Origin: Candidatus Krumholzibacteriota bacterium
Lineage (GTDB): Bacteria > Krumholzibacteriota > Krumholzibacteriia > LZORAL124-64-63
DNA length: 64,000 nucleotides
NCBI GenBank assembly: GCA_022711765.1
Contig: JAKLEB010000003.1
Location: 124,001 to 188,000, forward strand
Direction of reading: 5' to 3'
A program made the translations under genes and the position numbers. The notes beneath the pieces are model-generated. The model was not told the DNA's origin. It was given only the letters and a program-made list of their open reading frames with translations, and did not search any database. Below, one piece after another: positions 1 to 64,000 of the stretch; position 1 is the stretch's first letter, and every line of letters begins with the position of its first letter.

Positions 1-1
1 C

Positions 2-1711
2 ACCGGCGGGCTGCTGTCCAGCTACGCCACGCCCGGCTGCGCGACGACCTACCTGCACAACGGCGACGGTTCGGTTGCCTCGCGGACCCGGCCCCTGGGA
101 ACGACCGCGTACGCGTACGACGAGGCCGGCAACCTGACCGGAATCGACGCGGTCACCTTGTCGCGTGACGCCGCCGGCAATATGCTCGGCACCTCGGGCT
201 CCGGCTGCGATCTGACCATGGCCTACGATGCGCTGAACCGCCTGACGTCCACCACCGACGTATGGGGGAACACCGTCGCCTTCGAGTACGACGCGGTCGG
301 CAACACCACGCGCATCACCTACGGACCGGGCCGCGCGGTCGACTACACCTACGATTCTGACGACCGACTCCTGACGGTCACGGACTGGAACGGACGCACG
401 GTGTCCTACACCTACCGGCCGGACGGGCTGGCGAGCACGGTCACCCGGCCCAACGGGACGACCACGGCTTACTCCTACGACGGCGCCGGGCGGTTGGACG
501 GGATCACCCACTCTGGGCCTGGCGGAACCTTGGCAAGCTACATCTACGGTCTCGACGCCCTTGGCAACATCACCTCGGCGACCGTGACCGGCCCGTTGGG
601 GTTGCCGGAGCTGGTTACCGCGAGCCGATCCGCCACCGTCAACACCAATAACCAAGTGACGGCTATCACCGGTACGACCTTCGGCTACGACGGGAACGGC
701 AACGTCACGACCATGAGTGGCGAGCGAAACCTGAACTTGACGTACGACGAGGAAAACCGACTGACGACCGTCAACGGTGACGTCAGCGCCGCCTATGTTT
801 ACGATGTGTTCGGCAACCGGCGGCAGCGCACGGTGGACGGGGTCGCGACGCGGTATGTGCTAGATCCGAGGGGCTTGAGTCGGGTCCTGTATGAGACGGA
901 TTCAGGCGGAACTCCCATAGCGTACTACATCTGGGGCCTCAGGCTGGAGTCGCGGGTCAGACCCGATGGGACCACGCACTACTATCATGGCGACAACATC
1001 GGCACTGTGGTTGCCATGACTGATGGAGCGGGCGTAGTTTCCCATCAGTATTCCTATGATCCTGACGGAATTATCGTGAGTGAGTCTGAAGCCGATCAAA
1101 ATTCCTACACTTTCGTGGGGTGTATGGGGGTTTCGCGCGACGCGTCCGGATTGTATTTTATGCGGGCGCGATATTACGACCCGGCCTGGGGACGGTTCCT
1201 CGGAGAAGATCCAATTTGGAGTTCCAACCTTTATACCTACGCAAGGAACAATCCGGTCATGTGGGTCGACCCTACTGGCTTGTTCTCGTGGAACTCGTTT
1301 TGGGATGACACGAAGGATGTCGGCTCAATCGTGTGGAACGAAATCGAGCGGTCTGCCGTCGATCCAATCGTCGAGGCATCGTCCGAAGGCCTGATCGAGA
1401 CCATGTGGGCGCAGGCGCAGTCCGTACCACGGGCGCTCAAGGGAGGCGTCAGGGGAGCTATCCAGGCCAATGTCCATGCGCGCGTATGGTCCCAGGAAAC
1501 CGCCGACAGGCTGAAGATGGTGTCGGATACATCAATCGACATATACGAACTTTCTCACGGGCTGAAGGATCTTGTCTCCAATGGCAAGGGGTTTGGCAGC
1601 TTTAAATTCGACGGATCCGTGTACGAAACGGGCTACACTCTCTTCTATTCTCGCGATGCCGTCTCATGGACGGCGAAGTTCGCCTATTTCGTCAGTCAGT
1701 TCGCCCGGTGA
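2..1711 (+). CDS. RHS/YD-repeat protein with variable C-terminal tail (5' partial)
   Basis: The frame is open from the first base, so the 5' end lies outside the window. The visible ~570 residues are a run of YD repeats (YxYDxxGR, GNxT). They end in an RHS core signature around 1140-1280 (YFMRARYYDPAWGRFLGEDP, then DPTGL). About 145 residues follow that belong to no family I recognise. In RHS and other polymorphic toxins the core is a secreted beta-shell and the sequence after DPxGL is the exchangeable effector, so this tail is a candidate toxin domain. It is rich in helix-forming residues and has no obvious nuclease motif. From about base 850 onward the codons are less GC-rich than the repeat part, as expected for a swapped module. 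The next gene starts 14 bp after the stop, is secreted, and does not look like an immunity protein. Confidence 0.85.
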   Translation, partial: TGGLLSSYATPGCATTYLHNGDGSVASRTRPLGTTAYAYDEAGNLTGIDAVTLSRDAAGNMLGTSGSGCDLTMAYDALNRLTSTTDVWGNTVAFEYDAVGNTTRITYGPGRAVDYTYDSDDRLLTVTDWNGRTVSYTYRPDGLASTVTRPNGTTTAYSYDGAGRLDGITHSGPGGTLASYIYGLDALGNITSATVTGPLGLPELVTASRSATVNTNNQVTAITGTTFGYDGNGNVTTMSGERNLNLTYDEENRLTTVNGDVSAAYVYDVFGNRRQRTVDGVATRYVLDPRGLSRVLYETDSGGTPIAYYIWGLRLESRVRPDGTTHYYHGDNIGTVVAMTDGAGVVSHQYSYDPDGIIVSESEADQNSYTFVGCMGVSRDASGLYFMRARYYDPAWGRFLGEDPIWSSNLYTYARNNPVMWVDPTGLFSWNSFWDDTKDVGSIVWNEIERSAVDPIVEASSEGLIETMWAQAQSVPRALKGGVRGAIQANVHARVWSQETADRLKMVSDTSIDIYELSHGLKDLVSNGKGFGSFKFDGSVYETGYTLFYSRDAVSWTAKFAYFVSQFAR

Positions 1712-1725
1712 TGCGGAGGACCTAG

Positions 1726-4365
1726 ATGTTGTTCACATTATCACGAAAAACAAGTGGAGTGTCCGCAATCGTGTTAGCGGTCTCCTGCCTGTGTGCCTCG
1801 GGTGCTGCCGGGGTCGATTACGAATACGACAACCTCAACCGCCTGACGCGCGTCGACTACGGCAACGGCAATGTCATCCAGTACACCTACGACCAGGCCG
1901 GTAATCGCCTGACCGAGACAATCACGGGTACGGGGGGAGTGGTTCTTGATCCTCACGTCGTCGCCCAGCCCCTGTCCGTTCCGCTCGTCCAGGGAGACGA
2001 CGTTCGTGTCGCCTGGAGCGACTTCGGCGGCCCAGTCGATGTTTCGATCTGGAAGGGCTCTGTCCAGTGGGCCGACATCTCGCTAGGCGCGGCGGACAAT
2101 GGCGAGACAACCATCGGCACAACCGGTTGGGAGCCGAGAGCGGACTATCGTGCCCATGCCCATTTGGCGTCCAACGCTAGCGTTGAGGCGTTTTCTGGCT
2201 ATTTCTCCTTGCTGGCGCCTGATTCCCTCTCCGGGAATTGCCAGATCGGAGGGTGCGACACGCCTGGATTCGGATACGGGGTCGCGGTCTCCGGGGAGTA
2301 CGCCTATTTGGCTTCTTTCTCTGCCGGAATGTACGTGGTTTCGATCGCAGATCTGGCCAACCCACTTATCGCGGGGTCGGTCGCGGTTCCAGAGATCGCG
2401 TACGACGTCGCTGTCAGGTGGCCCTATGCCTATGTCGTGGACCTGAATTCCGGACTCAGTGTCGTCGATGTCAACGATCCCCATACGCCGACGCGTCTTT
2501 CGCGGAGGGTTTTCCCGCACATCGGGTACGCGGCGGAGATCGATGGCGACTACCTGTACACGGTCGGGGAATACAAGATGGCGGTGCTGAGCCTGGCGAA
2601 CCCAGCGGTTCCGGATTCCGTCTCCCAGTGGCTCGGGAATGGATTCAAGGACGTCGATGTCCAGGGCGGATTTGCCTATCTGGTAAGCGCGTCCGCCGGG
2701 TTGGTAATCGTCGACGTCAGCAACCCAGCCGCGCCCGTCGCGGCGGGAACCCTGTCTCTTCCCGGAGGTGCGTGGTCCGTGGCAATCGGCGCTGGCTACG
2801 CCTACGTGGGAGATGGGAACGGCGGGTTGCATGTCGTGGACATCGGTGATCCGGCGAATCCGCAGGATCTAGGGACTGTCGATCTGCCGGCGAAGGCGGT
2901 GGACCTCGCGGTGTCGGATCACTGCGTGATGGCTGCCGACCAGGCCTCGGGTCTACAGATCGTCGACGCGACGATCCCGCATTTGCCGCGGATTCTCGCC
3001 GCTGCCCAGACGTCGAATTCCCAGGGTGTCGTGACGGTTGGGAACGCAATCTTTCTCGCGGACGGAGAGGTTGGTCTTAAGATCTTCGACCGGAGCTGCT
3101 TGATCGGCGTCGTCGCCAGCTTCGAGGTACTGCCTGCCACAGGACCGGTCCCGTTGGAGGCTCAATTCCTGGCGTCGTACTCGAGCACCATCGAAACCTG
3201 GGCCTGGGATTTCGGTGATGGTACCGGCGGCTCGTCCCCGGCGGAGATCCATGAGTATGCCATCCCGGGGACGTACGACGTCTCGCTCCGGGTCAGTAAC
3301 GCATTCCAGGCCGATTCGGTCTCGGTCCAGTCAGCCGTCGTAGCCCGCCATGCGGAGACGCAGGGCAATGGGGCATATCACTTCGACGGCTTCGGCGAGT
3401 ACTTGCGCGTGCCCGACGATGCGAGCCTCGACCTGGATTCGGACTGGACGATCGAGTGCTGGCACCGTCCGTACACGCCCTTAGAAAGCGACGAGCTGCG
3501 GGTTCTCGTCAGCAAGGGCGACAGCGCCACCAACAGCAAGCAGTACCTTGTCGGCTGGCGGAACGACACCTCGGGGTTGGGATACGCGGGGTTGTACGTG
3601 CTCATCTCGTCAAACGGCGCCGATTCGGGCTCGCGAACTGCCCTATGGCCCTATACCTTCGAGGTCGGCCAGGAGTATTACGTCGCGGTGCAGTACGTCC
3701 AGGCAGCCGGAGAGGTCGAGGTCTACGTCAACGGAATTAGCCAGGGCGTCCGGGACGGCTACCTTACGGACGTCTACGACGGACCTGGCGATCTGCAGAT
3801 CGGCGCGCAGGGCGGAGCGAACTGCTACTGTGGCATGATCGACGAGGTCAGGGTGTCCAACGTTGCTAGATCCGGAGATGAATTTACTCAGCACTACACG
3901 ACCAGGATTCCTTTAACGGTCGACGCCGCGACGGTTTCGCTGTGGCACCTCGATGGCGACGCCGGCGCCGTCGGCAAGGTCAAGAACGAGGTCGCCAGCC
4001 CGGCTCTAGATGTCGTGGCGATCGGCGATCCCCTGGCGGCCAGTGGTTACTCAGATTCCCCGACAGCCGTAGATGAAGTGCCGGCAGTGACCTACGCCCT
4101 GCATACCTCCGCACCTAATCCATTCAATCCCAATACGTCCATCCGGTACGACCTGCCCCGCGACTCGCAGGTCCGCCTGCGAGTATTCGATTTGACGGGT
4201 CGCCTGGTGAGAACGCTCCTGGACGAGAACAAGCCGGCCGGCCTCCACTCGGTGACGTGGGACGGCCGAGACAACACGGGCCGCCGAGCGGCATCCGGAA
4301 CGTACTTCTGCAGGATGGAGGCGGGCGAGTTCATCGGAACCACCCGCATGTGTCTCGTCAAGTAG
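1726..4365 (+). CDS. Secreted YD-stub / LVIVD propeller / PKD / LamG protein with FlgD-type C-terminal domain
   Basis: A signal peptide (about residues 1-28, hydrophobic core then AAG) is followed by two YD repeats (about 30-70). Next come LVIVD-type repeats forming a predicted beta-propeller (about 175-440; repeated YAYV..GL.VVDVxDPxxP), a PKD domain (about 470-545; WAWDFGDGT, YDVSLRVSN), a LamG/concanavalin-like domain (about 550-750) and a FlgD-like Ig tail (about 795-879; NPFNPNTSIRYDLP, VFDLTGRLVRTL, SGTYFCRM). The family role is extracellular or surface-attached; the tail is typical of proteins sorted across the outer membrane in FCB-like bacteria. The first 45 mature residues resemble the RHS repeats of the upstream gene, so this may be a splice between an RHS gene and a propeller gene. 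Substrate unknown. Confidence 0.8.
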   Translation: MLFTLSRKTSGVSAIVLAVSCLCASGAAGVDYEYDNLNRLTRVDYGNGNVIQYTYDQAGNRLTETITGTGGVVLDPHVVAQPLSVPLVQGDDVRVAWSDFGGPVDVSIWKGSVQWADISLGAADNGETTIGTTGWEPRADYRAHAHLASNASVEAFSGYFSLLAPDSLSGNCQIGGCDTPGFGYGVAVSGEYAYLASFSAGMYVVSIADLANPLIAGSVAVPEIAYDVAVRWPYAYVVDLNSGLSVVDVNDPHTPTRLSRRVFPHIGYAAEIDGDYLYTVGEYKMAVLSLANPAVPDSVSQWLGNGFKDVDVQGGFAYLVSASAGLVIVDVSNPAAPVAAGTLSLPGGAWSVAIGAGYAYVGDGNGGLHVVDIGDPANPQDLGTVDLPAKAVDLAVSDHCVMAADQASGLQIVDATIPHLPRILAAAQTSNSQGVVTVGNAIFLADGEVGLKIFDRSCLIGVVASFEVLPATGPVPLEAQFLASYSSTIETWAWDFGDGTGGSSPAEIHEYAIPGTYDVSLRVSNAFQADSVSVQSAVVARHAETQGNGAYHFDGFGEYLRVPDDASLDLDSDWTIECWHRPYTPLESDELRVLVSKGDSATNSKQYLVGWRNDTSGLGYAGLYVLISSNGADSGSRTALWPYTFEVGQEYYVAVQYVQAAGEVEVYVNGISQGVRDGYLTDVYDGPGDLQIGAQGGANCYCGMIDEVRVSNVARSGDEFTQHYTTRIPLTVDAATVSLWHLDGDAGAVGKVKNEVASPALDVVAIGDPLAASGYSDSPTAVDEVPAVTYALHTSAPNPFNPNTSIRYDLPRDSQVRLRVFDLTGRLVRTLLDENKPAGLHSVTWDGRDNTGRRAASGTYFCRMEAGEFIGTTRMCLVK

Positions 4366-4480
4366 CTGTTCCCATTCGCTAGTGCTGCTCTAGCGGATTG
4401 CCTCGTTCGGATGGTATAACAAATTATGAGTCCTTCGTGGTAAGACTACTGTGTTGGCCTCCTGACAATTTTCTTCGTCC

Positions 4481-4518
4481 CCGGGTAGGTAGACACCAGA
4501 GGTGTGAACACTACCCGG
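4481..4518. repeat. Imperfect hairpin at the broken end of the IS21 remnant
   Basis: CCGGGTAG (4481-4488) pairs with CTACCCGG (4511-4518), and inside it ACACC (4493-4497) pairs with GGTGT (4501-4505). The right arm contains the stop codon of the istA remnant. It could be a transcription terminator without a T-tract or a scar of the deletion that removed the rest of the element. Confidence 0.5.
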
Positions 4519-5032
4519 AGACGACGCGGATCAGCCCATCGTAGTTGTGCTCGGCGTCCTTGTGCAGCTCACACCAGAAGTGGAAGCCGCGGCTGTAGCC
4601 GAGGGTGTTGACCGAGACGTAGACACGCTCGATCACGCCGGCGATCGCGACATCCAGCTCGTTCCAGCCATTCTGGAGCTGCTGCGCCGGCGCGGTCTCG
4701 AACCGCACCGTGGCGCGGCTCTGGCGCAGCGGGCGCTTGGGCCGCAGGTAGTCCCGCAGGATACTGACCCCGCCGCGGTAGCCGGCGGCTTGAATCTCGC
4801 GCAGGATCACGACGCCATTCCAGACGCCGTCGCGCAGCAGGGTGTCGATCTGGTCCTTGTAGGGATCGAGGATGCTCCTGCGGAGCCGCCGCTTACCGCT
4901 GGGCGGCCCACCTCGTTGTAGCGCCCGGCGAATCGTCTTGGGGTGGACGCCGAGATCGGCGGCGATATCGACCAGGTAGACGCCCTGGTGTCGCTGTGCT
5001 TTGATGTCCATCCAGTCCTCCTTGCTGAGCAT
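4511..5032 (-). pseudogene. istA: Truncated IS21-type transposase IstA
   Basis: About 173 residues from an ATG at 5032 to a stop at 4511; intact IstA is about 400-500 residues. The N-terminal HTH is clear (VYLVDIAADLGVHPKTIRRAL), followed by the usual linker (DPYKDQIDTLL...WNGVVILREIQAAGY) and the start of the DDE integrase core. There, the family QxDWGE motif reads LQNGWNE, so the first catalytic aspartate is lost. The frame ends a few dozen residues later. The missing catalytic residue and the truncation both indicate a dead copy. An alternative upstream start at 5095 would fall in the IS terminal repeats and is less likely. Confidence 0.8.
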
Positions 5033-5137
5033 CGGCCGCTCCTCCATGGTTTGTGGTGAACCAGAAGGGTAGACCCCGCTCGGTGAGGAGGACATCTTTC
5101 ATCGGTGATCGGGGGACATTTAGCATCGGTGCTGACA
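4511..5137 (-). mobile_element. IS21-family element remnant (left end plus 5' part of istA)
   Basis: Read on the minus strand, the element begins at 5137 with TGTCAGCACCGATGC and carries two related subterminal repeats, CACCGATGCTAAATGTCC and CACCGATGAAAGATGTCC. That arrangement is typical of IS21-family left ends (TGT... start, multiple internal repeats, CA... far end). It is followed by the 5' third of a transposase gene. The istB helper ATPase, the rest of istA and the right end are missing, so the element cannot move by itself. The left boundary can be placed to the base because the interrupted HNH reading frame runs up to 5138 and then enters the IS end. Confidence 0.8.
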
Positions 5138-5356
5138 CCACGCCAGCCAGGCCGGCAGGACCGAGTGGTGGGCGAAGAAGCCGAAGCCGCCGATGGCGTC
5201 GTGGGGGCGCTTGAGCTTCAGGAAGAACGGGGCGCCGGGCTTGACGGCGTGGAAGCCGCGGCCGCCGGACGGCTGCCAGAAGTTCACCTCGTCGGCGCGG
5301 CGGTTGCGGAGGAAGGTGAACCACGAGTAGTCGGTGTTGGCGACCCAGCCCATCAT
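5138..5356 (-). pseudogene. HNH restriction-type endonuclease, N-terminal fragment cut by IS insertion
   Basis: From the ATG at 5356 the frame gives about 73 residues that match the N-terminal module of HNH-type putative restriction endonucleases: WVANTDYSWFTFLRNRRADEVNFWQPSGG, then a GAPFFLKLKRP...IGGFGFFAHHSVLPAWLAW segment. It then runs into the IS21 left end at 5137, which adds five foreign codons and a stop. The catalytic HNH part is absent. The start overlaps the stop of the upstream WYL fragment (ATGA), so the two were probably translated together as a regulator-endonuclease pair. Confidence 0.75.
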
Positions 5357-5490
5357 GGCTCGTACTGCCTCGCGACTTCGGACGGGCGCCGCTCGATCCG
5401 CTCGTCGAGCTGGGCGGGTTCGACGACCCGGCAGCGACCCGCGAACCCGATCAGCCAGGTCATCGTCTCGTCGAGGCTCACGGCATCGAA
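5353..5490 (-). pseudogene. C-terminal fragment of a WYL-domain transcription regulator
   Basis: About 45 residues ending at 5353 (VSLDETMTWLIGFAGRCRVVEPAQL then a RxxEVARQYE tail) match the C-terminal WCX portion of WYL-domain regulators, which often accompany defence genes. No HTH or WYL core is left. A 25-codon frame starting at 5555 (MPRKRTPDTAMLTPQEMDTL) precedes it in another frame and may be a scrap of the same region. The TGA stop overlaps the ATG of the HNH fragment. Confidence 0.5.
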
Positions 5491-5558
5491 CTCCAGAGCG
5501 TGTCCATCTCCTGCGGCGTCAGCATGGCCGTGTCGGGGGTGCGCTTGCGTGGCATGAC

Positions 5559-6183
5559 TCACCCGCTTCCGGACTCGAGTTCCGCTGCGAGGAAGTGTTC
5601 GATCTCCGCCTTGTCCGGGAGTTCGAGCTGGTACCTCGACACGAACAGATTGTTGTCCATGCCGGCGAGGGCGTACTCCACCAGGGGTCCGTCCTTCTGC
5701 GTACAGAGCAGCAGGCCCACGGGCGAATTGTCCCGTGCGCTCGTAGAGCAGGCTACCGATCTGCCGCTTGAGTTCACGCACCGACCAGACGCCCTTGATG
5801 CATTCGATTTCGTAGAACCGGCGCTTGAGAGGATCTTCGACGCCCAGCAGTTCGACCAGGTGCGAGTACGAGAGCTTCTCGAGCAGCGTCTCGCCGGGCA
5901 ACGTCAATTGTGGCGGCACTGTCCCCACAATCCTATCTGTCACTTTGATATCGACTTGCAAGCCGTCCCGTAATTGTGGCGACAGCGTCTCCACGATCTG
6001 CGGATAAGTCAGATAGAACGCGCGATATCGGTAGAGTTCGCGACGACCCGTGCCGGGAATCGCTAGCCTCGCCAGCGAAGATGCGAGCTCATCCATGAAT
6101 CGCTCGCCGTACCCGGCTCGGTCCTGCCCCGCGCGCTCGAACTCCTCGATATAGAATCCGTTCGATTGATGCCCCCGTGGCAT
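5559..6183 (-). pseudogene. YhcG/DUF1016-family nuclease, internally deleted and frameshifted
   Basis: From 6183 the frame matches the N-terminal DUF1016 helical domain (AGYGERFMDELA, YLTYPQIVETLSP, SYSHLVELLGVEDPLKRRFYEIECIKGVWSVRELKRQIGSLLYERTG). The frame then shifts near 5730, and a second frame ending at 5559 resumes at the family's extreme C-terminus (PVGLLLCTQKDGPLVEYALAGMDNNLFVSRYQLELPDKAEIEHFLAAEL). The roughly 120-residue PDDEXK nuclease segment that normally lies between these parts is missing, and the first ~30 residues also seem lost. It is therefore not functional as a nuclease. Family members are associated with type I restriction loci. Confidence 0.8.
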
Positions 6184-6487
6184 GTCCTCCCCTTCCGGTG
6201 CTGCCGGAAAGCATGCCAGACGTGTGTTCCGCGAGAAGGAACGTTACCACATGACGCAGGGCCCATCAACGCGAGATCAACGAACGCTTGGGCCATGCGG
6301 CTGGCGCGGTTTCTCGTCGACCGTTCCGCCTGCTGGAATCCTCCCGCGCGAGTTCCGACTGGATCTCCGGAGCGCCGGCGTTCGACGAGACGCTGGCCAA
6401 CCTGGCGCGACAGGGATTCTTCTATCACGACGCACATGACAATCATTCACGGCACGAATAGTCGAGCACCCTGTCCTCGCGGGACAC
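6184..6487. other. Intergenic stretch with no recognisable gene
   Basis: About 300 bases between the YhcG remnant and the end of the secreted protein gene. Short open frames exist on both strands, but none has a family signature, a good ribosome site or consistent codon use. Probably the decayed left edge of the accessory debris. Confidence 0.5.
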
Positions 6488-8608
6488 TCAGCGCAGGATG
6501 GAGAGGGAGCGGGTCTGGACCGTGTCGTTCGTCTCCAGACGGACGATGTAGACGCCGCTCGAGACCTGGCGTCCTCTGATGTCATCGCCGTTCCAGCGGA
6601 CCTCGTGGGGGCCGGCCGGGCGATCCGCGTCGACCAGGGTGCGGACCAGGCGGCCGCGAAGGTCGAACACCGCGAGGGTGACCGGACTCGGGCGCGAGAG
6701 GGCGTACTCCACCGTGGTGCTCGGATTGCACGGGTTGGGCTGGATGGAGGTCAGCCCCGGTGCAAGCGACGCCTCGGGGGCTGCGGTGACGGAGTCGAGG
6801 CTGCCGTTGAGCGTGAACGCGCGGGGGCCGATGCCCCAGGAGTCGACAACCAGCCAGAGGCTCTGGTCCTCCAGGGCCGTGTGCTGGAGGTGCAAGCCCG
6901 AGGCCACGCAGGCTCCCATGGGTTCCTCGCAATCGGAAACCAGGTAGAGGGCGGCGTCCCAGTCACCGACAGCGTCGAGGTCGGCGGTGAGACGGTCGCC
7001 GGCCGCGAAGTCCACGCGATAGACCACGTCGCCGCCGGTCCAGTGCACGTCGGGGTCGTCGAGGCAGCCGTCGCGGCCGGGATCGAGCTGGTTGGTGGCG
7101 TCGGCGAGGTCGCCGGAGAAGCTGAACGGACCGTGGGCGATGAGTGGCGCCGTGTCGCAGCCGTCGCCGGGTGGCGGCGGCGGCGGCGCCAGGTAGCTCG
7201 AGCCGGGCGGGAAGGTGACGTTGGCGCCGGCCCAGGAGTACGGGTCTTGGAGGTCGCAGATCAGGTAGTACCAGGCGGACTGCGGCGCCGTGTAGGTGTG
7301 GCCGAAGCCGTACTCGCTGTACACGCCGCAGTGGGCGTCGACGCACGAGCCCGGGGTCAGCCTGGCGTCGGTGACCAGGTAGAAGCAGATGTCGATCGCG
7401 CGGAAGCCGCCGGCGGCGGGTTCGGGGTACCAGATGTCGGTGAAACCGACCTGGATCCTTTGTCCCTCATACAGGTAGATCTGGGCCAGGCCGTCGTTGT
7501 CGACGCTTGCCGAGTCGACGCAGACGCCGTGTGGCGCGTGGTCGTCGCCGAATTCGGACATGGGGGCGCTGAGCCGGTTGCGCGTGTGGGAGATGACGGG
7601 GGCGTCGAGGCACTGGTCACCGAGCGGGGTGGGGAACGGCCTTTCTCGGCCTCCGTCATAGCGAACGCCGAGCAGGTACTCGAACTCGTGGTGCGTGCCA
7701 TCGGGTGGCGTCGGGTTGTACGGACGCACCGCCACGCGGATGTACGACGCATAGGGCCCCTGGATCACCATCTCATTGACGTAGCCTGGGCTGACGGCCA
7801 TGGACCCGCCGAGAACGAGCTCGTCGCAGGAATAACCCACCTCGTACCAGTAGACACGGCAGGTCTCCGTGGCCTCGATGGTCAGGTTCAGCTCTCCCTG
7901 GGCGTAGATTGAGACCCAGTACCAGTCGCTGTCCCGCAGGGTGCCGCCGGCGCCGTCTCCGTACCAGCCGCTACGGCCGTGTAGACTGGCGTTGTAGGCG
8001 AAGGCCGGGTCGAAGGGATGATGCTGGAACTCCGGGTCCTCCGCGTCGCAGCCGCCGTTGTACGTGTCGACGTAGCCGTCGACCAGCGGCGGTTCGTCTT
8101 CCGTCTCGGCGTACCAGGGTGGCTGGAACTCGTACGGCTCGTAGTCGACGACCGTGAGGTCGTAGAATCCATGCGACGATGCGTAGGCGCCGTCGACGAC
8201 GATGAAATGCTCCAGGCCGGCGGCGACGGGAACCCGATCGAGCCGGGACGTCCACGACGAACAGGTACCCTGGTCGAGGCGGTCGTCGTTGCAACGATGA
8301 TAACTGCCCTCGGCGTCGAGCACGTAGACCACCGTGTTGAAGTTCGACCCGCAGAGATCGATCGTGATCTCGCCATCCTGCTCCGGCGTGTAGACGTAGA
8401 CCACGTCGGGCGCCAATTCATCGCCGGATTTGCACCAGGCGTCGAAATCGTCGGCATAACCGGTGGTGGTGCCCTCGGCGAAGAAGGGCAGACTGGCGAT
8501 CACGGTCGCGTCGAGGAGGCCATCGCCACCCTGGCAGGTCGGATCGTCCTGGGCCCGGATGGCTCCCGCGCAGGCGAGGCAGACGACTGCAATGAACATG
8601 AAGCGCAT
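6488..8608 (-). CDS. Secreted protein with FlgD-type C-terminal sorting domain
   Basis: 706 residues from the ATG at 8608, which follows GGGGAG and begins a signal peptide (MRFMFIAVVCLACAGAIRAQ). The body holds two or three cysteine-containing beta-sandwich-like segments resembling pre-peptidase C-terminal (PPC) domains (DVVYVYTPEQDGEITIDLCGS, VVYRVDFAAGDRLTADLD...WDAALYLVSDCEEP), with a proline-rich linker (PPPPPPGDGC) in between. The last ~85 residues are the FlgD-like tail (NPCNPSTTVEYAL, VFDLRGRLVRTLVDADRPAGPHEVRW, SSGVYIVRL). No protease or hydrolase motif is visible. Probably a cell-surface or released structural or binding protein. A longer frame to 8647 lacks a ribosome site. Confidence 0.8.
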   Translation of the reverse strand: MRFMFIAVVCLACAGAIRAQDDPTCQGGDGLLDATVIASLPFFAEGTTTGYADDFDAWCKSGDELAPDVVYVYTPEQDGEITIDLCGSNFNTVVYVLDAEGSYHRCNDDRLDQGTCSSWTSRLDRVPVAAGLEHFIVVDGAYASSHGFYDLTVVDYEPYEFQPPWYAETEDEPPLVDGYVDTYNGGCDAEDPEFQHHPFDPAFAYNASLHGRSGWYGDGAGGTLRDSDWYWVSIYAQGELNLTIEATETCRVYWYEVGYSCDELVLGGSMAVSPGYVNEMVIQGPYASYIRVAVRPYNPTPPDGTHHEFEYLLGVRYDGGRERPFPTPLGDQCLDAPVISHTRNRLSAPMSEFGDDHAPHGVCVDSASVDNDGLAQIYLYEGQRIQVGFTDIWYPEPAAGGFRAIDICFYLVTDARLTPGSCVDAHCGVYSEYGFGHTYTAPQSAWYYLICDLQDPYSWAGANVTFPPGSSYLAPPPPPPGDGCDTAPLIAHGPFSFSGDLADATNQLDPGRDGCLDDPDVHWTGGDVVYRVDFAAGDRLTADLDAVGDWDAALYLVSDCEEPMGACVASGLHLQHTALEDQSLWLVVDSWGIGPRAFTLNGSLDSVTAAPEASLAPGLTSIQPNPCNPSTTVEYALSRPSPVTLAVFDLRGRLVRTLVDADRPAGPHEVRWNGDDIRGRQVSSGVYIVRLETNDTVQTRSLSILR

Positions 8609-8715
8609 GGGGATCTCCCCCCCAGTTGGCGTCTGGCGTAGGGCCACCGATCGCTACGATGATATCATATCACGGCGCCAGCGGGGTAAACGCTGACCCC
8701 GGGTCTACTTCGCAC

Positions 8716-9921
8716 TCACGTCGCCACCCAGCGAGACACCGGCTCCAGGAGAAACTCCTCCACGGCGATGCCGTCGCCACCGACGATGAGCGTCCGCGCC
8801 GGCTCGAACGCAGCCGAGAATGCCGCGAGACCGGAAAGGACCTCCCGCTTGCGGCCGCTCTTGACCTCGATCGCCGTGACCGCGCGGCCGACCCGGACCA
8901 CGAAGTCCACCTCGCGGCTGCCCTCGCGCCAGTAGAAGACCTCGCACGCGCCGCCCGCGGCCGCGCCCGCGAGGTGGGCGCCGACGGCCGACTCCACCAG
9001 CCGCCCCCAGCGCTCGCGGTCGGCCGGCACGTTTGCGAACCCGGCGCCTTCCTGGGCACTCAGCAACGCGGTGTTGAGCACCTGGAGCTTGGGGCTCGAT
9101 GCCCGCCGCCGCACGGCGCTTCCCGCGTACTTCGGCAGTCCCGTCAACAGCCCGGCCGCCCCGAGCAGGTCCAGGTAGTGCGCGAGAGTGGTCGTGTTGC
9201 CCGCGTCGTGGAGCTGGCCGAGCATCTTGGTGTACGAGAGCACCTGGCCCGAGTACTGGCAACCCAGCTCGAGGAGTCGCCGCAGCAGTGCTGGCTTATC
9301 GACCCGGGTGAGCAGCAGCACGTCGCGGGCGATCGTGGTCTCGACGAGCGCGTCGAGGATGTAGCGCCGCCAGCGCTCCGGCTCGGCCGCGAGCGGCGCC
9401 GCGCCCGGATAACCGCCGAAGACCACGTACTGCTCGAGAGAGAAACCGAAGGCGGCCCGCATCTCGGCGAGTGCCCAGTGCGGCAGGTGGACGACCTCGA
9501 AACGCCCGGCGAGGCTCTCGGTGAGACCCTGCTGGACGAGCAGCGGCGCCGAGCCCAGCAGCACCACCTTCAGCTCGCGCCCTGCCCGCGAATCCTCGTC
9601 CCACAGCCGTTTCACCGACTCGGCCCAGCCGACGGCCTTCTGCACCTCGTCCAGCACCAGGAGCGCGCCCGCCGGCCCGGCTTCGAGGCGCGCCGCCTCC
9701 CACTGCATGGCGACCCAGTCGGGGCCCCGGAGCGTCGGCTCGTCGGCGCTGGCAAACCGCACCGGTACGCCGGCTGACTGGGCGACCTGCTGCACCAGCG
9801 TCGTCTTGCCGACCTGCCGCGCGCCGGTCACGACCTGGATGAACCGGCGCGGCTCGGCGAGGCGCCGGGCCAGCTCGGCGGCCTGCGGGCGGCGGAAGGG
9901 TCTTGCAACACTACTCATCAT
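8716..9921 (-). CDS. DUF4143 AAA+ ATPase
   Basis: 401 residues. N-terminal AAA domain with Walker A GARQVGKTT near residue 34 and Walker B ALLVLDEVQK near 86, then the DUF4143 C-terminal PDDEXK-like region (SREVDFVVRVGRAVTAIEVKSG). Such ATPases are common in genomes rich in mobile DNA; their physiological role is poorly known. Two adjacent ATGs (9921, 9918) can start it. The promoter and two operators sit directly on the start (see 9910-9957), and the predicted transcript begins at the ATG without a leader. Convergent with nothing; the next minus-strand gene is 108 bp downstream. Confidence 0.9.
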   Translation of the reverse strand: MMSSVARPFRRPQAAELARRLAEPRRFIQVVTGARQVGKTTLVQQVAQSAGVPVRFASADEPTLRGPDWVAMQWEAARLEAGPAGALLVLDEVQKAVGWAESVKRLWDEDSRAGRELKVVLLGSAPLLVQQGLTESLAGRFEVVHLPHWALAEMRAAFGFSLEQYVVFGGYPGAAPLAAEPERWRRYILDALVETTIARDVLLLTRVDKPALLRRLLELGCQYSGQVLSYTKMLGQLHDAGNTTTLAHYLDLLGAAGLLTGLPKYAGSAVRRRASSPKLQVLNTALLSAQEGAGFANVPADRERWGRLVESAVGAHLAGAAAGGACEVFYWREGSREVDFVVRVGRAVTAIEVKSGRKREVLSGLAAFSAAFEPARTLIVGGDGIAVEEFLLEPVSRWVAT

Positions 9922-9957
9922 GGTGAGTAGTTTTACTCAATACACTGAGTATGTCAA
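9910..9957 (-). promoter_or_regulatory. sigma70 promoter with two 22-bp-spaced operators for the DUF4143 gene
   Basis: On the minus strand: TTGACA (9957-9952), 16-nt spacer, TAAAAC (9935-9930), then 8 nt to ATG 9921. Two inverted repeats share the half-site TACTCA-N6-TGAGTA: 9934-9951 lies in the spacer, and 9912-9929 (extended to 9910-9931, ACTACTCA/TGAGTAGT) covers the -10 edge and start codon. Their centres are 22 bp apart, two helical turns. Binding of a dimer to both would block transcription, suggesting autoregulation. The regulator is not identified. Confidence 0.75.
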
Positions 9958-10176
9958 GTTTTCTCGGCAACAGTCGAAGGGTCCCGGCAGGTCTCAGCTA
10001 CACCTCGGGAATTCGCACCCGCGCCGAACCCATTCCGTCGGCATCGCCTGACATCGTAAGGATATCGCGCATCGCGTACACCGGCAGCGTGAGGCGCCCG
10101 AACTGGCCGCTGTCGCGCCGCCGGCCTACCATGAATGCCAGCACATGATGGTTCCGCCGCGTCGAAGGACAGACCC

Positions 10177-10653
10177 ATGCCCTCGTTCACGACGATTCTC
10201 GTTCCCGGCTCCAGGCCGCCCTACGATTCGTGGACCTTCGTGGTCGTTCCCGACGACCTCGTGGCCGGCCTCGGCTCCAAGCGACCACCGGTCCGGGGCA
10301 CGATCGCGGGCGTGAGGTTCCGGGGAACGGTGAGCCGCGGGGAGGGCGTGTACCGTATGCCCGTGCCGCGCGCCCTTCAGGTCGAGGCGAATATCGCGCG
10401 CGGCGATCGGGTCCGGGTAGTCATGGAGGCGGACCCGGAACCGCGCCCGGTCGAGATCCCGCCGGAGCTGGCGGACGTGCTCGCCGCCGACCCGGACCTC
10501 GCGAGACGCTTCGCGGACCTGCCGCCGGCGCACCGCCGGGCGTGGGCGGACCACGTCGCCGGCGCGAAGCGCGAGGAGACGCCCATCCGGCGGGCGGCGA
10601 AAGCGGCCGAGGGGATCCGCCGCAAGACGTTTCCGGGGGCGGGGTCGCGCTGA
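10177..10653 (+). CDS. YdeI/OmpD-associated, DUF1905-domain protein
   Basis: 158 residues from ATG 10177, preceded by GAAGGACAG. The N-terminal DUF1905 barrel (SWTFVVVPDDLVAGLGSKRPPVRGTI, YRMPVPRAL, GDRVRVVME) is followed by a C-terminal YdeI-like helical part (PDLARRFADLPPAHRRAWADHV, RRAAKAAEGIRRK). Family members are small cytoplasmic proteins; some were named for bacteriocin protection, but the biochemical role is unknown. Stand-alone gene, 255 bp from the divergent DUF4143 gene and followed by 284 bp in which I see no gene. Confidence 0.85.
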   Translation: MPSFTTILVPGSRPPYDSWTFVVVPDDLVAGLGSKRPPVRGTIAGVRFRGTVSRGEGVYRMPVPRALQVEANIARGDRVRVVMEADPEPRPVEIPPELADVLAADPDLARRFADLPPAHRRAWADHVAGAKREETPIRRAAKAAEGIRRKTFPGAGSR

Positions 10654-10937
10654 GACGACGGTCTTGCGGGGGCTGGCGTGGCCGTAATTGTAGCGATCTT
10701 TTGTCGTCTTATCAGTCTATTATCACTTAACTTCGCGGTACTTTGGAGAGGGGGGCCCAGCGGTCACCGCCGGGAGATCGAGGAGCTCGACGAAAGACAG
10801 CGAGCGCCCGGTAGTCGTGAATGTGGATGATATTCATTCACGCCGCGAATGATCAGGCGGATCATCTTCCGTGCGCGGCGTACGCGATACGCTGTTTCTT
10901 TAGCCGCGCGCGGGTCGTGCAGCCGGCGCCCGCAGCA

Positions 10938-12650
10938 TCACTTCACGACCAGCAGCTTCCGCGCCGCCTGCGCCTCCCCCGCGCTCAGCCGGCAGACGTA
11001 CACGCCGCTGGGTAGCGACCGGTCGTCGAACCGCGCCTCGTGGGACCCCGCCGGCTGCTCGCTCGCGACCAGCGTCGCGATCTTCCGCCCGCGCAGGTCG
11101 AAGACCGCGAGGGTGACGAAGGCGTCGCGGGGAACCTCGTAGCGGATCGTAGTGCTCGCATTGAACGGGTTCGGGTCGGCGCCCAGGAGGACGAGCGAGG
11201 CCGGGTGCGTCTCGTCGGCCGCGGTGACGCCCAGGGTCTTGCGGCCGTAGTAGACGTCCTGTTCGCCGTTGAACGTGGCCGCCCAGGCCAGGCGGAAGCC
11301 CGCGTCGTCGGAGACCATGTGGAAGTAGTCGCCCAGCTTGTCCTGGTTCGGATAGCCGAGCTGCGGGTCGAACGCGTCCGACAGCCGCTCGTTCGTGGAC
11401 CAGGTCGCGCCGCCGTCCTCGGAATACGAGTAGTAGAGGGACGACAGGTAGGTGCCCGGATGGTCGCGCGTGTCGAGCCAGACGGCGTCGATTCGCCCGG
11501 AGGGGCTGGTCGACATCGTCCCGAACCACTGCCAGGCGCTGCCCGGGTCGTCGTTCACGCGGACCGGCGGGCTCCAGGTGACCCCGGCATCGGTACTGCG
11601 GGAGACCATCACGTCCAGCGGGTCGGACCCCGGCGGGTCGACCGAGCAGAGCACGCAGACCGTGTGGCCCTGGGGACTCGCGCTGGGAAGGGTGGCGATG
11701 CCCGCCTGGCCGAGCAGACCCCCGGGATTGGGGCCGCCGAACGATGCGATTGAGCCGCCGAGGTTGACGATGGTCGACGAATCCCAGACGATCGCCTGCC
11801 CGGCATAGCGGGCGTTCAACGAGCGCGCCACGACGAAGTCGTCATTGTACGCTCCGACCACGTAGAGCGTGCCGCTCGGGTTGAAGCCGCTGCCGGGCAC
11901 CACGGCGAGCGAGCCCCAGTACGGCTCGTCGGGGATCGTGATGCAGGGTTGGTACGAGTCGCCGCCGTCCGTGGACCGCGTGAAGAAGCCGGGGTAGCAG
12001 CTGCTGTAGAAGCTGGTCCAGTAGGCGTAGATGTGACCGTCGCCGGCGCCGCCGGTCTTGTCGATCACCATCCACTGCTTGTCGCCGCCGTGGGCCGACG
12101 TGCCGGCGTCCCAGGGGATGCCGGCCGAGGGGGAACGGAAGACGTCGCAGAGGTAGTCGTCGCCCTCGACCGTGAGGCTGTTGTAGTAGACCTGTCCCGC
12201 CGAGTCCGTATCCAGCACGGGATCGGAGCGGAAGACGCCCGGCTCGATCACGCCGGGGAACGTCCAGGTCTGGCCGCCGTCGGTGGTGTAGGCGTAGCCC
12301 GCCTGGCGGAAATTGCTCGCGACGGTGTCGAACTGCCGCCAGCCGATCACCATCTTATTCGGATTCGTGGGGTCGACGGCGATGGACGGCTCGTTGGCGG
12401 CGTCGCCCAGGATGTTCTGGCCGAGGGCGTCGACGTTGACCTGGACCACAGAGAACGAGTCCCGAGAGAAGCGGGTGGCGGGGGACCGCGGGTGGTCGGC
12501 GCGGGGGGAGGGGAGGTAGGGGTCGTCGGGGAGTTCGTTCTGGGACCTGGGCGGGTGCGGGGAGCGGTCCTGCGCGGGGGCGGGGAGGGAGAGCAAGGGG
12601 AGAAGGGCGCAGGGGAGCGTGAGGCGGCGGAGTCTTTGTAAACTGTTCAT
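10938..12650 (-). CDS. Secreted BNR/Asp-box (sialidase-fold) protein with FlgD-type C-terminal domain
   Basis: 570 residues from ATG 12650. A signal peptide (MNSLQRLRRLTLPCALLPLLSLPAPAQ) and a proline-rich low-complexity stretch precede a six-bladed-propeller-like domain. At least four Asp-box motifs are visible (TTDGGQTW, STDGGDSY, STDAGVTW, SEDGGATW). The C-terminal ~80 residues are a FlgD-like tail (DPNPFNASTTIRYEVP, VFDLRGRKIATLVASEQPAGSHEARF, PSGVYVCRL). Asp boxes mark the sialidase fold, but I do not see the catalytic arginine triad, so enzyme activity is not claimed. Extracellular or surface-attached. The frame extends to 12677, but the ATG at 12650 begins the signal peptide. Confidence 0.8.
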   Translation of the reverse strand: MNSLQRLRRLTLPCALLPLLSLPAPAQDRSPHPPRSQNELPDDPYLPSPRADHPRSPATRFSRDSFSVVQVNVDALGQNILGDAANEPSIAVDPTNPNKMVIGWRQFDTVASNFRQAGYAYTTDGGQTWTFPGVIEPGVFRSDPVLDTDSAGQVYYNSLTVEGDDYLCDVFRSPSAGIPWDAGTSAHGGDKQWMVIDKTGGAGDGHIYAYWTSFYSSCYPGFFTRSTDGGDSYQPCITIPDEPYWGSLAVVPGSGFNPSGTLYVVGAYNDDFVVARSLNARYAGQAIVWDSSTIVNLGGSIASFGGPNPGGLLGQAGIATLPSASPQGHTVCVLCSVDPPGSDPLDVMVSRSTDAGVTWSPPVRVNDDPGSAWQWFGTMSTSPSGRIDAVWLDTRDHPGTYLSSLYYSYSEDGGATWSTNERLSDAFDPQLGYPNQDKLGDYFHMVSDDAGFRLAWAATFNGEQDVYYGRKTLGVTAADETHPASLVLLGADPNPFNASTTIRYEVPRDAFVTLAVFDLRGRKIATLVASEQPAGSHEARFDDRSLPSGVYVCRLSAGEAQAARKLLVVK

Positions 12651-12801
12651 GCTACGATTTGACCATAATTCGGGCAAAAAGGCAATGGATTGTACCAGAA
12701 CTCATGGGTCCACTTCTTGCCGAGCATGAGACCTCGCGCGGAACGAGAGGCCTACACCATTACCGAGTGTCGGCGCGACTCACGAATCACCTGAGTTTCA
12801 T

Positions 12802-14265
12802 CTAAACCATTGCCTCCAAAGCGCCAAGCACGTCGACCAAGGCCTCTGTGTCCTGCCGACAGTATACGCGCAGGTCCTCGAGCACCTTCGATTTGACCGA
12901 AACGTCAACTCCTCCGAATACTGCTCGCTGATACTCCCGCATCGCCGCTCCACCGTCCCCGATCGCTAGATCCGCGTAGGTCTTCCCCACGATCGCCGGC
13001 AATACATCCTTCAGTGAGCAGCTACCTCGCTGCTCAGGGTGGTAGTACCAGAACTTGGAGAACGGGACGAGAAGGTCGACGAAGCGTGCCTCCAGACCAA
13101 GAAGGAAGTCTGCTTCATCAGGGAGGAAGGCCGCGAGGTCCCGCAAGACGCCTTTCTCGAAAACCGCGTTGAATGCGACGATCTGACCGTCCGGACCGAT
13201 CACTTTGAGCGCGGAAACCAGTGTCCGCCTCGGATCCTCGGCTTTGTCCGCCAGTAACTCGTGGTGAACGGGTTCGGCACCGCGGCCGGCAATGACGTGC
13301 AACGAGAACTGGAAAGGTACCTGTTGAAACGGTCGAGTCCCGTCGAACACGGGAATCGCCGGATTCATGGTCTCGAAATCGAGGCAGTACAGTGGGTAGA
13401 CGAGGCCTGACAACCAATCTTGGATCGCAGCCACCGAGATCTGCGGTAGCCCGGAGCGGACCGCCACCTGCTGGACAAGCTGCGTGTCGTTGAGATCGCC
13501 CTCTGGTACGTCCGCAAGGCTCAAGACACCATTCTCGATCAACTTGAACGCCTTCGCCTTCCTAATCCGGTACAAGCGCAGGACGTTCTGGTCTGGAAGG
13601 AACGACGAGCAGGACTTCCACAGATCGCAGTCGTACGGCTGAGAGCAGTGCAACCCAATTGGCGTTGCGGGTCGATCGCCCGAGATCGCTTCCACCATTG
13701 TTCTGACCCGTGCCGGAACCGCAGATTGGAATTCTCGGACTCGAGTCGTGATGTCCTCGGCGTGAAACAGGCCTTCTGGATCGATCCCTCCATACCGAAC
13801 GTAGGTGTTGTCTATATGCATCAAGAAGAGGCGGTCCAACTGGACCCCGGACCCTTCAAGTATGTATGCCTGGAACGCGACGTCCTCGATATGCTCGTCC
13901 TTGACGGCTGTCGTACTCTTGACCTCGTACAGATCCCATGAGCCTTCAGAGGAAGGCACCAGAACGTCGACTCGGCAATAGCAGCCATCCCACAGGTAGC
14001 TCGCCTCGAAGATCGGGTTCCGCTCGCGCATCAACTCGCGAGTGGCATCCACGGTCGACTGTAGATCCTTGCTCCATGGGACTTCGACGCCGTGGGGATA
14101 GAGCGCCTTGGCGAGGTCGCCGACCGCATGTCCCGTGTCGAAGATGGCCTGCTTGGCCGCATCAGGTTCCGGGACCGCCTCTCGATCGTTGTAGTGGGTC
14201 CACAGGAGCTTCGGGCATTGGAGTCCGGCGAGATACTCGGACTTCGAGATCACGGTCTTCGCCAT
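12802..14265 (-). CDS. Cas4-like PD-(D/E)XK / DUF2779 nuclease
   Basis: 487 residues from ATG 14265. The N-terminal half is Cas4/RecB-nuclease-like: ISKSEYLAGLQCPKLLW with Cys17, a RVDVLVP...WDLYEVKST catalytic stretch (D...ExK), and CSQPYDCDLWKSC near residue 205. Those three cysteines and Cys17 can bind a 4Fe-4S cluster. The C-terminal half is DUF2779, whose YCLDFETMNPAIP motif resembles the first acidic motif of DEDD/RNase H-fold exonucleases (VAFNAVFEKGVL and DTEALV follow). Predicted to be a nuclease with two active centres. It lies 19 nt after the PDDEXK gene and is the last gene of a three-gene unit. The start at 14265 is chosen because the family motif begins there. Confidence 0.8.
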   Translation of the reverse strand: MAKTVISKSEYLAGLQCPKLLWTHYNDREAVPEPDAAKQAIFDTGHAVGDLAKALYPHGVEVPWSKDLQSTVDATRELMRERNPIFEASYLWDGCYCRVDVLVPSSEGSWDLYEVKSTTAVKDEHIEDVAFQAYILEGSGVQLDRLFLMHIDNTYVRYGGIDPEGLFHAEDITTRVREFQSAVPARVRTMVEAISGDRPATPIGLHCSQPYDCDLWKSCSSFLPDQNVLRLYRIRKAKAFKLIENGVLSLADVPEGDLNDTQLVQQVAVRSGLPQISVAAIQDWLSGLVYPLYCLDFETMNPAIPVFDGTRPFQQVPFQFSLHVIAGRGAEPVHHELLADKAEDPRRTLVSALKVIGPDGQIVAFNAVFEKGVLRDLAAFLPDEADFLLGLEARFVDLLVPFSKFWYYHPEQRGSCSLKDVLPAIVGKTYADLAIGDGGAAMREYQRAVFGGVDVSVKSKVLEDLRVYCRQDTEALVDVLGALEAMV

Positions 14266-14284
14266 GGCAGTCCCCAGTCGGTGG

Positions 14285-15463
14285 CTAGCTGCGAATATCC
14301 CCACTTAAAGCCGGCTCGAGGTGACGCTGCAGCTCGGTAGCCATTTCAAGTGCAGCGGCAAAGTTCACTCGATAGCTCACTTCGGCTTCGTCCCAGGATC
14401 GTCCCCAAAGCAGAGGCTCACCGCTGTGCTTCTGCCGCGAGAGCGAGCAGTACGCCGTACCGGAGCCAGTCTTCGGGCGGTTGAAGCGCCAGCTGCTCGC
14501 GATCTCGGGCCTCTTGGCGAATTCCTCAACCGCGGGGATGAGGTTGCTCTCCATGTATCTCCTCATTGCCGGACTTACGGGCTTCTTCTCCGATTGGCTT
14601 TTCCAGCCCGATTCCAGCTGGACCTTGACCGTGCGGCCCTGGAACTGAATTCCCCAGTCGAACTCGTGCGCTCCCGCCAGGACGGTCTTGAGAACCTTCG
14701 GCTGCTTTATATCGAGGAGAGCCGTTCCCCGCGTCTCGCCGATGATGACGAGTGCGTCGTCAGGGGCGATTCTTCGTGCAATCTCGGTTACGTAGAGTCG
14801 TTGCAGCACCGTTTCGAGCTGCATGTTCCGAACGTACTGGCAGTCATCGTCTGCGAGCGGTGACATCTCCAACTTGTCGGCAAGCGATCGGCCTCCGTCT
14901 TGAAATACGTTCGCGAACCGGTCAGGGGCCGCACAGAACGCCTCTACGATGTTAGTGAGCCGAGCTAGCGACCTGACGTAAGCCGTGACGATCGTGGAGT
15001 CTTCCGTCCCGTCGTCAGGCGAATCCAGCGCCTCCGACAATCGCCTGACGAAATCGCGATAAGAGAGTTCGATCCAACCATCGGCCCTGGGTTGTTCCCG
15101 GACGAGGGTAAGCAAGACTTTCACAGGTGTCCGGCCGCCGAGAAGCTCCGTGCCTATCGGATTCGCCACAATCGCGTTGTATCGTTCCAGTTGATCGGAT
15201 CCCTGAGACGACTTGATCTTATTCTCGATGAAGATCACCGACGTTTCAGTCTCCAAGACGACATCGATATGATTCCATTCCGTGTGCGAGCGAATCGGAC
15301 CGCGCAATGCGCTTGCCGAGGATCGGCTCAGCGTCGCAAGTAGCTGGTGCTTTCGTTCAAGCGAAATCGCCTCGCAATCCTGAGAGAAGATCCATGCGAT
15401 CATCTGCGAATGCATGCGTTCCATCCTCGCAATCGATACAGCTTCGAAGAACGACGTCTTCAT
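14285..15463 (-). CDS. PD-(D/E)XK superfamily nuclease (PDDEXK_4-like)
   Basis: 392 residues from ATG 15463, preceded by GAGGGGAGCATTCG. The N-terminal part FFEAVSIARMERMHSQMIAW and the core HIDVVLE...SVIFIENKIKSSQ...QLERY match PD-(D/E)XK nucleases of the PDDEXK_4 type, with Asp in HIDVV and Glu-Asn-Lys in IENK as the likely metal and catalytic residues. The C-terminal ~200 residues have no family I can name. It lies 51 nt after the tandem AAA+ gene and 19 nt before the DUF2779 nuclease, same strand, so probably co-transcribed. Family members occur in defence contexts. Confidence 0.75.
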   Translation of the reverse strand: MKTSFFEAVSIARMERMHSQMIAWIFSQDCEAISLERKHQLLATLSRSSASALRGPIRSHTEWNHIDVVLETETSVIFIENKIKSSQGSDQLERYNAIVANPIGTELLGGRTPVKVLLTLVREQPRADGWIELSYRDFVRRLSEALDSPDDGTEDSTIVTAYVRSLARLTNIVEAFCAAPDRFANVFQDGGRSLADKLEMSPLADDDCQYVRNMQLETVLQRLYVTEIARRIAPDDALVIIGETRGTALLDIKQPKVLKTVLAGAHEFDWGIQFQGRTVKVQLESGWKSQSEKKPVSPAMRRYMESNLIPAVEEFAKRPEIASSWRFNRPKTGSGTAYCSLSRQKHSGEPLLWGRSWDEAEVSYRVNFAAALEMATELQRHLEPALSGDIRS

Positions 15464-15514
15464 CGAATGCTCCCCTCGATCGAGGTTGTGAACTCGCAAC
15501 TCTCCAGATCCTGG

Positions 15515-17683
15515 CTAGAAAAATCCAACTCGCTGGATCGCATGCGTCGAACGATCCCGAACGTCGTCCAGAAGCGCGTCAACGAGTTCGCTCAACTCAA
15601 GCTCTCCGTCCACAAAAACGGCATGGTCCCTGACCCTTACCAGGTCAGCGACGGTGACGCCCGCGAGGGAACGCAGCCGATTCCACTCGCGCGCGCGCTG
15701 ACCGACTGGACCAAGCGGCCTCCAGACAACCTTCGCCGATTCTACCACCTGCTCTGGTTCAAGAGGATCGAACCGCACCACCCCGACAAAACGCCTCACG
15801 GCAGCAGGGTCGATATCCTCCCACCGGTTGGTCGTACCGAACAGGGTCGTCGCGGGCTGGTCCATCTGGGTCAACATCTCGTTCACCAGCGAAACCTCCC
15901 ACGATCTCTGTGCCTGGTTCCGCGAATGGAGCAGAGTGTCTATCTCGTCGATCACGAGGACGCTGTCGCCCATTCGTGCCTGATCGAACGCTTCCGCGAT
16001 CCGGCGCTCCGTGCCGCCGACATAGGGGTCAAGCAGGTCGCTCGCCCGCACGTCCACGATCGGCCGGCCTGAGAATTCGCCGAGGTGGCGAGCCAAGACG
16101 CTCTTTCCGGTCCCGGGGGATCCGTGGAACAATAGATTGAACGGCGGATTGTTCTGCTTGAATTCCGTCCGGCCTCCGCGTACGACGTACCGCGCCAACA
16201 TGGATTCAAGCTTATCCAAAGGGACGCTCGTGTTCAAGCCACCACGGATCAGAGAGACTTTCTTCGGCTCCGGCCTGGGCGATCTACCCGTGGTCAGCTC
16301 GACGCTCGAGCACAGGGCCTGACGGAATCGTTCCTTACAGCTATTCCGGTCGCTGCCGGCGATCGCGGCAGCGCGCGCGGCCGTGGCATATAGCGCTGGG
16401 CTGACGGCATACTCCTTCGCGATATCTCGAACTGCACAGTGGTCGAAGTGCCGCTTGATCCTGAAGCGGCGCAGGACTCGGTCGAGTGCATGTTCGCGCG
16501 CCTGCCGTCCGGGAACCGGCACGCGAAGGCTGTAGCTGAAGCGTCGTTTCACCGCTGGCTCGATTTCGTCGGTCTCGTTGGCGACCCAAATGCAGCGGAT
16601 CCCGGGACGTTCCAGAATATCGTTGAGCCAGGCCTTGTCCGCGGCGTCTCCACTCGCGATCCAGGATTGGCCCGTTCCGAGGACATGATCGGCCTCATCG
16701 AACAGAAGTATCCGACCAGGAACTCCGGTAGATACGTTCCAGCACGCTTCGACGGCTGCTCGCCGAGTACCTGGAGAAGCACCGGCTCGGCCGAGAACCT
16801 CCAGTCCGTCCGCGCCCACCATATGGACAAGTCCTCGCGCCAGTGTCGTCTTACCGGTACCGGGAGGGCCGTAGAGCAGAACATGCACCGGTCGCTCACT
16901 TCGCGAACCAAGCAGACGCGCCAGCATCTCGATTTCACGATCCGCGACGCCGAGAAGCCGTGGATCGATATCGGGCTTGGGAACCGGCCCCCACAGATCC
17001 TGGAGGCGCACGGAGACCGACGGATCGGCGAACAGCTGGATGTACTCGGAGCTGATCGTCAACCACGCACCGCGCACGTCGAGGATTCCCATCTGGCGGA
17101 GCTTGCCGTTGAGGACGGCACTCATCTGCTCGTGGGTCATGGCGAGGGCTGTCAGCAGATACCCACGGCCGGACGGTCGATCGCATTCCAGGTGCCGATC
17201 GAAGTACTCCTCGACTCTCGGCCAGGAGGACATGCAGGACAAGAAGTAGGCGAGATGGTATTCGTCGTTCGACAACCCAAATGTCTTACCGACGGTATGG
17301 AGAGTGCTGACCGCACTTGCGGGTCCTCCGTCCGTGATCACGGAATCCAGCCGGGCGATGATCCGTTCAACTACGTACGCGTGAGACGACGACCCCGGCA
17401 GGCCGATCGCTGCCATGACCGCAGAGTAGCCATCTACCGCAATCGGGTGCGGGCCGTCGCACTGTGCGCAGTCTTGGTCCGGCAAGCCCAGTTCACTGCA
17501 GAACGACGCCGACGGTAGACCTAGCACCCAGGCCGCAAACTCGACCGATTCGCGGTCCAGGCATCCGTAGCGGCAGATAATCCGCCGAATCCAGAGGGCT
17601 GCTTGGGACTGCAGATAGACGTCGCTCGCCCCCGGGACGGGTAGACCCGTGGCGCTCCGATTTCGCGATCCGTGAAAGCCCAT
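15515..17683 (-). CDS. Tandem AAA+ ATPase (Cdc48-like fused ATPase)
   Basis: 722 residues from ATG 17683. An N-terminal helical regulatory region (about 1-240; FGLSNDEYHLAYFLSC) is followed by two AAA+ modules. Module 1 has Walker A GPPGTGKT at 272-279 and Walker B ILLFDEAD ending at 332. Module 2 has GSPGTGKS at 521-528 and VLVIDEID ending at 582; the first is followed by a VANETDEI sensor stretch and the second by FGTTNR and an arginine-rich VRRFVG segment. Such proteins remodel or unfold protein or nucleoprotein substrates. It heads a unit with two nucleases, so it may be the energy-using or sensing part of a defence or DNA-processing complex. A TTG at 17701 is an alternative start; the ATG after GGAGATTGGGGGTGGT is preferred. 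Confidence 0.8.
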   Translation of the reverse strand: MGFHGSRNRSATGLPVPGASDVYLQSQAALWIRRIICRYGCLDRESVEFAAWVLGLPSASFCSELGLPDQDCAQCDGPHPIAVDGYSAVMAAIGLPGSSSHAYVVERIIARLDSVITDGGPASAVSTLHTVGKTFGLSNDEYHLAYFLSCMSSWPRVEEYFDRHLECDRPSGRGYLLTALAMTHEQMSAVLNGKLRQMGILDVRGAWLTISSEYIQLFADPSVSVRLQDLWGPVPKPDIDPRLLGVADREIEMLARLLGSRSERPVHVLLYGPPGTGKTTLARGLVHMVGADGLEVLGRAGASPGTRRAAVEACWNVSTGVPGRILLFDEADHVLGTGQSWIASGDAADKAWLNDILERPGIRCIWVANETDEIEPAVKRRFSYSLRVPVPGRQAREHALDRVLRRFRIKRHFDHCAVRDIAKEYAVSPALYATAARAAAIAGSDRNSCKERFRQALCSSVELTTGRSPRPEPKKVSLIRGGLNTSVPLDKLESMLARYVVRGGRTEFKQNNPPFNLLFHGSPGTGKSVLARHLGEFSGRPIVDVRASDLLDPYVGGTERRIAEAFDQARMGDSVLVIDEIDTLLHSRNQAQRSWEVSLVNEMLTQMDQPATTLFGTTNRWEDIDPAAVRRFVGVVRFDPLEPEQVVESAKVVWRPLGPVGQRAREWNRLRSLAGVTVADLVRVRDHAVFVDGELELSELVDALLDDVRDRSTHAIQRVGFF

Positions 17684-18081
17684 ACCACCCCCAATCTCCA
17701 AAGAAGGAGGGCAGAATGCCGGATACGGATCGACTTGTAAACGATATCGCCGAAGATTCTGCAGAAAGTCACACGAGTCGATCGAGCATCGACGCGGCGG
17801 TGTTGCAATTCAGGCTAATCGGCCGACGACATGAAGCGGGGGGCACCTCTCGCGGTCGTGTGCATTTCGGGTGTGAAGGCCGGTCGAAAAGTGCGGCGGG
17901 TAGCGGTCGAGAAGTGCGGCACCTGCATTCGGCGCTGATGCTACCGGCGGGAGCCCGCTAGCCGCGTCGGCGACCATTGGCTGGCGTGATCACCGGGGGC
18001 GGAGTCCACCTTAAATCGCCCGCCTAACTGTCCAAGGAATGGGGGCCACTTCTGCCGCCAAAGGCTCCCCAGACCCCGAAG
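17684..18081. other. Intergenic region with IS-end-like repeats
   Basis: About 400 bases between the AAA+ gene and the recombinase-associated fragment. It holds the direct repeats at 17881-17920. An 81-codon frame at 17716-17961 follows a good AAGGAGG site, but it spans the repeats and has no family signature. The remainder looks like decayed mobile DNA. Confidence 0.5.
17881..17920. repeat. Two 17-bp direct repeats, IS-terminus-like
   Basis: CGGTCGAAAAGTGCGGC (17881-17897) and CGGTCGAGAAGTGCGGC (17904-17920) differ at one base and lie 23 bp apart. The GGTCGAAAAGTG core resembles the multiple subterminal repeats of IS21-family ends. No transposase gene remains beside them, so this is probably an orphan end. 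Confidence 0.5.
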
Positions 18082-18402
18082 GTGGTCGAGCTTCTCAGGA
18101 CGGCCCAGGAGTGGCGGCGGCAGCTCAACGCCGGTGAAGTCGAAAACCAAGCCGCCATCGCCCGCAGAGAAGGGATCACGCGCGCCCGGGTGACCCAGAT
18201 CATGGCACTCATTCGCCTTGCCCCCGAGATCCAGAACCACGTCCTGTCCCTGCCCGCAACGGCCCACCGATCGGTGTTCACAGAGCGGGCTTTGAGGCCG
18301 ATCGCCCAGTTGGACTGCAGCTCAGACCAAAGGACGCGTTTCGACTCCTTGTGCCGTCAGGCAAATGACCCCCGCCACAATCGTGCCGGCTTCGCATCAT
18401 GA
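18082..18402 (+). CDS. Recombinase-cassette-associated HTH protein (orphan, possibly 5'-truncated)
   Basis: 106 residues from GTG 18082. VVELLRTAQEWRRQLNAGEV, QAAIARREGITRARVTQIMALIRLAPEIQ and SVFTERALRPIAQL match the short HTH proteins that commonly follow a serine recombinase and DUF2924 gene in Planctomycetes-like and other genomes. The upstream frame stays open to 18028 and codes for a proline-rich stretch (LLPPKAPQTPK) like the family's N-terminus, but no ATG is present, so the start is probably lost. No recombinase is found next to it. It is convergent with the DUF499 gene, 13 bp away, and probably marks the edge of an integration event. Confidence 0.55.
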   Translation: MVELLRTAQEWRRQLNAGEVENQAAIARREGITRARVTQIMALIRLAPEIQNHVLSLPATAHRSVFTERALRPIAQLDCSSDQRTRFDSLCRQANDPRHNRAGFAS

Positions 18403-18415
18403 CTGCCGAAGCCTA

Positions 18416-21196
18416 TCAGCCCTCATCATCCTTGATGGTCTCGACGTCCTCCGACATTCCCAACTCCCTAAGGGAGACCCGCACTTCCTCGATCTTGGCT
18501 CTTGAGACGCCGCCGGCGGGCTTAACCTGCACCCCGAGAGTCAACGTAAGCCCACTGGCCGCCGCGAAAGGAGCGAGGACCTTGGTATAGAAGTTCATCC
18601 ACTTCTGCGGCGTCAGGTTGCCACTCCAACGGAAACCGGCCGCCACGTCGGGCGTACCTTCGTCCTTAGGGTCTCTAGGAGAATGAACTGTAGAGGCACC
18701 ATCAGACGGCTTACCAGCCGGATCGGAAGGGGCAGTCGGTGTAGTCGGACTCGGCAAGCCCGCCTGACCCGCCTTTTGGCGAACCTCGTAAGCGTCTGCA
18801 TGTTCCTTCGTGATGATAAACACATCGTCCGCGAGTTCAAGTTCACTCTCCAGCATCGCTTTCCGGAATAGGAATGGGTCGTATGATCCGCTCTGATCCC
18901 TGACTACGTACGCCAGCATTCCGGCCTCGACTCCACGGGAGATTGTATGCTTCACCGCATCCGGGTTCACGAGCCGGGGAAACCGCGGTGATGCGAAGAA
19001 CGCATCGCGAACAGCCTTGGTACTCCATTCGGGCAGCGCAGGGGGCCAATTGCGGACGAGGAAGTTCGGACTGACACCGTCGACGACGAGGTCCTCCTGC
19101 TTCAAACGGCCGAGGATGAGCGCGACCAACGAGTCCGCGGCGCTGGAGTGGACGAGGCCGAGATCGATTTTACGCAGGGCGTTCTTCTCGTCGAGGAGAA
19201 AGACGTTCTTATAAGTTCGCCAGACCGATTCCCGGAGGTCGCGTTTGGCCCGCTTCAGATTCTCTTCGAGCTGGTGGTGCTGCGACTCGTCGATGCGCAG
19301 CGTCTCCGTGTCGGCGTCGATGTCCTCCCAGGCGAGTACCTTCCTAGCCTCCTCGGAGAGCAAGGTGCCGTCCTCGGCCACGCACCAGATGAGCGCACTC
19401 TTGTAGGTCCTCGACGATGAGCCGTGCTCCTTTGCCATCGTCTCCATTAGCCGCGCCGTGGCCGTTTCTCCGGCCTCGTTCTCGGGGGCGAGAACGACGA
19501 GCGTGAGGGCTGCGCGGTCGGGCACCTGGTTCGTGCGCTCCGGGAAGAGGACACGTTCAACGCCCTTGCCAGCCCCGAACACCCTTTCGATCTCGGCGCG
19601 TACCCGATCGCGGATCGCGTTCGCTGGAACGCTCGCCCGCCGGTCGGCAAGGAGTTTGTTAAGGTTCGGCTGAAAGCTGAAGCGGAAGCGGTTCTTCTCG
19701 GCCGAAAGGAAGTAGCAGCTGTCGGACAGAGCCTCAAGACTCTGCTCGACGTTGCCAACGTCGAGGTCGGGCTCGGCCACGGCGAGGCGAACTTCCGGCA
19801 GCGTCGCCTCGCCCCGATGCTGGCCGCCATTGGATTCGAAGAAAATCGTGGTTGCCACCTTCCGATGGAGGCGCGCCTTCTTGACCTCGGCCGTCGCCTC
19901 CTTATCCAACCGCACCGCATGCGCGTGCTCCTTGCCCGCGATGTCGGTGGTCACCGCGCCCTCGAGACGCGACTCGCCGAGTTGCTCGAAAACCGCAGCG
20001 CGGAACGTCGAATCGGCGAGGGGCGCCGTACCAAGGGTAATCAGTGGGTCCTTGTGCGCGCCCTTGAAGCCCTCGACGTATGCGTGGGAGACCCACAGGG
20101 CCAGGAGGCGCAGGACGCCGCGGGTCTGCTGGAAGCGCGGGAGTGCCTGCCATTTCCGCTCGAACACCGAGAGGACCGACGGGTGGAAGGGGTAGCTTGA
20201 CTCGAGTGCCTCACGCGCGTTGTCGACGGGGAACCAGCTCGGGAGCTGGTGGCGGTGCGATTCCATCCACTCTGCGTACTCGGTGACAGTCTTCGAAGCG
20301 TCAACCGGCAGGCCGTGCCACTCGAAGAGACGTCGGCGGATGATCTCGGAGGTCTCGGCCTCGGCCGACATGATCACGGCCTTGCCGAGACGATCGAGGA
20401 GCTTCTTCAGGCGCTCGTAGTCGGACTGGTCCTCGGCCGTCATCTCCAGCTCAGACGCGGGGATTGAGACGGCGAGCACCACGTTGTCCCGCGACCGCGA
20501 GACCTCGGATAGGTTGTGGAGGAAACTATAGAGCTGGCTCGCGAGCCCGCTCTTACGGCTGCGGCTGACGTAGTTCATCAGCTCGTCGAGCAGGATAAGC
20601 ACGGGGCGATCGGCGGGAAGGATCCGCGAGACGACGTCGCCTCCGGGCGCCGTGAGCGTCTTCTCGTGCTCGGCGACGATGCCCAGGCCGTCGGCGCCGA
20701 GGAGTTGCCAGGCAATCTCGCCCCAGGGGGTCTTGCGGATGGGCGTGCCATCGGCGCCGCCGCGGCCGGAGATCGAGTCAAACTCTGTACCAACAAATAC
20801 CGCCGTGGCAGCGCGCGGAATTTCAGCCACACCGGCCTTATCGAGGAGGGAGCTCACTCCCTTCCACTCCGCAGTCTCCGGGTGGCCCTGTGCGAGGTGG
20901 TAGAGTAGCGTCAGCGCGTGCGTCTTGCCGCCGCCAAACTGCGTGGTCATGTTGAAGACCGCGGAGGTCTCGACCTTCACCCCTGAGAGCCGCCGGATCA
21001 CCTCGGCAGCGAGGCCCAAGAGGTTCTTTGTCAGGTAGGTTCGCTCGAAGAAGTCGGCGGGGTTCTGGTAGACGGCAGGTGCCCGCCCGTCGCGCACCTG
21101 GTCGAGGTGGACGGCGAACTCAGACGCATCGAGCGGTCGACCCTCGCGGAGGTCCTCGCGCGGTGTGATGACCTTGTACCAGGGCTTCAGAGCCAT
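18416..21196 (-). CDS. DUF499 family ATPase of a predicted modification-based defence system
   Basis: 926 residues from ATG 21196, with AAGGAGAA eight nt upstream. AAA-type NTPase: Walker A TTQFGGGKTHAL at 84-95 and Walker B VLILLDELMNYVS at 199-211, followed by SIPASELE. An internal YKNVFLLDEKNALRKIDLGL segment and a ~130-residue variable tail complete it. DUF499 ATPases are recurrently encoded next to DUF1156 methylases and SNF2 helicases in defence islands. Here it is the last gene of that operon, 18 nt after the methylase stop. Likely cytoplasmic; it may couple ATP hydrolysis to target control or restriction. No nuclease motif is visible. Confidence 0.85.
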   Translation of the reverse strand: MALKPWYKVITPREDLREGRPLDASEFAVHLDQVRDGRAPAVYQNPADFFERTYLTKNLLGLAAEVIRRLSGVKVETSAVFNMTTQFGGGKTHALTLLYHLAQGHPETAEWKGVSSLLDKAGVAEIPRAATAVFVGTEFDSISGRGGADGTPIRKTPWGEIAWQLLGADGLGIVAEHEKTLTAPGGDVVSRILPADRPVLILLDELMNYVSRSRKSGLASQLYSFLHNLSEVSRSRDNVVLAVSIPASELEMTAEDQSDYERLKKLLDRLGKAVIMSAEAETSEIIRRRLFEWHGLPVDASKTVTEYAEWMESHRHQLPSWFPVDNAREALESSYPFHPSVLSVFERKWQALPRFQQTRGVLRLLALWVSHAYVEGFKGAHKDPLITLGTAPLADSTFRAAVFEQLGESRLEGAVTTDIAGKEHAHAVRLDKEATAEVKKARLHRKVATTIFFESNGGQHRGEATLPEVRLAVAEPDLDVGNVEQSLEALSDSCYFLSAEKNRFRFSFQPNLNKLLADRRASVPANAIRDRVRAEIERVFGAGKGVERVLFPERTNQVPDRAALTLVVLAPENEAGETATARLMETMAKEHGSSSRTYKSALIWCVAEDGTLLSEEARKVLAWEDIDADTETLRIDESQHHQLEENLKRAKRDLRESVWRTYKNVFLLDEKNALRKIDLGLVHSSAADSLVALILGRLKQEDLVVDGVSPNFLVRNWPPALPEWSTKAVRDAFFASPRFPRLVNPDAVKHTISRGVEAGMLAYVVRDQSGSYDPFLFRKAMLESELELADDVFIITKEHADAYEVRQKAGQAGLPSPTTPTAPSDPAGKPSDGASTVHSPRDPKDEGTPDVAAGFRWSGNLTPQKWMNFYTKVLAPFAAASGLTLTLGVQVKPAGGVSRAKIEEVRVSLRELGMSEDVETIKDDEG

Positions 21197-21214
21197 GTCG
21201 GGTTCTCCTTGTGG

Positions 21215-24172
21215 TTATCCAAGGCCCAGTCCCTTCTTGCGGGCGAGCACGCCGTCCACCCAACGCTTCTCGTCGGTCCCACTCGGATAGAGCGCCGAAA
21301 GCGACTGCGCGAGCTTCCAGAACGTAGCGGCACGGCCGACACCCTCCTCGACGAGGAAGCGCTTAAGCGCCTCGCCGCGGCCAGCGGCAAACAGAACCAT
21401 CGCCTGGTGGACGCGGTCGAGCGTTGTCTCCCCGAGCGGCGGAAGGCCGACGTCGCCCCAGCCCGCGTCCTTCTCTGCCGCCTCCAGCTCCTCGAACAGC
21501 GTGAGCTGCTTCACCTGCTTGGCGCGGCGCGCCGGCGTCCGCTGGGCCTGGTCCTTGCCGAAGAGGTGCCGGGCCCGCTCGGCCACCGAGAAGAGGCGCG
21601 CCTGGTCGCCCTTGATCTCGACGACGCGCCCCAGGTCCTCGAGGTGGGCGCCGAGACCTTGAGCGATCTTGCGTGCGGCATCAAACTCCAGGGAGAATCC
21701 GGCGCCAGATTTGGCCTTGCCGGTGCTCTCATCCTCGTCGTCCTCGCCGGCGGACTCGCCCACGTCATCGTCGCTTGCGCTGGCCGCACCGTTGCTGTTC
21801 GCGCTCGTGGATAGAGTCCAGAGCCACATGGCGGTCAGGCGCGCGTCCTCCTCAAGATCTGTGGCGTCTGCGTCTTGGAATATCATCAAGAGTGCCTCGC
21901 GAGCAACCGCAGCCCAGACCTGCTCTAGGTACTCCCGAAGTTCGACCTTCTCCCCCGAGGCCTTTTCGACGCGAGAGTAGCGGGAAAAGATCTCGAGCGC
22001 CGGGCCAATACAGGCAAAGATCGCATCGGCGCCGACGACCCCCTCCCTAGCGAGCCGCGGCATCCAGCCATGGATTCGCTCGGGCAGTTCTCCCAACACG
22101 GTCCGCCAATCGCCTATGACGTTCTCGTATAGCGAGCCATCTGGGTTCTCGCGGGGTCGGCAAACGAGGTGTACGGAGGAAGCAAGAGCGGCGGAATTCA
22201 TGGCCCGCAAACGAGAACCCATTTCAGTGTCGATTGGCCAGGAAGCTGTCATGGTCCATCCAGCGTTAACCATGGCCTGGAGCTGAGCTTCCCAGCCGCC
22301 AGTGGACTTATGGGCAAAGACAACGAGCCCAATACCAGAAGGCGCGAGTACCCGCCGACCTTCCGCCATTGCTCGCTGCATCGTAGCCTCGAATTTCCCC
22401 GCCGTCAGTCCCTTGACTTCATCAACAATGCACTCCTCCAACTTCGGCGTGGTCTCTTCGCCAAATAGACCCGGATGTAGATCGCCGAGCGTGCGCCGCA
22501 ACCATACAAAGAAAAAGTCAGAGAGATCTGAGTAAGGCACTGCGTCGTAGTACGGCGGATCAGTGACGAACGCGTGGGCTGCATCATCAGGTAGCGGGTG
22601 CGCCGTTGCAGAAGCCAGTTGCGTATGGCCGGGATACGCTGCGTAGCCAGCGCTACGTAGGGCGATCATTACGCACTCAAGATTATGCAACCAATCACCA
22701 ACGGAGTCACCAAACGGGTCTGCCTCCGCGAAATCCCACACCATCGGAATTGCTTGTCTAGTGAAGCCATGCTGCAACTTCGGTCCATGTGGATTCCAAG
22801 TGCATAGCGAGTTTGAGTGGTCAGCCTGTCGGTCCACCACGCAGGCAAGGCACGAGGCTACTGCTTCGGCTAATCCAGCGTCACACTCTTTTAGACACCG
22901 TTCATGCGCCTCACGAACCAGCCGAACAAACGTAACGAGCATCAGTGACTGACGAGGGGCGAATAGGTCACCAAATAGGTCCATTCCATAATTTCTTTGA
23001 GAGAACGCTCTCCCAGCGCCGCTTCCACCACCAAATGGCGTGGGCTCGTTTGGGACCAAACTGAATCGACCCTCATGCCTCGCTTCTCGCTGAGCCAATT
23101 CATGGACTGCTGCTTGAACCGATCCCCGGTCCCTCTCCTCCGGTAACCGAAAAAAACGCCCCTGCTGCCTCGGCCGGGTCGTCACCACGCATAGGAGCTT
23201 GGCGTCCGCCGCTCCACCACGGCGTGCCTTGAGTTGCGTTCGAACCGATGACACTGGTGTGGTGTAACCGCAGCACGGGCATGTCATTGCCCCCCGTCGT
23301 ACTGTTCCTTGGTTGGTCTCTGCGGGCTTCGGATTCTCAACTATTTCAACGTCGACTCCGCTGCCATTCTTCCGAGGCACGAGCCGCATACCAATTCCCC
23401 GCCCACGCTTCTTCGACAACCATAACGAACGCAGGAGTGGCACCTCGGCTCCACAACCCGGGCCCTCGCAGCGGATCGTTCTTGCCCAAAGGTACGCGAT
23501 CGGATTGGCGCCATCTTCGTCTTTTGGATAATAACGGCCGAGTTCCGCTTCCGCCTGATTCTTTACCCACCCGCCCCAGCGTAAGACCTCCTCCGCCAAC
23601 CGCCCGCCGTACTTCGGGATGTATTCCAACACAACCTTGTTGAGTAATAGCGCTACCGGATTGAGATCCGATGCGAAGGCGTCGCCCCCGATCCTCAGCG
23701 TCTCCAGCGGTATGGCTCCACCCCCCGCAAATGGATCAATGACCAGAGGTCTTGTCCCCGGCGCTCCGCCGAGCGATTCATGCGCCGCCTGGGTTAGGCG
23801 CCGCGCTACCTCGAGAAAGTCTTTGCTAGTAGCGTTGTCCCAGTCTGCGAATTCGGCGATAAAGGCGAGCAGCGCTGCTCGCACTTCTTCAGGCGTTGAC
23901 CAATCGCGCATCGCTCCCCCACGGCGATCGCGAAAGTCCCGCATCGCCGCAGCGGCTACTTCACGGAATCGATCTGGGCAAAGTTCATCAGCAGGGTCCG
24001 GCCAGAGTGCGGCGCAGAGCACGGCCCGGCAGGCCGCCAATGGCCGCCGGGCCCACCAAATGTGGAGCGTCGAGATGTGTCCATTCCGTATCGACTTTTC
24101 TCGCCGCGCATGCGAAGAGATCTCCCTTATCGGTAGATCCACCTCGATAAGTCGGTGGCAGTAATCACTCAT
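21215..24172 (-). CDS. DUF1156-containing adenine-type DNA methylase with Zn-ribbon
   Basis: 985 residues from ATG 24172, which follows GGAGGGG. The DUF1156 N-terminus (RLIEVDLPIREISSHARREKS, HISTLHIWWARRPLAACRAV) precedes the SAM-binding motif I (PLVIDPFAGGGAIPLETLRIG) and the N6-adenine catalytic motif IV DPPYYDAVPYSDLSDFF near residue 535. Between them are paired cysteines (CEGPGC and CPCCG), a Zn-ribbon. Expected to methylate adenine in host DNA so that the system spares self. It overlaps the TOPRIM gene by 8 bp and is followed 18 nt later by DUF499. Its middle part is visibly less GC-rich than the chromosome around it. A start at 24184 lacks a ribosome site. Confidence 0.88.
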   Translation of the reverse strand: MSDYCHRLIEVDLPIREISSHARREKSIRNGHISTLHIWWARRPLAACRAVLCAALWPDPADELCPDRFREVAAAAMRDFRDRRGGAMRDWSTPEEVRAALLAFIAEFADWDNATSKDFLEVARRLTQAAHESLGGAPGTRPLVIDPFAGGGAIPLETLRIGGDAFASDLNPVALLLNKVVLEYIPKYGGRLAEEVLRWGGWVKNQAEAELGRYYPKDEDGANPIAYLWARTIRCEGPGCGAEVPLLRSLWLSKKRGRGIGMRLVPRKNGSGVDVEIVENPKPAETNQGTVRRGAMTCPCCGYTTPVSSVRTQLKARRGGAADAKLLCVVTTRPRQQGRFFRLPEERDRGSVQAAVHELAQREARHEGRFSLVPNEPTPFGGGSGAGRAFSQRNYGMDLFGDLFAPRQSLMLVTFVRLVREAHERCLKECDAGLAEAVASCLACVVDRQADHSNSLCTWNPHGPKLQHGFTRQAIPMVWDFAEADPFGDSVGDWLHNLECVMIALRSAGYAAYPGHTQLASATAHPLPDDAAHAFVTDPPYYDAVPYSDLSDFFFVWLRRTLGDLHPGLFGEETTPKLEECIVDEVKGLTAGKFEATMQRAMAEGRRVLAPSGIGLVVFAHKSTGGWEAQLQAMVNAGWTMTASWPIDTEMGSRLRAMNSAALASSVHLVCRPRENPDGSLYENVIGDWRTVLGELPERIHGWMPRLAREGVVGADAIFACIGPALEIFSRYSRVEKASGEKVELREYLEQVWAAVAREALLMIFQDADATDLEEDARLTAMWLWTLSTSANSNGAASASDDDVGESAGEDDEDESTGKAKSGAGFSLEFDAARKIAQGLGAHLEDLGRVVEIKGDQARLFSVAERARHLFGKDQAQRTPARRAKQVKQLTLFEELEAAEKDAGWGDVGLPPLGETTLDRVHQAMVLFAAGRGEALKRFLVEEGVGRAATFWKLAQSLSALYPSGTDEKRWVDGVLARKKGLGLG

Positions 24173-24776
24173 CGACCCCTCCATCTGTATTGGCAAGGAG
24201 TCGTTGTAGGCACGCTAAAGTGCGGCGAAGACTGTCGCACCGCCCAGTTGCTACTTCGGGTCTCCAATGTCTCGAGGCGAACTCGATGATGCGTGAGGCA
24301 TATGCCCGGCCCGCAGCACGTCCACTTCCAGGGCGAGGAACCATATCATCCCGGATGGCCATCTTTCGTGAATGCCGCGCGAGATCGACCATGGTTCTCT
24401 TGGGGTCATCTAGCGCTTCCGGATCCACGGGGACCCTGGTGCGCGGGACACCGAGAAACAACGAAATATTCTCGCGATCCGCCAAAAGCCATGTTTCTAC
24501 TTCACGAACCGCAACACGAAAACACATTAATGGAGCAGGATTGGGAAGCCATTCGGCCGTCAGCGTTGGCGCACATTCTCCGTCACGGTCGAGATCAACG
24601 AGGACAAACCACGGGCTGAATCGGGCAGCATTGTTATACCCGCTAACCCGTTGCAGAAGAGCGGCTTTCCCGGCTTTACCGTATACGCCCCCGATTGTGG
24701 CTCCAAGGTGTTCGACGATCTGACGCACCACGGCTTCATCAGTAATTCCTTCCACTGCTATGTCGACACAGACCAT
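24165..24776 (-). CDS. TOPRIM-like protein (DUF4276-type) paired with an OLD-like ATPase
   Basis: 203 residues from ATG 24776. The N-terminal part reads VDIAVEGITDEAVVRQIVEHLG, then a glycine-rich GGVYGKAGKAAL loop and FVLVDLDRDGEC, then CFRVAVREVETWLLAD. The Glu in VEG and the DxD in VDLDRD are the acidic residues expected in TOPRIM/DUF4276-type nuclease-like domains. It begins four nt after the stop of the ATPase gene and overlaps the methylase start. The pair looks like a split OLD-type system (ATPase plus TOPRIM), as in PARIS-like modules, but the family is not identical to AriB as far as I can tell. An alternative TTG start lies at 24794. Confidence 0.7.
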   Translation of the reverse strand: MVCVDIAVEGITDEAVVRQIVEHLGATIGGVYGKAGKAALLQRVSGYNNAARFSPWFVLVDLDRDGECAPTLTAEWLPNPAPLMCFRVAVREVETWLLADRENISLFLGVPRTRVPVDPEALDDPKRTMVDLARHSRKMAIRDDMVPRPGSGRAAGRAYASRIIEFASRHWRPEVATGRCDSLRRTLACLQRLLANTDGGVDE

Positions 24777-24780
24777 CAGG

Positions 24781-25944
24781 CTACCGATCCCCAAAAAGCA
24801 AGAGCTGCTCGGCCCGATCCGGACGCGTCTTCGGCATCACGGCTTCGCTCAGAGTGACGCCACCCTCAAGCAGCCTGGGGATATCCTCGAAATCGCTCGC
24901 TGTTCGCACTCGTGTACCTTCGCGATCCGGTAAAAATAGGAGGACCTCATTAAGACCAATCCCTTCATCTTGGATTAACTCTGAAGAGTGTGTGCTTAGG
25001 ATGATTTGCCTGCCGGATCTCCGAGCAAGCCGGGCGAACATTTGCGGCAGATATCGAACGACCTCGGAATGCAGGGAAAGCTCCGGTTCCTCCAGCAGAA
25101 GGGGGCCTCCTCCTTCCATCGCAGCCCAGAGAAGCCCCATAAGCCGCAAGGTTCCGTCCGAGAATTGCTCCTCTGTCTGCCAGGCCCCTTGGGGACGCCA
25201 GTGGTCGTACTTTCCCCGGAGATGTGGAGTGCCGCGCGGATCCCTCCACAGTTCAACCTGCGTGAGCTGCGGGACCGCTACCGACAGTGCTCCGACAACG
25301 CGACGCAACCGTGCACTTCGGGTCCTCTCTGGCGTTTTTGCGATCTGTTCGAGAAAGTCGCCGCCGAACGGATCTTGTACCCGCCCTACTGACCGATCAG
25401 GTTCCCTCACTAGTTGTGGTACGACGTGCAGGTAACGAACCGATGCAAAGAAGTGCCCAAGCTCTCGAAAGTCACGATTGACATTCACCTGTTCAAGATA
25501 CGTCTGAGTAAGACGCTCCGGATCTTTCTTATCCGCCTCATTCGGTCGATCGAGTACAATTCGATTCCCGCGCAAGACCCTTTCTCTCTTGACGACCGGA
25601 CGCCGACGATTGTCTTGGTTGAAGACAAGTTCGTACTGCCAGGATTGATCATCCGCAGTTTCCTTTACGGTCGCGTGGACCACTATATCGGAATACTGAC
25701 GAGCGGCCAGGCACCGAAGCACGCTTACACCCCCGCGACGGGTTACTGCTTCCTGAAAACCTCCTCCCGATGTGGCGAGATCGCGCAGAAAGCGAAAAAC
25801 ATCGAGGAAGTTCGATTTACCTGCTGCATTAGGTCCAACAAGAAAGCCTCGCTGCTGTAGATCGACCTTTGCCGCAGCGAAGTTCTTCCAGTTCTCGACA
25901 CGGATTGAGGCAAACCTCAGCGGCGTACTTTGCTTCTCTTTCAT
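24781..25944 (-). CDS. OLD/RecF-like AAA ATPase (AAA_21 type)
   Basis: 387 residues from ATG 25944. The ABC/SMC-like ATPase core is complete: Walker A GPNAAGKS at 37-44, a signature-like FSDGTLRL at 261-268, Walker B PLLLEEPELSLH at 281-292 and the switch STHSSEL at 317-323. It starts with the usual RVENWKNF strand. The ATG overlaps the helicase stop by four bases (ATGA), and the TOPRIM gene follows after four nt. In two-gene systems of this kind the ATPase senses phage or DNA state and controls a TOPRIM effector. GC content is lower than in the flanking helicase. Confidence 0.82.
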   Translation of the reverse strand: MKEKQSTPLRFASIRVENWKNFAAAKVDLQQRGFLVGPNAAGKSNFLDVFRFLRDLATSGGGFQEAVTRRGGVSVLRCLAARQYSDIVVHATVKETADDQSWQYELVFNQDNRRRPVVKRERVLRGNRIVLDRPNEADKKDPERLTQTYLEQVNVNRDFRELGHFFASVRYLHVVPQLVREPDRSVGRVQDPFGGDFLEQIAKTPERTRSARLRRVVGALSVAVPQLTQVELWRDPRGTPHLRGKYDHWRPQGAWQTEEQFSDGTLRLMGLLWAAMEGGGPLLLEEPELSLHSEVVRYLPQMFARLARRSGRQIILSTHSSELIQDEGIGLNEVLLFLPDREGTRVRTASDFEDIPRLLEGGVTLSEAVMPKTRPDRAEQLLLFGDR

Positions 25945-28900
25945 GGCGTGTCCCCCAAAGCCTCATTCAGGACCTCCGGAGCGTCTAGATGGTAATGCTC
26001 GACGCGGACGACTGCCTTCCAGGTTAATCTGGCGGGATCGTTGATTGCGTGGAGCTCCGGAGCCTCCGCGCAGTTATAAACGACGTAGAGCCAGTAGTCG
26101 TTGCCAAGGCGTTGGGCAGTCCGATATTCGTTGGCAGAAAGCGCTACTTCTCCCACGTGGGCGCGGCCTTTAACTTCGATGAATCGCACCTCAATGAAGG
26201 TGCCGGGATCATTGGGGTGAGGACGCCGCGAGATGAGATCGAAGCCACGGTTTTCCGACTCGACGCTTTCCACCACCCAGCCACGCGCTTCCTCGTGCCG
26301 GATGGCATCCCGCACGGCTACTTTCTCAACCTCTACGTCGCGCACCATAGGCGTAACCTCTGGGCACGACCTGTCAGGGTGGGGCATCACCCATGCGCAG
26401 CCGTGGTGCGCAATGTCGCCAATCGTGCAGTGCCGCTCCATCTCGAGTTGATCACGCCGCAGCTCAAGGCGGCGGTTCAGCTCGTCGAGGTGATGCTCGG
26501 CCTGTGCGATGTTCCCGGCAAGGCCCGGCGTCGTGTCGCCCGCTTGCTGCTTCGAGACTAGGTCAGCGAGCTGCAGGTTTTGGCGGTGGATCAGCTCGCC
26601 GAGCGAGATTTCCATGTGCTCGCGGACGACCTGGTTCTCCCGGGCGCGCTGCTCAGAAACCTCGTTGAGGAAGGGCGTCAGAGCACGGTTGACCAGCTCT
26701 AGCTCGACTGCCTGGCGGTCCGGCAACGCAGGCGCGACGGGTGCCCCGGTGCCTTTGGGGGCCGGGATGACGTCGAGAAGGAGTGTCGGTTGGCGGACGG
26801 AGAGCGTGCCGTCGAGGTCGGCGCGGACGACGAAGAGCTTCCGGTGGAGCGTGTTGCCGCGCCCGTCCTTGATGGATGCGCCGAAAACATCGATCCGATA
26901 CGGCTGCGTCGAATGCAGGTCAAAGAAGGCAGCACCGCGGCGCAGATCGTCGGTCACGCGCTCTCGGACGTCGGCGCGCACCACTTCGAACAGCGGGTGC
27001 CCGGGCGTCACCCACTCTAGCGTGGGGTCGTCGCCGAGCTGACCCTTGTCGAAAGTGACGCGCTGGTAGGTCTTGCCGAGGCGGCCGAATCTGGGCTCCA
27101 TCTCCTCGCCGAGCGTGACCAGCGTCTTGGGTACCTTGCCGATCCGGTAGACGTGGGGCTTGCCCCTCTGCTCGGAAGGATGCACGCCGGCGATGGGCCC
27201 GGCGGCGACGAAGAAATCCTCAATCACCTCGGGGACTAGGCGGCGTTCCTTGGCCTCAGCCGACTTGCCGATCAGGGCGCCGAGGTTGAGCTCGCGCTTG
27301 GCGAGGCCCTCCAGCGTCGAATCGGTAATCTCGCGGAAACGCTCGGAGTTGATCTCGCGGACGATGCGCTCCTCGATGCTCGGGGCAGAGAGTCGCTGGG
27401 CGTACATCTCGCGGAAGAGCTTCTCCAGCAGGTTCGAAGGGAACACCTCGCCGACAACATCGAAGACCTTATCGGTGCCGAGTTCGTTCTTGATCTCCAG
27501 TAGGCGGGAGAGAAGCTTCTGAAGAACGCGACCCTCGCGCGTGTTGACCGCCACGAAGTTGAAAATCAGGCAGTCGTGGGTCTGACCGTAGCGATGGATC
27601 CGGCCCATGCGCTGCTCGAGACGGACCGGGTTCCAGGGGATGTCGTAGTTGATCATGAACCAGCAGAACTGCAGGTTAATCCCCTCACCTGCGGCCTCGG
27701 TGGCCACAAGGACCTGAGCCTCTTCACGGAATTCGCGCTCCGCGTAGATTCGGGTGCCGGGCGTGTCCCGATCACCGATCTTCATCCCACCGTGGATTTG
27801 CGTGACCGTCAGGCCCCACTCGCGGAGCTTGCCGAACGGGCGGCCGTCCTTGCCGTCCCCTGCGAGGTAGTCGAGGGTCTCTTTGTGCTCCGTGAATAGC
27901 AGCAGCTTCATGCGCGGGTCGTCGAAGATGTGGTGCTCGTGCAGAACCTCGCGCAGTTTGGCGAGCTTCGACTCGACTTCCCTCTCCTGCAGTGCCTTCG
28001 CATGGTCGATAAGCTTGCCGAGCCGCTGGATCTCGTCGCGCAGAGCTGCGGGATCGACGGAAACGACGACGCCTTCGAGCTGATCGCGGATCTCGTTCTG
28101 TTCTTCCTCAGTCAGGTCGTCAAAGTCCTCGGGCAGCTTCCGCTCGATCAGCTCCTGCCGGTGTTTCTCGGGATCTTCCAGAATCCGTTCCCGCTTCTCG
28201 CGCATCCGCTCGAGACTGCGGCGGACCGCGTAGACGCTCGACGCGAAGCGGCGCTGGAGCATCGCCATGGTGAACCCGAGCGCGCGCGCCTGCGGGGAGT
28301 CGCTCGACGCAGCTTTGATCGACTGGTCTTCGACATAGCGCGTGAGCGCGTCGTAGAAGTCGTACTCCTCGCCGTCGAGGTCAAATTTGGCCGTGCGCAC
28401 ATCGCGGTTAGTGAAAAGCGGGTGGACCTGGCCGTTCCCGTCAGGAAAAGTGACCAGCGCTTCCTTCGTGCGACGCAAGTAGAACGGCGCCTCGTGCCGG
28501 CGCATCGCCTCCTCCAGGCTCTTCACGTCCCCGTAGACATCGCGGTCGAGGAGCGAGAGAAACAGTCGGAAGTTCTCTGGGTCGCCCTTATGCGGCGTAG
28601 CGGTCATCAGGAGATAGTGGTCCGTGCGGTCGCCGAGCGCCTCACCGAGTTGAAACGCAAGCGTCTTCTTCTCGTGACTGTAGGCGCTCATCTTGTGCGC
28701 CTCGTCGACGATGATGAGGTCCCACCGGCTGCGCAACAGGCTCTCCTTGGCGTCCTCGACGCGGGAGATCCAGGAGACAGAGGTGACGACCTGATTTTTC
28801 TCCTGCCACGGGTTCTGGCCGTACTGGCTGCGGAGGATCTCGCCGCGCATGACCTCGAACTGCTCGCGGAACTTGTCCTTCATCTCCCGCTGCCACTGGA

Positions 28901-29393
28901 AGGTGAGGTTTGCGGGTGCCACGATCAGCGTACGCTGGACCAGACCGCGAATCTTTAACTCCTTGAGGAGCAGGCCGGCCATGATCGTCTTGCCAGCCCC
29001 GGGGTCGTCGGCGAGCAGGAAGCGGATGCGAGGGAGCGCGAGAAAGTACTCGTAAACCGCCTCGAGCTGGTGCGGGAGCGGGTCGACGCGGGCAATCGAA
29101 AGCGAGAAGTAGGGATCGTATTCGTGCGCGAGCCCGAGCCGCTCGGCTTCGACGCCGAGGCGGAAGCGGACGGGATCCCCGTCGAACGGCTCTGTGACCG
29201 GGGAGACGGTGAGTTGTTCGAGCTGAGCCGGACTCAAAATCGGGTCGTGGACTTGCCCCGAGCGAAGGCCCTTCGCGACGAGCTTGACCGATTCCCCCAT
29301 AGGGATCGTAGTGATGACCTCGACTGGCTCCGGAAGCAGCGGGCCGCGGACTACCACGCCTGGCGACAGTCGATCTGACGTGGGCCGGGTCAT
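25941..29393 (-). CDS. SNF2-type helicase with C-terminal DUF3883
   Basis: 1,150 residues from ATG 29393. The ATPase has Walker A DDPGAGKT at 129-136, DEAH at 230-233, LLMTATPHKGDP and the C-terminal RecA half (EAAGEGINLQFCWFMINYDIPWNPVRLEQRMGRIHRYGQ). The last ~120 residues are DUF3883 (WVVESVESENRGFDLISR, RFIEVKGRA, NEYRTAQRLGNDYWLYVVYN), a PDDEXK-like fold with an EVKGR motif. Such helicase-DUF3883 proteins are core parts of DISARM-like and related defence systems. It overlaps the HTH gene start-to-stop (ATGA) upstream and the ATPase gene downstream. Expected to translocate on DNA and help recognise or destroy unmodified DNA. Confidence 0.9.
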   Translation of the reverse strand: MTRPTSDRLSPGVVVRGPLLPEPVEVITTIPMGESVKLVAKGLRSGQVHDPILSPAQLEQLTVSPVTEPFDGDPVRFRLGVEAERLGLAHEYDPYFSLSIARVDPLPHQLEAVYEYFLALPRIRFLLADDPGAGKTIMAGLLLKELKIRGLVQRTLIVAPANLTFQWQREMKDKFREQFEVMRGEILRSQYGQNPWQEKNQVVTSVSWISRVEDAKESLLRSRWDLIIVDEAHKMSAYSHEKKTLAFQLGEALGDRTDHYLLMTATPHKGDPENFRLFLSLLDRDVYGDVKSLEEAMRRHEAPFYLRRTKEALVTFPDGNGQVHPLFTNRDVRTAKFDLDGEEYDFYDALTRYVEDQSIKAASSDSPQARALGFTMAMLQRRFASSVYAVRRSLERMREKRERILEDPEKHRQELIERKLPEDFDDLTEEEQNEIRDQLEGVVVSVDPAALRDEIQRLGKLIDHAKALQEREVESKLAKLREVLHEHHIFDDPRMKLLLFTEHKETLDYLAGDGKDGRPFGKLREWGLTVTQIHGGMKIGDRDTPGTRIYAEREFREEAQVLVATEAAGEGINLQFCWFMINYDIPWNPVRLEQRMGRIHRYGQTHDCLIFNFVAVNTREGRVLQKLLSRLLEIKNELGTDKVFDVVGEVFPSNLLEKLFREMYAQRLSAPSIEERIVREINSERFREITDSTLEGLAKRELNLGALIGKSAEAKERRLVPEVIEDFFVAAGPIAGVHPSEQRGKPHVYRIGKVPKTLVTLGEEMEPRFGRLGKTYQRVTFDKGQLGDDPTLEWVTPGHPLFEVVRADVRERVTDDLRRGAAFFDLHSTQPYRIDVFGASIKDGRGNTLHRKLFVVRADLDGTLSVRQPTLLLDVIPAPKGTGAPVAPALPDRQAVELELVNRALTPFLNEVSEQRARENQVVREHMEISLGELIHRQNLQLADLVSKQQAGDTTPGLAGNIAQAEHHLDELNRRLELRRDQLEMERHCTIGDIAHHGCAWVMPHPDRSCPEVTPMVRDVEVEKVAVRDAIRHEEARGWVVESVESENRGFDLISRRPHPNDPGTFIEVRFIEVKGRAHVGEVALSANEYRTAQRLGNDYWLYVVYNCAEAPELHAINDPARLTWKAVVRVEHYHLDAPEVLNEALGDTP

Positions 29394-29602
29394 TGATTCT
29401 TACCTTCTGAGCTCTTCGGTTTGACATCGGGTGTGGCTGCTACGGTTCGCGCCCACTCATCCACTTCGGTGAGTTTGAACTTCCAGAACTTCCCGATGCG
29501 ATGTGCAGGCAGTCCCTTCCGGTCGATCCAGCGGTAGACAGTCTCGCGGGCAATACCCAAGTGGGCCGCAACCTCATCTACCGAGTGCCAGCGATCTGCC
29601 AT
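29390..29602 (-). CDS. Excisionase-type HTH DNA-binding protein
   Basis: 70 residues from ATG 29602. HSVDEVAAHLGIARETVYRWIDRKGLPAHRIGKFWKFKLTEVDEWA is a complete MerR-like/excisionase helix-turn-helix with wing. It is the first gene of the six-gene defence operon, and its stop overlaps the helicase start. Small HTH proteins of this type occur at the head of similar methylase-helicase operons and may regulate them. The palindrome in the promoter 70 bp upstream is the obvious candidate target, though that is inference. Confidence 0.85.
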   Translation of the reverse strand: MADRWHSVDEVAAHLGIARETVYRWIDRKGLPAHRIGKFWKFKLTEVDEWARTVAATPDVKPKSSEGKNQ

Positions 29603-29661
29603 AGGGAACTCGGCCTTCCCGCCCGTCGTCCATCGTCAGTGAAAAAGGAACATCGTCGGTC

Positions 29662-29690
29662 AGAGTAGGAGATGCTCAGCATCCTGTCAA
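29662..29690 (-). promoter_or_regulatory. sigma70 promoter with palindromic operator for the defence operon
   Basis: On the minus strand: TTGACA (29690-29685), a 17-nt spacer, TACTCT (29667-29662). The spacer contains the perfect inverted repeat GATGCT-C-AGCATC (29671-29683). Transcription would start near 29655, giving a ~50-nt leader before the HTH gene. It is the only promoter seen for the whole operon. Confidence 0.7.
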
Positions 29691-29766
29691 CAGCTACGAT
29701 CTAGCGGGGTGTGCGGTGGTTGTGACACGATCTGGGGCCCCCGGCGAACGAGGAAGAGGGGGTTGT

Positions 29767-30054
29767 TCAGCTCTTCTTCAGCGTCCCCACCACGGCAGGC
29801 AGAATCTTCTCCGCCGACCGCCCGATCACGTACCCGCCCAGGCCGATCTCGACGATGTCCCAGAGCTTCAGGACCTCGGCCTCGCCGAGGTTTGGGGCCG
29901 ACCAGCCGAGCCACCGAGCCACGATCAACCCGACGAAGACCAGCATCGTGATCGGCCGCCAGGTCCGCTGGAGCCAGCTTTGGCGTTGGGCCTCGGACCT
30001 GACGACTTCAGCAGCCGCCCGTTCGATCTCCGAGGTATGTTTAACGACCGCCAA
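29767..30054 (-). pseudogene. Phage holin (3TM type) fragment
   Basis: 95 codons with no ATG; the frame is closed by a stop at 30073-30075 and only a TTG is available. QSWLQRTWRPITMLVFVGLIVARWLGWSAPN and VEIGLGGYVIGRSAEKILPAV match the C-terminal two membrane segments of 3TM phage or GTA holins. The N-terminal third is missing, so it is probably a prophage scrap. It lies 36 bp past the end of clpB, same strand, and could be read through from it. Confidence 0.65.
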
Positions 30055-30090
30055 GGTGAGCGCCAGCCAGAGTCACGAATGATGCTCGCC

Positions 30091-32727
30091 TTAGCCCTCA
30101 GCCCCCCCGGCCTTACCATCCTCCGCCGCGACGTCATAAACCGCCGTCGCCGCGAACCCTCCATCCACGAAGTCCACCTCGACCCCCTGCCCTGGAACCA
30201 CCTCCCCCGCCAGGATCGCATCCGCCACCCGATCCTGCACCTCCCTCTGGATGACCCTCTTCACCGGCCGAGCCCCGAACCGCGGATCCCACCCCATCTC
30301 CGCGATCTTCGCCACCGCGGCGTCCGTGGCCACGAGCTTCAGGTCCTGCTCCCGCAGCACCCGGTCCACCTTCGCCAGCTCGAGCCGCACGATCGCCAGG
30401 ATCTGCTCACGCCCGAGGCTCGAGAACCTCACGATCCCGTCGAGCCGGTTCAACAGCTCGGGCCGGAAGTACCCGCCCAGCTCCTCGACCACCGCCCGCT
30501 GCCGCTGCTCGCGTCCCTCGGCGCTCTCGCCGGCCTCGGCCTCGAACCGCGCGTCCTGGCCCAGGTTCGACGTCATCACCACGAGCGTGTTCCGGAAGTC
30601 CACCACCCGCCCGTGCCCGTCGGTGAGCCGCCCATCGTCCAGGAGCTGCAACAGGACGTTCATGACCTCGGGGTGCGCCTTCTCCACCTCGTCGAGCAGG
30701 ATCACCGAGTACGGATGCCGCCGCACCGCCTCGGTGAGCTGCCCGCCCGACTCGAACCCCACGTACCCCGGCGGCGCCCCGATCATCCGCGCCACCGCGT
30801 GCCGCTCCATGTACTCCGACATGTCCAGCCGCACGAGGTGCTTCTCGTCCCCGAACAGCTGCTCGGCGAGCGCCTTCACCAGCTCCGTCTTCCCCACGCC
30901 CGTGGGCCCCAGGAACAGGAACGACCCCATCGGCCGCTCGTGCCCGACGAGCCCCGCGCGGCTGCGTCGCACCGTGCGCGCCACCTCGGCCACGGCCTCG
31001 TCCTGGCCCACGACCCGGGCGCGCAGACGGTTCTCGAGGTCGCGCAGCTTCGCCGACTCCTCCTCGACGAGCCGGGTCGCGGGGATCCCCGTCCACTTGC
31101 CCACCAGCTCGGCGATGTCGTCCTCGGTCACCTCTTCCTTCAGGAGCGGCTGGTCGCCCTGCACGGCGGCGAGCGCCTCGCGCGCCTTGCGCAGCTCGGC
31201 CGCGATCCGGGTCGACTCGCCGTACTTCAGCTCGCTCGCCCGGGCGAGGTCGCCCGCGCGCTCGGCCTGCTCCGTCTTGAGCTGGATCTGCTCCTGCTTC
31301 GCCTGGAGCGCGCGGATCGCGTCGATCGCCCGCTTCTCCTCCTCCCAGCGCGCGCGCACCTGCGACAGCTCGTCCCGCAGCTCGGCGATCTGCCCGTCGA
31401 TGGCCTCGCGCCGCGACACGGCCGACTTCTCGGTCTCCTTCTCGAGCGCGAGCTTCTCCATCTCGAGCTGGTTGAGCTTCCGCTGGAGCTGGTCCACCTC
31501 GCCCGGCACCGAGTCGATCTCCATGCGCAGGCGGCTTGCGGCCTCGTCCATGAGGTCGATGGCCTTGTCCGGCAGCATGCGGTCGGCGATGTACTTCTGC
31601 GACAGCTTCACCGCGGCCACGATCGCGCCGTCGGTGATGCGGATGCCGTGGTGGACCTCGTACTTCTCCTTCAGGCCGCGCAGGATGGCGACGGCCTGCT
31701 CCCAGGTGGGCTCCTCGACCATCACGGGCTGGAACCTGCGCTCGAGCGCGGGGTCCTTCTCGATGTTTTGGCGATACTCGTCGAGCGTGGTGGCGCCGAC
31801 GCAGTGCAGCTCGCCGCGGGCGAGGGCGGGCTTGAGGATGTTGCTCGCGTCCATCGCGCCCTCGGCCTTGCCCGCGCCCACCAGGGTGTGCATCTCGTCG
31901 ATGAACAGCAGGACCTGGCCCTCAGAGTCGGTCACCTCCTTGACGACCTTCTTGAGGCGCTCCTCGAACTCGCCGCGGTACTTGGCGCCGGCGAGCAGCG
32001 CGCCCATGTCGAGGGCCCAGAACTGCTTGCCCTTGAGGCCCTCGGGGACGTCGCCCTCGACGAGCCGGCGGGCGAGGCCCTCGGCGACGGCCGTCTTGCC
32101 GACGCCGGCCGGGCCCACGAGGACGGGGTTGTTCTTGGTGCGGCGGCTCAGGATCTGCACGACGCGCCGGATCTCCTCGTCGCGGCCGATGATGGGGTCG
32201 ATCTTGCCCTTGCGGGCGAGGTCGCAGAGGTCGCGAGCGTACTTCGCGAGAGCCGACTCCTGGCCGTTCTCGGCGCCAGACTCCTGGTCGCCCTCGTAGG
32301 CGCCGGGCGCGGTCTGGTCGAGCGCGCGGGCGAGCTTCGCCGCGGAGATGTCGAAGGTCCTGAGCACGCTGCCCGCGCGGCCCCGGTCCGCCGCCATCGC
32401 CAGCAGCAGCTCCCGGGTGCCCACCATGCCGCCCGACCGCTGCGTGGCGAGGTTCTGCGCCTCGAGCATCGCGGTCTGCAGCTCCCGGCCCGGGTCCGGG
32501 GCCTCGCGGCGGCTGATGGTGGGCAGGCTTCTCAGTTCGTTCTCGGTGGTCCGCAGGACGAGCTGCGGGTCCAGCTCGAGCGAGCGCAGGGTCGTGACCG
32601 CGAGCCCCGGTTCGGCGAGCATCGCCCACAGGAGGTGGAGCGGCGCGATCTCCCCGTGGTTCATGGCGAAGGCCTTCTGCTGGGCCTTCTGCAGGGCCTC
32701 CATCGCGTTGACGGTCCAGTTCTTCAT
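30091..32727 (-). CDS. clpB: ATP-dependent chaperone ClpB
   Basis: 878 residues from ATG 32727, with AAGGACG upstream. Order: Clp-N repeats (1-150; [25 protein letters not shown]), AAA1 with Walker A GPAGVGKT near 205 and [15 protein letters not shown], a coiled-coil middle domain (about 400-530) and AAA2 with [18 protein letters not shown] and the sensor [10 protein letters not shown]. The middle domain and full length separate it from ClpA and ClpC. It disaggregates proteins with DnaK after heat stress. The final residues (GKAGGAEG) are short of any known motif. The long opposite-strand frames here are shadows of its high GC codon use. Confidence 0.95.
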
Positions 32728-33066
32728 GGGCGAACGTCCTTTCGGGGCGGGCCGGCCGGCATGGATGATCACCTGGCCGGCGGGATATATTCGCCTTGGT
32801 TTTGCACGGGGCGTGCCAGGTACGATCCGCGACGGTCGTGTGGCTATATATAAATCAGACAACAACTTGTCCGCAATTGTCGACGATTGTCGACGGTATA
32901 CGGACGGGTGTCGTGGGCCGGTGACAGGGTTTTCGCGTCATATCGACAGCACGTGTCGTGACGCGAGCGTCGGGAAGCCGGACTGCGGCGCCATAGCCGC
33001 GAAGGGTCTGGATCGGCCTCCGCCGGGCCTGCTGGTTGCCGGGAAGACGTCCGATCCTGCGCCCCA
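32728..33066. other. clpB upstream region with triple 10-bp repeat
   Basis: About 340 bp between clpB and the vapB promoter, no gene seen. The notable part is 32867-32896, three consecutive 10-bp units TTGTCCGCAA, TTGTCGACGA, TTGTCGACGG; the last two contain the palindrome GTCGAC. Just downstream toward clpB lies an AT-rich stretch with TATATATAG (minus strand near 32845-32855), a possible -10 region. The repeats could be a heat-shock or other regulatory site; no CIRCE or HAIR sequence is present. Confidence 0.5.
32867..32896. repeat. Three tandem 10-bp repeats upstream of clpB
   Basis: TTGTCCGCAA (32867-32876), TTGTCGACGA (32877-32886) and TTGTCGACGG (32887-32896) follow without spacing; a 10-bp period puts all three on one face of the helix. 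Confidence 0.75.
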
Positions 33067-33103
33067 TTGACACGACCTCCCGCCTGTCTTACAATGTAAG
33101 ACA
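33067..33103 (+). promoter_or_regulatory. Consensus promoter and palindromic operator of the vapBC-type pair
   Basis: TTGACA (33067-33072), a 17-nt spacer, TACAAT (33090-33095), then seven nt to ATG 33103. A perfect inverted repeat TGTCTTACA-A-TGTAAGACA spans 33085-33103, covering the -10 and the start point. The predicted start of transcription is at the ATG itself, so the mRNA would be leaderless. RHH antitoxins usually bind such palindromes and repress their own operon. Confidence 0.85.
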
Positions 33104-33321
33104 TGAGCAGATCCATGACCATCCGCCTCGAACCCTCCTTGATCGACCTCCTGGACCGCGTCGCGGCCCGGTCCGGCCGCACGCGCAGCGACCTCGTCCG
33201 CGAGGCGTTGCAGCGTCAGCTCGGGCTCCTCGAGTTCGAGCAGCTGCGGCGATTGATCATGCCGTATGCGGAGGCGAAGGGCTACCTGACCGACGAAGAC
33301 GTTTTCCGCGACATCTCGTGA
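33103..33321 (+). CDS. Ribbon-helix-helix antitoxin
   Basis: 72 residues. SMTIRLEPSLIDLLDRVAARSGRTRSDLVREALQRQL is a full CopG-type ribbon-helix-helix: a DNA-contacting beta strand, then two helices. The C-terminal ~30 residues (EFEQLRRLIMPYAEAKGYLTDEDVFRD) fit the toxin-wrapping tail of antitoxins paired with PIN toxins. Its stop overlaps the toxin start (GTGA). The gene has its own consensus promoter with a palindrome, and a predicted leaderless transcript. Confidence 0.9.
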   Translation: MSRSMTIRLEPSLIDLLDRVAARSGRTRSDLVREALQRQLGLLEFEQLRRLIMPYAEAKGYLTDEDVFRDIS

Positions 33322-33731
33322 AGGTCTTCTTCGATACGAACGTCTTGGTCAGCGCGGTCGCAACTCGCGGATTGTGCGCCGACCTGGTCCGCCTGGTCCT
33401 GTCCGAGCACGAGCCGGTGATCGGCGAGGTCGTGCTAGCGGAACTCGCGGCGGTGCTCGGCCGCAAGCTTTCGCTGCCGCAGGAGGTGATCGCGAGCGTG
33501 GAGGAGAACCTGCGCCGCGGCGAGGTCGTGCCCCGGCCGCCGGCGCCGTCGACCCTTCCCGTCGACGATCCAGATGACCGCTGGATCCTCGCGAGCGCGA
33601 TCGCCGGCAACGCGGACGTGCTGGTGACCGGCGACCAGGGCCTGCTCGCCGTCGCCGGAGAGGCCCCGCTGCGGATCCTCGATCCGCGGGGATTCTGGAC
33701 CCTGGTGCGGACGCGGTCGGGTTCGGGTTGA
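33318..33731 (+). CDS. PIN-domain toxin (VapC-like, COG1569 type)
   Basis: 137 residues from GTG 33318, whose codon overlaps the antitoxin stop. VKVFFDTNVLVSAV carries the first PIN acidic residue; E is seen in VIGEVVLAEL, and D residues in LPVDDPDDRWILASAIAGNADVLVTGDQGLL. These are the four acidic positions needed for a metal-dependent ribonuclease. Expected to cut RNA when freed from the antitoxin. The start choice rests on the first PIN strand; a longer frame to 33036 overlaps the antitoxin and is rejected. Confidence 0.9.
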   Translation: MKVFFDTNVLVSAVATRGLCADLVRLVLSEHEPVIGEVVLAELAAVLGRKLSLPQEVIASVEENLRRGEVVPRPPAPSTLPVDDPDDRWILASAIAGNADVLVTGDQGLLAVAGEAPLRILDPRGFWTLVRTRSGSG

Positions 33732-33861
33732 ACGCATCGCACGCGCGAGGCCACGGTTCACGGCGGTGCTGGCAAGCACGGTGTGCGGTGTGTGGTGTGC
33801 GATATACAGAATACTGCGTCTCCTGGCGCTTTCTGGCGCATATTTTTGCCATATCGGAACG

Positions 33862-33879
33862 AGTTGCGCCGGCGCAACT
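33862..33879. repeat. Perfect 18-bp palindrome
   Basis: AGTTGCGCC joined directly to GGCGCAACT, between the toxin gene and the ORF6N remnant. No promoter elements are visible beside it. Confidence 0.6.
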
Positions 33880-33990
33880 GACGATCGCTCAAATGACGGA
33901 ACGGTGAGCGGGCTCTCGTGGACGTCGGTCGACCATGCGTTCGTGCCGAGCCGGCCTCCGGTGACCGGATCACAGAGCCTCGCCTCGAGG

Positions 33991-34172
33991 ACTGAATCGG
34001 TGAAGCGGAATCGCGGGAGGTACCCCGTTGATTTTCTCTTCTAGCTGAATGCGGCCGAGAATCAGGAGGTGGTCGCAAATTGCGACCACCGCAGCGTATG
34101 GCGGAGCACCAAGAACTGGCGAAGCGTCTCGGAGACCTCAAGCGGATCGGTTTCGCGGCGGAAGATCCCTGA
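33991..34172 (+). pseudogene. ORF6N-domain phage-antirepressor-like protein, remnant
   Basis: TESVKRNRGRYPVDFLF followed, after an in-frame TAG, by LNAAENQEVVANCDH resembles the ORF6N core (xLNQAVKRNxxRFPxDFMFQLTxxE). A shift into another frame at 34098 gives MAEHQELAKRLGDLKR, like the helix at the end of such proteins. Upstream parts are not recognisable. The nonsense codon, frameshift and deletion mark it as dead. The long palindrome at 34068-34090 lies inside it. Confidence 0.5.
34068..34090. repeat. 23-bp perfect palindrome inside the ORF6N remnant
   Basis: GGTGGTCGCAA (34068-34078) and TTGCGACCACC (34080-34090) around a single central A. Confidence 0.65.
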
Positions 34173-34219
34173 CGCGCCGATCGCACAGCCAGGCGGCTAG
34201 GTTGCCCCCCGTCGCGCCC

Positions 34220-34459
34220 CTACCCGCGCCCCGGCGGACACGCCGGCCCGGCGGGGTTTCGCGCGGTCCCTGACTGCGCCGGCGTCCGGCGCGCGGCGGT
34301 GCCCAGCGCGCACCCGCTGCAGCCGCACCCGCACGCCGGCCCCGGCGCGGCGGCCGGCTGCTTCCGCCGCGGGCGCACCGACCGCCAGAGCGAGCGGCCC
34401 GCCCAGGCGACCGCGCCGGCGACGATCAGCACGGTCAGGATGGTGTCTAGGTGCGCCAT
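34220..34459 (-). CDS. FeoB-associated Cys-rich membrane protein
   Basis: 79 residues from ATG 34459, which shares its A with the feoB stop (TGATG). One membrane segment (LDTILTVLIVAGAVAWAGRSLW) is followed by a basic stretch and PACGCGCSGCALG, the cysteine cluster typical of small proteins encoded after feoB. They are thought to assist FeoB; the exact role is unproven. The proline-rich end (RRTPAQSGTARNPAGPACPPGRG) is lineage-specific. Translationally coupled to feoB. Confidence 0.8.
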   Translation of the reverse strand: MAHLDTILTVLIVAGAVAWAGRSLWRSVRPRRKQPAAAPGPACGCGCSGCALGTAARRTPAQSGTARNPAGPACPPGRG

Positions 34460-36618
34460 CACGCGATCCCCGCGAGACGGCCGCCCTGGAATACCAGCAC
34501 GGTCAGGATCCAGGCGAGCAGCGTGAGGCCCCAGAACTGGAACTGCGCCCAGCGCCAGCTGCCGCTCTCCTGGCGCGTCACGGCGACCGTGGACATGCAC
34601 GGCGTGGCGATCAGGCAGAAGAGCATGATGCAGTAGCCGACCAGCGGGTCGTAGTGGCGGCGCAGGCGCGCGCGCAGCGCCTCGGCGTTCTCGTCGGGGT
34701 TGCCGACGGCGAAGACGATGCCGAGCTGCGCCACGAACACCTCCTTGGCCGCGAAGGCGCCGATGAGCGCGGTGCCGATGCGCCAGTCGAAGCCCATCGG
34801 CCGCAGGATCGGTTCGAGCAGGCGGCCGGCGCGGCCGGCCACGGAGTAGGCCATGGCGGCCGCGGCCTCGACCTCCGCGGCGGTGGCCGCGGCGGCGTCC
34901 GGGCCGGCGTCCGAGCTGCCGTCCAGGCCGGCAGTCGCGCCGGCGGCCGGGGCGATGGCGGCCGGCGCGGGGGTGGCGTCCGCGGGCGGTGTCCAGCCCG
35001 CCGGCGGCTTCGGATAGCTCGTCAGGGCCCACAGGAGGATCGACACGCCGAGGATGATCGTGCCGGCCTTCTTCACGTAGAGCCAGCCGCGGGTCCACAT
35101 CTGGCTCACGAGGTTGAGCGCGGTCGGCATGCGGTAGGGCGGCAGCTCCATGAGGAACGGCGTCGTCTCGCCGCGGAACAGCGAGCGCCGCAGCAGGCGC
35201 GCGCCCACGAGCGCGAGCACGATCCCGGTCACGTAGAGCGCCCACAGCACCGGGCCCTGCCACCGCTGCGGGAAGAAGGCGGGGATCAGGAGCGCGTAGA
35301 TCGGCAGGCGCGCGCCGCAGCTCATCAGGGGCAGCACCAGCATGGTGATCAGCCGGTCGCGCCTGGTCTCCAGCGTGCGCGTGGCCATGATCGCGGGCAC
35401 GGTGCAGCCGAAGCCGATCAAGAGCGGGATGAAGCTCTTGCCGTGCAGGCCGGCGCGGCTCATCACGCGGTCCATGACGAACGCGGCGCGGGCCATGTAC
35501 CCGCTGCCTTCCAGCAGCGCGATCGCGAGGAACAGGAGCAGGATGTTCGGGAGGAACACGAGCACGCCGCCCACGCCGCCGATCACGCCGTCGACGAGCA
35601 GCGAGCGCAGCGGACTCTGCGACCCCGCCGGCCACAGGCCCGCGATCCAGACGCCCAGCGATCCGATCCCGTTCTCCATGAGGGTCATGAGCGGATCGCC
35701 GAGCGTGAACGTGAGGTTGAAGACCACGAACATCAGCGCCAGGAAGATGGGGACGCCCCAGACGGGGTGCATGGCGATCCGGTCGAGGCGGTCGGTGCGG
35801 TCGAGGCCCGGCAGCGCCCGGCCGCGGACCGCGCCGCGGCAGATCCCGTCGATGTACGCGTACCGCTGGCGGCTGATCGTCACGTCGCTGGTGTCGGCGC
35901 CGTCGAGGTCGAGCTCGGCCGCGGCTTCCTCGGCCTGGACGGCGATCGCCGGATCGTCGAAGGACCGCAGGACCGCGTGGTCGCGCTCGAGCAGCTTGAC
36001 CGCGTGCCAACGCCGTTGCCCGGCCGGCACGCCGCTGCCGGTGGCGAGCGTGCCGACCAGGCGCTCGATCCGCGGCTCGACCTCGCGGCCGAAGTCCACC
36101 CGCGCGGGTGGCCTGTCGCCGTTGTGGCCCGCGACGGCGATCACCGAGGCGAGCACGTCGTCGAGCCCGACGCCGCGGCTGCTCACGGCCGGCACGACCG
36201 GCGCGCCGAGCCGGCGTTCGAGCAGCGTGGTGTCGAACTCGAGGCCCTTCGCGGCCGCCACGTCGCTCATGTTCAGGACCACGACCACCGGCAGGCCCAG
36301 CTCCAGCAGCTCGGTCGTGAGGTAGAGGTTGCGTTCGAGGTTGCTCGCGTCGACGACGTCGACCACGACGTCCGGGCCGCCGCCGAGCAGGTAGTTGCGC
36401 GCGACCAGCTCCTCCTCGCTGTAGGCGGTCAGGCTGTAGGTGCCGGGCAGGTCGACGAAGTGGAGTTCGGCGTCCGGCGTGCGCCGGATCCCTTCCTTCC
36501 ACTCGACGGTCACGCCGGGGTAGTTGCCCACGCGCTGGCGGGCGCCGGTCAGGCTGTTGAAGAGGGTGGTCTTGCCGGAATTGGGGTTGCCGGCCAGGGC
36601 CACCGTGATGCGCTTCAC
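34459..36618 (-). CDS. feoB: Ferrous iron transporter FeoB
   Basis: 719 residues from GTG 36618. N-terminal G domain: G1 GNPNSGKTTLFNSLTG, G3 DLPGTYSL, G4 NMSD. Then a GDI-type helical region, and a membrane domain with two Gate-type repeats (GGVGGVLVFLPNILLLFLAIALLEGSGYMARAAFVMD, and the MPLMSCGARLPIYALLIPAFF region with the conserved Cys). An alanine/glycine-rich insertion (about residues 545-585) between membrane segments is unusual. It imports Fe(II) across the inner membrane. Third gene of a dtxR-feoA-feoB operon; feoA ends 70 nt upstream. Confidence 0.95.
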   Translation of the reverse strand: MKRITVALAGNPNSGKTTLFNSLTGARQRVGNYPGVTVEWKEGIRRTPDAELHFVDLPGTYSLTAYSEEELVARNYLLGGGPDVVVDVVDASNLERNLYLTTELLELGLPVVVVLNMSDVAAAKGLEFDTTLLERRLGAPVVPAVSSRGVGLDDVLASVIAVAGHNGDRPPARVDFGREVEPRIERLVGTLATGSGVPAGQRRWHAVKLLERDHAVLRSFDDPAIAVQAEEAAAELDLDGADTSDVTISRQRYAYIDGICRGAVRGRALPGLDRTDRLDRIAMHPVWGVPIFLALMFVVFNLTFTLGDPLMTLMENGIGSLGVWIAGLWPAGSQSPLRSLLVDGVIGGVGGVLVFLPNILLLFLAIALLEGSGYMARAAFVMDRVMSRAGLHGKSFIPLLIGFGCTVPAIMATRTLETRRDRLITMLVLPLMSCGARLPIYALLIPAFFPQRWQGPVLWALYVTGIVLALVGARLLRRSLFRGETTPFLMELPPYRMPTALNLVSQMWTRGWLYVKKAGTIILGVSILLWALTSYPKPPAGWTPPADATPAPAAIAPAAGATAGLDGSSDAGPDAAAATAAEVEAAAAMAYSVAGRAGRLLEPILRPMGFDWRIGTALIGAFAAKEVFVAQLGIVFAVGNPDENAEALRARLRRHYDPLVGYCIMLFCLIATPCMSTVAVTRQESGSWRWAQFQFWGLTLLAWILTVLVFQGGRLAGIA

Positions 36619-36688
36619 CTCGGATCACCTGCCCATCGGATGTTTGGCCCGACAAAAACTCCCCGGAAAAAAAAGCGGTCAGGAACGG

Positions 36689-36904
36689 TCAGTCGACCTC
36701 GATCTTCATCGCCATGCCGCGGCCGATGCAGATGCGCGCGTTGTTGACCGCCACCACGAACGGTCCGTTGCCGCCGTTGCGCAGGACGGTCACCTCGGCG
36801 CCCGGGATGAGCCCCAGGGCGGCCAGCCGGCCGCGCAGGTTGCGCCCGCCCTGGATCGAGCGCAGCACCGCCTTGGTCCCCTCGCGGATGAGCGCGAGCG
36901 GCAT
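36689..36904 (-). CDS. feoA: FeoA ferrous iron transport protein
   Basis: 71 residues from ATG 36904. A small SH3-like domain (LRGRLAALGLIPGAEVTVLRNGGNGPFVVAVNNARICIGRGMAMKI) as in FeoA, which is thought to modulate FeoB. It starts one base after the dtxR-type regulator stop (TGA-G-ATG), so the two are coupled. Confidence 0.92.
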   Translation of the reverse strand: MPLALIREGTKAVLRSIQGGRNLRGRLAALGLIPGAEVTVLRNGGNGPFVVAVNNARICIGRGMAMKIEVD

Positions 36905-36905
36905 C

Positions 36906-37355
36906 TCACGCCCCCTTCCCGGAGACGAAGTCGCCCTGGTTGCCGTCCCAGCGGACGGCCGTGCCCGGATGCCGGTGCCGGAAGGCCATCATGAGGCGCA
37001 GCCGCTCCAGCACGTCCTGGCTCATGCCGTGCTCGAGACGGCAGGCGTCCGCCTCCGCCAGCTTCGAGTCCAGCCCGAGGACCTCGACCAGGAAGCTCCG
37101 CAACGCCGCATGTCGCTCGACGACGCCGGCGGCGGCCGTCTGGCCGTCCTCGGTCAGGGTGACCAGGTCGTAGGGCGCGTAGTTGACGAGTCCCTTCTCC
37201 GCGAGGGATCGCAAGGCCTGGGTCACCGAGGAGTTGTGCACTCCCAGGCGATCGACGATGTCCTTGGCGCGGGCGGCCTGCTTGCTCTCGACGATGTGGT
37301 AGATCGCCTCGAGGTAGTCTTCCAGGCTGGCGCTCAGCTGCGGACTCGCTCGCAT
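36906..37355 (-). CDS. DtxR/MntR-family metal-dependent regulator
   Basis: 149 residues from ATG 37355. The N-terminal winged helix (SLEDYLEAIYHIVESKQAARAKDIVDRLGVHNSSVTQALRSLAEKGLVNY) and dimer/metal-binding part (TLTEDGQTAAAGVVERHAALRSFLVEVLGLD...ADACRLEHGMS) are typical of DtxR/MntR: residues H and E in the ERHAALRSFL helix and CRLEHGMS form the metal sites. It lacks the SH3-like third domain, which here is supplied as the separate FeoA downstream. Expected to sense Fe(II) or Mn(II) and repress the feo operon. A promoter is seen 56 bp upstream. Confidence 0.9.
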   Translation of the reverse strand: MRASPQLSASLEDYLEAIYHIVESKQAARAKDIVDRLGVHNSSVTQALRSLAEKGLVNYAPYDLVTLTEDGQTAAAGVVERHAALRSFLVEVLGLDSKLAEADACRLEHGMSQDVLERLRLMMAFRHRHPGTAVRWDGNQGDFVSGKGA

Positions 37356-37410
37356 CCCCTCGACTCCTGGCAAGGGCGCGGTCGCCCCGCCGTATGGTGG
37401 CCCGGTGAAA

Positions 37411-37439
37411 AATTTAACGCCCGGTGTGCGTGATGCCAA
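37411..37439 (-). promoter_or_regulatory. Promoter of the dtxR-feo operon
   Basis: Minus strand TTGGCA (37439-37434), 17-nt spacer, TAAATT (37416-37411). The -10 lies in a short AT-rich patch in otherwise GC-rich DNA. The predicted start is near 37404, about 50 nt before the ATG. No clear DtxR box is recognised, so the operator is unresolved. Confidence 0.6.
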
Positions 37440-37511
37440 ATTCTTTTTGCCACCCCTAAACCCCCGTCCGCGGACAGCGCCCGGCCGGCGTCCGCCGGCG
37501 GGCTCTCGCGG

Positions 37512-38402
37512 TCAATTCTCCCGGTAGAGGTTGTCGATCCCCGTGAGGTTCTGCCGGATGTCCCAGATCAGCTGCGGCAGCCTGGATTCGGGCAGGCCCA
37601 CGCGGGCGAACAGCGCTCCGTGGGGAGCGGGATCGAAGTCCGTGCTCAGGTCGATCGGCTCGCCGTGGCCCACGTGCCAGGTGTCCACGACGACCTCGGC
37701 CAGCTGGAGCACCCGCGCGCCCGGTGCGATCGCGGGCGCGTCCGGGGCCTGGTGATGGTCCCGGATCGACTCGACGATGGTCTCGGGGAGCCGCCACTGC
37801 CGCAGGATGTACTCGGCCAGCTCGGCGTGGTCCATCCCCACCGCGGCGGCTTCCTCGGCCAGGGTCACCGGCCGCTTGCCCGGGATCGGGTCGAGGTAGT
37901 CGTCGATGATGAGCTTGCCGACGTCGTGGAGCAGCCCCGCCACGAAGCCCTCCTCGGCGTGCATCGGCTTGACGGGCAGGACCCCGAGCAGCGCGCGCGC
38001 GGCGAGTCCGATGGCGGTCGAGTGCATCCAGTATCCGCGACTCGGCTCGTACGCGTAGTTCTTCAGGCGCAGCCGGGTGAGGCCCTCGGTGCTGACGGCG
38101 AACACGATCTTCTTCATCTGGTCCAGCCCCACCAGCACCACGGCCTCGGGGATGGAGCGGATGTGGCGGGGACGGCCGTAGAGGCCGCTGTTGGCCACCT
38201 TCAGCAGCCGGGCCACGAGCGCCTGGTCCTTGCTGAGGACCGACTCGAAGTCCTTCGCGGTGAAGTACTCGCGCCGCGAGAGCGCCAGGAACTCGGCGAC
38301 CACCGAGGACAGGCTCGGCAGGTCCTCGATGCGCTTCAGCACGTCGAGCCTGACCTCGCGCCAGCCGGTGTCGCTGGCGTGTTCGAGCGTACGAGTCGTC
38401 AT
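37512..38402 (-). CDS. HDOD-domain signalling protein
   Basis: 296 residues from ATG 38402. The HDOD core runs from LPSLSSVVAEFLALSRREYFTAKDFESVLSKDQALVARLLKVANSGLYG to EGFVAGLLHDVGKLIIDDYL and the VGMDHAELAEYILRQWRLPETIVESIRDHH helix. HDOD proteins are HD-related but usually not c-di-GMP phosphodiesterases; they act in signalling, motility or stress in ways that vary. Here HDVGK and HDDH-like histidines are present, so residual phosphohydrolase activity cannot be excluded. Single gene; a short C-terminal extension ends in RQNLTGIDNLYREN. Confidence 0.88.
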   Translation of the reverse strand: MTTRTLEHASDTGWREVRLDVLKRIEDLPSLSSVVAEFLALSRREYFTAKDFESVLSKDQALVARLLKVANSGLYGRPRHIRSIPEAVVLVGLDQMKKIVFAVSTEGLTRLRLKNYAYEPSRGYWMHSTAIGLAARALLGVLPVKPMHAEEGFVAGLLHDVGKLIIDDYLDPIPGKRPVTLAEEAAAVGMDHAELAEYILRQWRLPETIVESIRDHHQAPDAPAIAPGARVLQLAEVVVDTWHVGHGEPIDLSTDFDPAPHGALFARVGLPESRLPQLIWDIRQNLTGIDNLYREN

Positions 38403-38580
38403 GGGCGAACACTCCTCGGGCCGGTTGCATTTCGCGATGAACGGTACGGTGGCCGGTCCAATCGCCGAAGCACACGGCGTGCCAGCCGCGCGGCGGACCC
38501 GCGCCGCCGGACGCTCTGCCGGGTTCATGATCGGCCGCCGGCGGGAAGACCTGAGCCGGCGGTGGCGCCGGCCTGGCTTC

Positions 38581-39294
38581 TCAGGCGTCGATGTCCGGGA
38601 CCTCGCGCGCCGTTTCCCGCTTCCCGCCGGTCCGGTAGGCCTCCGGCAGGCTCGGCACGGGGGGCGCCGTGGTGACGCAGACGAGGAGGTAGACGAACAG
38701 TCCCACGACCAGCAGGGCGGGGACCCAGCCCGGCACGCGCCCGATCGCCAGGATCTCGAACCAGTTCTCGCCGGCGGCCCGCCGCTGCAGGACCACGACC
38801 AGCACCCAGCCCGCGATCAAGGCCACGAACAGCGGCGCGTAGACGCGCCCCAGTCGCGAGCGGATGGCCTGGCGCAGGGAGAGATGGAAGCGCGGGGTGA
38901 ACAGGTCGTCGGCCACGCAGAGGCCCCAGTCGACCATCGGGCTCGTGAGGTCGCGGCGCAGCAGGGGTCCGTAGAAGTTCTCCTCGATCATCCGCAGGCG
39001 CGAGTGGAACACGTCGAAGAAGCGGAAGCGCTGCGCCTCCAGGATCAGGAACAGCAGGTTGGCGTACATGCCCGCGAGCAGGGTCTGCGCGGCGTATTCC
39101 GGGCGGTTGAAGGCGAAGCTGAGGATGCCGGCCGTCGTGAAGATCGCCCAGTTCGTGGTGGTGTCCAGGCGGAGGCGCCACGACAGCGACCGCTGCAGCT
39201 CGCCGCGGTAGAGGTGCGCCATTGCGGTGATGTACTCGCCGCGCAACAGCGGCTGGCCCTCGAAGTCCGGGAACGGCTGCTTGCGTTCATCCAT
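38581..39294 (-). CDS. DUF2270 integral membrane protein
   Basis: 237 residues from ATG 39294. MAHLYRGELQRSLSWRLRLDTTTNWAIFTTAGILSFAFNRPE and EAQRFRFFDVFHSRLRMIEENFYGPLLR are the DUF2270 signature. Two N-terminal and two C-terminal hydrophobic segments suggest four membrane helices around a cytoplasmic loop. Function unknown. The next minus-strand gene (DnaQ-like) ends 13 bp upstream, so the two may share a transcript. Confidence 0.85.
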   Translation of the reverse strand: MDERKQPFPDFEGQPLLRGEYITAMAHLYRGELQRSLSWRLRLDTTTNWAIFTTAGILSFAFNRPEYAAQTLLAGMYANLLFLILEAQRFRFFDVFHSRLRMIEENFYGPLLRRDLTSPMVDWGLCVADDLFTPRFHLSLRQAIRSRLGRVYAPLFVALIAGWVLVVVLQRRAAGENWFEILAIGRVPGWVPALLVVGLFVYLLVCVTTAPPVPSLPEAYRTGGKRETAREVPDIDA

Positions 39295-39307
39295 GGCGAC
39301 TCCCGTC

Positions 39308-40096
39308 TCACTGGCGGACCGGATACGTGCCCGCGAGCGCGTCGCGCAGGATGCCCTTGACTTCCTCGCTGAAGTCCTTGCCCAGCATCCACTCGAGGTA
39401 GCCGCGGTCCTGCTGGTTGCGCGCCATGTCGCGAAGCGACTTGCCCTCGTGCTTGCCGAAGGCGAAGACCGCGTCGCCCTGGTCGTTCCAGCGGAACTTG
39501 CGGCCGCGGTCGACGAAGCGTTCCTGGCCCCGGTTGCAGAAGGCGTGCAGGCCGTCGGCATCGCGCGGCAGGTCCGGGTAGCGCGCGAGCTGGGCGTCGA
39601 GGACGTCGAGGGTCGCCAGGGCGTCGGCCTCGGCGGAGTGCGCGCCGGCGAGTTCGCGCCCGCAGTAGAAGCGCACGGCCGCGACGAGGTTGCGCGGTTC
39701 CTTCCGGTGGAAGATGACCATCGCGTCCAGCAGCCGCCGGCCGCGGGCCTGGAAGGCGCCGCCCTCGCGCCGGATCTCCGCCTCGAGCAGCGGCAGGTCG
39801 AAGTTCAGCGCGTTGAAGCCGACGAGATCGGCGCCAGCCAGGAACTCCTCGACCTCCGCGCGGATCTGGCTGAAGCTCGGCGCCGCGCGCACGTGCTCGT
39901 CGCGGATCCCGTGGACCGCGGTCGCCTCGGCGGGGATCGGCCGCTGCGGATTGACGAGCGTGGTGAACGTGCGGCGCCCGCCGTCCGGCTCGACGCGCAC
40001 CAGGGCGATCTGGACGATGCGGTCCTTCGCGGGGTCGGTGCCCGTGGTCTCGAGGTCGAAGCACACGAGCGGGCGATCGAGCTGGAGGTTCTGCAT
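39308..40096 (-). CDS. DnaQ-like 3'-5' exonuclease
   Basis: 262 residues from ATG 40096. DEDDh exonuclease: ExoI CFDLETTGTDP, ExoII GFNALNFDLPLLEAEI, ExoIII HSAEADALATLDVLDAQL. The C-terminal ~70 residues (AFGKHEGKSLRDMARNQQDRGYLEWMLGKDFSEEVKGILRDAL) match a small domain often fused to such exonucleases. It may proofread or trim nucleic acids; whether it is the replicase epsilon subunit is unclear, since polymerase genes are not near. It starts 74 bp from the preceding gene's end. Confidence 0.88.
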   Translation of the reverse strand: MQNLQLDRPLVCFDLETTGTDPAKDRIVQIALVRVEPDGGRRTFTTLVNPQRPIPAEATAVHGIRDEHVRAAPSFSQIRAEVEEFLAGADLVGFNALNFDLPLLEAEIRREGGAFQARGRRLLDAMVIFHRKEPRNLVAAVRFYCGRELAGAHSAEADALATLDVLDAQLARYPDLPRDADGLHAFCNRGQERFVDRGRKFRWNDQGDAVFAFGKHEGKSLRDMARNQQDRGYLEWMLGKDFSEEVKGILRDALAGTYPVRQ

Positions 40097-40170
40097 GCGC
40101 GGTCGACTCCGGATTGACGGCCTGGCCTGCAAGATAGCACGGCCGCCGCGGAGTGTCGCCCGCCGTGTCC

Positions 40171-40890
40171 TCAGGCTGTCTCGTCGGACGCGGGCCTCGC
40201 GCGCAGCAGCGCGATGCCGCCGGCCACGAGCGGACCGACGAAGAGAACGAGGACCATGGCCTTGCTCAGGTCCTGCAGGGCGAACGCCCGGTCGAGGCGG
40301 AAGGCCCAGATCGCCGCGGCGCCCGCCGCGAGCAGCAGCGATCCGGCCAGCCGCGGCAGCCGGTGCGCGAGCCACGCCAGCGCGAAGAAGCAGAGCGCCG
40401 GCAGGGAATGCATGAGCATGCCGAGCGGTTGCTGCCAGCTGTCGGCGACGCTGAACAGGAGCCAGAACGTTCCGAACACCAGCAGGGTGGTGCTCGCCGC
40501 CCGCTGGGCGCCCCAGTAGGCCAGCAAGGCGCTGAAGAGCCAGGTGAGCCACAGGACGGAGAGCAGGAGGGCCACGGGCAGGGCCAGGCCGTCGAGGTTC
40601 GCGGTGCCCCGCTTCAGCGCGCTGATCACGACCACGGCGGCGCTGCCGCCGGCGAGGTAGGCGTGGTAGCCCGCGCGCCAGGCTGCCTGGCGGCGGAACT
40701 CGTCCTGATCGTGGAGCCAGCCCAGCTCGCGGAGGATGCCGGGGCCGAACGTGCCGAACGCGGCGAGGACGAGGAAACCCATGTCGACGAGCGTCCCGAG
40801 CAGGATGCCGGCGGCGGTCAGCGCGGCGCCCACGGTCGTGGCGACGGCGGGGCGACGGAAGGGGAATCGACGCTCAGCGGTGCGAGCCAT
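40171..40890 (-). CDS. Polytopic membrane protein partnered with an Xre regulator
   Basis: 239 residues from ATG 40890. About seven hydrophobic segments (VGAALTAAGILLGTLVDMGFLVLAAFG, LALPVALLLSVLWLTWLFSALLAYW, MLMHSLPALCFFALAWLAH, MVLVLFVGPLVAGGIALL). I do not recognise the family. Its start lies inside the end of the Xre gene (17-bp overlap), a common pairing of a small Xre repressor with a membrane protein. Confidence 0.7.
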   Translation of the reverse strand: MARTAERRFPFRRPAVATTVGAALTAAGILLGTLVDMGFLVLAAFGTFGPGILRELGWLHDQDEFRRQAAWRAGYHAYLAGGSAAVVVISALKRGTANLDGLALPVALLLSVLWLTWLFSALLAYWGAQRAASTTLLVFGTFWLLFSVADSWQQPLGMLMHSLPALCFFALAWLAHRLPRLAGSLLLAAGAAAIWAFRLDRAFALQDLSKAMVLVLFVGPLVAGGIALLRARPASDETA

Positions 40891-41116
40891 CGGCGCGTCC
40901 TCTCGCCAGCTGGAACAGGTCTTCGACCGCGACGCCGAGCGCGTGCGCCAGGCGCAGCGCCAGGCCGACGGTCGGGTTGTAGTGGCCCTTCTCGATGGAC
41001 ACGATCGTCTGGCGCGACACACCGACCGCTTCGGCGAGCGCCTGCTGGGTCAGCTCGCCGTGCAGCAGCCGGTGGCGCCGCAACTCGTTGACGACGTTCT
41101 CGTCCCTGGCTTTCAT
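40874..41116 (-). CDS. Xre-family HTH regulator
   Basis: 80 residues from ATG 41116. NELRRHRLLHGELTQQALAEAVGVSRQTIVSIEKGHYNPTVGLALRLAHALGVAVEDLFQL is a complete Xre/Cro-type helix-turn-helix of the YgzD-like class. It is short and lacks any other domain. First gene of a two-gene unit with the membrane protein. Its promoter is near consensus, and the -10 lies seven nt from the ATG, so the transcript should be leaderless. Repeats on the promoter suggest autoregulation. A longer frame to 41152 would overlap the promoter and is rejected. Confidence 0.88.
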   Translation of the reverse strand: MKARDENVVNELRRHRLLHGELTQQALAEAVGVSRQTIVSIEKGHYNPTVGLALRLAHALGVAVEDLFQLARGRADGSHR

Positions 41117-41123
41117 GTGGGGA

Positions 41124-41165
41124 AATGTAAAGCCAGCTTGTCTAAATGTCAAGTTAAATTTACAT
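41124..41165 (-). promoter_or_regulatory. Promoter and repeated operator-like sites of the Xre gene
   Basis: Minus strand TTGACA (41152-41147), 17-nt spacer, TACATT (41129-41124), seven nt to the ATG. On the plus strand ATGTAAA (41125-41131), ATGTCAA (41146-41152) and, inverted, TTTACAT (41159-41165) are spaced about one to two helical turns apart. Confidence 0.75.
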
Positions 41166-41217
41166 CGGCGGTGGGATGTCCCCGCGGGCGCTCACGGTCG
41201 GGTCGCCGTCGCGCCGG

Positions 41218-42303
41218 TCAGACCGGACGCAGCACGGGCACCCGGTGCCGCCACTCCGGATGCCACTCGCCCTCGCCGACGTGGATGGCGCAGAGGGTCT
41301 CGCGCAACCGGCGCGTGACCGGGCCTTCCTTGCCGTCGGCGATGGTGACGTCGCGGCCGAGGTGGTGGACGCGGCCGATCGACGTGACGATGGCCGCGGT
41401 GCCGCAGGAGAACGCTTCCTTCAGCTCGCCGCTCTCGGCGTCCCGGAGCAGGTCCGCGAGCACCGGCGGCGTCTCGACCCAGCGCAGGCCGAAATCGCGC
41501 ACGAGGACGCCGACGCTGTCGCGCGTGACGCCCGGCAGGATCGTGTCGCTCACGGGCTGGACCGGCGCCGTGATGACGCGGTCGGCGTAGACGAAGCAGA
41601 TGTTCATCGCGCCCATCTCCTCGACCGTGGAGCGGGTGAGCGCGTCGAGCCAGATGATCTGGTCGAATCCCTCCTGCTGGGCGCGCAGGATCGGCAGCAG
41701 CGCCGCCGCGTAGTTGCCGCCGGTCTTCGCGTAGCCCGTGCCGCCGGGGGCCGAGCGCACGTAGTCGGTCTCCGCCTTCAGGTACAGCGGCTTGGCGCCG
41801 CCCTTGAAGTACGAGCCGACCGGGCCGGTGATGATGAAGAATGTGTACGTCGCGGACGTCGCCACGCCGAGGCTCGGCTCGTCGCCGATCATCGTCGGAC
41901 GGATGTAGAGCGATCCCGGCTTCGGCGGCACCCAGTCGCCGTCGAGCGCGACGAGCATCTCGAGGGCGCGCATGAAGAGGTCGGGGTCGACATTGGGCAT
42001 GCTGATCCGCGTCGCGCTCCGGTTGAAGCGCGCGACGTTCATCTCGGGCCGGAACATGTGGAGCGACCCGTCCTGCGGGTTCCGGTAGGCCTTCATGCCC
42101 TCGAAGATCTCCTGCGCGTAGTGCAGGACCTTGGCGGCCGGGCTGAGGCTGAGGGGGCCGAACGGTTCGATGCGCGGGTCGTGCCAGGCGCCGTCTCGCC
42201 ACTCCATCTTGAACATGTGCGGCGAGTAGTGCTTGCCGAACACGAGCTTGTCCCAGGGCGGCGGCGGTGGGGGAGCCGGGTGGCGTTCGATCCGGATGTT
42301 CAT
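41218..42303 (-). CDS. ilvE: Branched-chain amino-acid aminotransferase (class IV, PLP)
   Basis: 361 residues from ATG 42303, with AGGAGG upstream. Fold-type IV aminotransferase of the longer BCAT group: PLSLSPAAKVLHYAQEIFEGMKAYR, YIRPTMIGDEPSLGV, the PLP-lysine segment GYAKTGGNYAAALLPI and SCGTAAIVTSIG. It transfers the amino group between glutamate and Leu/Ile/Val. A run of six prolines near the N-terminus is unusual. Single gene. Confidence 0.93.
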   Translation of the reverse strand: MNIRIERHPAPPPPPPWDKLVFGKHYSPHMFKMEWRDGAWHDPRIEPFGPLSLSPAAKVLHYAQEIFEGMKAYRNPQDGSLHMFRPEMNVARFNRSATRISMPNVDPDLFMRALEMLVALDGDWVPPKPGSLYIRPTMIGDEPSLGVATSATYTFFIITGPVGSYFKGGAKPLYLKAETDYVRSAPGGTGYAKTGGNYAAALLPILRAQQEGFDQIIWLDALTRSTVEEMGAMNICFVYADRVITAPVQPVSDTILPGVTRDSVGVLVRDFGLRWVETPPVLADLLRDAESGELKEAFSCGTAAIVTSIGRVHHLGRDVTIADGKEGPVTRRLRETLCAIHVGEGEWHPEWRHRVPVLRPV

Positions 42304-42421
42304 GCTGGCCTCCTGACTGTTGACGGTTCGGCGGCCGCGGGAACCCCGCGCAGGCAGGACCCAAATGTGTCGGATCGGGACGCGCATTGCAAGGTCCCGG
42401 CGCCGCGGATACCCTCCCGGC

Positions 42422-44443
42422 ATGGAATCCGCCGCCCCCGGTCCGGTCCCCCGCCGCAGCCTGCTGATCCTGGGCGCTCTCGTGGCCGCCGGCCTCGGCC
42501 TGCGCCTGTGGTACTGGCTCTCGATCCGGCATTCGCTGCTGTTCACGGTCCCCTATCTCGACGGCTACGACTACGACGTCTGGGCGCGCGCGCTGGCCGG
42601 CGGCGATTGGGGCCGGGGGCAACCGTACTGGATGGGTCCTCTCTACCCGCACCTGCTCGCGCTGAGCTACGCGGTCTTCGGCGCCGGCAGCCCCGCGCTC
42701 GTGCTCGGACAGTGGCTCCTGACCCTGCTGAACGTCGTGCTCGTGTATCGCCTGGGCCGCCGCTGGCTCGGCGAGACGGGCGCCCTCGTGGGGGCCGCGC
42801 TCTACGCCGGATACGGTCCGACCGTGTTCTACGCGGGATTCCGGCTCATGGAGACCGTCGTCACGACGCTCACGCTGCTGGTCGCGCAGCAGGCCTGGCG
42901 CGCGACCGGGCGGCCGACCGGCCGTGCGTGGCTCGGCCTCGGCCTGCTGGTCGGAGCGACCGCGACCGCCCGCGGCAACGCGCTCATGCTGCTGCCGCTG
43001 TTGCCCTGCCTGCTGCCCTGGCGCGCGGGCGCGTGGCGGCGGAGCTGGCGGCTCGCGGGCGCGCTGGGACTGGGCGCCGCCCTGGCGATCCTGCCGGTGA
43101 CCCTGCGCAACCTGCTCGTGGGCGGCGACCTCGTGCTGTTGACGAGCAACGCGGGCGTGAACCTGCTCATCGGCCAGCAGGCGCAGTACGGCGGCCGGTT
43201 CGGGCCGGTGACGCGCGTCCCGCAGTTCGAGTTCGATCCGACCGGCGAAACCCTCGTGGAGACGGACCTGGGCCACGATCTCGCGCCCTCCGCGGTCTCC
43301 CGCGAGCTGTCGCGGCGGGCGCTCGCCCGCCTGGCGAGCGAGCCGCGGCAGATGGTCGCGCACTACGCGCGCAAAGCCTACCGGTTCTGGAGCGGCTACG
43401 AGCTGCCGCAGATCTACAGCTGGAACTTCTGGCACGAGCGGTGGCCCGCGCTGCGGTTCTTCCCCGTCCCGTTCGTGCTGATCTCGGCGCTCGCGTTGAC
43501 CGGCTTCGTGGCGGCCAGGCCGGCGGCGCGACGGCAGCTGCTGGTCCTGGTCGGCGCCTGGTTCCTGGGCTTGATGCCGTTCTTTCCCACGGCACGGTAC
43601 CGGCTCGCCGTCGTGCCGCTCCTCGCGCTGGCGGCGGCGGCGGCGATCCTCGCGATCGCCGCGGCGGTTCGCGCGCGGTCCTGGCGGCGCGCCGACGCGC
43701 TGATCGGCCTGGGCCTGGCGTTGCTGGTCGCCCTCTGGCCGACCTGGAGCGCGCTCGACCCCCTGGACGAGACCTGGCACTGCCACCTGAACAACGCGTC
43801 GCTGGCAGCCGACGCCGGCGAGCGCGCGGCGATGCTCGCCGCCTGCGCGGAGGCCGAGGCGGTGCGGCCGGGTCTCGCCGAGACGCCCTACCGGCAGGGC
43901 GGCTACCTGGAGAAGCTGGGCGACCTCGCCGGCGCGCTCGCCGCCTACGAGGAGGCGCAGCGCCGCCTGCCGGACAACCCCTTCGTGCTCTATCGCCGGG
44001 CGCGCACGCTGGCGGCCCTGGGGCGCCACGACGAGGCGCTCGCCGGCTACGCGGCCGCGGCAGCGGCCGACTCGACCTGGTCCTTCCCCTGGCACGGGCA
44101 AGCGCTCTCGCTCAAGGAGCTCGGTCGGTTGGCCGAGGCCGAGTCGGCCCTCGCGCGCGCCATCGCCCTCGAGCCCGGCCGCAGCCGGTTCCGCAGCAAC
44201 CTGGCGTCGCTCCTCGCCGAGCAGGGCCGTCTCGACGAGGCGGCCGCCATCCTCCGCGAGCTCACCGCGGATTTCCCCGGCTACCTGCCCGGATGGTTCA
44301 ACCTCGCGCTCGTCCAGGCGCGCCAGGGCCAGAACGAGGCAGCGCGGCGGACCCTCGAGCGGGCCGCCGCGCTGCCTCGTCTCTCGGCGGAAGAGCGCGC
44401 CCAGGTCGACCGGCTGCGGCAGCAGCTGGCGACCGCGCGCTAG
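42422..44443 (+). CDS. GT-C type membrane glycosyltransferase-like protein with TPR domain
   Basis: 673 residues from ATG 42422. The first ~460 residues hold about ten hydrophobic segments and PYLDGYDYDVWARALAGGD in the first long outer loop, where GT-C (PMT/ArnT-like) enzymes carry catalytic acids. Residues 480-670 are TPR repeats (ETPYRQGGYLEKLGDLAGALAAYEEA, LYRRARTLAALGRHDEALAGYAAA, WFNLALVQARQGQNEAARRTLERA). Probably transfers sugar from a lipid-linked donor outside the inner membrane, with the TPR part as a scaffold; substrate unknown. It is the only plus-strand gene between 34 and 63 kb, divergent from ilvE and convergent with the pilin cluster. Confidence 0.75.
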   Translation: MESAAPGPVPRRSLLILGALVAAGLGLRLWYWLSIRHSLLFTVPYLDGYDYDVWARALAGGDWGRGQPYWMGPLYPHLLALSYAVFGAGSPALVLGQWLLTLLNVVLVYRLGRRWLGETGALVGAALYAGYGPTVFYAGFRLMETVVTTLTLLVAQQAWRATGRPTGRAWLGLGLLVGATATARGNALMLLPLLPCLLPWRAGAWRRSWRLAGALGLGAALAILPVTLRNLLVGGDLVLLTSNAGVNLLIGQQAQYGGRFGPVTRVPQFEFDPTGETLVETDLGHDLAPSAVSRELSRRALARLASEPRQMVAHYARKAYRFWSGYELPQIYSWNFWHERWPALRFFPVPFVLISALALTGFVAARPAARRQLLVLVGAWFLGLMPFFPTARYRLAVVPLLALAAAAAILAIAAAVRARSWRRADALIGLGLALLVALWPTWSALDPLDETWHCHLNNASLAADAGERAAMLAACAEAEAVRPGLAETPYRQGGYLEKLGDLAGALAAYEEAQRRLPDNPFVLYRRARTLAALGRHDEALAGYAAAAAADSTWSFPWHGQALSLKELGRLAEAESALARAIALEPGRSRFRSNLASLLAEQGRLDEAAAILRELTADFPGYLPGWFNLALVQARQGQNEAARRTLERAAALPRLSAEERAQVDRLRQQLATAR

Positions 44444-44453
44444 CCGGCGTCCG

Positions 44454-44909
44454 TCAGTAGCCTTCCCGGAACAGGCGGCTCGCCACCAGGTCCACGTCGC
44501 TGCGTCCCTGCGCCGTGGCCCGGCCCGTGCTCTCGACGCGGTAGTCGTAGTCGAGGAAGTTCACGCCCCAGCCGGGCTTCGGGCGCTTGCGGATGTAGTA
44601 GCACCCGTAGTCGTACTCCTGCCCGCCCTGGATCGGCTCGTCGATCTCGTTGTGGACCATCCGGTTCGCGAAATCGACGATCCTCGGGGGCGCGTCGCTC
44701 ATGCGGATGAAGTGGATCCCCGCCTCGCCGCCGGAGTCGGCGGAGAACACCGCGGTCGAGTGGACCGACTCGGCGAAGGTGGTCCGCTTCTCGGTGCTCG
44801 AGAGGATGACCGCGGCCACGGCGATCAGGCTCAGCAGGAGGATGACCAAGAGGCTGGTCACCAGCGCGAAGCCGTCGCGGCCGGGACGCTGGAGCTGAAC
44901 GGCGCGCAT
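44454..44909 (-). CDS. PilX-like type IV pilin-assembly protein
   Basis: 151 residues from ATG 44909. Class III signal: RPGRDGFALVTSLLVILLLSLIAVAAVILSSTEKRTTFAES, with the G-F cleavage point and a single hydrophobic helix. The rest is unconserved, with ADSGGEAGIHFIRMS as in PilX-type proteins. Last of four minor-pilin genes. Confidence 0.8.
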   Translation of the reverse strand: MRAVQLQRPGRDGFALVTSLLVILLLSLIAVAAVILSSTEKRTTFAESVHSTAVFSADSGGEAGIHFIRMSDAPPRIVDFANRMVHNEIDEPIQGGQEYDYGCYYIRKRPKPGWGVNFLDYDYRVESTGRATAQGRSDVDLVASRLFREGY

Positions 44910-44934
44910 GACGTCTCCCTTCGGGCGATGCGGG

Positions 44935-45531
44935 TCATCCGTTGCGGACGTAGACCCGGGTCGAGTAGGTCACCGGCTCGCCGTCGCGCAGCTCGCCCAG
45001 GATGGCGATGTCCACGAACCGGACGCGCTCGCGGTCGGCCAGGCTCAACGGGGTCGCGGCCAGGGGGTTGCCGGCCGCGTCGAAATAGGTGAACTGGACG
45101 AGCTGCACGTCCCGCAGGATCTCCTGCGTGCCCGCGATGGTCGTACGCTGCAGGACGGCGATGTCGGGATCGAAGGTGTACGTGATGTCCTCGTCCGGAC
45201 CGAGGCCGAGGGTGACGCCGTCGCCGTCGAGATCCATGCGGCAGCGCAGGGTGAGGTCGTCCGCCACCGGGAACCCGTCGAGGTCGACCTCGGCCGGATC
45301 GCAGCCGGCGCTGCGGATCTCCCGGGTCATCAGCGAGAACACGGCGCGCAGGGACTGCTGGTAGTGCGCGCGGTCGCTGGTCGAGTCGTAGGTGCGCCGC
45401 GAGCCGGTCAGGAAGCCGATGATCACCGTCGAGATGACCGCGAAGATCGCGAGCGCGACGAGCATCTCGACCAGGGTCATGCCGGCGCGGTCGAACGGCC
45501 GGGCGCGTGCTGGTGATTGCCGATCGTTCAC
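44935..45531 (-). CDS. PilW-like minor pilin
   Basis: 198 residues from GTG 45531. FDRAGMTLVEMLVALAIFAVISTVIIGFLTGS is a prepilin leader (G then M-T-L-V-E). The following part SLRAVFSLMTREIRSAGCDP is the PilW signature, then a beta-rich domain with EDITYTFD and NPLAATPLSLADRERVRFVDIAILG. The GTG start is chosen because it sits just before the basic leader peptide and no ATG is near. Confidence 0.82.
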   Translation of the reverse strand: MNDRQSPARARPFDRAGMTLVEMLVALAIFAVISTVIIGFLTGSRRTYDSTSDRAHYQQSLRAVFSLMTREIRSAGCDPAEVDLDGFPVADDLTLRCRMDLDGDGVTLGLGPDEDITYTFDPDIAVLQRTTIAGTQEILRDVQLVQFTYFDAAGNPLAATPLSLADRERVRFVDIAILGELRDGEPVTYSTRVYVRNG

Positions 45532-45542
45532 GTCCGCCTCCC

Positions 45543-45935
45543 TCAGCGAATCGAGAGCAGCGACGCCATGCGCAGCGTATCCGGCGTCGCGCCCTGCTGG
45601 AAGACAACCGTCACCCACAGCCGCCGCAGCCCGACGTCGACGTCCTCGACGTCCGTCCACCACCGGAGGGAGCCGTCGACGCCCGAGTCGGCGGCGGCGG
45701 CGGCGAAGCCCATACCCTTGCACCATTCCAGCTGCCGCTGCGCCAAGGTCACGGCCTGCGTGAAACGATCGGCCTCGGCGACCTCCTGGCGGGCGCGAGT
45801 CTGCACGACCGCGAGCGGCATGATCCCGATGGCCAGGATGACCAGCACCACCAGGACCTCCACCAGGGTGAAGCCCTCGCGGCTGATCCGGCCGGCGCCC
45901 GGACGCCGGCGGTCACGGTCGATCGCGCGCATCAT
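45543..45935 (-). CDS. PilV-like minor pilin
   Basis: 130 residues from ATG 45935, overlapping the GspH-type gene stop by four bases (ATGA). ISREGFTLVEVLVVLVILAIGIMPLAVVQTRARQEVAEADRFTQAVTLAQRQLE is a typical PilV leader and first helix. The remainder is a short globular part. Confidence 0.85.
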   Translation of the reverse strand: MMRAIDRDRRRPGAGRISREGFTLVEVLVVLVILAIGIMPLAVVQTRARQEVAEADRFTQAVTLAQRQLEWCKGMGFAAAAADSGVDGSLRWWTDVEDVDVGLRRLWVTVVFQQGATPDTLRMASLLSIR

Positions 45936-46357
45936 TGGCCCACCTCCACCATGCCCGTGGGCAGCACCTGGACGATCCACTGGCAGTCGCCGTCGTCCAG
46001 GGTGAGGGTCGCGACCTCGGCCGCGCCCCATGGGAAGAAGTTCACGGTGGCGTCCGCCGTCAGGACCACGGAACCGCCGAAGTCGCGGTCGCGGATCACG
46101 CGCCCGTTGCCCGGATCGGTGATCGTGTAGCCCGCGGCGTCGCCGTCGAACCGGATGACGCGACCCTGCGCGACCGCCGTGGCGCGAGCGAGCGCCATGT
46201 CGGCGGCCATCATATCGGCCGTGGTCCCGATGCGGTTGGCGCGCAGGTAGCCGTTGAACGAGGGAACGGCGATCGCCGCCACGAGTCCGATCACGCCGAT
46301 CAGGACCATCAACTCGACGAGGGTGAAGCCACGCTGGCTCGCGGGCAGGCGTCGCAT
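45932..46357 (-). CDS. GspH/FimT-like minor pilin
   Basis: 141 residues from ATG 46357, preceded by GGAGGTCGGTTC. SQRGFTLVELMVLIGVIGLVAAIAVPSFNGYLRANRIGTTADMMAADMALARATAVAQGRVIRF is the GspH/FimT signature (leader, N-terminal helix and R-A-x-A). First gene of the set fimT-pilV-pilW-pilX, consecutive on the minus strand. Together they would prime type IV pilus or pseudopilus assembly. Confidence 0.88.
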   Translation of the reverse strand: MRRLPASQRGFTLVELMVLIGVIGLVAAIAVPSFNGYLRANRIGTTADMMAADMALARATAVAQGRVIRFDGDAAGYTITDPGNGRVIRDRDFGGSVVLTADATVNFFPWGAAEVATLTLDDGDCQWIVQVLPTGMVEVGQ

Positions 46358-46509
46358 GAACCGACCTCCGGGCCTGGTCGTGCAGAAGACAATGACCCAC
46401 CCTTCGCAAGCAAGGGGCGTGCCCGGGGGCGATCGTCTCAAGTGACGTGTTGGCCTCGGGTTCCGCCGCCGGATCGCGGGCGGGGTCGGCAAAACGCCGA
46501 CCGGGCCGG

Positions 46510-47820
46510 TCAGGAAGTGCCGCCCGATCGCTTCTCGATCGCCGCGGCGGTCCGCACGCCGAACGCGGCCATGCCGATCTCGGCCGCGCCGCAGAGCGAG
46601 AGGACGGCGACCACGCCGACCTGAACCGCGAGCATCGGTCCGAGGAAGACCGACACCAGGGAGAGCGGTCCGACGACCGTGCTGAGCCAGCCGAAGGTGC
46701 GACCGCGCATCTCGTCCGGCGCCGCCCGCTGCAGGAACGTCGCCAGGGCGATCTGCGCGAGCGTGGCGAGGGCGCCGAAGCAGGCGAAGAGCGCGAGCGC
46801 CCCCACGACGGTTCGATTGAAGGCGAAGACCAGCAGCAGCGCCCCGTCCAGCGCGGTCAGCTGGGAGATGAGCCGCAGGGGTCTCGTCCGGCTCACCGCC
46901 ACGGCGCCGCCGAACGCGCCGAGGATCCCGCCGAGGCCTGCCGCGGCGATGATCAGGCCGAGCTCGACATCGCTGCCGGCGAGCACCGTCTTGACGAACA
47001 CGACGATCAACGGCTGCTGCATCGCCGTCACGAAGGTGAGCATGGCGAAGAACCCGAAGGCGAGCCGCAGGCCGGGATGCTCACGGACGCCGGCGAGGCC
47101 GGCCGCGGCGTCGGCCCAGAGCCGGCGGACGCGGTCGGCCAGGCCGCTCGCGGCGACGGCCCGCGCGGCGGTGGACCGCGCAGCGCCGGCGACCTGGACG
47201 GTCTCGCTCCCGCCGGCCGCCGCCGCCGCGAGGAGGACGTCGCCGCGGGCCGGTTCGTCGAAGCGCCAGAGCGTGAGGATCGCCGCGGAGGCCACGAAGG
47301 TGACCGCGTCGAACCAGAACGCGGGATCCGTGCCGCGCCAGGCGACGAGCGCCCCGCCGACGGCCGGCCCCACGAGGAGCACGACGTTGCGCGTCAGCAT
47401 GAGCAGACTGTTGGCCGGGCCTAGCGCCGCCGGTTCGACCACGTCCGGCAACAGCGCCAGCCGCGCCGGCCCGTTGAACTGGCGTCCGCATCCCAGCGCC
47501 GCGGACAGCAGGTACACCTGCCCGGCTGTCTCCACCAGCGGGATGGCCGCCACGACGAGGGCCGACACGAGATCGGTCGTGACCATGATGCCCTTGCGGC
47601 TCGTCCGGTCGCACACCAGGCCGGTGATCGGGCCGAGCACGATGGCCGGGATGATCTGGGTCGCCGCCAGCAGCCCGAGGTCGACGGGGCTGCCGGTCAG
47701 GTTGAAGATCAGCAGGTAGAGGGCGATGGCGGCGATGCGGTCGCCGAGGCCGCTGATGACGGCGGACCCCCAGATCGCGCGAAAGCCCGGGTTGTGCAGG
47801 AGTTCGGTGGTGCGGGTCAC
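46510..47820 (-). CDS. MFS exporter (MFS_3/enterobactin-exporter-like)
   Basis: 436 residues from GTG 47820, overlapping the hflX stop by four bases (GTGA). Twelve hydrophobic segments with MFS hallmarks: FRAIWGSAVISGLGDRIAAIALYLLIFNLTGSPVDLGLLAATQIIPAIVLGPITGLVCDRTSRKGIM (loop 2-3 GxxxDRxxRK) and PAFWFDAVTFVASAAILTLWRF. A ~40-residue alanine-rich cytoplasmic loop separates helices 6 and 7. Substrate unknown; probably drug- or metabolite-efflux. It shares a transcript with hflX. Confidence 0.85.
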   Translation of the reverse strand: MTRTTELLHNPGFRAIWGSAVISGLGDRIAAIALYLLIFNLTGSPVDLGLLAATQIIPAIVLGPITGLVCDRTSRKGIMVTTDLVSALVVAAIPLVETAGQVYLLSAALGCGRQFNGPARLALLPDVVEPAALGPANSLLMLTRNVVLLVGPAVGGALVAWRGTDPAFWFDAVTFVASAAILTLWRFDEPARGDVLLAAAAAGGSETVQVAGAARSTAARAVAASGLADRVRRLWADAAAGLAGVREHPGLRLAFGFFAMLTFVTAMQQPLIVVFVKTVLAGSDVELGLIIAAAGLGGILGAFGGAVAVSRTRPLRLISQLTALDGALLLVFAFNRTVVGALALFACFGALATLAQIALATFLQRAAPDEMRGRTFGWLSTVVGPLSLVSVFLGPMLAVQVGVVAVLSLCGAAEIGMAAFGVRTAAAIEKRSGGTS

Positions 47821-49129
47821 GGACCGGGGACCTCCCTGACCTCGGACTCGCGAGCGAGCAGGCGGCGCACGTCCTCCTGACGCATCCGGACCGCTGCCGT
47901 GCAGAGGCCATTCTCGCACACCTGCTCCACGACGTCACCCGTCCGGTGCCACGGTCCGAGCAGGTACAGCTTGCCCGCGGGCAGGACCAGGCGGACGACC
48001 CGTTCGTCGCTGCGCATCCGCACCAGGATGGCGTCGCGGACCGCCGGCCCCCCCGCCGGCTCGAGCGCCGAGACGAAGAGCGCGCCGGGGTGATGGCGGC
48101 TGACCCGGTTCTGCAGGAGCTCCCGGTCCGGCACGCTGTCGAGCTTGTTGAAGACCAGCAGCGTGGACCGGTCGGCGGGCACGAGCTCCGCCAGCACCGA
48201 CTCCACCGCCTCGATCTGCTGCTCCGGGTCGGCGGCGCCCGCGTCGACCACGTGCACGAGGAGGTCGGCGTCGGCGACCTCCTGCAGGGTCGCGCGGAAG
48301 CTCTCGACGAGATGGTGCGGCAAGCGGCGGATGAACCCCACCGTATCGGTGAGCAGGAAGTGCCGGCGCTCGTCGACCTCGACCCGGCGCGTGGTCGCGT
48401 CGAGGGTCGCGAAGAGCCGGTCCTCGACGAGGACGCCGGCGCCGGTGATCGCGTTCATCAGCGTGCTCTTGCCGGCGTTGGTGTAGCCGACGAGGGCCAC
48501 CCGGTAGACGCCCTCGCGGTTGCGGGTCTGCGTGCGCTGCTCGTTCCGGATCTGCTCGAGCTGCCGGCGCAGGACCCCGATGCGGCGGCTGATGAGCCGG
48601 CGGTCGGTCTCGAGCTGGGTCTCCCCGGGGCCGCGGGTGCCGATCGCGCCTTCCTGGCGCTCGAGGTGCTTCCACAGCCGCCTCAGGCGCGGCAGCGCGT
48701 ACTGGAGCTGGGCCAGCTCGACCTGCAGGGTGGCCTGGCGCGTCCGCGCGTGGGTCGCGAAGATGTCGAGGATCAGCTCCGTGCGGTCGATCACGCGCAC
48801 GTCCTCGCCGAGGGCCTTCTGGAGGTTGCGGCCCTGGTTCGGCGCGAGGTCGTTGTCGAAGACCACGAGTTCCGCCTGGTGCGCGACCGTCGCCTCCTTG
48901 AGCTCGGCGAGCTTGCCCTTGCCGAGGAAGGTCGCCGGATTGGGGTGCGCCAGGCGCTGCTCGAGGACCGCGACGGTCTGGCCGCCGGCGGTGTCCACCA
49001 GCCGCGTCAGCTCCTCAGTGTCGGCCGGACCCGCCAGGGGATCGTCCGGATCCGGCGGCAGGTGCACGCCGACGAGGATCGCGCGCTCGCCCCGCTGCGC
49101 CTCGGCGCGATCGAAACCGGTACGTCCCA

Positions 49130-49130
<1 letters not shown>
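47817..49130 (-). CDS. hflX: GTPase HflX
   Basis: 437 residues from ATG 49130, which shares one base with the ABC-F stop (TGATG). N-terminal HflX domain (EELTRLVDTAGGQTVAVLEQRLAHPNPATFLGKGKLAELK), a helical linker (ILDIFATHARTRQATLQVELAQLQYALPRLR, GTRGPGETQLETDRR) and a TRAFAC G domain (GYTNAGKSTLMNAITGA, DTVGFIRRLPHHLVESFRATL, FNKLD). It splits stalled ribosomes. The C-terminal ~90 residues include GKLYLLGPWH. Middle gene of ABC-F, hflX, MFS, all overlapping, so translation is coupled. Confidence 0.93.
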
Positions 49131-51082
<1,952 letters not shown>

Positions 51083-51163
51083 GGCTCTCGATCACCTCGG
51101 CGGCCGGTGGGTAGCCGGACCGCGCACCACCGGTACGTTAGCGCCGGTTCCGCTCAAGACAAA

Positions 51164-51185
51164 GGCCCCTCCCGCGGGAAGGGCC
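51164..51185 (-). terminator. Intrinsic terminator of the AraC-type gene
   Basis: GGCCCTTCCCG and CGGGAGGGGCC form an 11-bp stem with one mismatch and almost no loop. On the minus strand it is followed by TTTGTCTT. It starts 23 bp after the AraC stop. Confidence 0.65.
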
Positions 51186-51207
51186 CGGATGGTACGCGAC
51201 TCGCCGG

Positions 51208-52080
51208 TCAGGACGCGACGTGCGGACTCTTGCGGTACTTGAGCGGCGACAGGCCGCAGCGATCCTTGAACGTGCGTGAGAAGTGCGCCAAGCTGTTGAA
51301 GCCGCACTTCTTGCTGATCGCTTCGACCGACAGCTCGAACCGCCGGAGCATGGATTTGGCGTTCTCGATCCGCACCATGATGAGATAGTCGCTGAAGCTC
51401 ATCCCCACTTCGGAGCGGAACAGGTTGGAGAAGTAACCGGGCGACAGGTGGACCATCTCGGCCATCTTGTCCCGGTTGACGTTCTCGTGGTAGTGCGCCA
51501 GCACGTAACGGCAGGCGTACTCCGCGCGGTAGTCGCCGAGCTCGGTCGTCGCGTGGACCAGGTTGCCCTCGTCGTCCACGAGCACGATGTCCGGCAGCGC
51601 CTCTTCCCAGATCGCCTCCTCGCCGTCGACGTGGACGTGATCGGGGGCGAGCGCTGCCTGCCGGGATTCCGCGACGCCGCGCGCCGTCCCGGCACCGGGT
51701 TGCGCCAGCAGCTCCATGACGCAGCGGGCCGAACGCACGACGTTCGACTTGCTCGCGACCAGGACGACGGCCTCGCCGATCTCGCCCCAGGCCTGGAGCA
51801 TGCGTCCCGGTTGCTCGGGCAGCGCCGGTGCGTACAGGAAGGCGAATCGGAATCGTGTCGCGGGAGCGGCGCCTTCCATCGACTGGATCCGCTGCATCAC
51901 GATCTGGCGGCCGAAGAGGGCCAGGCAGAGTTCGGTGGGATTCTTCTCGGTCGGCGGGCAGACGAACAGGACACGCTGGCTCTCGTCGCGACCTTCAGCC
52001 TGGAGCTTCGGCAGGGTCGGGAACTCGATCAGGATACTCGTCCAAGATTGCGGCTGGATTATCCGTTTCTCGTCCATCAT
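51208..52080 (-). CDS. AraC-family transcription regulator
   Basis: 290 residues from ATG 52080 with GGGGGG just upstream (a second ATG at 52077). The C-terminal ~100 residues are the AraC double HTH (NRDKMAEMVHLSPGYFSNLFRSEVGMSFSDYLIMVRIENAKSMLRRFELSVEAISKKCGFNSLAHFSRTFKDRCGLSPLKYRK), closest to the class fused to two-component or sensor domains. The first ~180 residues are a sensor of unknown family; DIVLVDDEGNLVH recalls a PAS/DICT-type strand but no phospho-acceptor site is convincing. Upstream lies a palindrome (52127-52142). Confidence 0.85.
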   Translation of the reverse strand: MMDEKRIIQPQSWTSILIEFPTLPKLQAEGRDESQRVLFVCPPTEKNPTELCLALFGRQIVMQRIQSMEGAAPATRFRFAFLYAPALPEQPGRMLQAWGEIGEAVVLVASKSNVVRSARCVMELLAQPGAGTARGVAESRQAALAPDHVHVDGEEAIWEEALPDIVLVDDEGNLVHATTELGDYRAEYACRYVLAHYHENVNRDKMAEMVHLSPGYFSNLFRSEVGMSFSDYLIMVRIENAKSMLRRFELSVEAISKKCGFNSLAHFSRTFKDRCGLSPLKYRKSPHVAS

Positions 52081-52126
52081 CCCCCCCAAGAGAGTTGAAC
52101 CGCCTTGGGCAGAGCACAGATGTTAC

Positions 52127-52142
52127 GGAATTTATAAATTCC
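52127..52142. promoter_or_regulatory. 16-bp AT-rich palindrome upstream of the AraC gene
   Basis: GGAATTTA-TAAATTCC, perfect, 47 bp before the AraC start, in the only AT-rich patch of the region. It contains TTTATAAA, usable as a -10 region on either strand. It may be an operator for the AraC protein or part of its promoter. Confidence 0.55.
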
Positions 52143-52254
52143 ATACTCCTGAGAAAATATGATAGACTGTGACCCCTGGAGTTGTCTAGGACCAAATCCA
52201 CAATTCTCTCAAATTTTTTGGACAGTTTTTCTGGAGGGCCGGGGTCTTTTCGCT

Positions 52255-53955
52255 TTACCGGATGAAAATAAGCCGTTTAGTCACGCTCCAGTTGTCGATT
52301 TGGAGCTTGCAGAAATAGGCACCCGAGGCCATGGTGCGCCCCTGCTCGTCTTTGCCGTCCCACTGCGCCTCGTAGGTCCCCACGCTCGCGAAACCCGCGA
52401 AGAGGGTCGCGATCTCGCGGCCCTCGAGACCGTAGACGGTGACCGAGACGGCATGGGTCCCGCCGGCGAACGGCGATGGCATCCGGCTATCGATCTCCGC
52501 CGCGCTGCCGTCCTCGAGGACGAACGCCTCGGCCGCGGTCGCCGGGACCTGGAACGTCACCCGGGTGCTGGACCGGAACGGGTTGGGAACGTTGGACAGC
52601 AGCTGGGGCGAGAGCTGCAGCCGGCGGTCGAGGTCGGCCGCTGCCTGGGCGCCTGCCGGAGTCGCCCCGTCCGGGTCAGCATCGCTCGGCGCGACGACGG
52701 AGAGCGCCAGCAGCGCTCGCCGGCCGTCACAGTAGAAGGCCTCGAGCGTCTCGCCCTCGAAAGCGGCCGCCGTCGCGAAGCGGATCTCGAGCGTGCCGGC
52801 GCCCGTCGCGCCGAGCGTCCGGTAGGGATGGCAGGCGTCGGTGCCGGTCGAGGCGTCGGCCGGCCACGTCAGCCGGGACGTCTGGCCGTCCTCGCCGATC
52901 CAGGCCAGACCGCTCGCCGGGCCCAGTGGGCGGTCATCGCACCGGAACAGATCCGGGTCGAAGTCCGCCGATTGCTGGCGGCCGACGGTGAAGACCAGGC
53001 TGAAGCCGCCCGCCGGCTCGTTCCGGAGGCTCGCCACGGGCAGGTCGCCGGCCAGCACCGTGGCCGGGATCGCCGGAGGCAGCCAGCTCACGCGCCGCCC
53101 GGAGACCGGATCGACTGCGCCGTCGCGCAGGTGCGCGGCCTCGCCCAGGTCGCTGACGACCTGGATGCGGGTCGGCCCGGCGGCCAGCACGAGGACCTGG
53201 CTGCCGTCGAGCGGCGGCACCCTCAACCGGTCCTTCTCGTGGCGGACCCGCTCGCCGGTGCGCTCGCGAGGTCGCCCGTCGAGGAGCGCGATCCCCAGCC
53301 AGAGGGTCCGCTCGCCGTCGCGGGGATCGGCGACGCTCGCGACGAACATCGGGCCGGAGGCGCGCGCGGCCGCCCGGGGGCAGACCTCGCCGACGTGGAT
53401 CCACGCGGCCGGCTCCGCCAGCGCCAGGCTGAGGGGCTCCACATCGGCGCCGCCGAGCTGGCGATACGAGGCGACCACGAGGCCCGTCAGGTGACGGTAG
53501 GTCCAGTGATAGGTCTCGAGGCGCTGGACGGTCTCGCCGGCGGCGCGGTGCCAGACGGTCATGTCGTGGCTGATCGCTGCGAAATCCTCGTCGACGAGGT
53601 CGTCGCCGTCGTTGTCGGCGCCGTCGAGCGCGTCCTCGTCAGTCTGGCCGTCGCCGTCATCGTCGGCGTCCCGGCTGAAACCGCGGCGTCCGCCCCGGTC
53701 GCCCTCGCGCGCCTGGGCCGTGAACGGCGGGATCGGCTCGGCATCGTCTCGCGAGCCCTCGACCCCCCAGGTGCAGCCGAGGACGGTGATCCAGGCGCCG
53801 GCCGGCGCCACGCCCACCGTGACGGCGCCGTCGCTGTCGACCCGCGCGAGCACGCCGCCGCCCAGGACGTACTCGGTCACGGGACCGGACGCCAGCGTCG
53901 AGGACGCGACAGCCCAGAGACAGAGCGCAAGCCACGGTGTCTTGCCGGTACGCAT
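52255..53955 (-). CDS. Secreted protein with Ca-binding repeat and FlgD-type C-terminal domain
   Basis: 566 residues from ATG 53955, which follows GGAGGGCCGTG and begins a signal peptide (MRTGKTPWLALCLWAVASSTLASG). Residues about 95-125 (SRDADDDGDGQTDED and DGADNDGDDLVDED) are thrombospondin-type-3-like calcium-binding repeats. A long beta-rich middle has no family I can name. The last ~90 residues are a FlgD-like tail (SNVPNPFRSSTRVTFQVP, VYGLEGREIATLFAG, MASGAYFCKLQ). A possible -10 (TATAAT, minus strand 54096-54091) lies ~135 bp upstream. Probably exported and surface-bound. Confidence 0.78.
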   Translation of the reverse strand: MRTGKTPWLALCLWAVASSTLASGPVTEYVLGGGVLARVDSDGAVTVGVAPAGAWITVLGCTWGVEGSRDDAEPIPPFTAQAREGDRGGRRGFSRDADDDGDGQTDEDALDGADNDGDDLVDEDFAAISHDMTVWHRAAGETVQRLETYHWTYRHLTGLVVASYRQLGGADVEPLSLALAEPAAWIHVGEVCPRAAARASGPMFVASVADPRDGERTLWLGIALLDGRPRERTGERVRHEKDRLRVPPLDGSQVLVLAAGPTRIQVVSDLGEAAHLRDGAVDPVSGRRVSWLPPAIPATVLAGDLPVASLRNEPAGGFSLVFTVGRQQSADFDPDLFRCDDRPLGPASGLAWIGEDGQTSRLTWPADASTGTDACHPYRTLGATGAGTLEIRFATAAAFEGETLEAFYCDGRRALLALSVVAPSDADPDGATPAGAQAAADLDRRLQLSPQLLSNVPNPFRSSTRVTFQVPATAAEAFVLEDGSAAEIDSRMPSPFAGGTHAVSVTVYGLEGREIATLFAGFASVGTYEAQWDGKDEQGRTMASGAYFCKLQIDNWSVTKRLIFIR

Positions 53956-54090
53956 CACGGCCCTCCTCGGGAGCGCCCCCACGCCGGGGGGGGGGCTACG
54001 GGCAGCCCGCATAGTACCTCTCGGCGGGCCGGCTGGCAAGGCGCCCACGGCGCGCCGGGCGGCCGCACCGGTGATCACCTGAAGCAACTC

Positions 54091-54096
54091 ATTATA
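54091..54096 (-). promoter_or_regulatory. Possible -10 element for the secreted FlgD-tail gene
   Basis: Exact TATAAT on the minus strand within TATATAATGAG, in GC-rich surroundings between gyrA and the secreted gene. The -35 is poor, so only the -10 is asserted. Confidence 0.4.
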
Positions 54097-54238
54097 TATC
54101 ATCAACATGAGCCACTCGGCCGTGACCCGTGACCGGCCGGTTGCGCACCCGCGGATGGCGGTCCGTGGACCCACGGCTCCCCGTCCGCGGGCTGAAGGTC
54201 GATCGGGTGACTGGGGGTTCCGGGCGCACCCGGTCTGC

Positions 54239-56767
54239 TCAGGCCGGCTGCTCGTCGTCCGGCGCCTCGCCGTCCGGCAGCTCGCTGATCTCCGGCGCGT
54301 CTGCGGCGGTGTCCGGCGGGATGCTGGCCATGCCCGCGACGGAATCGTCGGGACCGAGGTTGATGATCCGCACGCCCTGCGTGTTGCGGCCCAGCAGGCT
54401 GATGCTCGCCAGGGCGATCCGGATCAGCGTGCCGCCGCGCGTGATCACCATCAGCTCCTCGTCGGGCGTGACCCCGCGCACCCCGACCAGCCGGCCGTTG
54501 CGCTCGCTGCACTTGATCGTGATCAGCCCCTTGCCGCCGCGGTTCTGCGGCCGGTAGTCGGCGATGGGGGTCCGCTTGCCGTAGCCGTTCTCGGTGATCG
54601 CCAGGATCTCGGTCTCGTCGCTGTCGACGACCACCATGCCGACGACTTCCTCGTGCGTGCCGAGCGCGATGCCGCGCACGCCGCGCGCGGTCCGCCCCAT
54701 GGGCCGCGCGTCCGACTCGTGGAAGCGGATCGCCATGCCGTTGCTCGCGGCGAGCACCACGTCGCGGTTGCCGTCCGTCTCGCGGACGGTCACCAGGCGC
54801 TCCCCCTCGAGCAGGTTGATCGCGCGGATCCCGGCCTGGCGCGGGCGGGAGAACTCCGACAGCGGGGTCCGCTTGACCACGCCGAGGTTGGTGCACATGA
54901 GCAGGAAGTGGTCCTCGCGGAACTCGCGGATCGGCAGCACGGCGTGGACCCGGTCGCCGGGCTGGATCTGGATGAGGTTCACGAGCGGCCGGCCCTTGGC
55001 GGCCCGGGCGGCCTTGGGGATGCGGTGGACCTTGAGCCAGAAGAGCTGGCCCTTCTGGGTGAGCACGAGCAGGTGCTGGTGCGCCGAGGCCACGAAGAGC
55101 GAATCGACGAAGTCGTCGTCCTTGGTCTGCATCGCCGTGATGCCCTTGCCGCCGCGGCCCTGCTGGCGGTAGGTGTCCACCGGGATGCGCTTGATGTATC
55201 CCTGGTTGCTGATCGTGACGACCATCGGCTCGTCGGCGATGAGATCCTCGAGGTCGATCTCGCCCTCGTCCTCGACGATCTCCGTGCGCCGCGGGTCGGC
55301 GAAGCCGCCGCGCACCTCGCGGATCTCGTCGGCGACGATCCCGAGCACGAGCGCGCGGCTCGCGAGCACAGCCTTGTAGTAGGAGATCTTCTCGATCAGC
55401 TCGCGGTACTCGTCCTCGATCTTCTGGCGCTCGAGGCCGGTCAGCCGGGCGAGCCGCATGTCGAGGATCGCCTGGGCCTGGAGATCGCTGAGGCGGAACC
55501 GTTCCATCAGGCCGAGCTTCGCGACGTCCGGCGACTCGCTGGCGCGGATCAGCTCCACGATGGCGTCGATGTGGTCGAGCGCGATGCGGTAGCCCTCGAG
55601 GATGTGCGCGCGCTCCTCCGCCTTGCGCAGCTCGAAGCGCGTGCGGCGGACCACCACTTCCTCCCGGAAGGCGAGGAAGCAGGCCATGGTGTCCCTGAGC
55701 GACAGCACGCGCGGCTGGTTGTCCACGAGCGCGAGGTTGATCACGCCGAACGTTGACTGCAGGTAGGTGTGGGCGTAGAGCTTGTTGAGCACGACCTGGG
55801 GGAAGGCGTCGCGCTTGAGCACGACCACGATCCGCATCCCGTCGCGGTCCGACTCGTCGCGCAGATCGCTGATGCCCTCGATGGTCCCGCTGCGCACGAG
55901 GTCGGCGATGCGCTCGATGAGCGCGGCCTTGTTCACCTGGTAGGGGATCTCGGAGACGATGATCTTGGCGCGGCCGCCGTCCTCGACCTCGATCTCGGCC
56001 TTCGCGCGCACGATCACGCGGCCGCGGCCGGTGGTCACGTAGTCGAAGATCCCCTTGCGCCCGTGGATGACCGCGCCGGTCGGGAAGTCCGGCCCCTGGA
56101 CGTGCTGCAGCATCTCCTCCGGCGCCATCTCCGGGTTGGCGAGCAGGGCGAGCAGGCCGTCGCAGATCTCGCCCAGGTTGTGCGGCGGAATCTTGGTCGC
56201 CATGCCGACCGCGATGCCGTCGGCGCCGTTGACGAGCAGGTTGGGCACGCGCGCCGGCATGACCGCCGGCATCTGCCGCGACCCGTCGTAGTTCAGCACG
56301 TAGTCGACGGTCTCCTTGTCGAGATCCTCCATCATCTCGGTGGCGAACCGCGTGAGCCGCGCCTCGGTATACCGCTCGGCCGCCGCGGCGTCGCCGTCGA
56401 CCGAGCCGAAGTTCCCCTGCCCGTCGACGAGGGGGTAGCGGAGCGAGAAGTCCTGCGCGAGCCGCACCAGCGTGTCGTAGACCGCCGCGGTGCCGTGCGG
56501 ATGGTAGTTGCCGGTCGTGTCGCCGGTGATCTTGGCGGACTTGCGGTACGGCTTGCCGGGCTGCAGGCCGAGGTCGTTCATCGCCGTCAGCACGCGGCGG
56601 TGGACGGGCTTGAGTCCGTCGCGCACGTCGGGCAGGGCGCGCGAGATGATGACCGACATCGAGTACTCGAGGTACGACGTCTTCATCTTCTCCTCGATGC
56701 CCACGTCGACGATGGTGCCGCCGTTGCGCGTGGTGTCGTCGAGGCCCGGATCGCGTTCGTCGCTCAC
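54239..56767 (-). CDS. gyrA: DNA gyrase subunit A
   Basis: 842 residues from ATG 56767. Winged-helix and tower regions ([57 protein letters not shown]) with the catalytic tyrosine Y133 in AERYTEARL, then the C-terminal six-bladed propeller with a GyrA box (QQGRGGKG at about residue 535). The quinolone-determining positions corresponding to E. coli Ser83 and Asp87 are Ala94 and Asp98. The acidic tail ([12 protein letters not shown]) is typical. It lies 43 bp after gyrB and makes the A2B2 enzyme that introduces negative supercoils. Confidence 0.97.
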
Positions 56768-56810
56768 GTTGGTCGCCTTCCCGCTGGATCGGTCGCCGCC
56801 CGCCGGGACG

Positions 56811-59099
<2,289 letters not shown>

Positions 59100-59103
<4 letters not shown>

Positions 59104-60248
59104 GGGAGTGCCGTCAGTCTCCCGTCCTCGACCAGCCACCGGCGCGCGGGATCCGGCTCCCAGCCGGCCACGTCGTCGGCTCGGGCCGTGGCGATGAACA
59201 CCTGGTGATTCCTGGCGCTCCGCTCCTGGAGACGCCGCGCGCGCTCGCGGTCGAGTTCGCTGAAGATGTCGTCCAGGAACAGCACGGGCCGCACCCGTCG
59301 CTGCCGGAACACGACGTCGCTCTGCGCGAGGACCAGCGAGATGGCGGCCGTCCGCGTCTCACCCTGGGAGCCGAAGACGCGCAGATCCCGTTCCCCGAGC
59401 CGAACCAGGAAGTCGTCGAACTGCAGACCCGCGAGAGGTCGGCCGCGCCGCAATTCCATCGGCCTAATATAATCAAATTCCGCGAGAATATCCGCTGCCA
59501 ATTCTTCATCCGTCGCGCTCGCCAGGCGAGCCGGCGCGAACGCTTGCAGCCGCGGCCGCCACTGGAATTCCAGCGGCGCCGGCGACCCGGCGAGATCCTG
59601 ATAGATGGCGTCGGCGTACGGCGCGAGCAGGCTCGACCATTCGCCCCGCCGCCGGCCGATCGGCACGGCGTGAACGGCGAGGTCGGCGTTCCACGCCGCG
59701 AGTTCCCGCGCGGCATCCGCCTCGCGCCGGGCGCCGCGACGGACGTCGGCCAGCAGCCGTCCCTTCTGGCGCAGGGCCCGCTGGTAGGCCATGAGCGCCG
59801 CGAGATACCCTGAATCGAGGCTCGCGAGGCTCTGGTCGGCGAAGCGGCGCCGCGCTTCCGGACCGTCGCGGACCAGCTCGACGCTCTCCGGCCGGAAGAA
59901 CACGGTCGCCAGGCGGCCGACCAGGTCGGCGCGCCGAGTGACGAGCTGGCCATCGATGCGAAACCGCCGTCCGCCCTCGCGATCCAGCCCGAACTCGTGG
60001 TCCTGCCGCACCCCGCTCGCCTGGTCGACCGCGAGCGAGACGTGCAGGTGCTGGTCGGTGAAGCGGATGAGTTCCTCGCTGCGGGCGCCGCGGTGCGACC
60101 GGCCGAACGCGGCGAAATTGAGCGCTTCGAGGAGATTCGTCTTGCCCTGGCCGTTGCTCCCGATGAGGAGGTTGACGCCGGGCGAGAACTCGTAATCGCC
60201 GTCGGCCAGGTTGCGAAAACCCGTGAGTCGCGCCGTGAGGATCCGCAT
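59100..60248 (-). CDS. recF: DNA replication/repair protein RecF
   Basis: 382 residues from ATG 60248. SMC-like ATPase with Walker A GSNGQGKTNLLEAL, signature SQGETRTAAISLVLAQ, Walker B PVLFLDDIFSELD. N-terminal LTARLTGFRNLADGDYEF as in RecF. It loads RecA at gaps with RecO and RecR. The stop overlaps the DUF721 start by four bases. The distance to dnaN is 37 bp. Confidence 0.95.
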
Positions 60249-60285
60249 GCTCCGTCCCGTCGCCGCGCGCGGCTCCGTCTCGCGC

Positions 60286-61413
60286 TCAGTCGCTCGCCAG
60301 CCGCAGCGGCATCAGCAGGCAGAGCAGGCTGTCATCGACGGCGCCGTCCTCGCCGATCGGTGTGATCAGGGCTGCGCTCTGGGGATCGCGGAGGCTCAGC
60401 TGGACGGCGTCCACCCGCATGTTCTTCAGGATGTCGATCAGGTACGTGTAGTTGAAACCGATCTCCATCGCCTTGCCGCGATAGCCGACCGTGACCTCGT
60501 CCTCGGCTCGGCTCCCGTCGGATCCCTTGGCGCTCAGCTCGAGCCGGTCCTTCTCGAGTCCGAGCCGGATCTGGCTGGTGATGCGGTCGGCGGTGATCGA
60601 CACGCGCCGGATCGCCTGCGCCAGCGTCTCGCGATCGACGGTGACGATCCGGTCGTTGCCCTTGGGGATCACGGCGTTGTAGTCCGGGAACGGTCCCTCG
60701 AGCAGCCGCGTGTGCAGGACCGTCGGTCCCGCGCGGAAGCTGAGCTGGGTCTGGCCGAGGAAGATCTCGACCGGCGTCTCGCCTGCCTGCGCGACGACCC
60801 GCGACAGCTGCCGCAGGCCCGCCGTGTCGACGATCATGCTGCGCGTCTCATCGTTGTCCCATTCGAACTTGCGGCGGCTGCGCGCGAGCCGGTGGGCGTC
60901 GGTCGCGACCATCGTCAGGCCTTCGGGGCTGACCTCCCAGAGGATGCCCATGAGCGCCGGCCGCGTCTCGTCGCGCGACACGGAGTAGATCGTCTCGCCG
61001 ATCATCGCGGTGAGCGCGTCGCCGGACGCGGCAAGGCCGTCGCCCTCGATCACCGAGGGGAATGCGGGAAACTCGTCCGGGTTCAGGCAACTCTCCTCGA
61101 GCGCGGCCTTCCCGGCGCGGATGAACAGGCGACCACCGGTGACCGTGACCTGGACCGATCCCGGCGCGAGGCTACGCACGAAGTTCGTCAGCTTCTCGGC
61201 GAGCACGGCCGCCTTGCCGGGCTCGGCGATCTCGACGTCCCCGGTGACGGTGACCATCGAGATGTCGAGATTCGTCACCGAGAACCGCAGCGCGGAAGCC
61301 TCGGCCTCGACCAGGATGCTCCTGAGGATCGGCAACGTGGTCTTGCTGGGCACGACGCCAGCAACGAGGTCGAGCGCCTTCTGCAGGGCTTCTTGCTGGA
61401 TCTCGAACTTCAC
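60286..61413 (-). CDS. dnaN: DNA polymerase III beta sliding clamp
   Basis: 375 residues from GTG 61413, which follows GGAGGCCGGGATC. Three clamp domains: KFEIQQEALQKALDLVAGVVPSKTTLPILRSILVEA, MGILWEVSPEGLTMVATDAHRLA, and the C-terminal VQLSLRDPQSAALITPIGEDGAVDDSLLCLLMPLRL. An upstream extension of the frame (to 61866) has no ATG of the family and is not used. The GTG fits the first beta strand. It lies 450 bp from dnaA. Confidence 0.95.
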   Translation of the reverse strand: MKFEIQQEALQKALDLVAGVVPSKTTLPILRSILVEAEASALRFSVTNLDISMVTVTGDVEIAEPGKAAVLAEKLTNFVRSLAPGSVQVTVTGGRLFIRAGKAALEESCLNPDEFPAFPSVIEGDGLAASGDALTAMIGETIYSVSRDETRPALMGILWEVSPEGLTMVATDAHRLARSRRKFEWDNDETRSMIVDTAGLRQLSRVVAQAGETPVEIFLGQTQLSFRAGPTVLHTRLLEGPFPDYNAVIPKGNDRIVTVDRETLAQAIRRVSITADRITSQIRLGLEKDRLELSAKGSDGSRAEDEVTVGYRGKAMEIGFNYTYLIDILKNMRVDAVQLSLRDPQSAALITPIGEDGAVDDSLLCLLMPLRLASD

Positions 61414-61802
61414 GATCCCGGCCTCCGGTGGAAGGGGCGGTGACGAATCGGGGAGGGCCGAATGATAGGTGATCCTTCCGGCGCCATCAAGCGTGTTGCC
61501 GAACGGCCCGCCCTCTCCGGGAATCATCGGCTCCGTCTTCTTCTCTGTTGTAGATCTAGATCCTCGTCGAATCCGTAGAGGGTGAGGATAGGGAGGATAA
61601 CCCCGTGGCGACGCGCGCGCGGGCGATTTCGCCGCCGAACGCCGTCGGATAGCGCGGGGATAAATAGGGCGGCCGCGCGCGGTCTGTCCGCAGGCGCCGG
61701 AGCTGTCGACCGGAGGCGCCGGTTGTCCGCACGCAATCCGCAACGGTATCCGCGCCCTTATCCCCGGCGCCCGTCGTCGTCGTCGACCGGCGGGGAAGAA
61801 AA
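61414..61802. other. dnaN-dnaA spacer with DnaA-box-like sites
   Basis: About 390 bases with no gene. TTATCCCCG occurs on the minus strand at 61663-61655 and on the plus strand at 61758-61766, and TTATCCTCC on the minus strand at 61600-61592. These resemble a GC-rich variant of the DnaA box TTATCCACA. TTGTCCGCA (61723-61731) is a weaker match. In bacteria with a split origin such boxes can flank dnaA on both sides. Confidence 0.45.
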
Positions 61803-61839
61803 CGACCCCCGCCGGGAGGGTGCATCCCGACGGGGGTCG
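61803..61839 (-). terminator. dnaA: Intrinsic terminator of dnaA
   Basis: Arms CGACCCCCGCCGGGA (61803-61817) and TCCCGACGGGGGTCG (61825-61839) pair over 15 bp with one mismatch around a 7-nt loop. On the minus strand the hairpin is followed by TTTTCTTCCCC. It starts about 23 bp past the dnaA stop. Confidence 0.85.
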
Positions 61840-61862
61840 CGCGGCGGGCCGGCACGGGCAGG

Positions 61863-63266
61863 TCAACCCCGAGCTCGGTCCCGACTCTGTTCGGCGAGAT
61901 CCTTGAGGACCCCGCGAAACTTCGGATCCTGCCTGGCCAGGTTGCCGACCAGGTTGCAGGCGTGCGAGACGGTCGAGTGGTCACGGCCGCCGAAGGCGCG
62001 GCCGATCTGGTTGAGGGAGGCGCCGGTCATGTCGCGGGCGAGGTGCATCGCCACCTGACGGGCCCGGGCCAGGTCCTGGGTGCGTCGCTTGGACTTGAAC
62101 TGATCGACGGTGAATTCGAAGTGGCTCGCGACCACCTCCATGACATCGGCGATCTTCACTGGTCCGGTGGAGGTCCCTGCGAAGTAGGAGGAGAGAACCT
62201 CAGAGGCCAACTCCAGAGTGATCTCCTTGCGCATCAGGCTGGCGAACGCCAGCAACCGGATCAGCGCCCCCTCGAGCTTGCGGATGTTGTCGGTGATGTT
62301 GTCGGCGATGTACTGGATCACCTCGTGCGGGATCAGGATCTTGTTCGTCTCGACCTTGCGCTGCAGGATCGCGATCCGGGTCTCGAGGTTCGGCGGCTGG
62401 ATGTCCGCGATCAGGCCCCACTCGAACCGCGAGCGGAGGCGTTCCTCGAGCGTCGTGATCTCCTTGGGCGAACGGTCGGACGTCAGCACGATCTGCTTCT
62501 TGAGATCGTGCAGCGCATTGAAGGTGTGGAAGAACTCGTCCTGGGTCGATTCCTTGCCGGCGAGGAACGACACGTCATCGACGAGCAGGACGTCCATGCC
62601 TCGGTACTTCAGCTTGAAGTCGGGCGTGCGACCCTGCTGGATGCTCATGATCAGGTCGTTCATGAACTTCTCGGCGGTGAGGTAGCAGATCTTGGCCGCC
62701 GGACTGCGGTGCGCGATCGCGTTGCCGATCGCGTGCATGAGGTGGGTCTTGCCGAGGCCGACCCCGCCGTGGATGAACAGCGGGTTGTAGAACGTCCCGG
62801 GCTGCTTCGCGACGGCGGAGGCCGCCGCGTACGCGAGGTCGGTGCCGCCGCTGACGACGAAGCAATCGAACGTGTAGTCCGGATTGAGATTCGCGCGCGC
62901 CACCGTCTCGGCGGCGCTGGGCACCGCTTCGCCGTCGACCTCGGCGGCGGGGAGGGGCTCGCGAGGTCGCCGCGGGAGATCGAGCGGCGGTTCGAAGAGG
63001 TCGTCGTCGGCGTCGACGGAATCCGGCCGGACCTCGAGGCCGAAATCGATCGACCTGCCGAAGTAGAGCGAGGCGGCCTCGTTCAGCGTGTGCAGATGGT
63101 GCTCGCTGAACCAGTCGAGGAAGAAATGATTGGGCACCGAAACCCGGCATTCATCGATGCCGCCGACCGGCACGAGGGGCAAGAACCAGGTGTCGTACGT
63201 CTGCTGGTGGACGAGGCGGCGGACGACGCCGAGGATGTCGTGCCAGTAGCTGTCCAAGGGTTCCAT
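61863..63266 (-). CDS. dnaA: Chromosomal replication initiator DnaA
   Basis: 467 residues from ATG 63266. Domain I (YWHDILGVVRRLVHQQTYDTWFLPL), a short linker, the AAA+ domain III with Walker A GGVGLGKTHL and Walker B VLLVDDVSFL, and domain IV with the box-recognising motif GGRDHSTVSHACN. Length is within the usual 440-470. The ATG is chosen because domain I starts there; a TTG at 63281 with AGGAG five nt upstream is a serious alternative. It opens the origin-linked operon that runs dnaA, dnaN, recF, DUF721, gyrB, gyrA. Confidence 0.96.
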   Translation of the reverse strand: MEPLDSYWHDILGVVRRLVHQQTYDTWFLPLVPVGGIDECRVSVPNHFFLDWFSEHHLHTLNEAASLYFGRSIDFGLEVRPDSVDADDDLFEPPLDLPRRPREPLPAAEVDGEAVPSAAETVARANLNPDYTFDCFVVSGGTDLAYAAASAVAKQPGTFYNPLFIHGGVGLGKTHLMHAIGNAIAHRSPAAKICYLTAEKFMNDLIMSIQQGRTPDFKLKYRGMDVLLVDDVSFLAGKESTQDEFFHTFNALHDLKKQIVLTSDRSPKEITTLEERLRSRFEWGLIADIQPPNLETRIAILQRKVETNKILIPHEVIQYIADNITDNIRKLEGALIRLLAFASLMRKEITLELASEVLSSYFAGTSTGPVKIADVMEVVASHFEFTVDQFKSKRRTQDLARARQVAMHLARDMTGASLNQIGRAFGGRDHSTVSHACNLVGNLARQDPKFRGVLKDLAEQSRDRARG

Positions 63267-63657
63267 AGACACGGCTTCCAATTGATCTCCTGTGGTGATG
63301 GGACCCTGGCCGGCGGCCGATGTCCACAACGACGCCGAAACAACATATCCTCAATGACGACAACAGGCTAATTCAATCGATCAGTCCACACCATCAAGTT
63401 ATCAACAGGATTGGGCGCGTTGTGGACAACCCCCAGACGACACCCTGGACCTTATCGCCAGCGGTGGGGAACCTATCACGGTGCCGGAGGGCCAGCAAGA
63501 ATATTTTCCCGCGCGGCCCAAGGCCCGATCGTAACCTCATGGAGCCGTGGACGCTACTGTCGCCGACACCGCGGCGGGGTCTCGCGGGCGCGGGCGGGCC
63601 GGGACCGGACGCCCTCTCGGGGCCGCCGCCGCCGCCGAGGATAACCCCAGGAAATTC
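63267..63657. other. oriC: Putative replication origin (oriC) between dnaA and rpmH
   Basis: A gene-free ~390-bp stretch between divergent dnaA and rpmH. It contains DnaA-box-like sequences: TTATCAACA (63399-63407), TTGTCCACA (minus strand 63429-63421), ATGTCCACA (63320-63328), and weaker TTATCGCCA (63452-63460) and TTATCCTCG (minus strand 63644-63636). The 63340-63415 part is the most AT-rich of the neighbourhood (for example GGCTAATTCAATCGATCAG) and could be the unwinding element. Position and gene order are typical of bacterial oriC; no GC-skew calculation was possible here. Confidence 0.7.
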
Positions 63658-63686
63658 TTGACAGTACGCTGGTCTGCGATTACCCT
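63658..63686 (+). promoter_or_regulatory. Promoter of rpmH-rnpA
   Basis: TTGACA (63658-63663), a 17-nt spacer, TACCCT (63681-63686), about 45 nt before the rpmH start. The -35 is exact; the -10 is weak. Confidence 0.6.
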
Positions 63687-63730
63687 TTCGCCGCTGAAAG
63701 AGCGATGGACGCCAAGAATGGAGCTCGACC

Positions 63731-63865
63731 GTGAAGCGGACTTTTCAACCTAGCAACCTGAAGCGCGCCCACAAGCACGGCTTCCGCAAGCGGATGTCGA
63801 CGAGGGCCGGTCGCCTGGTGCTGAAGCGCCGTCGCGCCAAGGGCCGCAAGCATCTGTCCGCTTGA
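63731..63865 (+). CDS. rpmH: 50S ribosomal protein L34
   Basis: 44 residues from GTG 63731, with GGAG seven nt upstream. [43 protein letters not shown] is a full-length L34. Adjacent to rnpA, as in nearly all bacteria. The stop TGA overlaps the rnpA TTG (TTGA). Confidence 0.97.
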
Positions 63866-64000
63866 GCTCCGGCGAGCGAGGCGGCCGCGGATGGCGGTCC
63901 CTGGGCGGACAACGGGATTTCCAGCTCGTGTACAAGGAGGGCGTCAAACGGATCGGACGCCTCTTTGTGCTTTATCTGTACCCTGGTGACGACCTGGCCA
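63862..64000 (+). CDS. rnpA: Ribonuclease P protein component (3' partial)
   Basis: The frame from TTG 63862 continues to the end of the window. [35 protein letters not shown] matches the start of RnpA (the FxxVYKxGxR beta strand and hydrophobic core). No ATG exists in this frame before the core, so the TTG overlapping the rpmH stop is the best start. The protein binds the RNase P RNA; the gene is cut by the window edge. Confidence 0.85.

Follow-up and report, generated by a model that had tools for sequence, protein, structure and literature searches.

The three genes described here, encoding a tandem AAA+ ATPase, a PDDEXK_4 nuclease and a DUF2779 protein, may constitute a single locus of a modular system that combines an ATPase with nucleases against invading DNA, a reading to which we give a little less than an even chance. 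The recurrent clustering of ATPase and nuclease genes of these kinds in distant bacteria points to a probable, undescribed mix-and-match nuclease system, the role of which we infer to be most likely defence. The unit lies within a stretch of 64,000 nucleotides from a Candidatus Krumholzibacteriota bacterium (the window, meaning the whole stretch analysed), and its gene bounds were set from ATG starts with upstream G-rich, ribosome-binding-like stretches:

15515-17683, minus strand, tandem AAA+ ATPase, 722 aa, ATG at 17683 (ORF and Pfam)
14285-15463, minus strand, PD-(D/E)XK nuclease (PDDEXK_4, PADLOC PDC-S26-like), 392 aa, ATG at 15463
12802-14265, minus strand, DUF2779 protein, 487 aa, ATG at 14265

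The original prediction of three genes on one strand, in the order ATPase, PDDEXK_4 and DUF2779, was reproduced exactly in its ORFs, frames and gaps, with 51 nt between the ATPase stop and the PDDEXK_4 gene and 19 nt between the PDDEXK_4 stop and the DUF2779 gene. Catalytic motifs are intact in all three proteins, and promoter and terminator scans of the locus yielded no excess over shuffled sequence. The GC3 of the unit (0.69-0.72), lower than that of two flanking chromosomal genes (0.90-0.92), fits horizontal acquisition; none of the three other genomes in the genus has the ATPase.

Two complete AAA+ modules had been claimed for the first gene, and Pfam AAA indeed matches it in two stretches (E 3.9e-40). 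Behind an N-terminal family-specific region (about residues 1-250), modules at about 255-460 and 510-720 each carry an intact Walker A and B, and the comparison with 19 relatives revealed conservation of Walker A G272-K278, Walker B D329/E330 and the RR pair R380/R381 in module 1, and of Walker A G521-K527, Walker B D579/E580 and the RR pair R630/R631 in module 2. With NVL2, an archaeal VCP-like ATPase and CDC48 as its best PDB matches, the protein is predicted to be a double-ring AAA+ ATPase resembling CDC48/VCP, both of its rings being ATP-competent. In PADLOC and NCBIfam it matches IetA best (E 2e-30 and 5e-27, respectively), at 94.9 bits for NCBIfam IetA, under the curated cut-off of 510; likewise, the 88.9 bits against TIGR01243 (CDC48) are under the cut-off of 802.65. 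A phage origin of the ATPase was considered and rejected, the scan of viral contigs having yielded partial AAA matches only.

The nuclease core foreseen in the second gene was borne out by a PDDEXK_4 match (PF14281, E 2.2e-10, 41.2 bits against a gathering cut-off of 22.3) and by D67, E80, K82 and Y95 (numbered from the ATG), invariant in six family members. PADLOC PDC-S26 also matches, at E 2e-21, but over residues 72-180 only (model positions 100-207 of 400), and the AlphaFold model reached a pLDDT of 33.7, from an alignment of four divergent rows only. Since no close homologue was found among phages or plasmids, a phage origin was rejected for this gene too.

The third gene belongs to DUF2779 (PF11074, E 6.5e-38, 130.3 bits against a gathering cut-off of 23.3), with a weak PADLOC match to Cas4 (E 5.7e-4). 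The proposed division into a Cas4-like Fe-S half and a DEDD-like half agrees with the evidence gathered here: an N-terminal Cas4-like PD-(D/E)XK nuclease with four cysteines and a C-terminal RNase H-fold, DEDD-type 3'-5' exonuclease; conservation of the cysteines, the PD-(D/E)XK residues and the D-x-E/E/D exonuclease residues, with D296, E298, E370 and D472 invariant; an AlphaFold model of pLDDT 94.8; and a Foldseek order led by Cas4, EXO5 and AdnAB, followed by 3'hExo and RNase T. On the strength of this confident model and of Cas4 as best PDB match, we read the protein as a predicted Fe-S Cas4-like nuclease and DEDD exonuclease in one chain. Assignment as a CRISPR adaptation Cas4 was rejected: although the fold and the Fe-S-type cysteines are present, no repeat array was found between positions 9 and 31 kb of the window. 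DUF2779 proteins are widespread and have no role on record; just six papers of the open-access library searched use the name.

The claim that a defence operon adjoins the unit was confirmed by PADLOC and Pfam, and the operon could be identified as a complete Hma operon (HmaA, HmaB and HmaC) with an embedded HEC-01 pair, which we treat as context and do not count in the unit:

17702-18415, gap between unit and Hma operon, containing an ORF at 18082-18402 (plus strand) with a weak ParB-type HTH match
18416-29393, minus strand, Hma operon
18416-21196, minus strand, HmaC
21215-24196, minus strand, HmaB
24165-24794, minus strand, HEC-01B
24781-25944, minus strand, HEC-01A
25941-29393, minus strand, HmaA
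5353-6183, minus strand, chimeric ORF, DUF1016_N fused to WCX (the C-terminal domain of WYL regulators)

We rejected the idea that the unit is a part of Hma, as the loci of ATPase relatives that were compared by tblastn showed one weak helicase match and no other Hma homologue.

ATPase and DUF2779 occur together in 20 of 298 genomes of Campylobacteria (6.6 expected, Fisher p 2e-8), at a distance of 20 kb or less in 18 of these 20, and in 7 of 369 genomes of Gammaproteobacteria (1.6 expected, Fisher p 3e-4), again within 20 kb in 6 of the 7; in the window's own phylum they are linked in all five genomes having both. Same-strand adjacency at 260 nt or less was found in Rhodoferax (L058), G289 (L089), G316 (L108), G466 (L199), G569 (L207) and G543 (L216). 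Compact relatives of the unit lie on plasmids, with the order AAA-DUF2779-WYL in Rhodoferax and DUF2779-WYL-AAA-PDDEXK_4 in Sphingobium. The full triad is present at six loci, namely the window, one alphaproteobacterial, one gammaproteobacterial and three campylobacterial loci, two of the six being near-copies, and the window's gene order recurs in Campylobacteria L198. On the ATPase tree, linkage to DUF2779 changes at least 17 times and linkage to PDDEXK_4 11 times, that is, the ATPase has repeatedly re-associated with its nucleases. The co-occurrence of the three families that had been proposed as a check thus holds as far as linkage in unrelated genomes is concerned, but the exact three-gene unit is not a conserved object: none of the other 79 genomes in the phylum has the PDDEXK_4 gene, on which ground a fixed operon was rejected, and the recurring element is the tandem ATPase, joined to one or another nuclease partner.

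One could also imagine independent single-gene defence elements piled up in shared islands, the short gaps reflecting chance insertion in one operon and the proteins forming no complex, an explanation that we regard as unlikely. It draws on the missing PDDEXK_4 gene, on the fact that PDDEXK_4 proteins are already a stand-alone candidate (PDC-S26), and on DUF2779, which stands without the ATPase in most genomes (16 of 21 in the window's phylum and 48 of 68 in Campylobacteria). With GmrSD as a control gene for defence-island clustering, GmrSD was found within 20 kb of DUF2779 in 14 of 16 ATPase-bearing campylobacterial genomes, a linkage as tight as that of the ATPase, and island clustering therefore accounts for part of the linkage there. 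In Gammaproteobacteria, however, GmrSD and DUF2779 are linked in 1 of 8 genomes, against 6 of 7 for ATPase and DUF2779 (p 0.009), so that a pure island effect, which can account for Campylobacteria, does not account for Gammaproteobacteria; moreover, the co-occurrence, the same-strand adjacency in distant genomes and the L198 gene order exceed the usual island effect.

The other neighbours of the ATPase bear on two further explanations. Among 41 dereplicated loci with 140 neighbours, the commonest were GmrSD (9), WYL (9), PDDEXK_4 (5) and DUF2779 (4); among the neighbours that speak for the modular system are GmrSD (type IV restriction), BREX-2, Hma, HEPN and Sir2 genes. In the window's phylum the ATPase is accompanied either by a WYL regulator, a phosphoesterase and DUF2779, or by RmuC, which it adjoins in G045/G046. 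RmuC, together with Y-family polymerases in Desulfosarcina and Methylomonas, SbcCD-like genes in Croceicoccus and PD-(D/E)XK and UvrD pairs near some relatives, speaks for a DNA-repair or plasmid-maintenance module, in which the ATPase would clear proteins from DNA that is broken or stalled, for the nucleases to process the ends; Cas4, EXO5 and AdnAB, the best fold matches of DUF2779, are nucleases of this end-processing kind. We consider such a module quite improbable, given GmrSD, WYL and PDDEXK_4 as the commonest neighbours and the patchy, partly plasmid-borne distribution of the ATPase (24 of 369 genomes of Gammaproteobacteria and 29 of 298 of Campylobacteria).

WYL regulators, a calcineurin-like phosphoesterase, a 5'-nucleotidase, dual-specificity phosphatases, Sir2 and ADP-ribosylglycohydrolases lie beside ATPase relatives. 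The WYL, phosphoesterase and ADP-ribosylglycohydrolase neighbours overlap published predicted conflict systems, namely the ARG-centric ADP-ribose conflict islands with variable restriction-endonuclease-fold effectors predicted by Iyer et al. 2022 (PMC9503650), where most of the neighbours just named are listed. If the unit were part of such islands, the ATPase would unfold or chaperone ADP-ribosylated proteins, with the nucleases as accessory effectors. We hold this to be very improbable: no ARG or phosphatase was found in the window, whose ORFs include no homologue of the relatives' ADP-ribosylglycohydrolase or phosphoesterase and only a WCX fragment, where such a system would pair an ADP-ribosylglycohydrolase with a Nudix or WYL regulator, and a tandem AAA ATPase and DUF2779 are both missing from the system description in PMC9503650. 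The chimeric ORF at 5353-6183 may be what is left of the WYL regulator found beside the ATPase in relatives; no WYL-family regulator was found in the gap at 17702-18415, and the window copy of the unit has no intact one nearby.

That no named defence system fits the set, as first claimed, was upheld by PADLOC-DB, NCBIfam and Pfam, and no description of the three genes was found in the literature on WYL, AAA and nuclease systems, PDDEXK_4 and PDC-S26. IetAS (AAA ATPase IetA and protease IetS) shares the ATPase match, but this is confined to the AAA module, and the unit has no subtilisin-like protease gene, its adjacent genes being PDDEXK_4, DUF2779 and Hma. CDC48/VCP/NVL-type ATPases share the two modules with Walker A and B; the ATPase of the unit differs from them in its N-terminal region and in its linkage to nucleases. 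In the conflict operons of Type III-A CoCoNuTs, too, a CDC48-like tandem ATPase has a PD-(D/E)XK-fold neighbour, yet the CDC48/SpoVK-like ATPases there have C-terminal extensions and Walker motifs in the C-terminal module only (PMC11090510), whereas both modules are intact here; nor is there a McrB-type GTPase or McrC, as in CoCoNuT/McrBC, in the unit or the adjacent operon. The COG2251/TM0106 RecB-like nucleases, for which tandem AAA domains have been noted, have the same architecture of DUF83 (Cas4-like) and RNase H-fold exonuclease (PMC3985635), but the exonuclease of the unit belongs to the separate DUF2779 family and its tandem ATPase is a separate CDC48-like protein. The ARG-centric systems resemble the surroundings of many ATPase relatives in their WYL regulator, phosphatases and REase-fold effectors, and GmrSD, the commonest neighbour, is of a different family and absent from the unit.

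We return to the modular system, which in its broader form would be a widespread, unnamed anti-invader system with one tandem-AAA engine, usually WYL-controlled, and interchangeable nucleases (DUF2779, PDDEXK_4, GmrSD, RmuC and RecB/UvrD types), with a two-nuclease version in the window; this we put forward tentatively, at clearly less than an even chance. The double-ring ATPase would be the constant part and one or more nucleases the variable part, here the PDDEXK_4 enzyme and the two-nuclease DUF2779 protein. Acting as a complex against mobile elements, the ATPase hexamer may recognise or remodel a foreign nucleoprotein complex, its putative substrate, and gate the PDDEXK_4 nuclease, which would make the first cut, with degradation from the ends then left to the DUF2779 enzyme; a WYL-family repressor would, in most relatives, hold the module inactive as long as there is no infection or damage. 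The rarity of the triad, the frequency of DUF2779 without the ATPase and the contribution of island clustering in Campylobacteria argue against it, and the RmuC, Y-family polymerase and UvrD-type neighbours would suit DNA repair as well.

The linkage connects DUF2779 proteins from several phyla of bacteria with a single CDC48-like ATPase as a concrete partner, and it provides a short list of loci of clonable size in Rhodoferax, Sphingobium and Campylobacteria. If true, the modular system would represent a defence or genome-surveillance design that re-uses one motor with many nucleases, and a bacterial double-ring AAA+ machine working on nucleic-acid targets.

The unit consists of three genes in the window, all of them intact, real ORFs:

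15515-17683, minus strand: tandem AAA ATPase gene, ATG start with a G-rich stretch just upstream
14285-15463, minus strand: PDDEXK_4 nuclease gene, ATG start with a G-rich stretch just upstream
12802-14265, minus strand: DUF2779 gene, ATG start with a G-rich stretch just upstream

The ATG-based coordinates returned the same gaps, 51 nt and then 19 nt, as those predicted from the sequence alone for three genes on one strand. The host genome assembly amounts to 3.96 Mb in four contigs and is 94% complete. GC3 of the unit (0.69-0.72) is lower than that of two chromosomal genes, 8716-9921 (0.90) and 10938-12677 (0.92). Within the genus, the three remaining genomes lack the ATPase. Both facts make the unit look acquired, that is, of horizontal origin. 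The gene at 8716-9921, which flanks the unit on its downstream side, encodes an AAA_14/DUF4143 ATPase.

The defence operon expected beside the unit turned out to be a complete Hma operon (HmaA, HmaB, HmaC; 18416-29393, minus strand), with a HEC-01A/HEC-01B pair embedded in it on the same strand. Just past this operon lies a ClpB/ClpA-type chaperone ATPase (30091-32865). The ORF at 5353-6183 is a chimera and looks like recombination debris: its DUF1016 N-terminal domain is fused to a WCX domain, which in WYL regulators forms the C-terminal part. This fragment is the sole WYL-type remnant in the window, and an intact WCX-bearing ORF is found on another contig.

Pfam matched two AAA modules in the ATPase, and Walker A, Walker B and an RR pair are kept in both across 19 relatives aligned over nearly the whole length, in keeping with the two complete modules proposed. 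The closest solved structures by sequence are NVL2, an archaeal VCP-like ATPase and CDC48, and the score of the protein falls far below the NCBIfam equivalence cut-offs for CDC48 and IetA. Residues 1-250 are family-specific, and none of the Pfam matches listed falls in them. The nuclease core assigned to the second gene was borne out by its PDDEXK_4 membership, the D...ExK residues being conserved among family members. In the DUF2779 protein (numbered from the ATG), the Cas4-like N-terminal domain conserves cysteines 17, 207, 213 and 219 as well as D100, E114, K116 and Q132, and the RNase H-fold C-terminal domain conserves D296, E298, E370, Y468 and D472. Its confident predicted structure (pLDDT 94.8) matches Cas4, EXO5 and AdnAB, followed by the DEDD exonucleases 3'hExo and RNase T, which agrees with the Cas4-like and DEDD-like halves originally recognized. 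DUF2779 had already been listed, in a survey of the RNase H fold, as a presumed 3'-5' exonuclease with a PD-(D/E)XK-like DUF83 domain (PMC3985635). A repair module is one rival reading of the unit.

Among 80 genomes of the phylum, the window's own included, the ATPase occurs in 8 and DUF2779 in 21; the two are neighbours in all five genomes having both, and 16 further genomes carry DUF2779 without the ATPase. In G057 to G060, the ATPase and DUF2779 share a stretch of a few kb with a WYL regulator and a calcineurin-like phosphoesterase, and the genes come in two arrangements; in G058 the DUF2779 gene begins at a contig end and the rest lies on another contig. At loci L015-L018, from four phylum relatives, the phosphoesterase and WYL genes either separate the ATPase from DUF2779 or flank the two. 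Two more genomes (G045, G046) show WYL, ATPase, a 115-aa protein and RmuC. At L013 (1273-5109) and L014 (9159-12908) the ATPase is followed by this 115-aa protein, for which Pfam gave no match, and RmuC, with the WYL regulator divergent.

In Gammaproteobacteria (n=369) the ATPase and DUF2779 each occur in 24 genomes and together in 7 vs 1.6 expected (p 3e-4), PDDEXK_4 occurs in 17 and with the ATPase in 4 vs 1.1 expected (p 0.019), and in Campylobacteria (n=298) the ATPase occurs in 29, DUF2779 in 68 and both in 20 vs 6.6 expected (p 2e-8), p values that ignore species kinship, the 83 ATPase ORFs forming 61 clusters at 60% identity. The ATPase-DUF2779 distance is at most 20 kb in 6/7 and 18/20 of the genomes having both, respectively, and three gammaproteobacterial genomes have PDDEXK_4 and the ATPase on one contig within about 6 kb. 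Plasmids carry related sets: AAA-DUF2779-WYL (Rhodoferax), AAA and DUF2779 (Azospirillum), AAA with PDDEXK_4 (Novosphingobium; Croceicoccus, with a 4-nt overlap and a weak Pfam match) and DUF2779-WYL-AAA-small-PDDEXK_4 (Sphingobium), the last holding the window's gene set. The Rhodoferax plasmid (L058) also encodes a pair annotated as McrBC-like, an AAA ATPase with a DUF2357 protein (1-3976), some 4 kb upstream of its tandem ATPase.

Such linkage could also arise among independent genes sharing islands. We therefore took GmrSD, a common defence gene, as the control for island clustering in 52 DUF2779-bearing genomes. In Gammaproteobacteria, GmrSD lies within 20 kb of DUF2779 in 1/8 genomes carrying the two, vs 6/7 for the ATPase (p 0.009), and the ATPase-DUF2779 link is the more specific. 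In Campylobacteria, GmrSD linkage is equally high (14/16 in genomes with the ATPase, 3/6 in those without), so the ATPase-DUF2779 linkage there could reflect island clustering; alternatively, GmrSD could itself be an additional partner.

Linkage of the three families was upheld across lineages for the ATPase and DUF2779, but PDDEXK_4 occurs in no phylum genome other than the window's, and the triad, within about 10 kb, at six loci: the window, L059 (Sphingobium), L094 (gammaproteobacterial) and L198, L216 and L218 (Campylobacteria), the last two with a nearly identical ATPase. L198 keeps the window's one-strand order (ATPase, PcfJ-like protein, PDDEXK_4, 147-aa protein, DUF2779), and a WYL regulator gene diverges from its ATPase gene; its PcfJ-like protein (PF14284) lies at 7218-8564. 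A quick tree of 73 ATPases requires at least 17 changes of the DUF2779-linked state and at least 11 of the PDDEXK_4-linked state, and partners are therefore gained and lost often.

A neighbour census took the genes up to three positions away from each of 41 dereplicated ATPases of both class surveys, 140 in all. Its leading Pfam families were GmrSD_N (9), WYL (9), PDDEXK_4 (5), DUF2779 (4), Sir2 (3) and ADP-ribosylglycohydrolase (2), in agreement with PADLOC (WYL 9, GmrSD-type 7, PDC-S26 4); a rival reading here is an ADP-ribose conflict system of the kind predicted in PMC9503650. A tandem pair of PDDEXK_4-like genes directly follows the ATPase at L212 (288-3091). Five Campylobacteria loci (L200, L202, L203, L204, L208) conserve a cassette no more than about 8 kb from the ATPase: 195-aa and 298-aa proteins (no Pfam match for either), a peptidyl-arginine-deiminase-like protein and an HNH protein, with a Sir2 protein in most.

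Pfam, PADLOC-DB 2.0 and NCBIfam offer no named family or system for this set, as the original prediction supposed, and the open papers do not describe it either, although subscription-only or post-database systems could escape this search. Among published cases, the CDC48-like ATPase found next to Type III-A CoCoNuTs comes closest (PMC11090510), but only one of its modules is active and it is accompanied by a McrBC-type core. The genes, their motifs and their linkage are best accounted for by a modular ATPase-nuclease system, for which we infer interaction, substrate and purpose. Judging from the studied WYL regulators of BREX and CBASS (PMC9122589, PMC9122588), the one in relatives probably governs expression. 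The ATPase would recognize or remodel a nucleoprotein target and gate the cutting nuclease, and DUF2779 would trim the ends.
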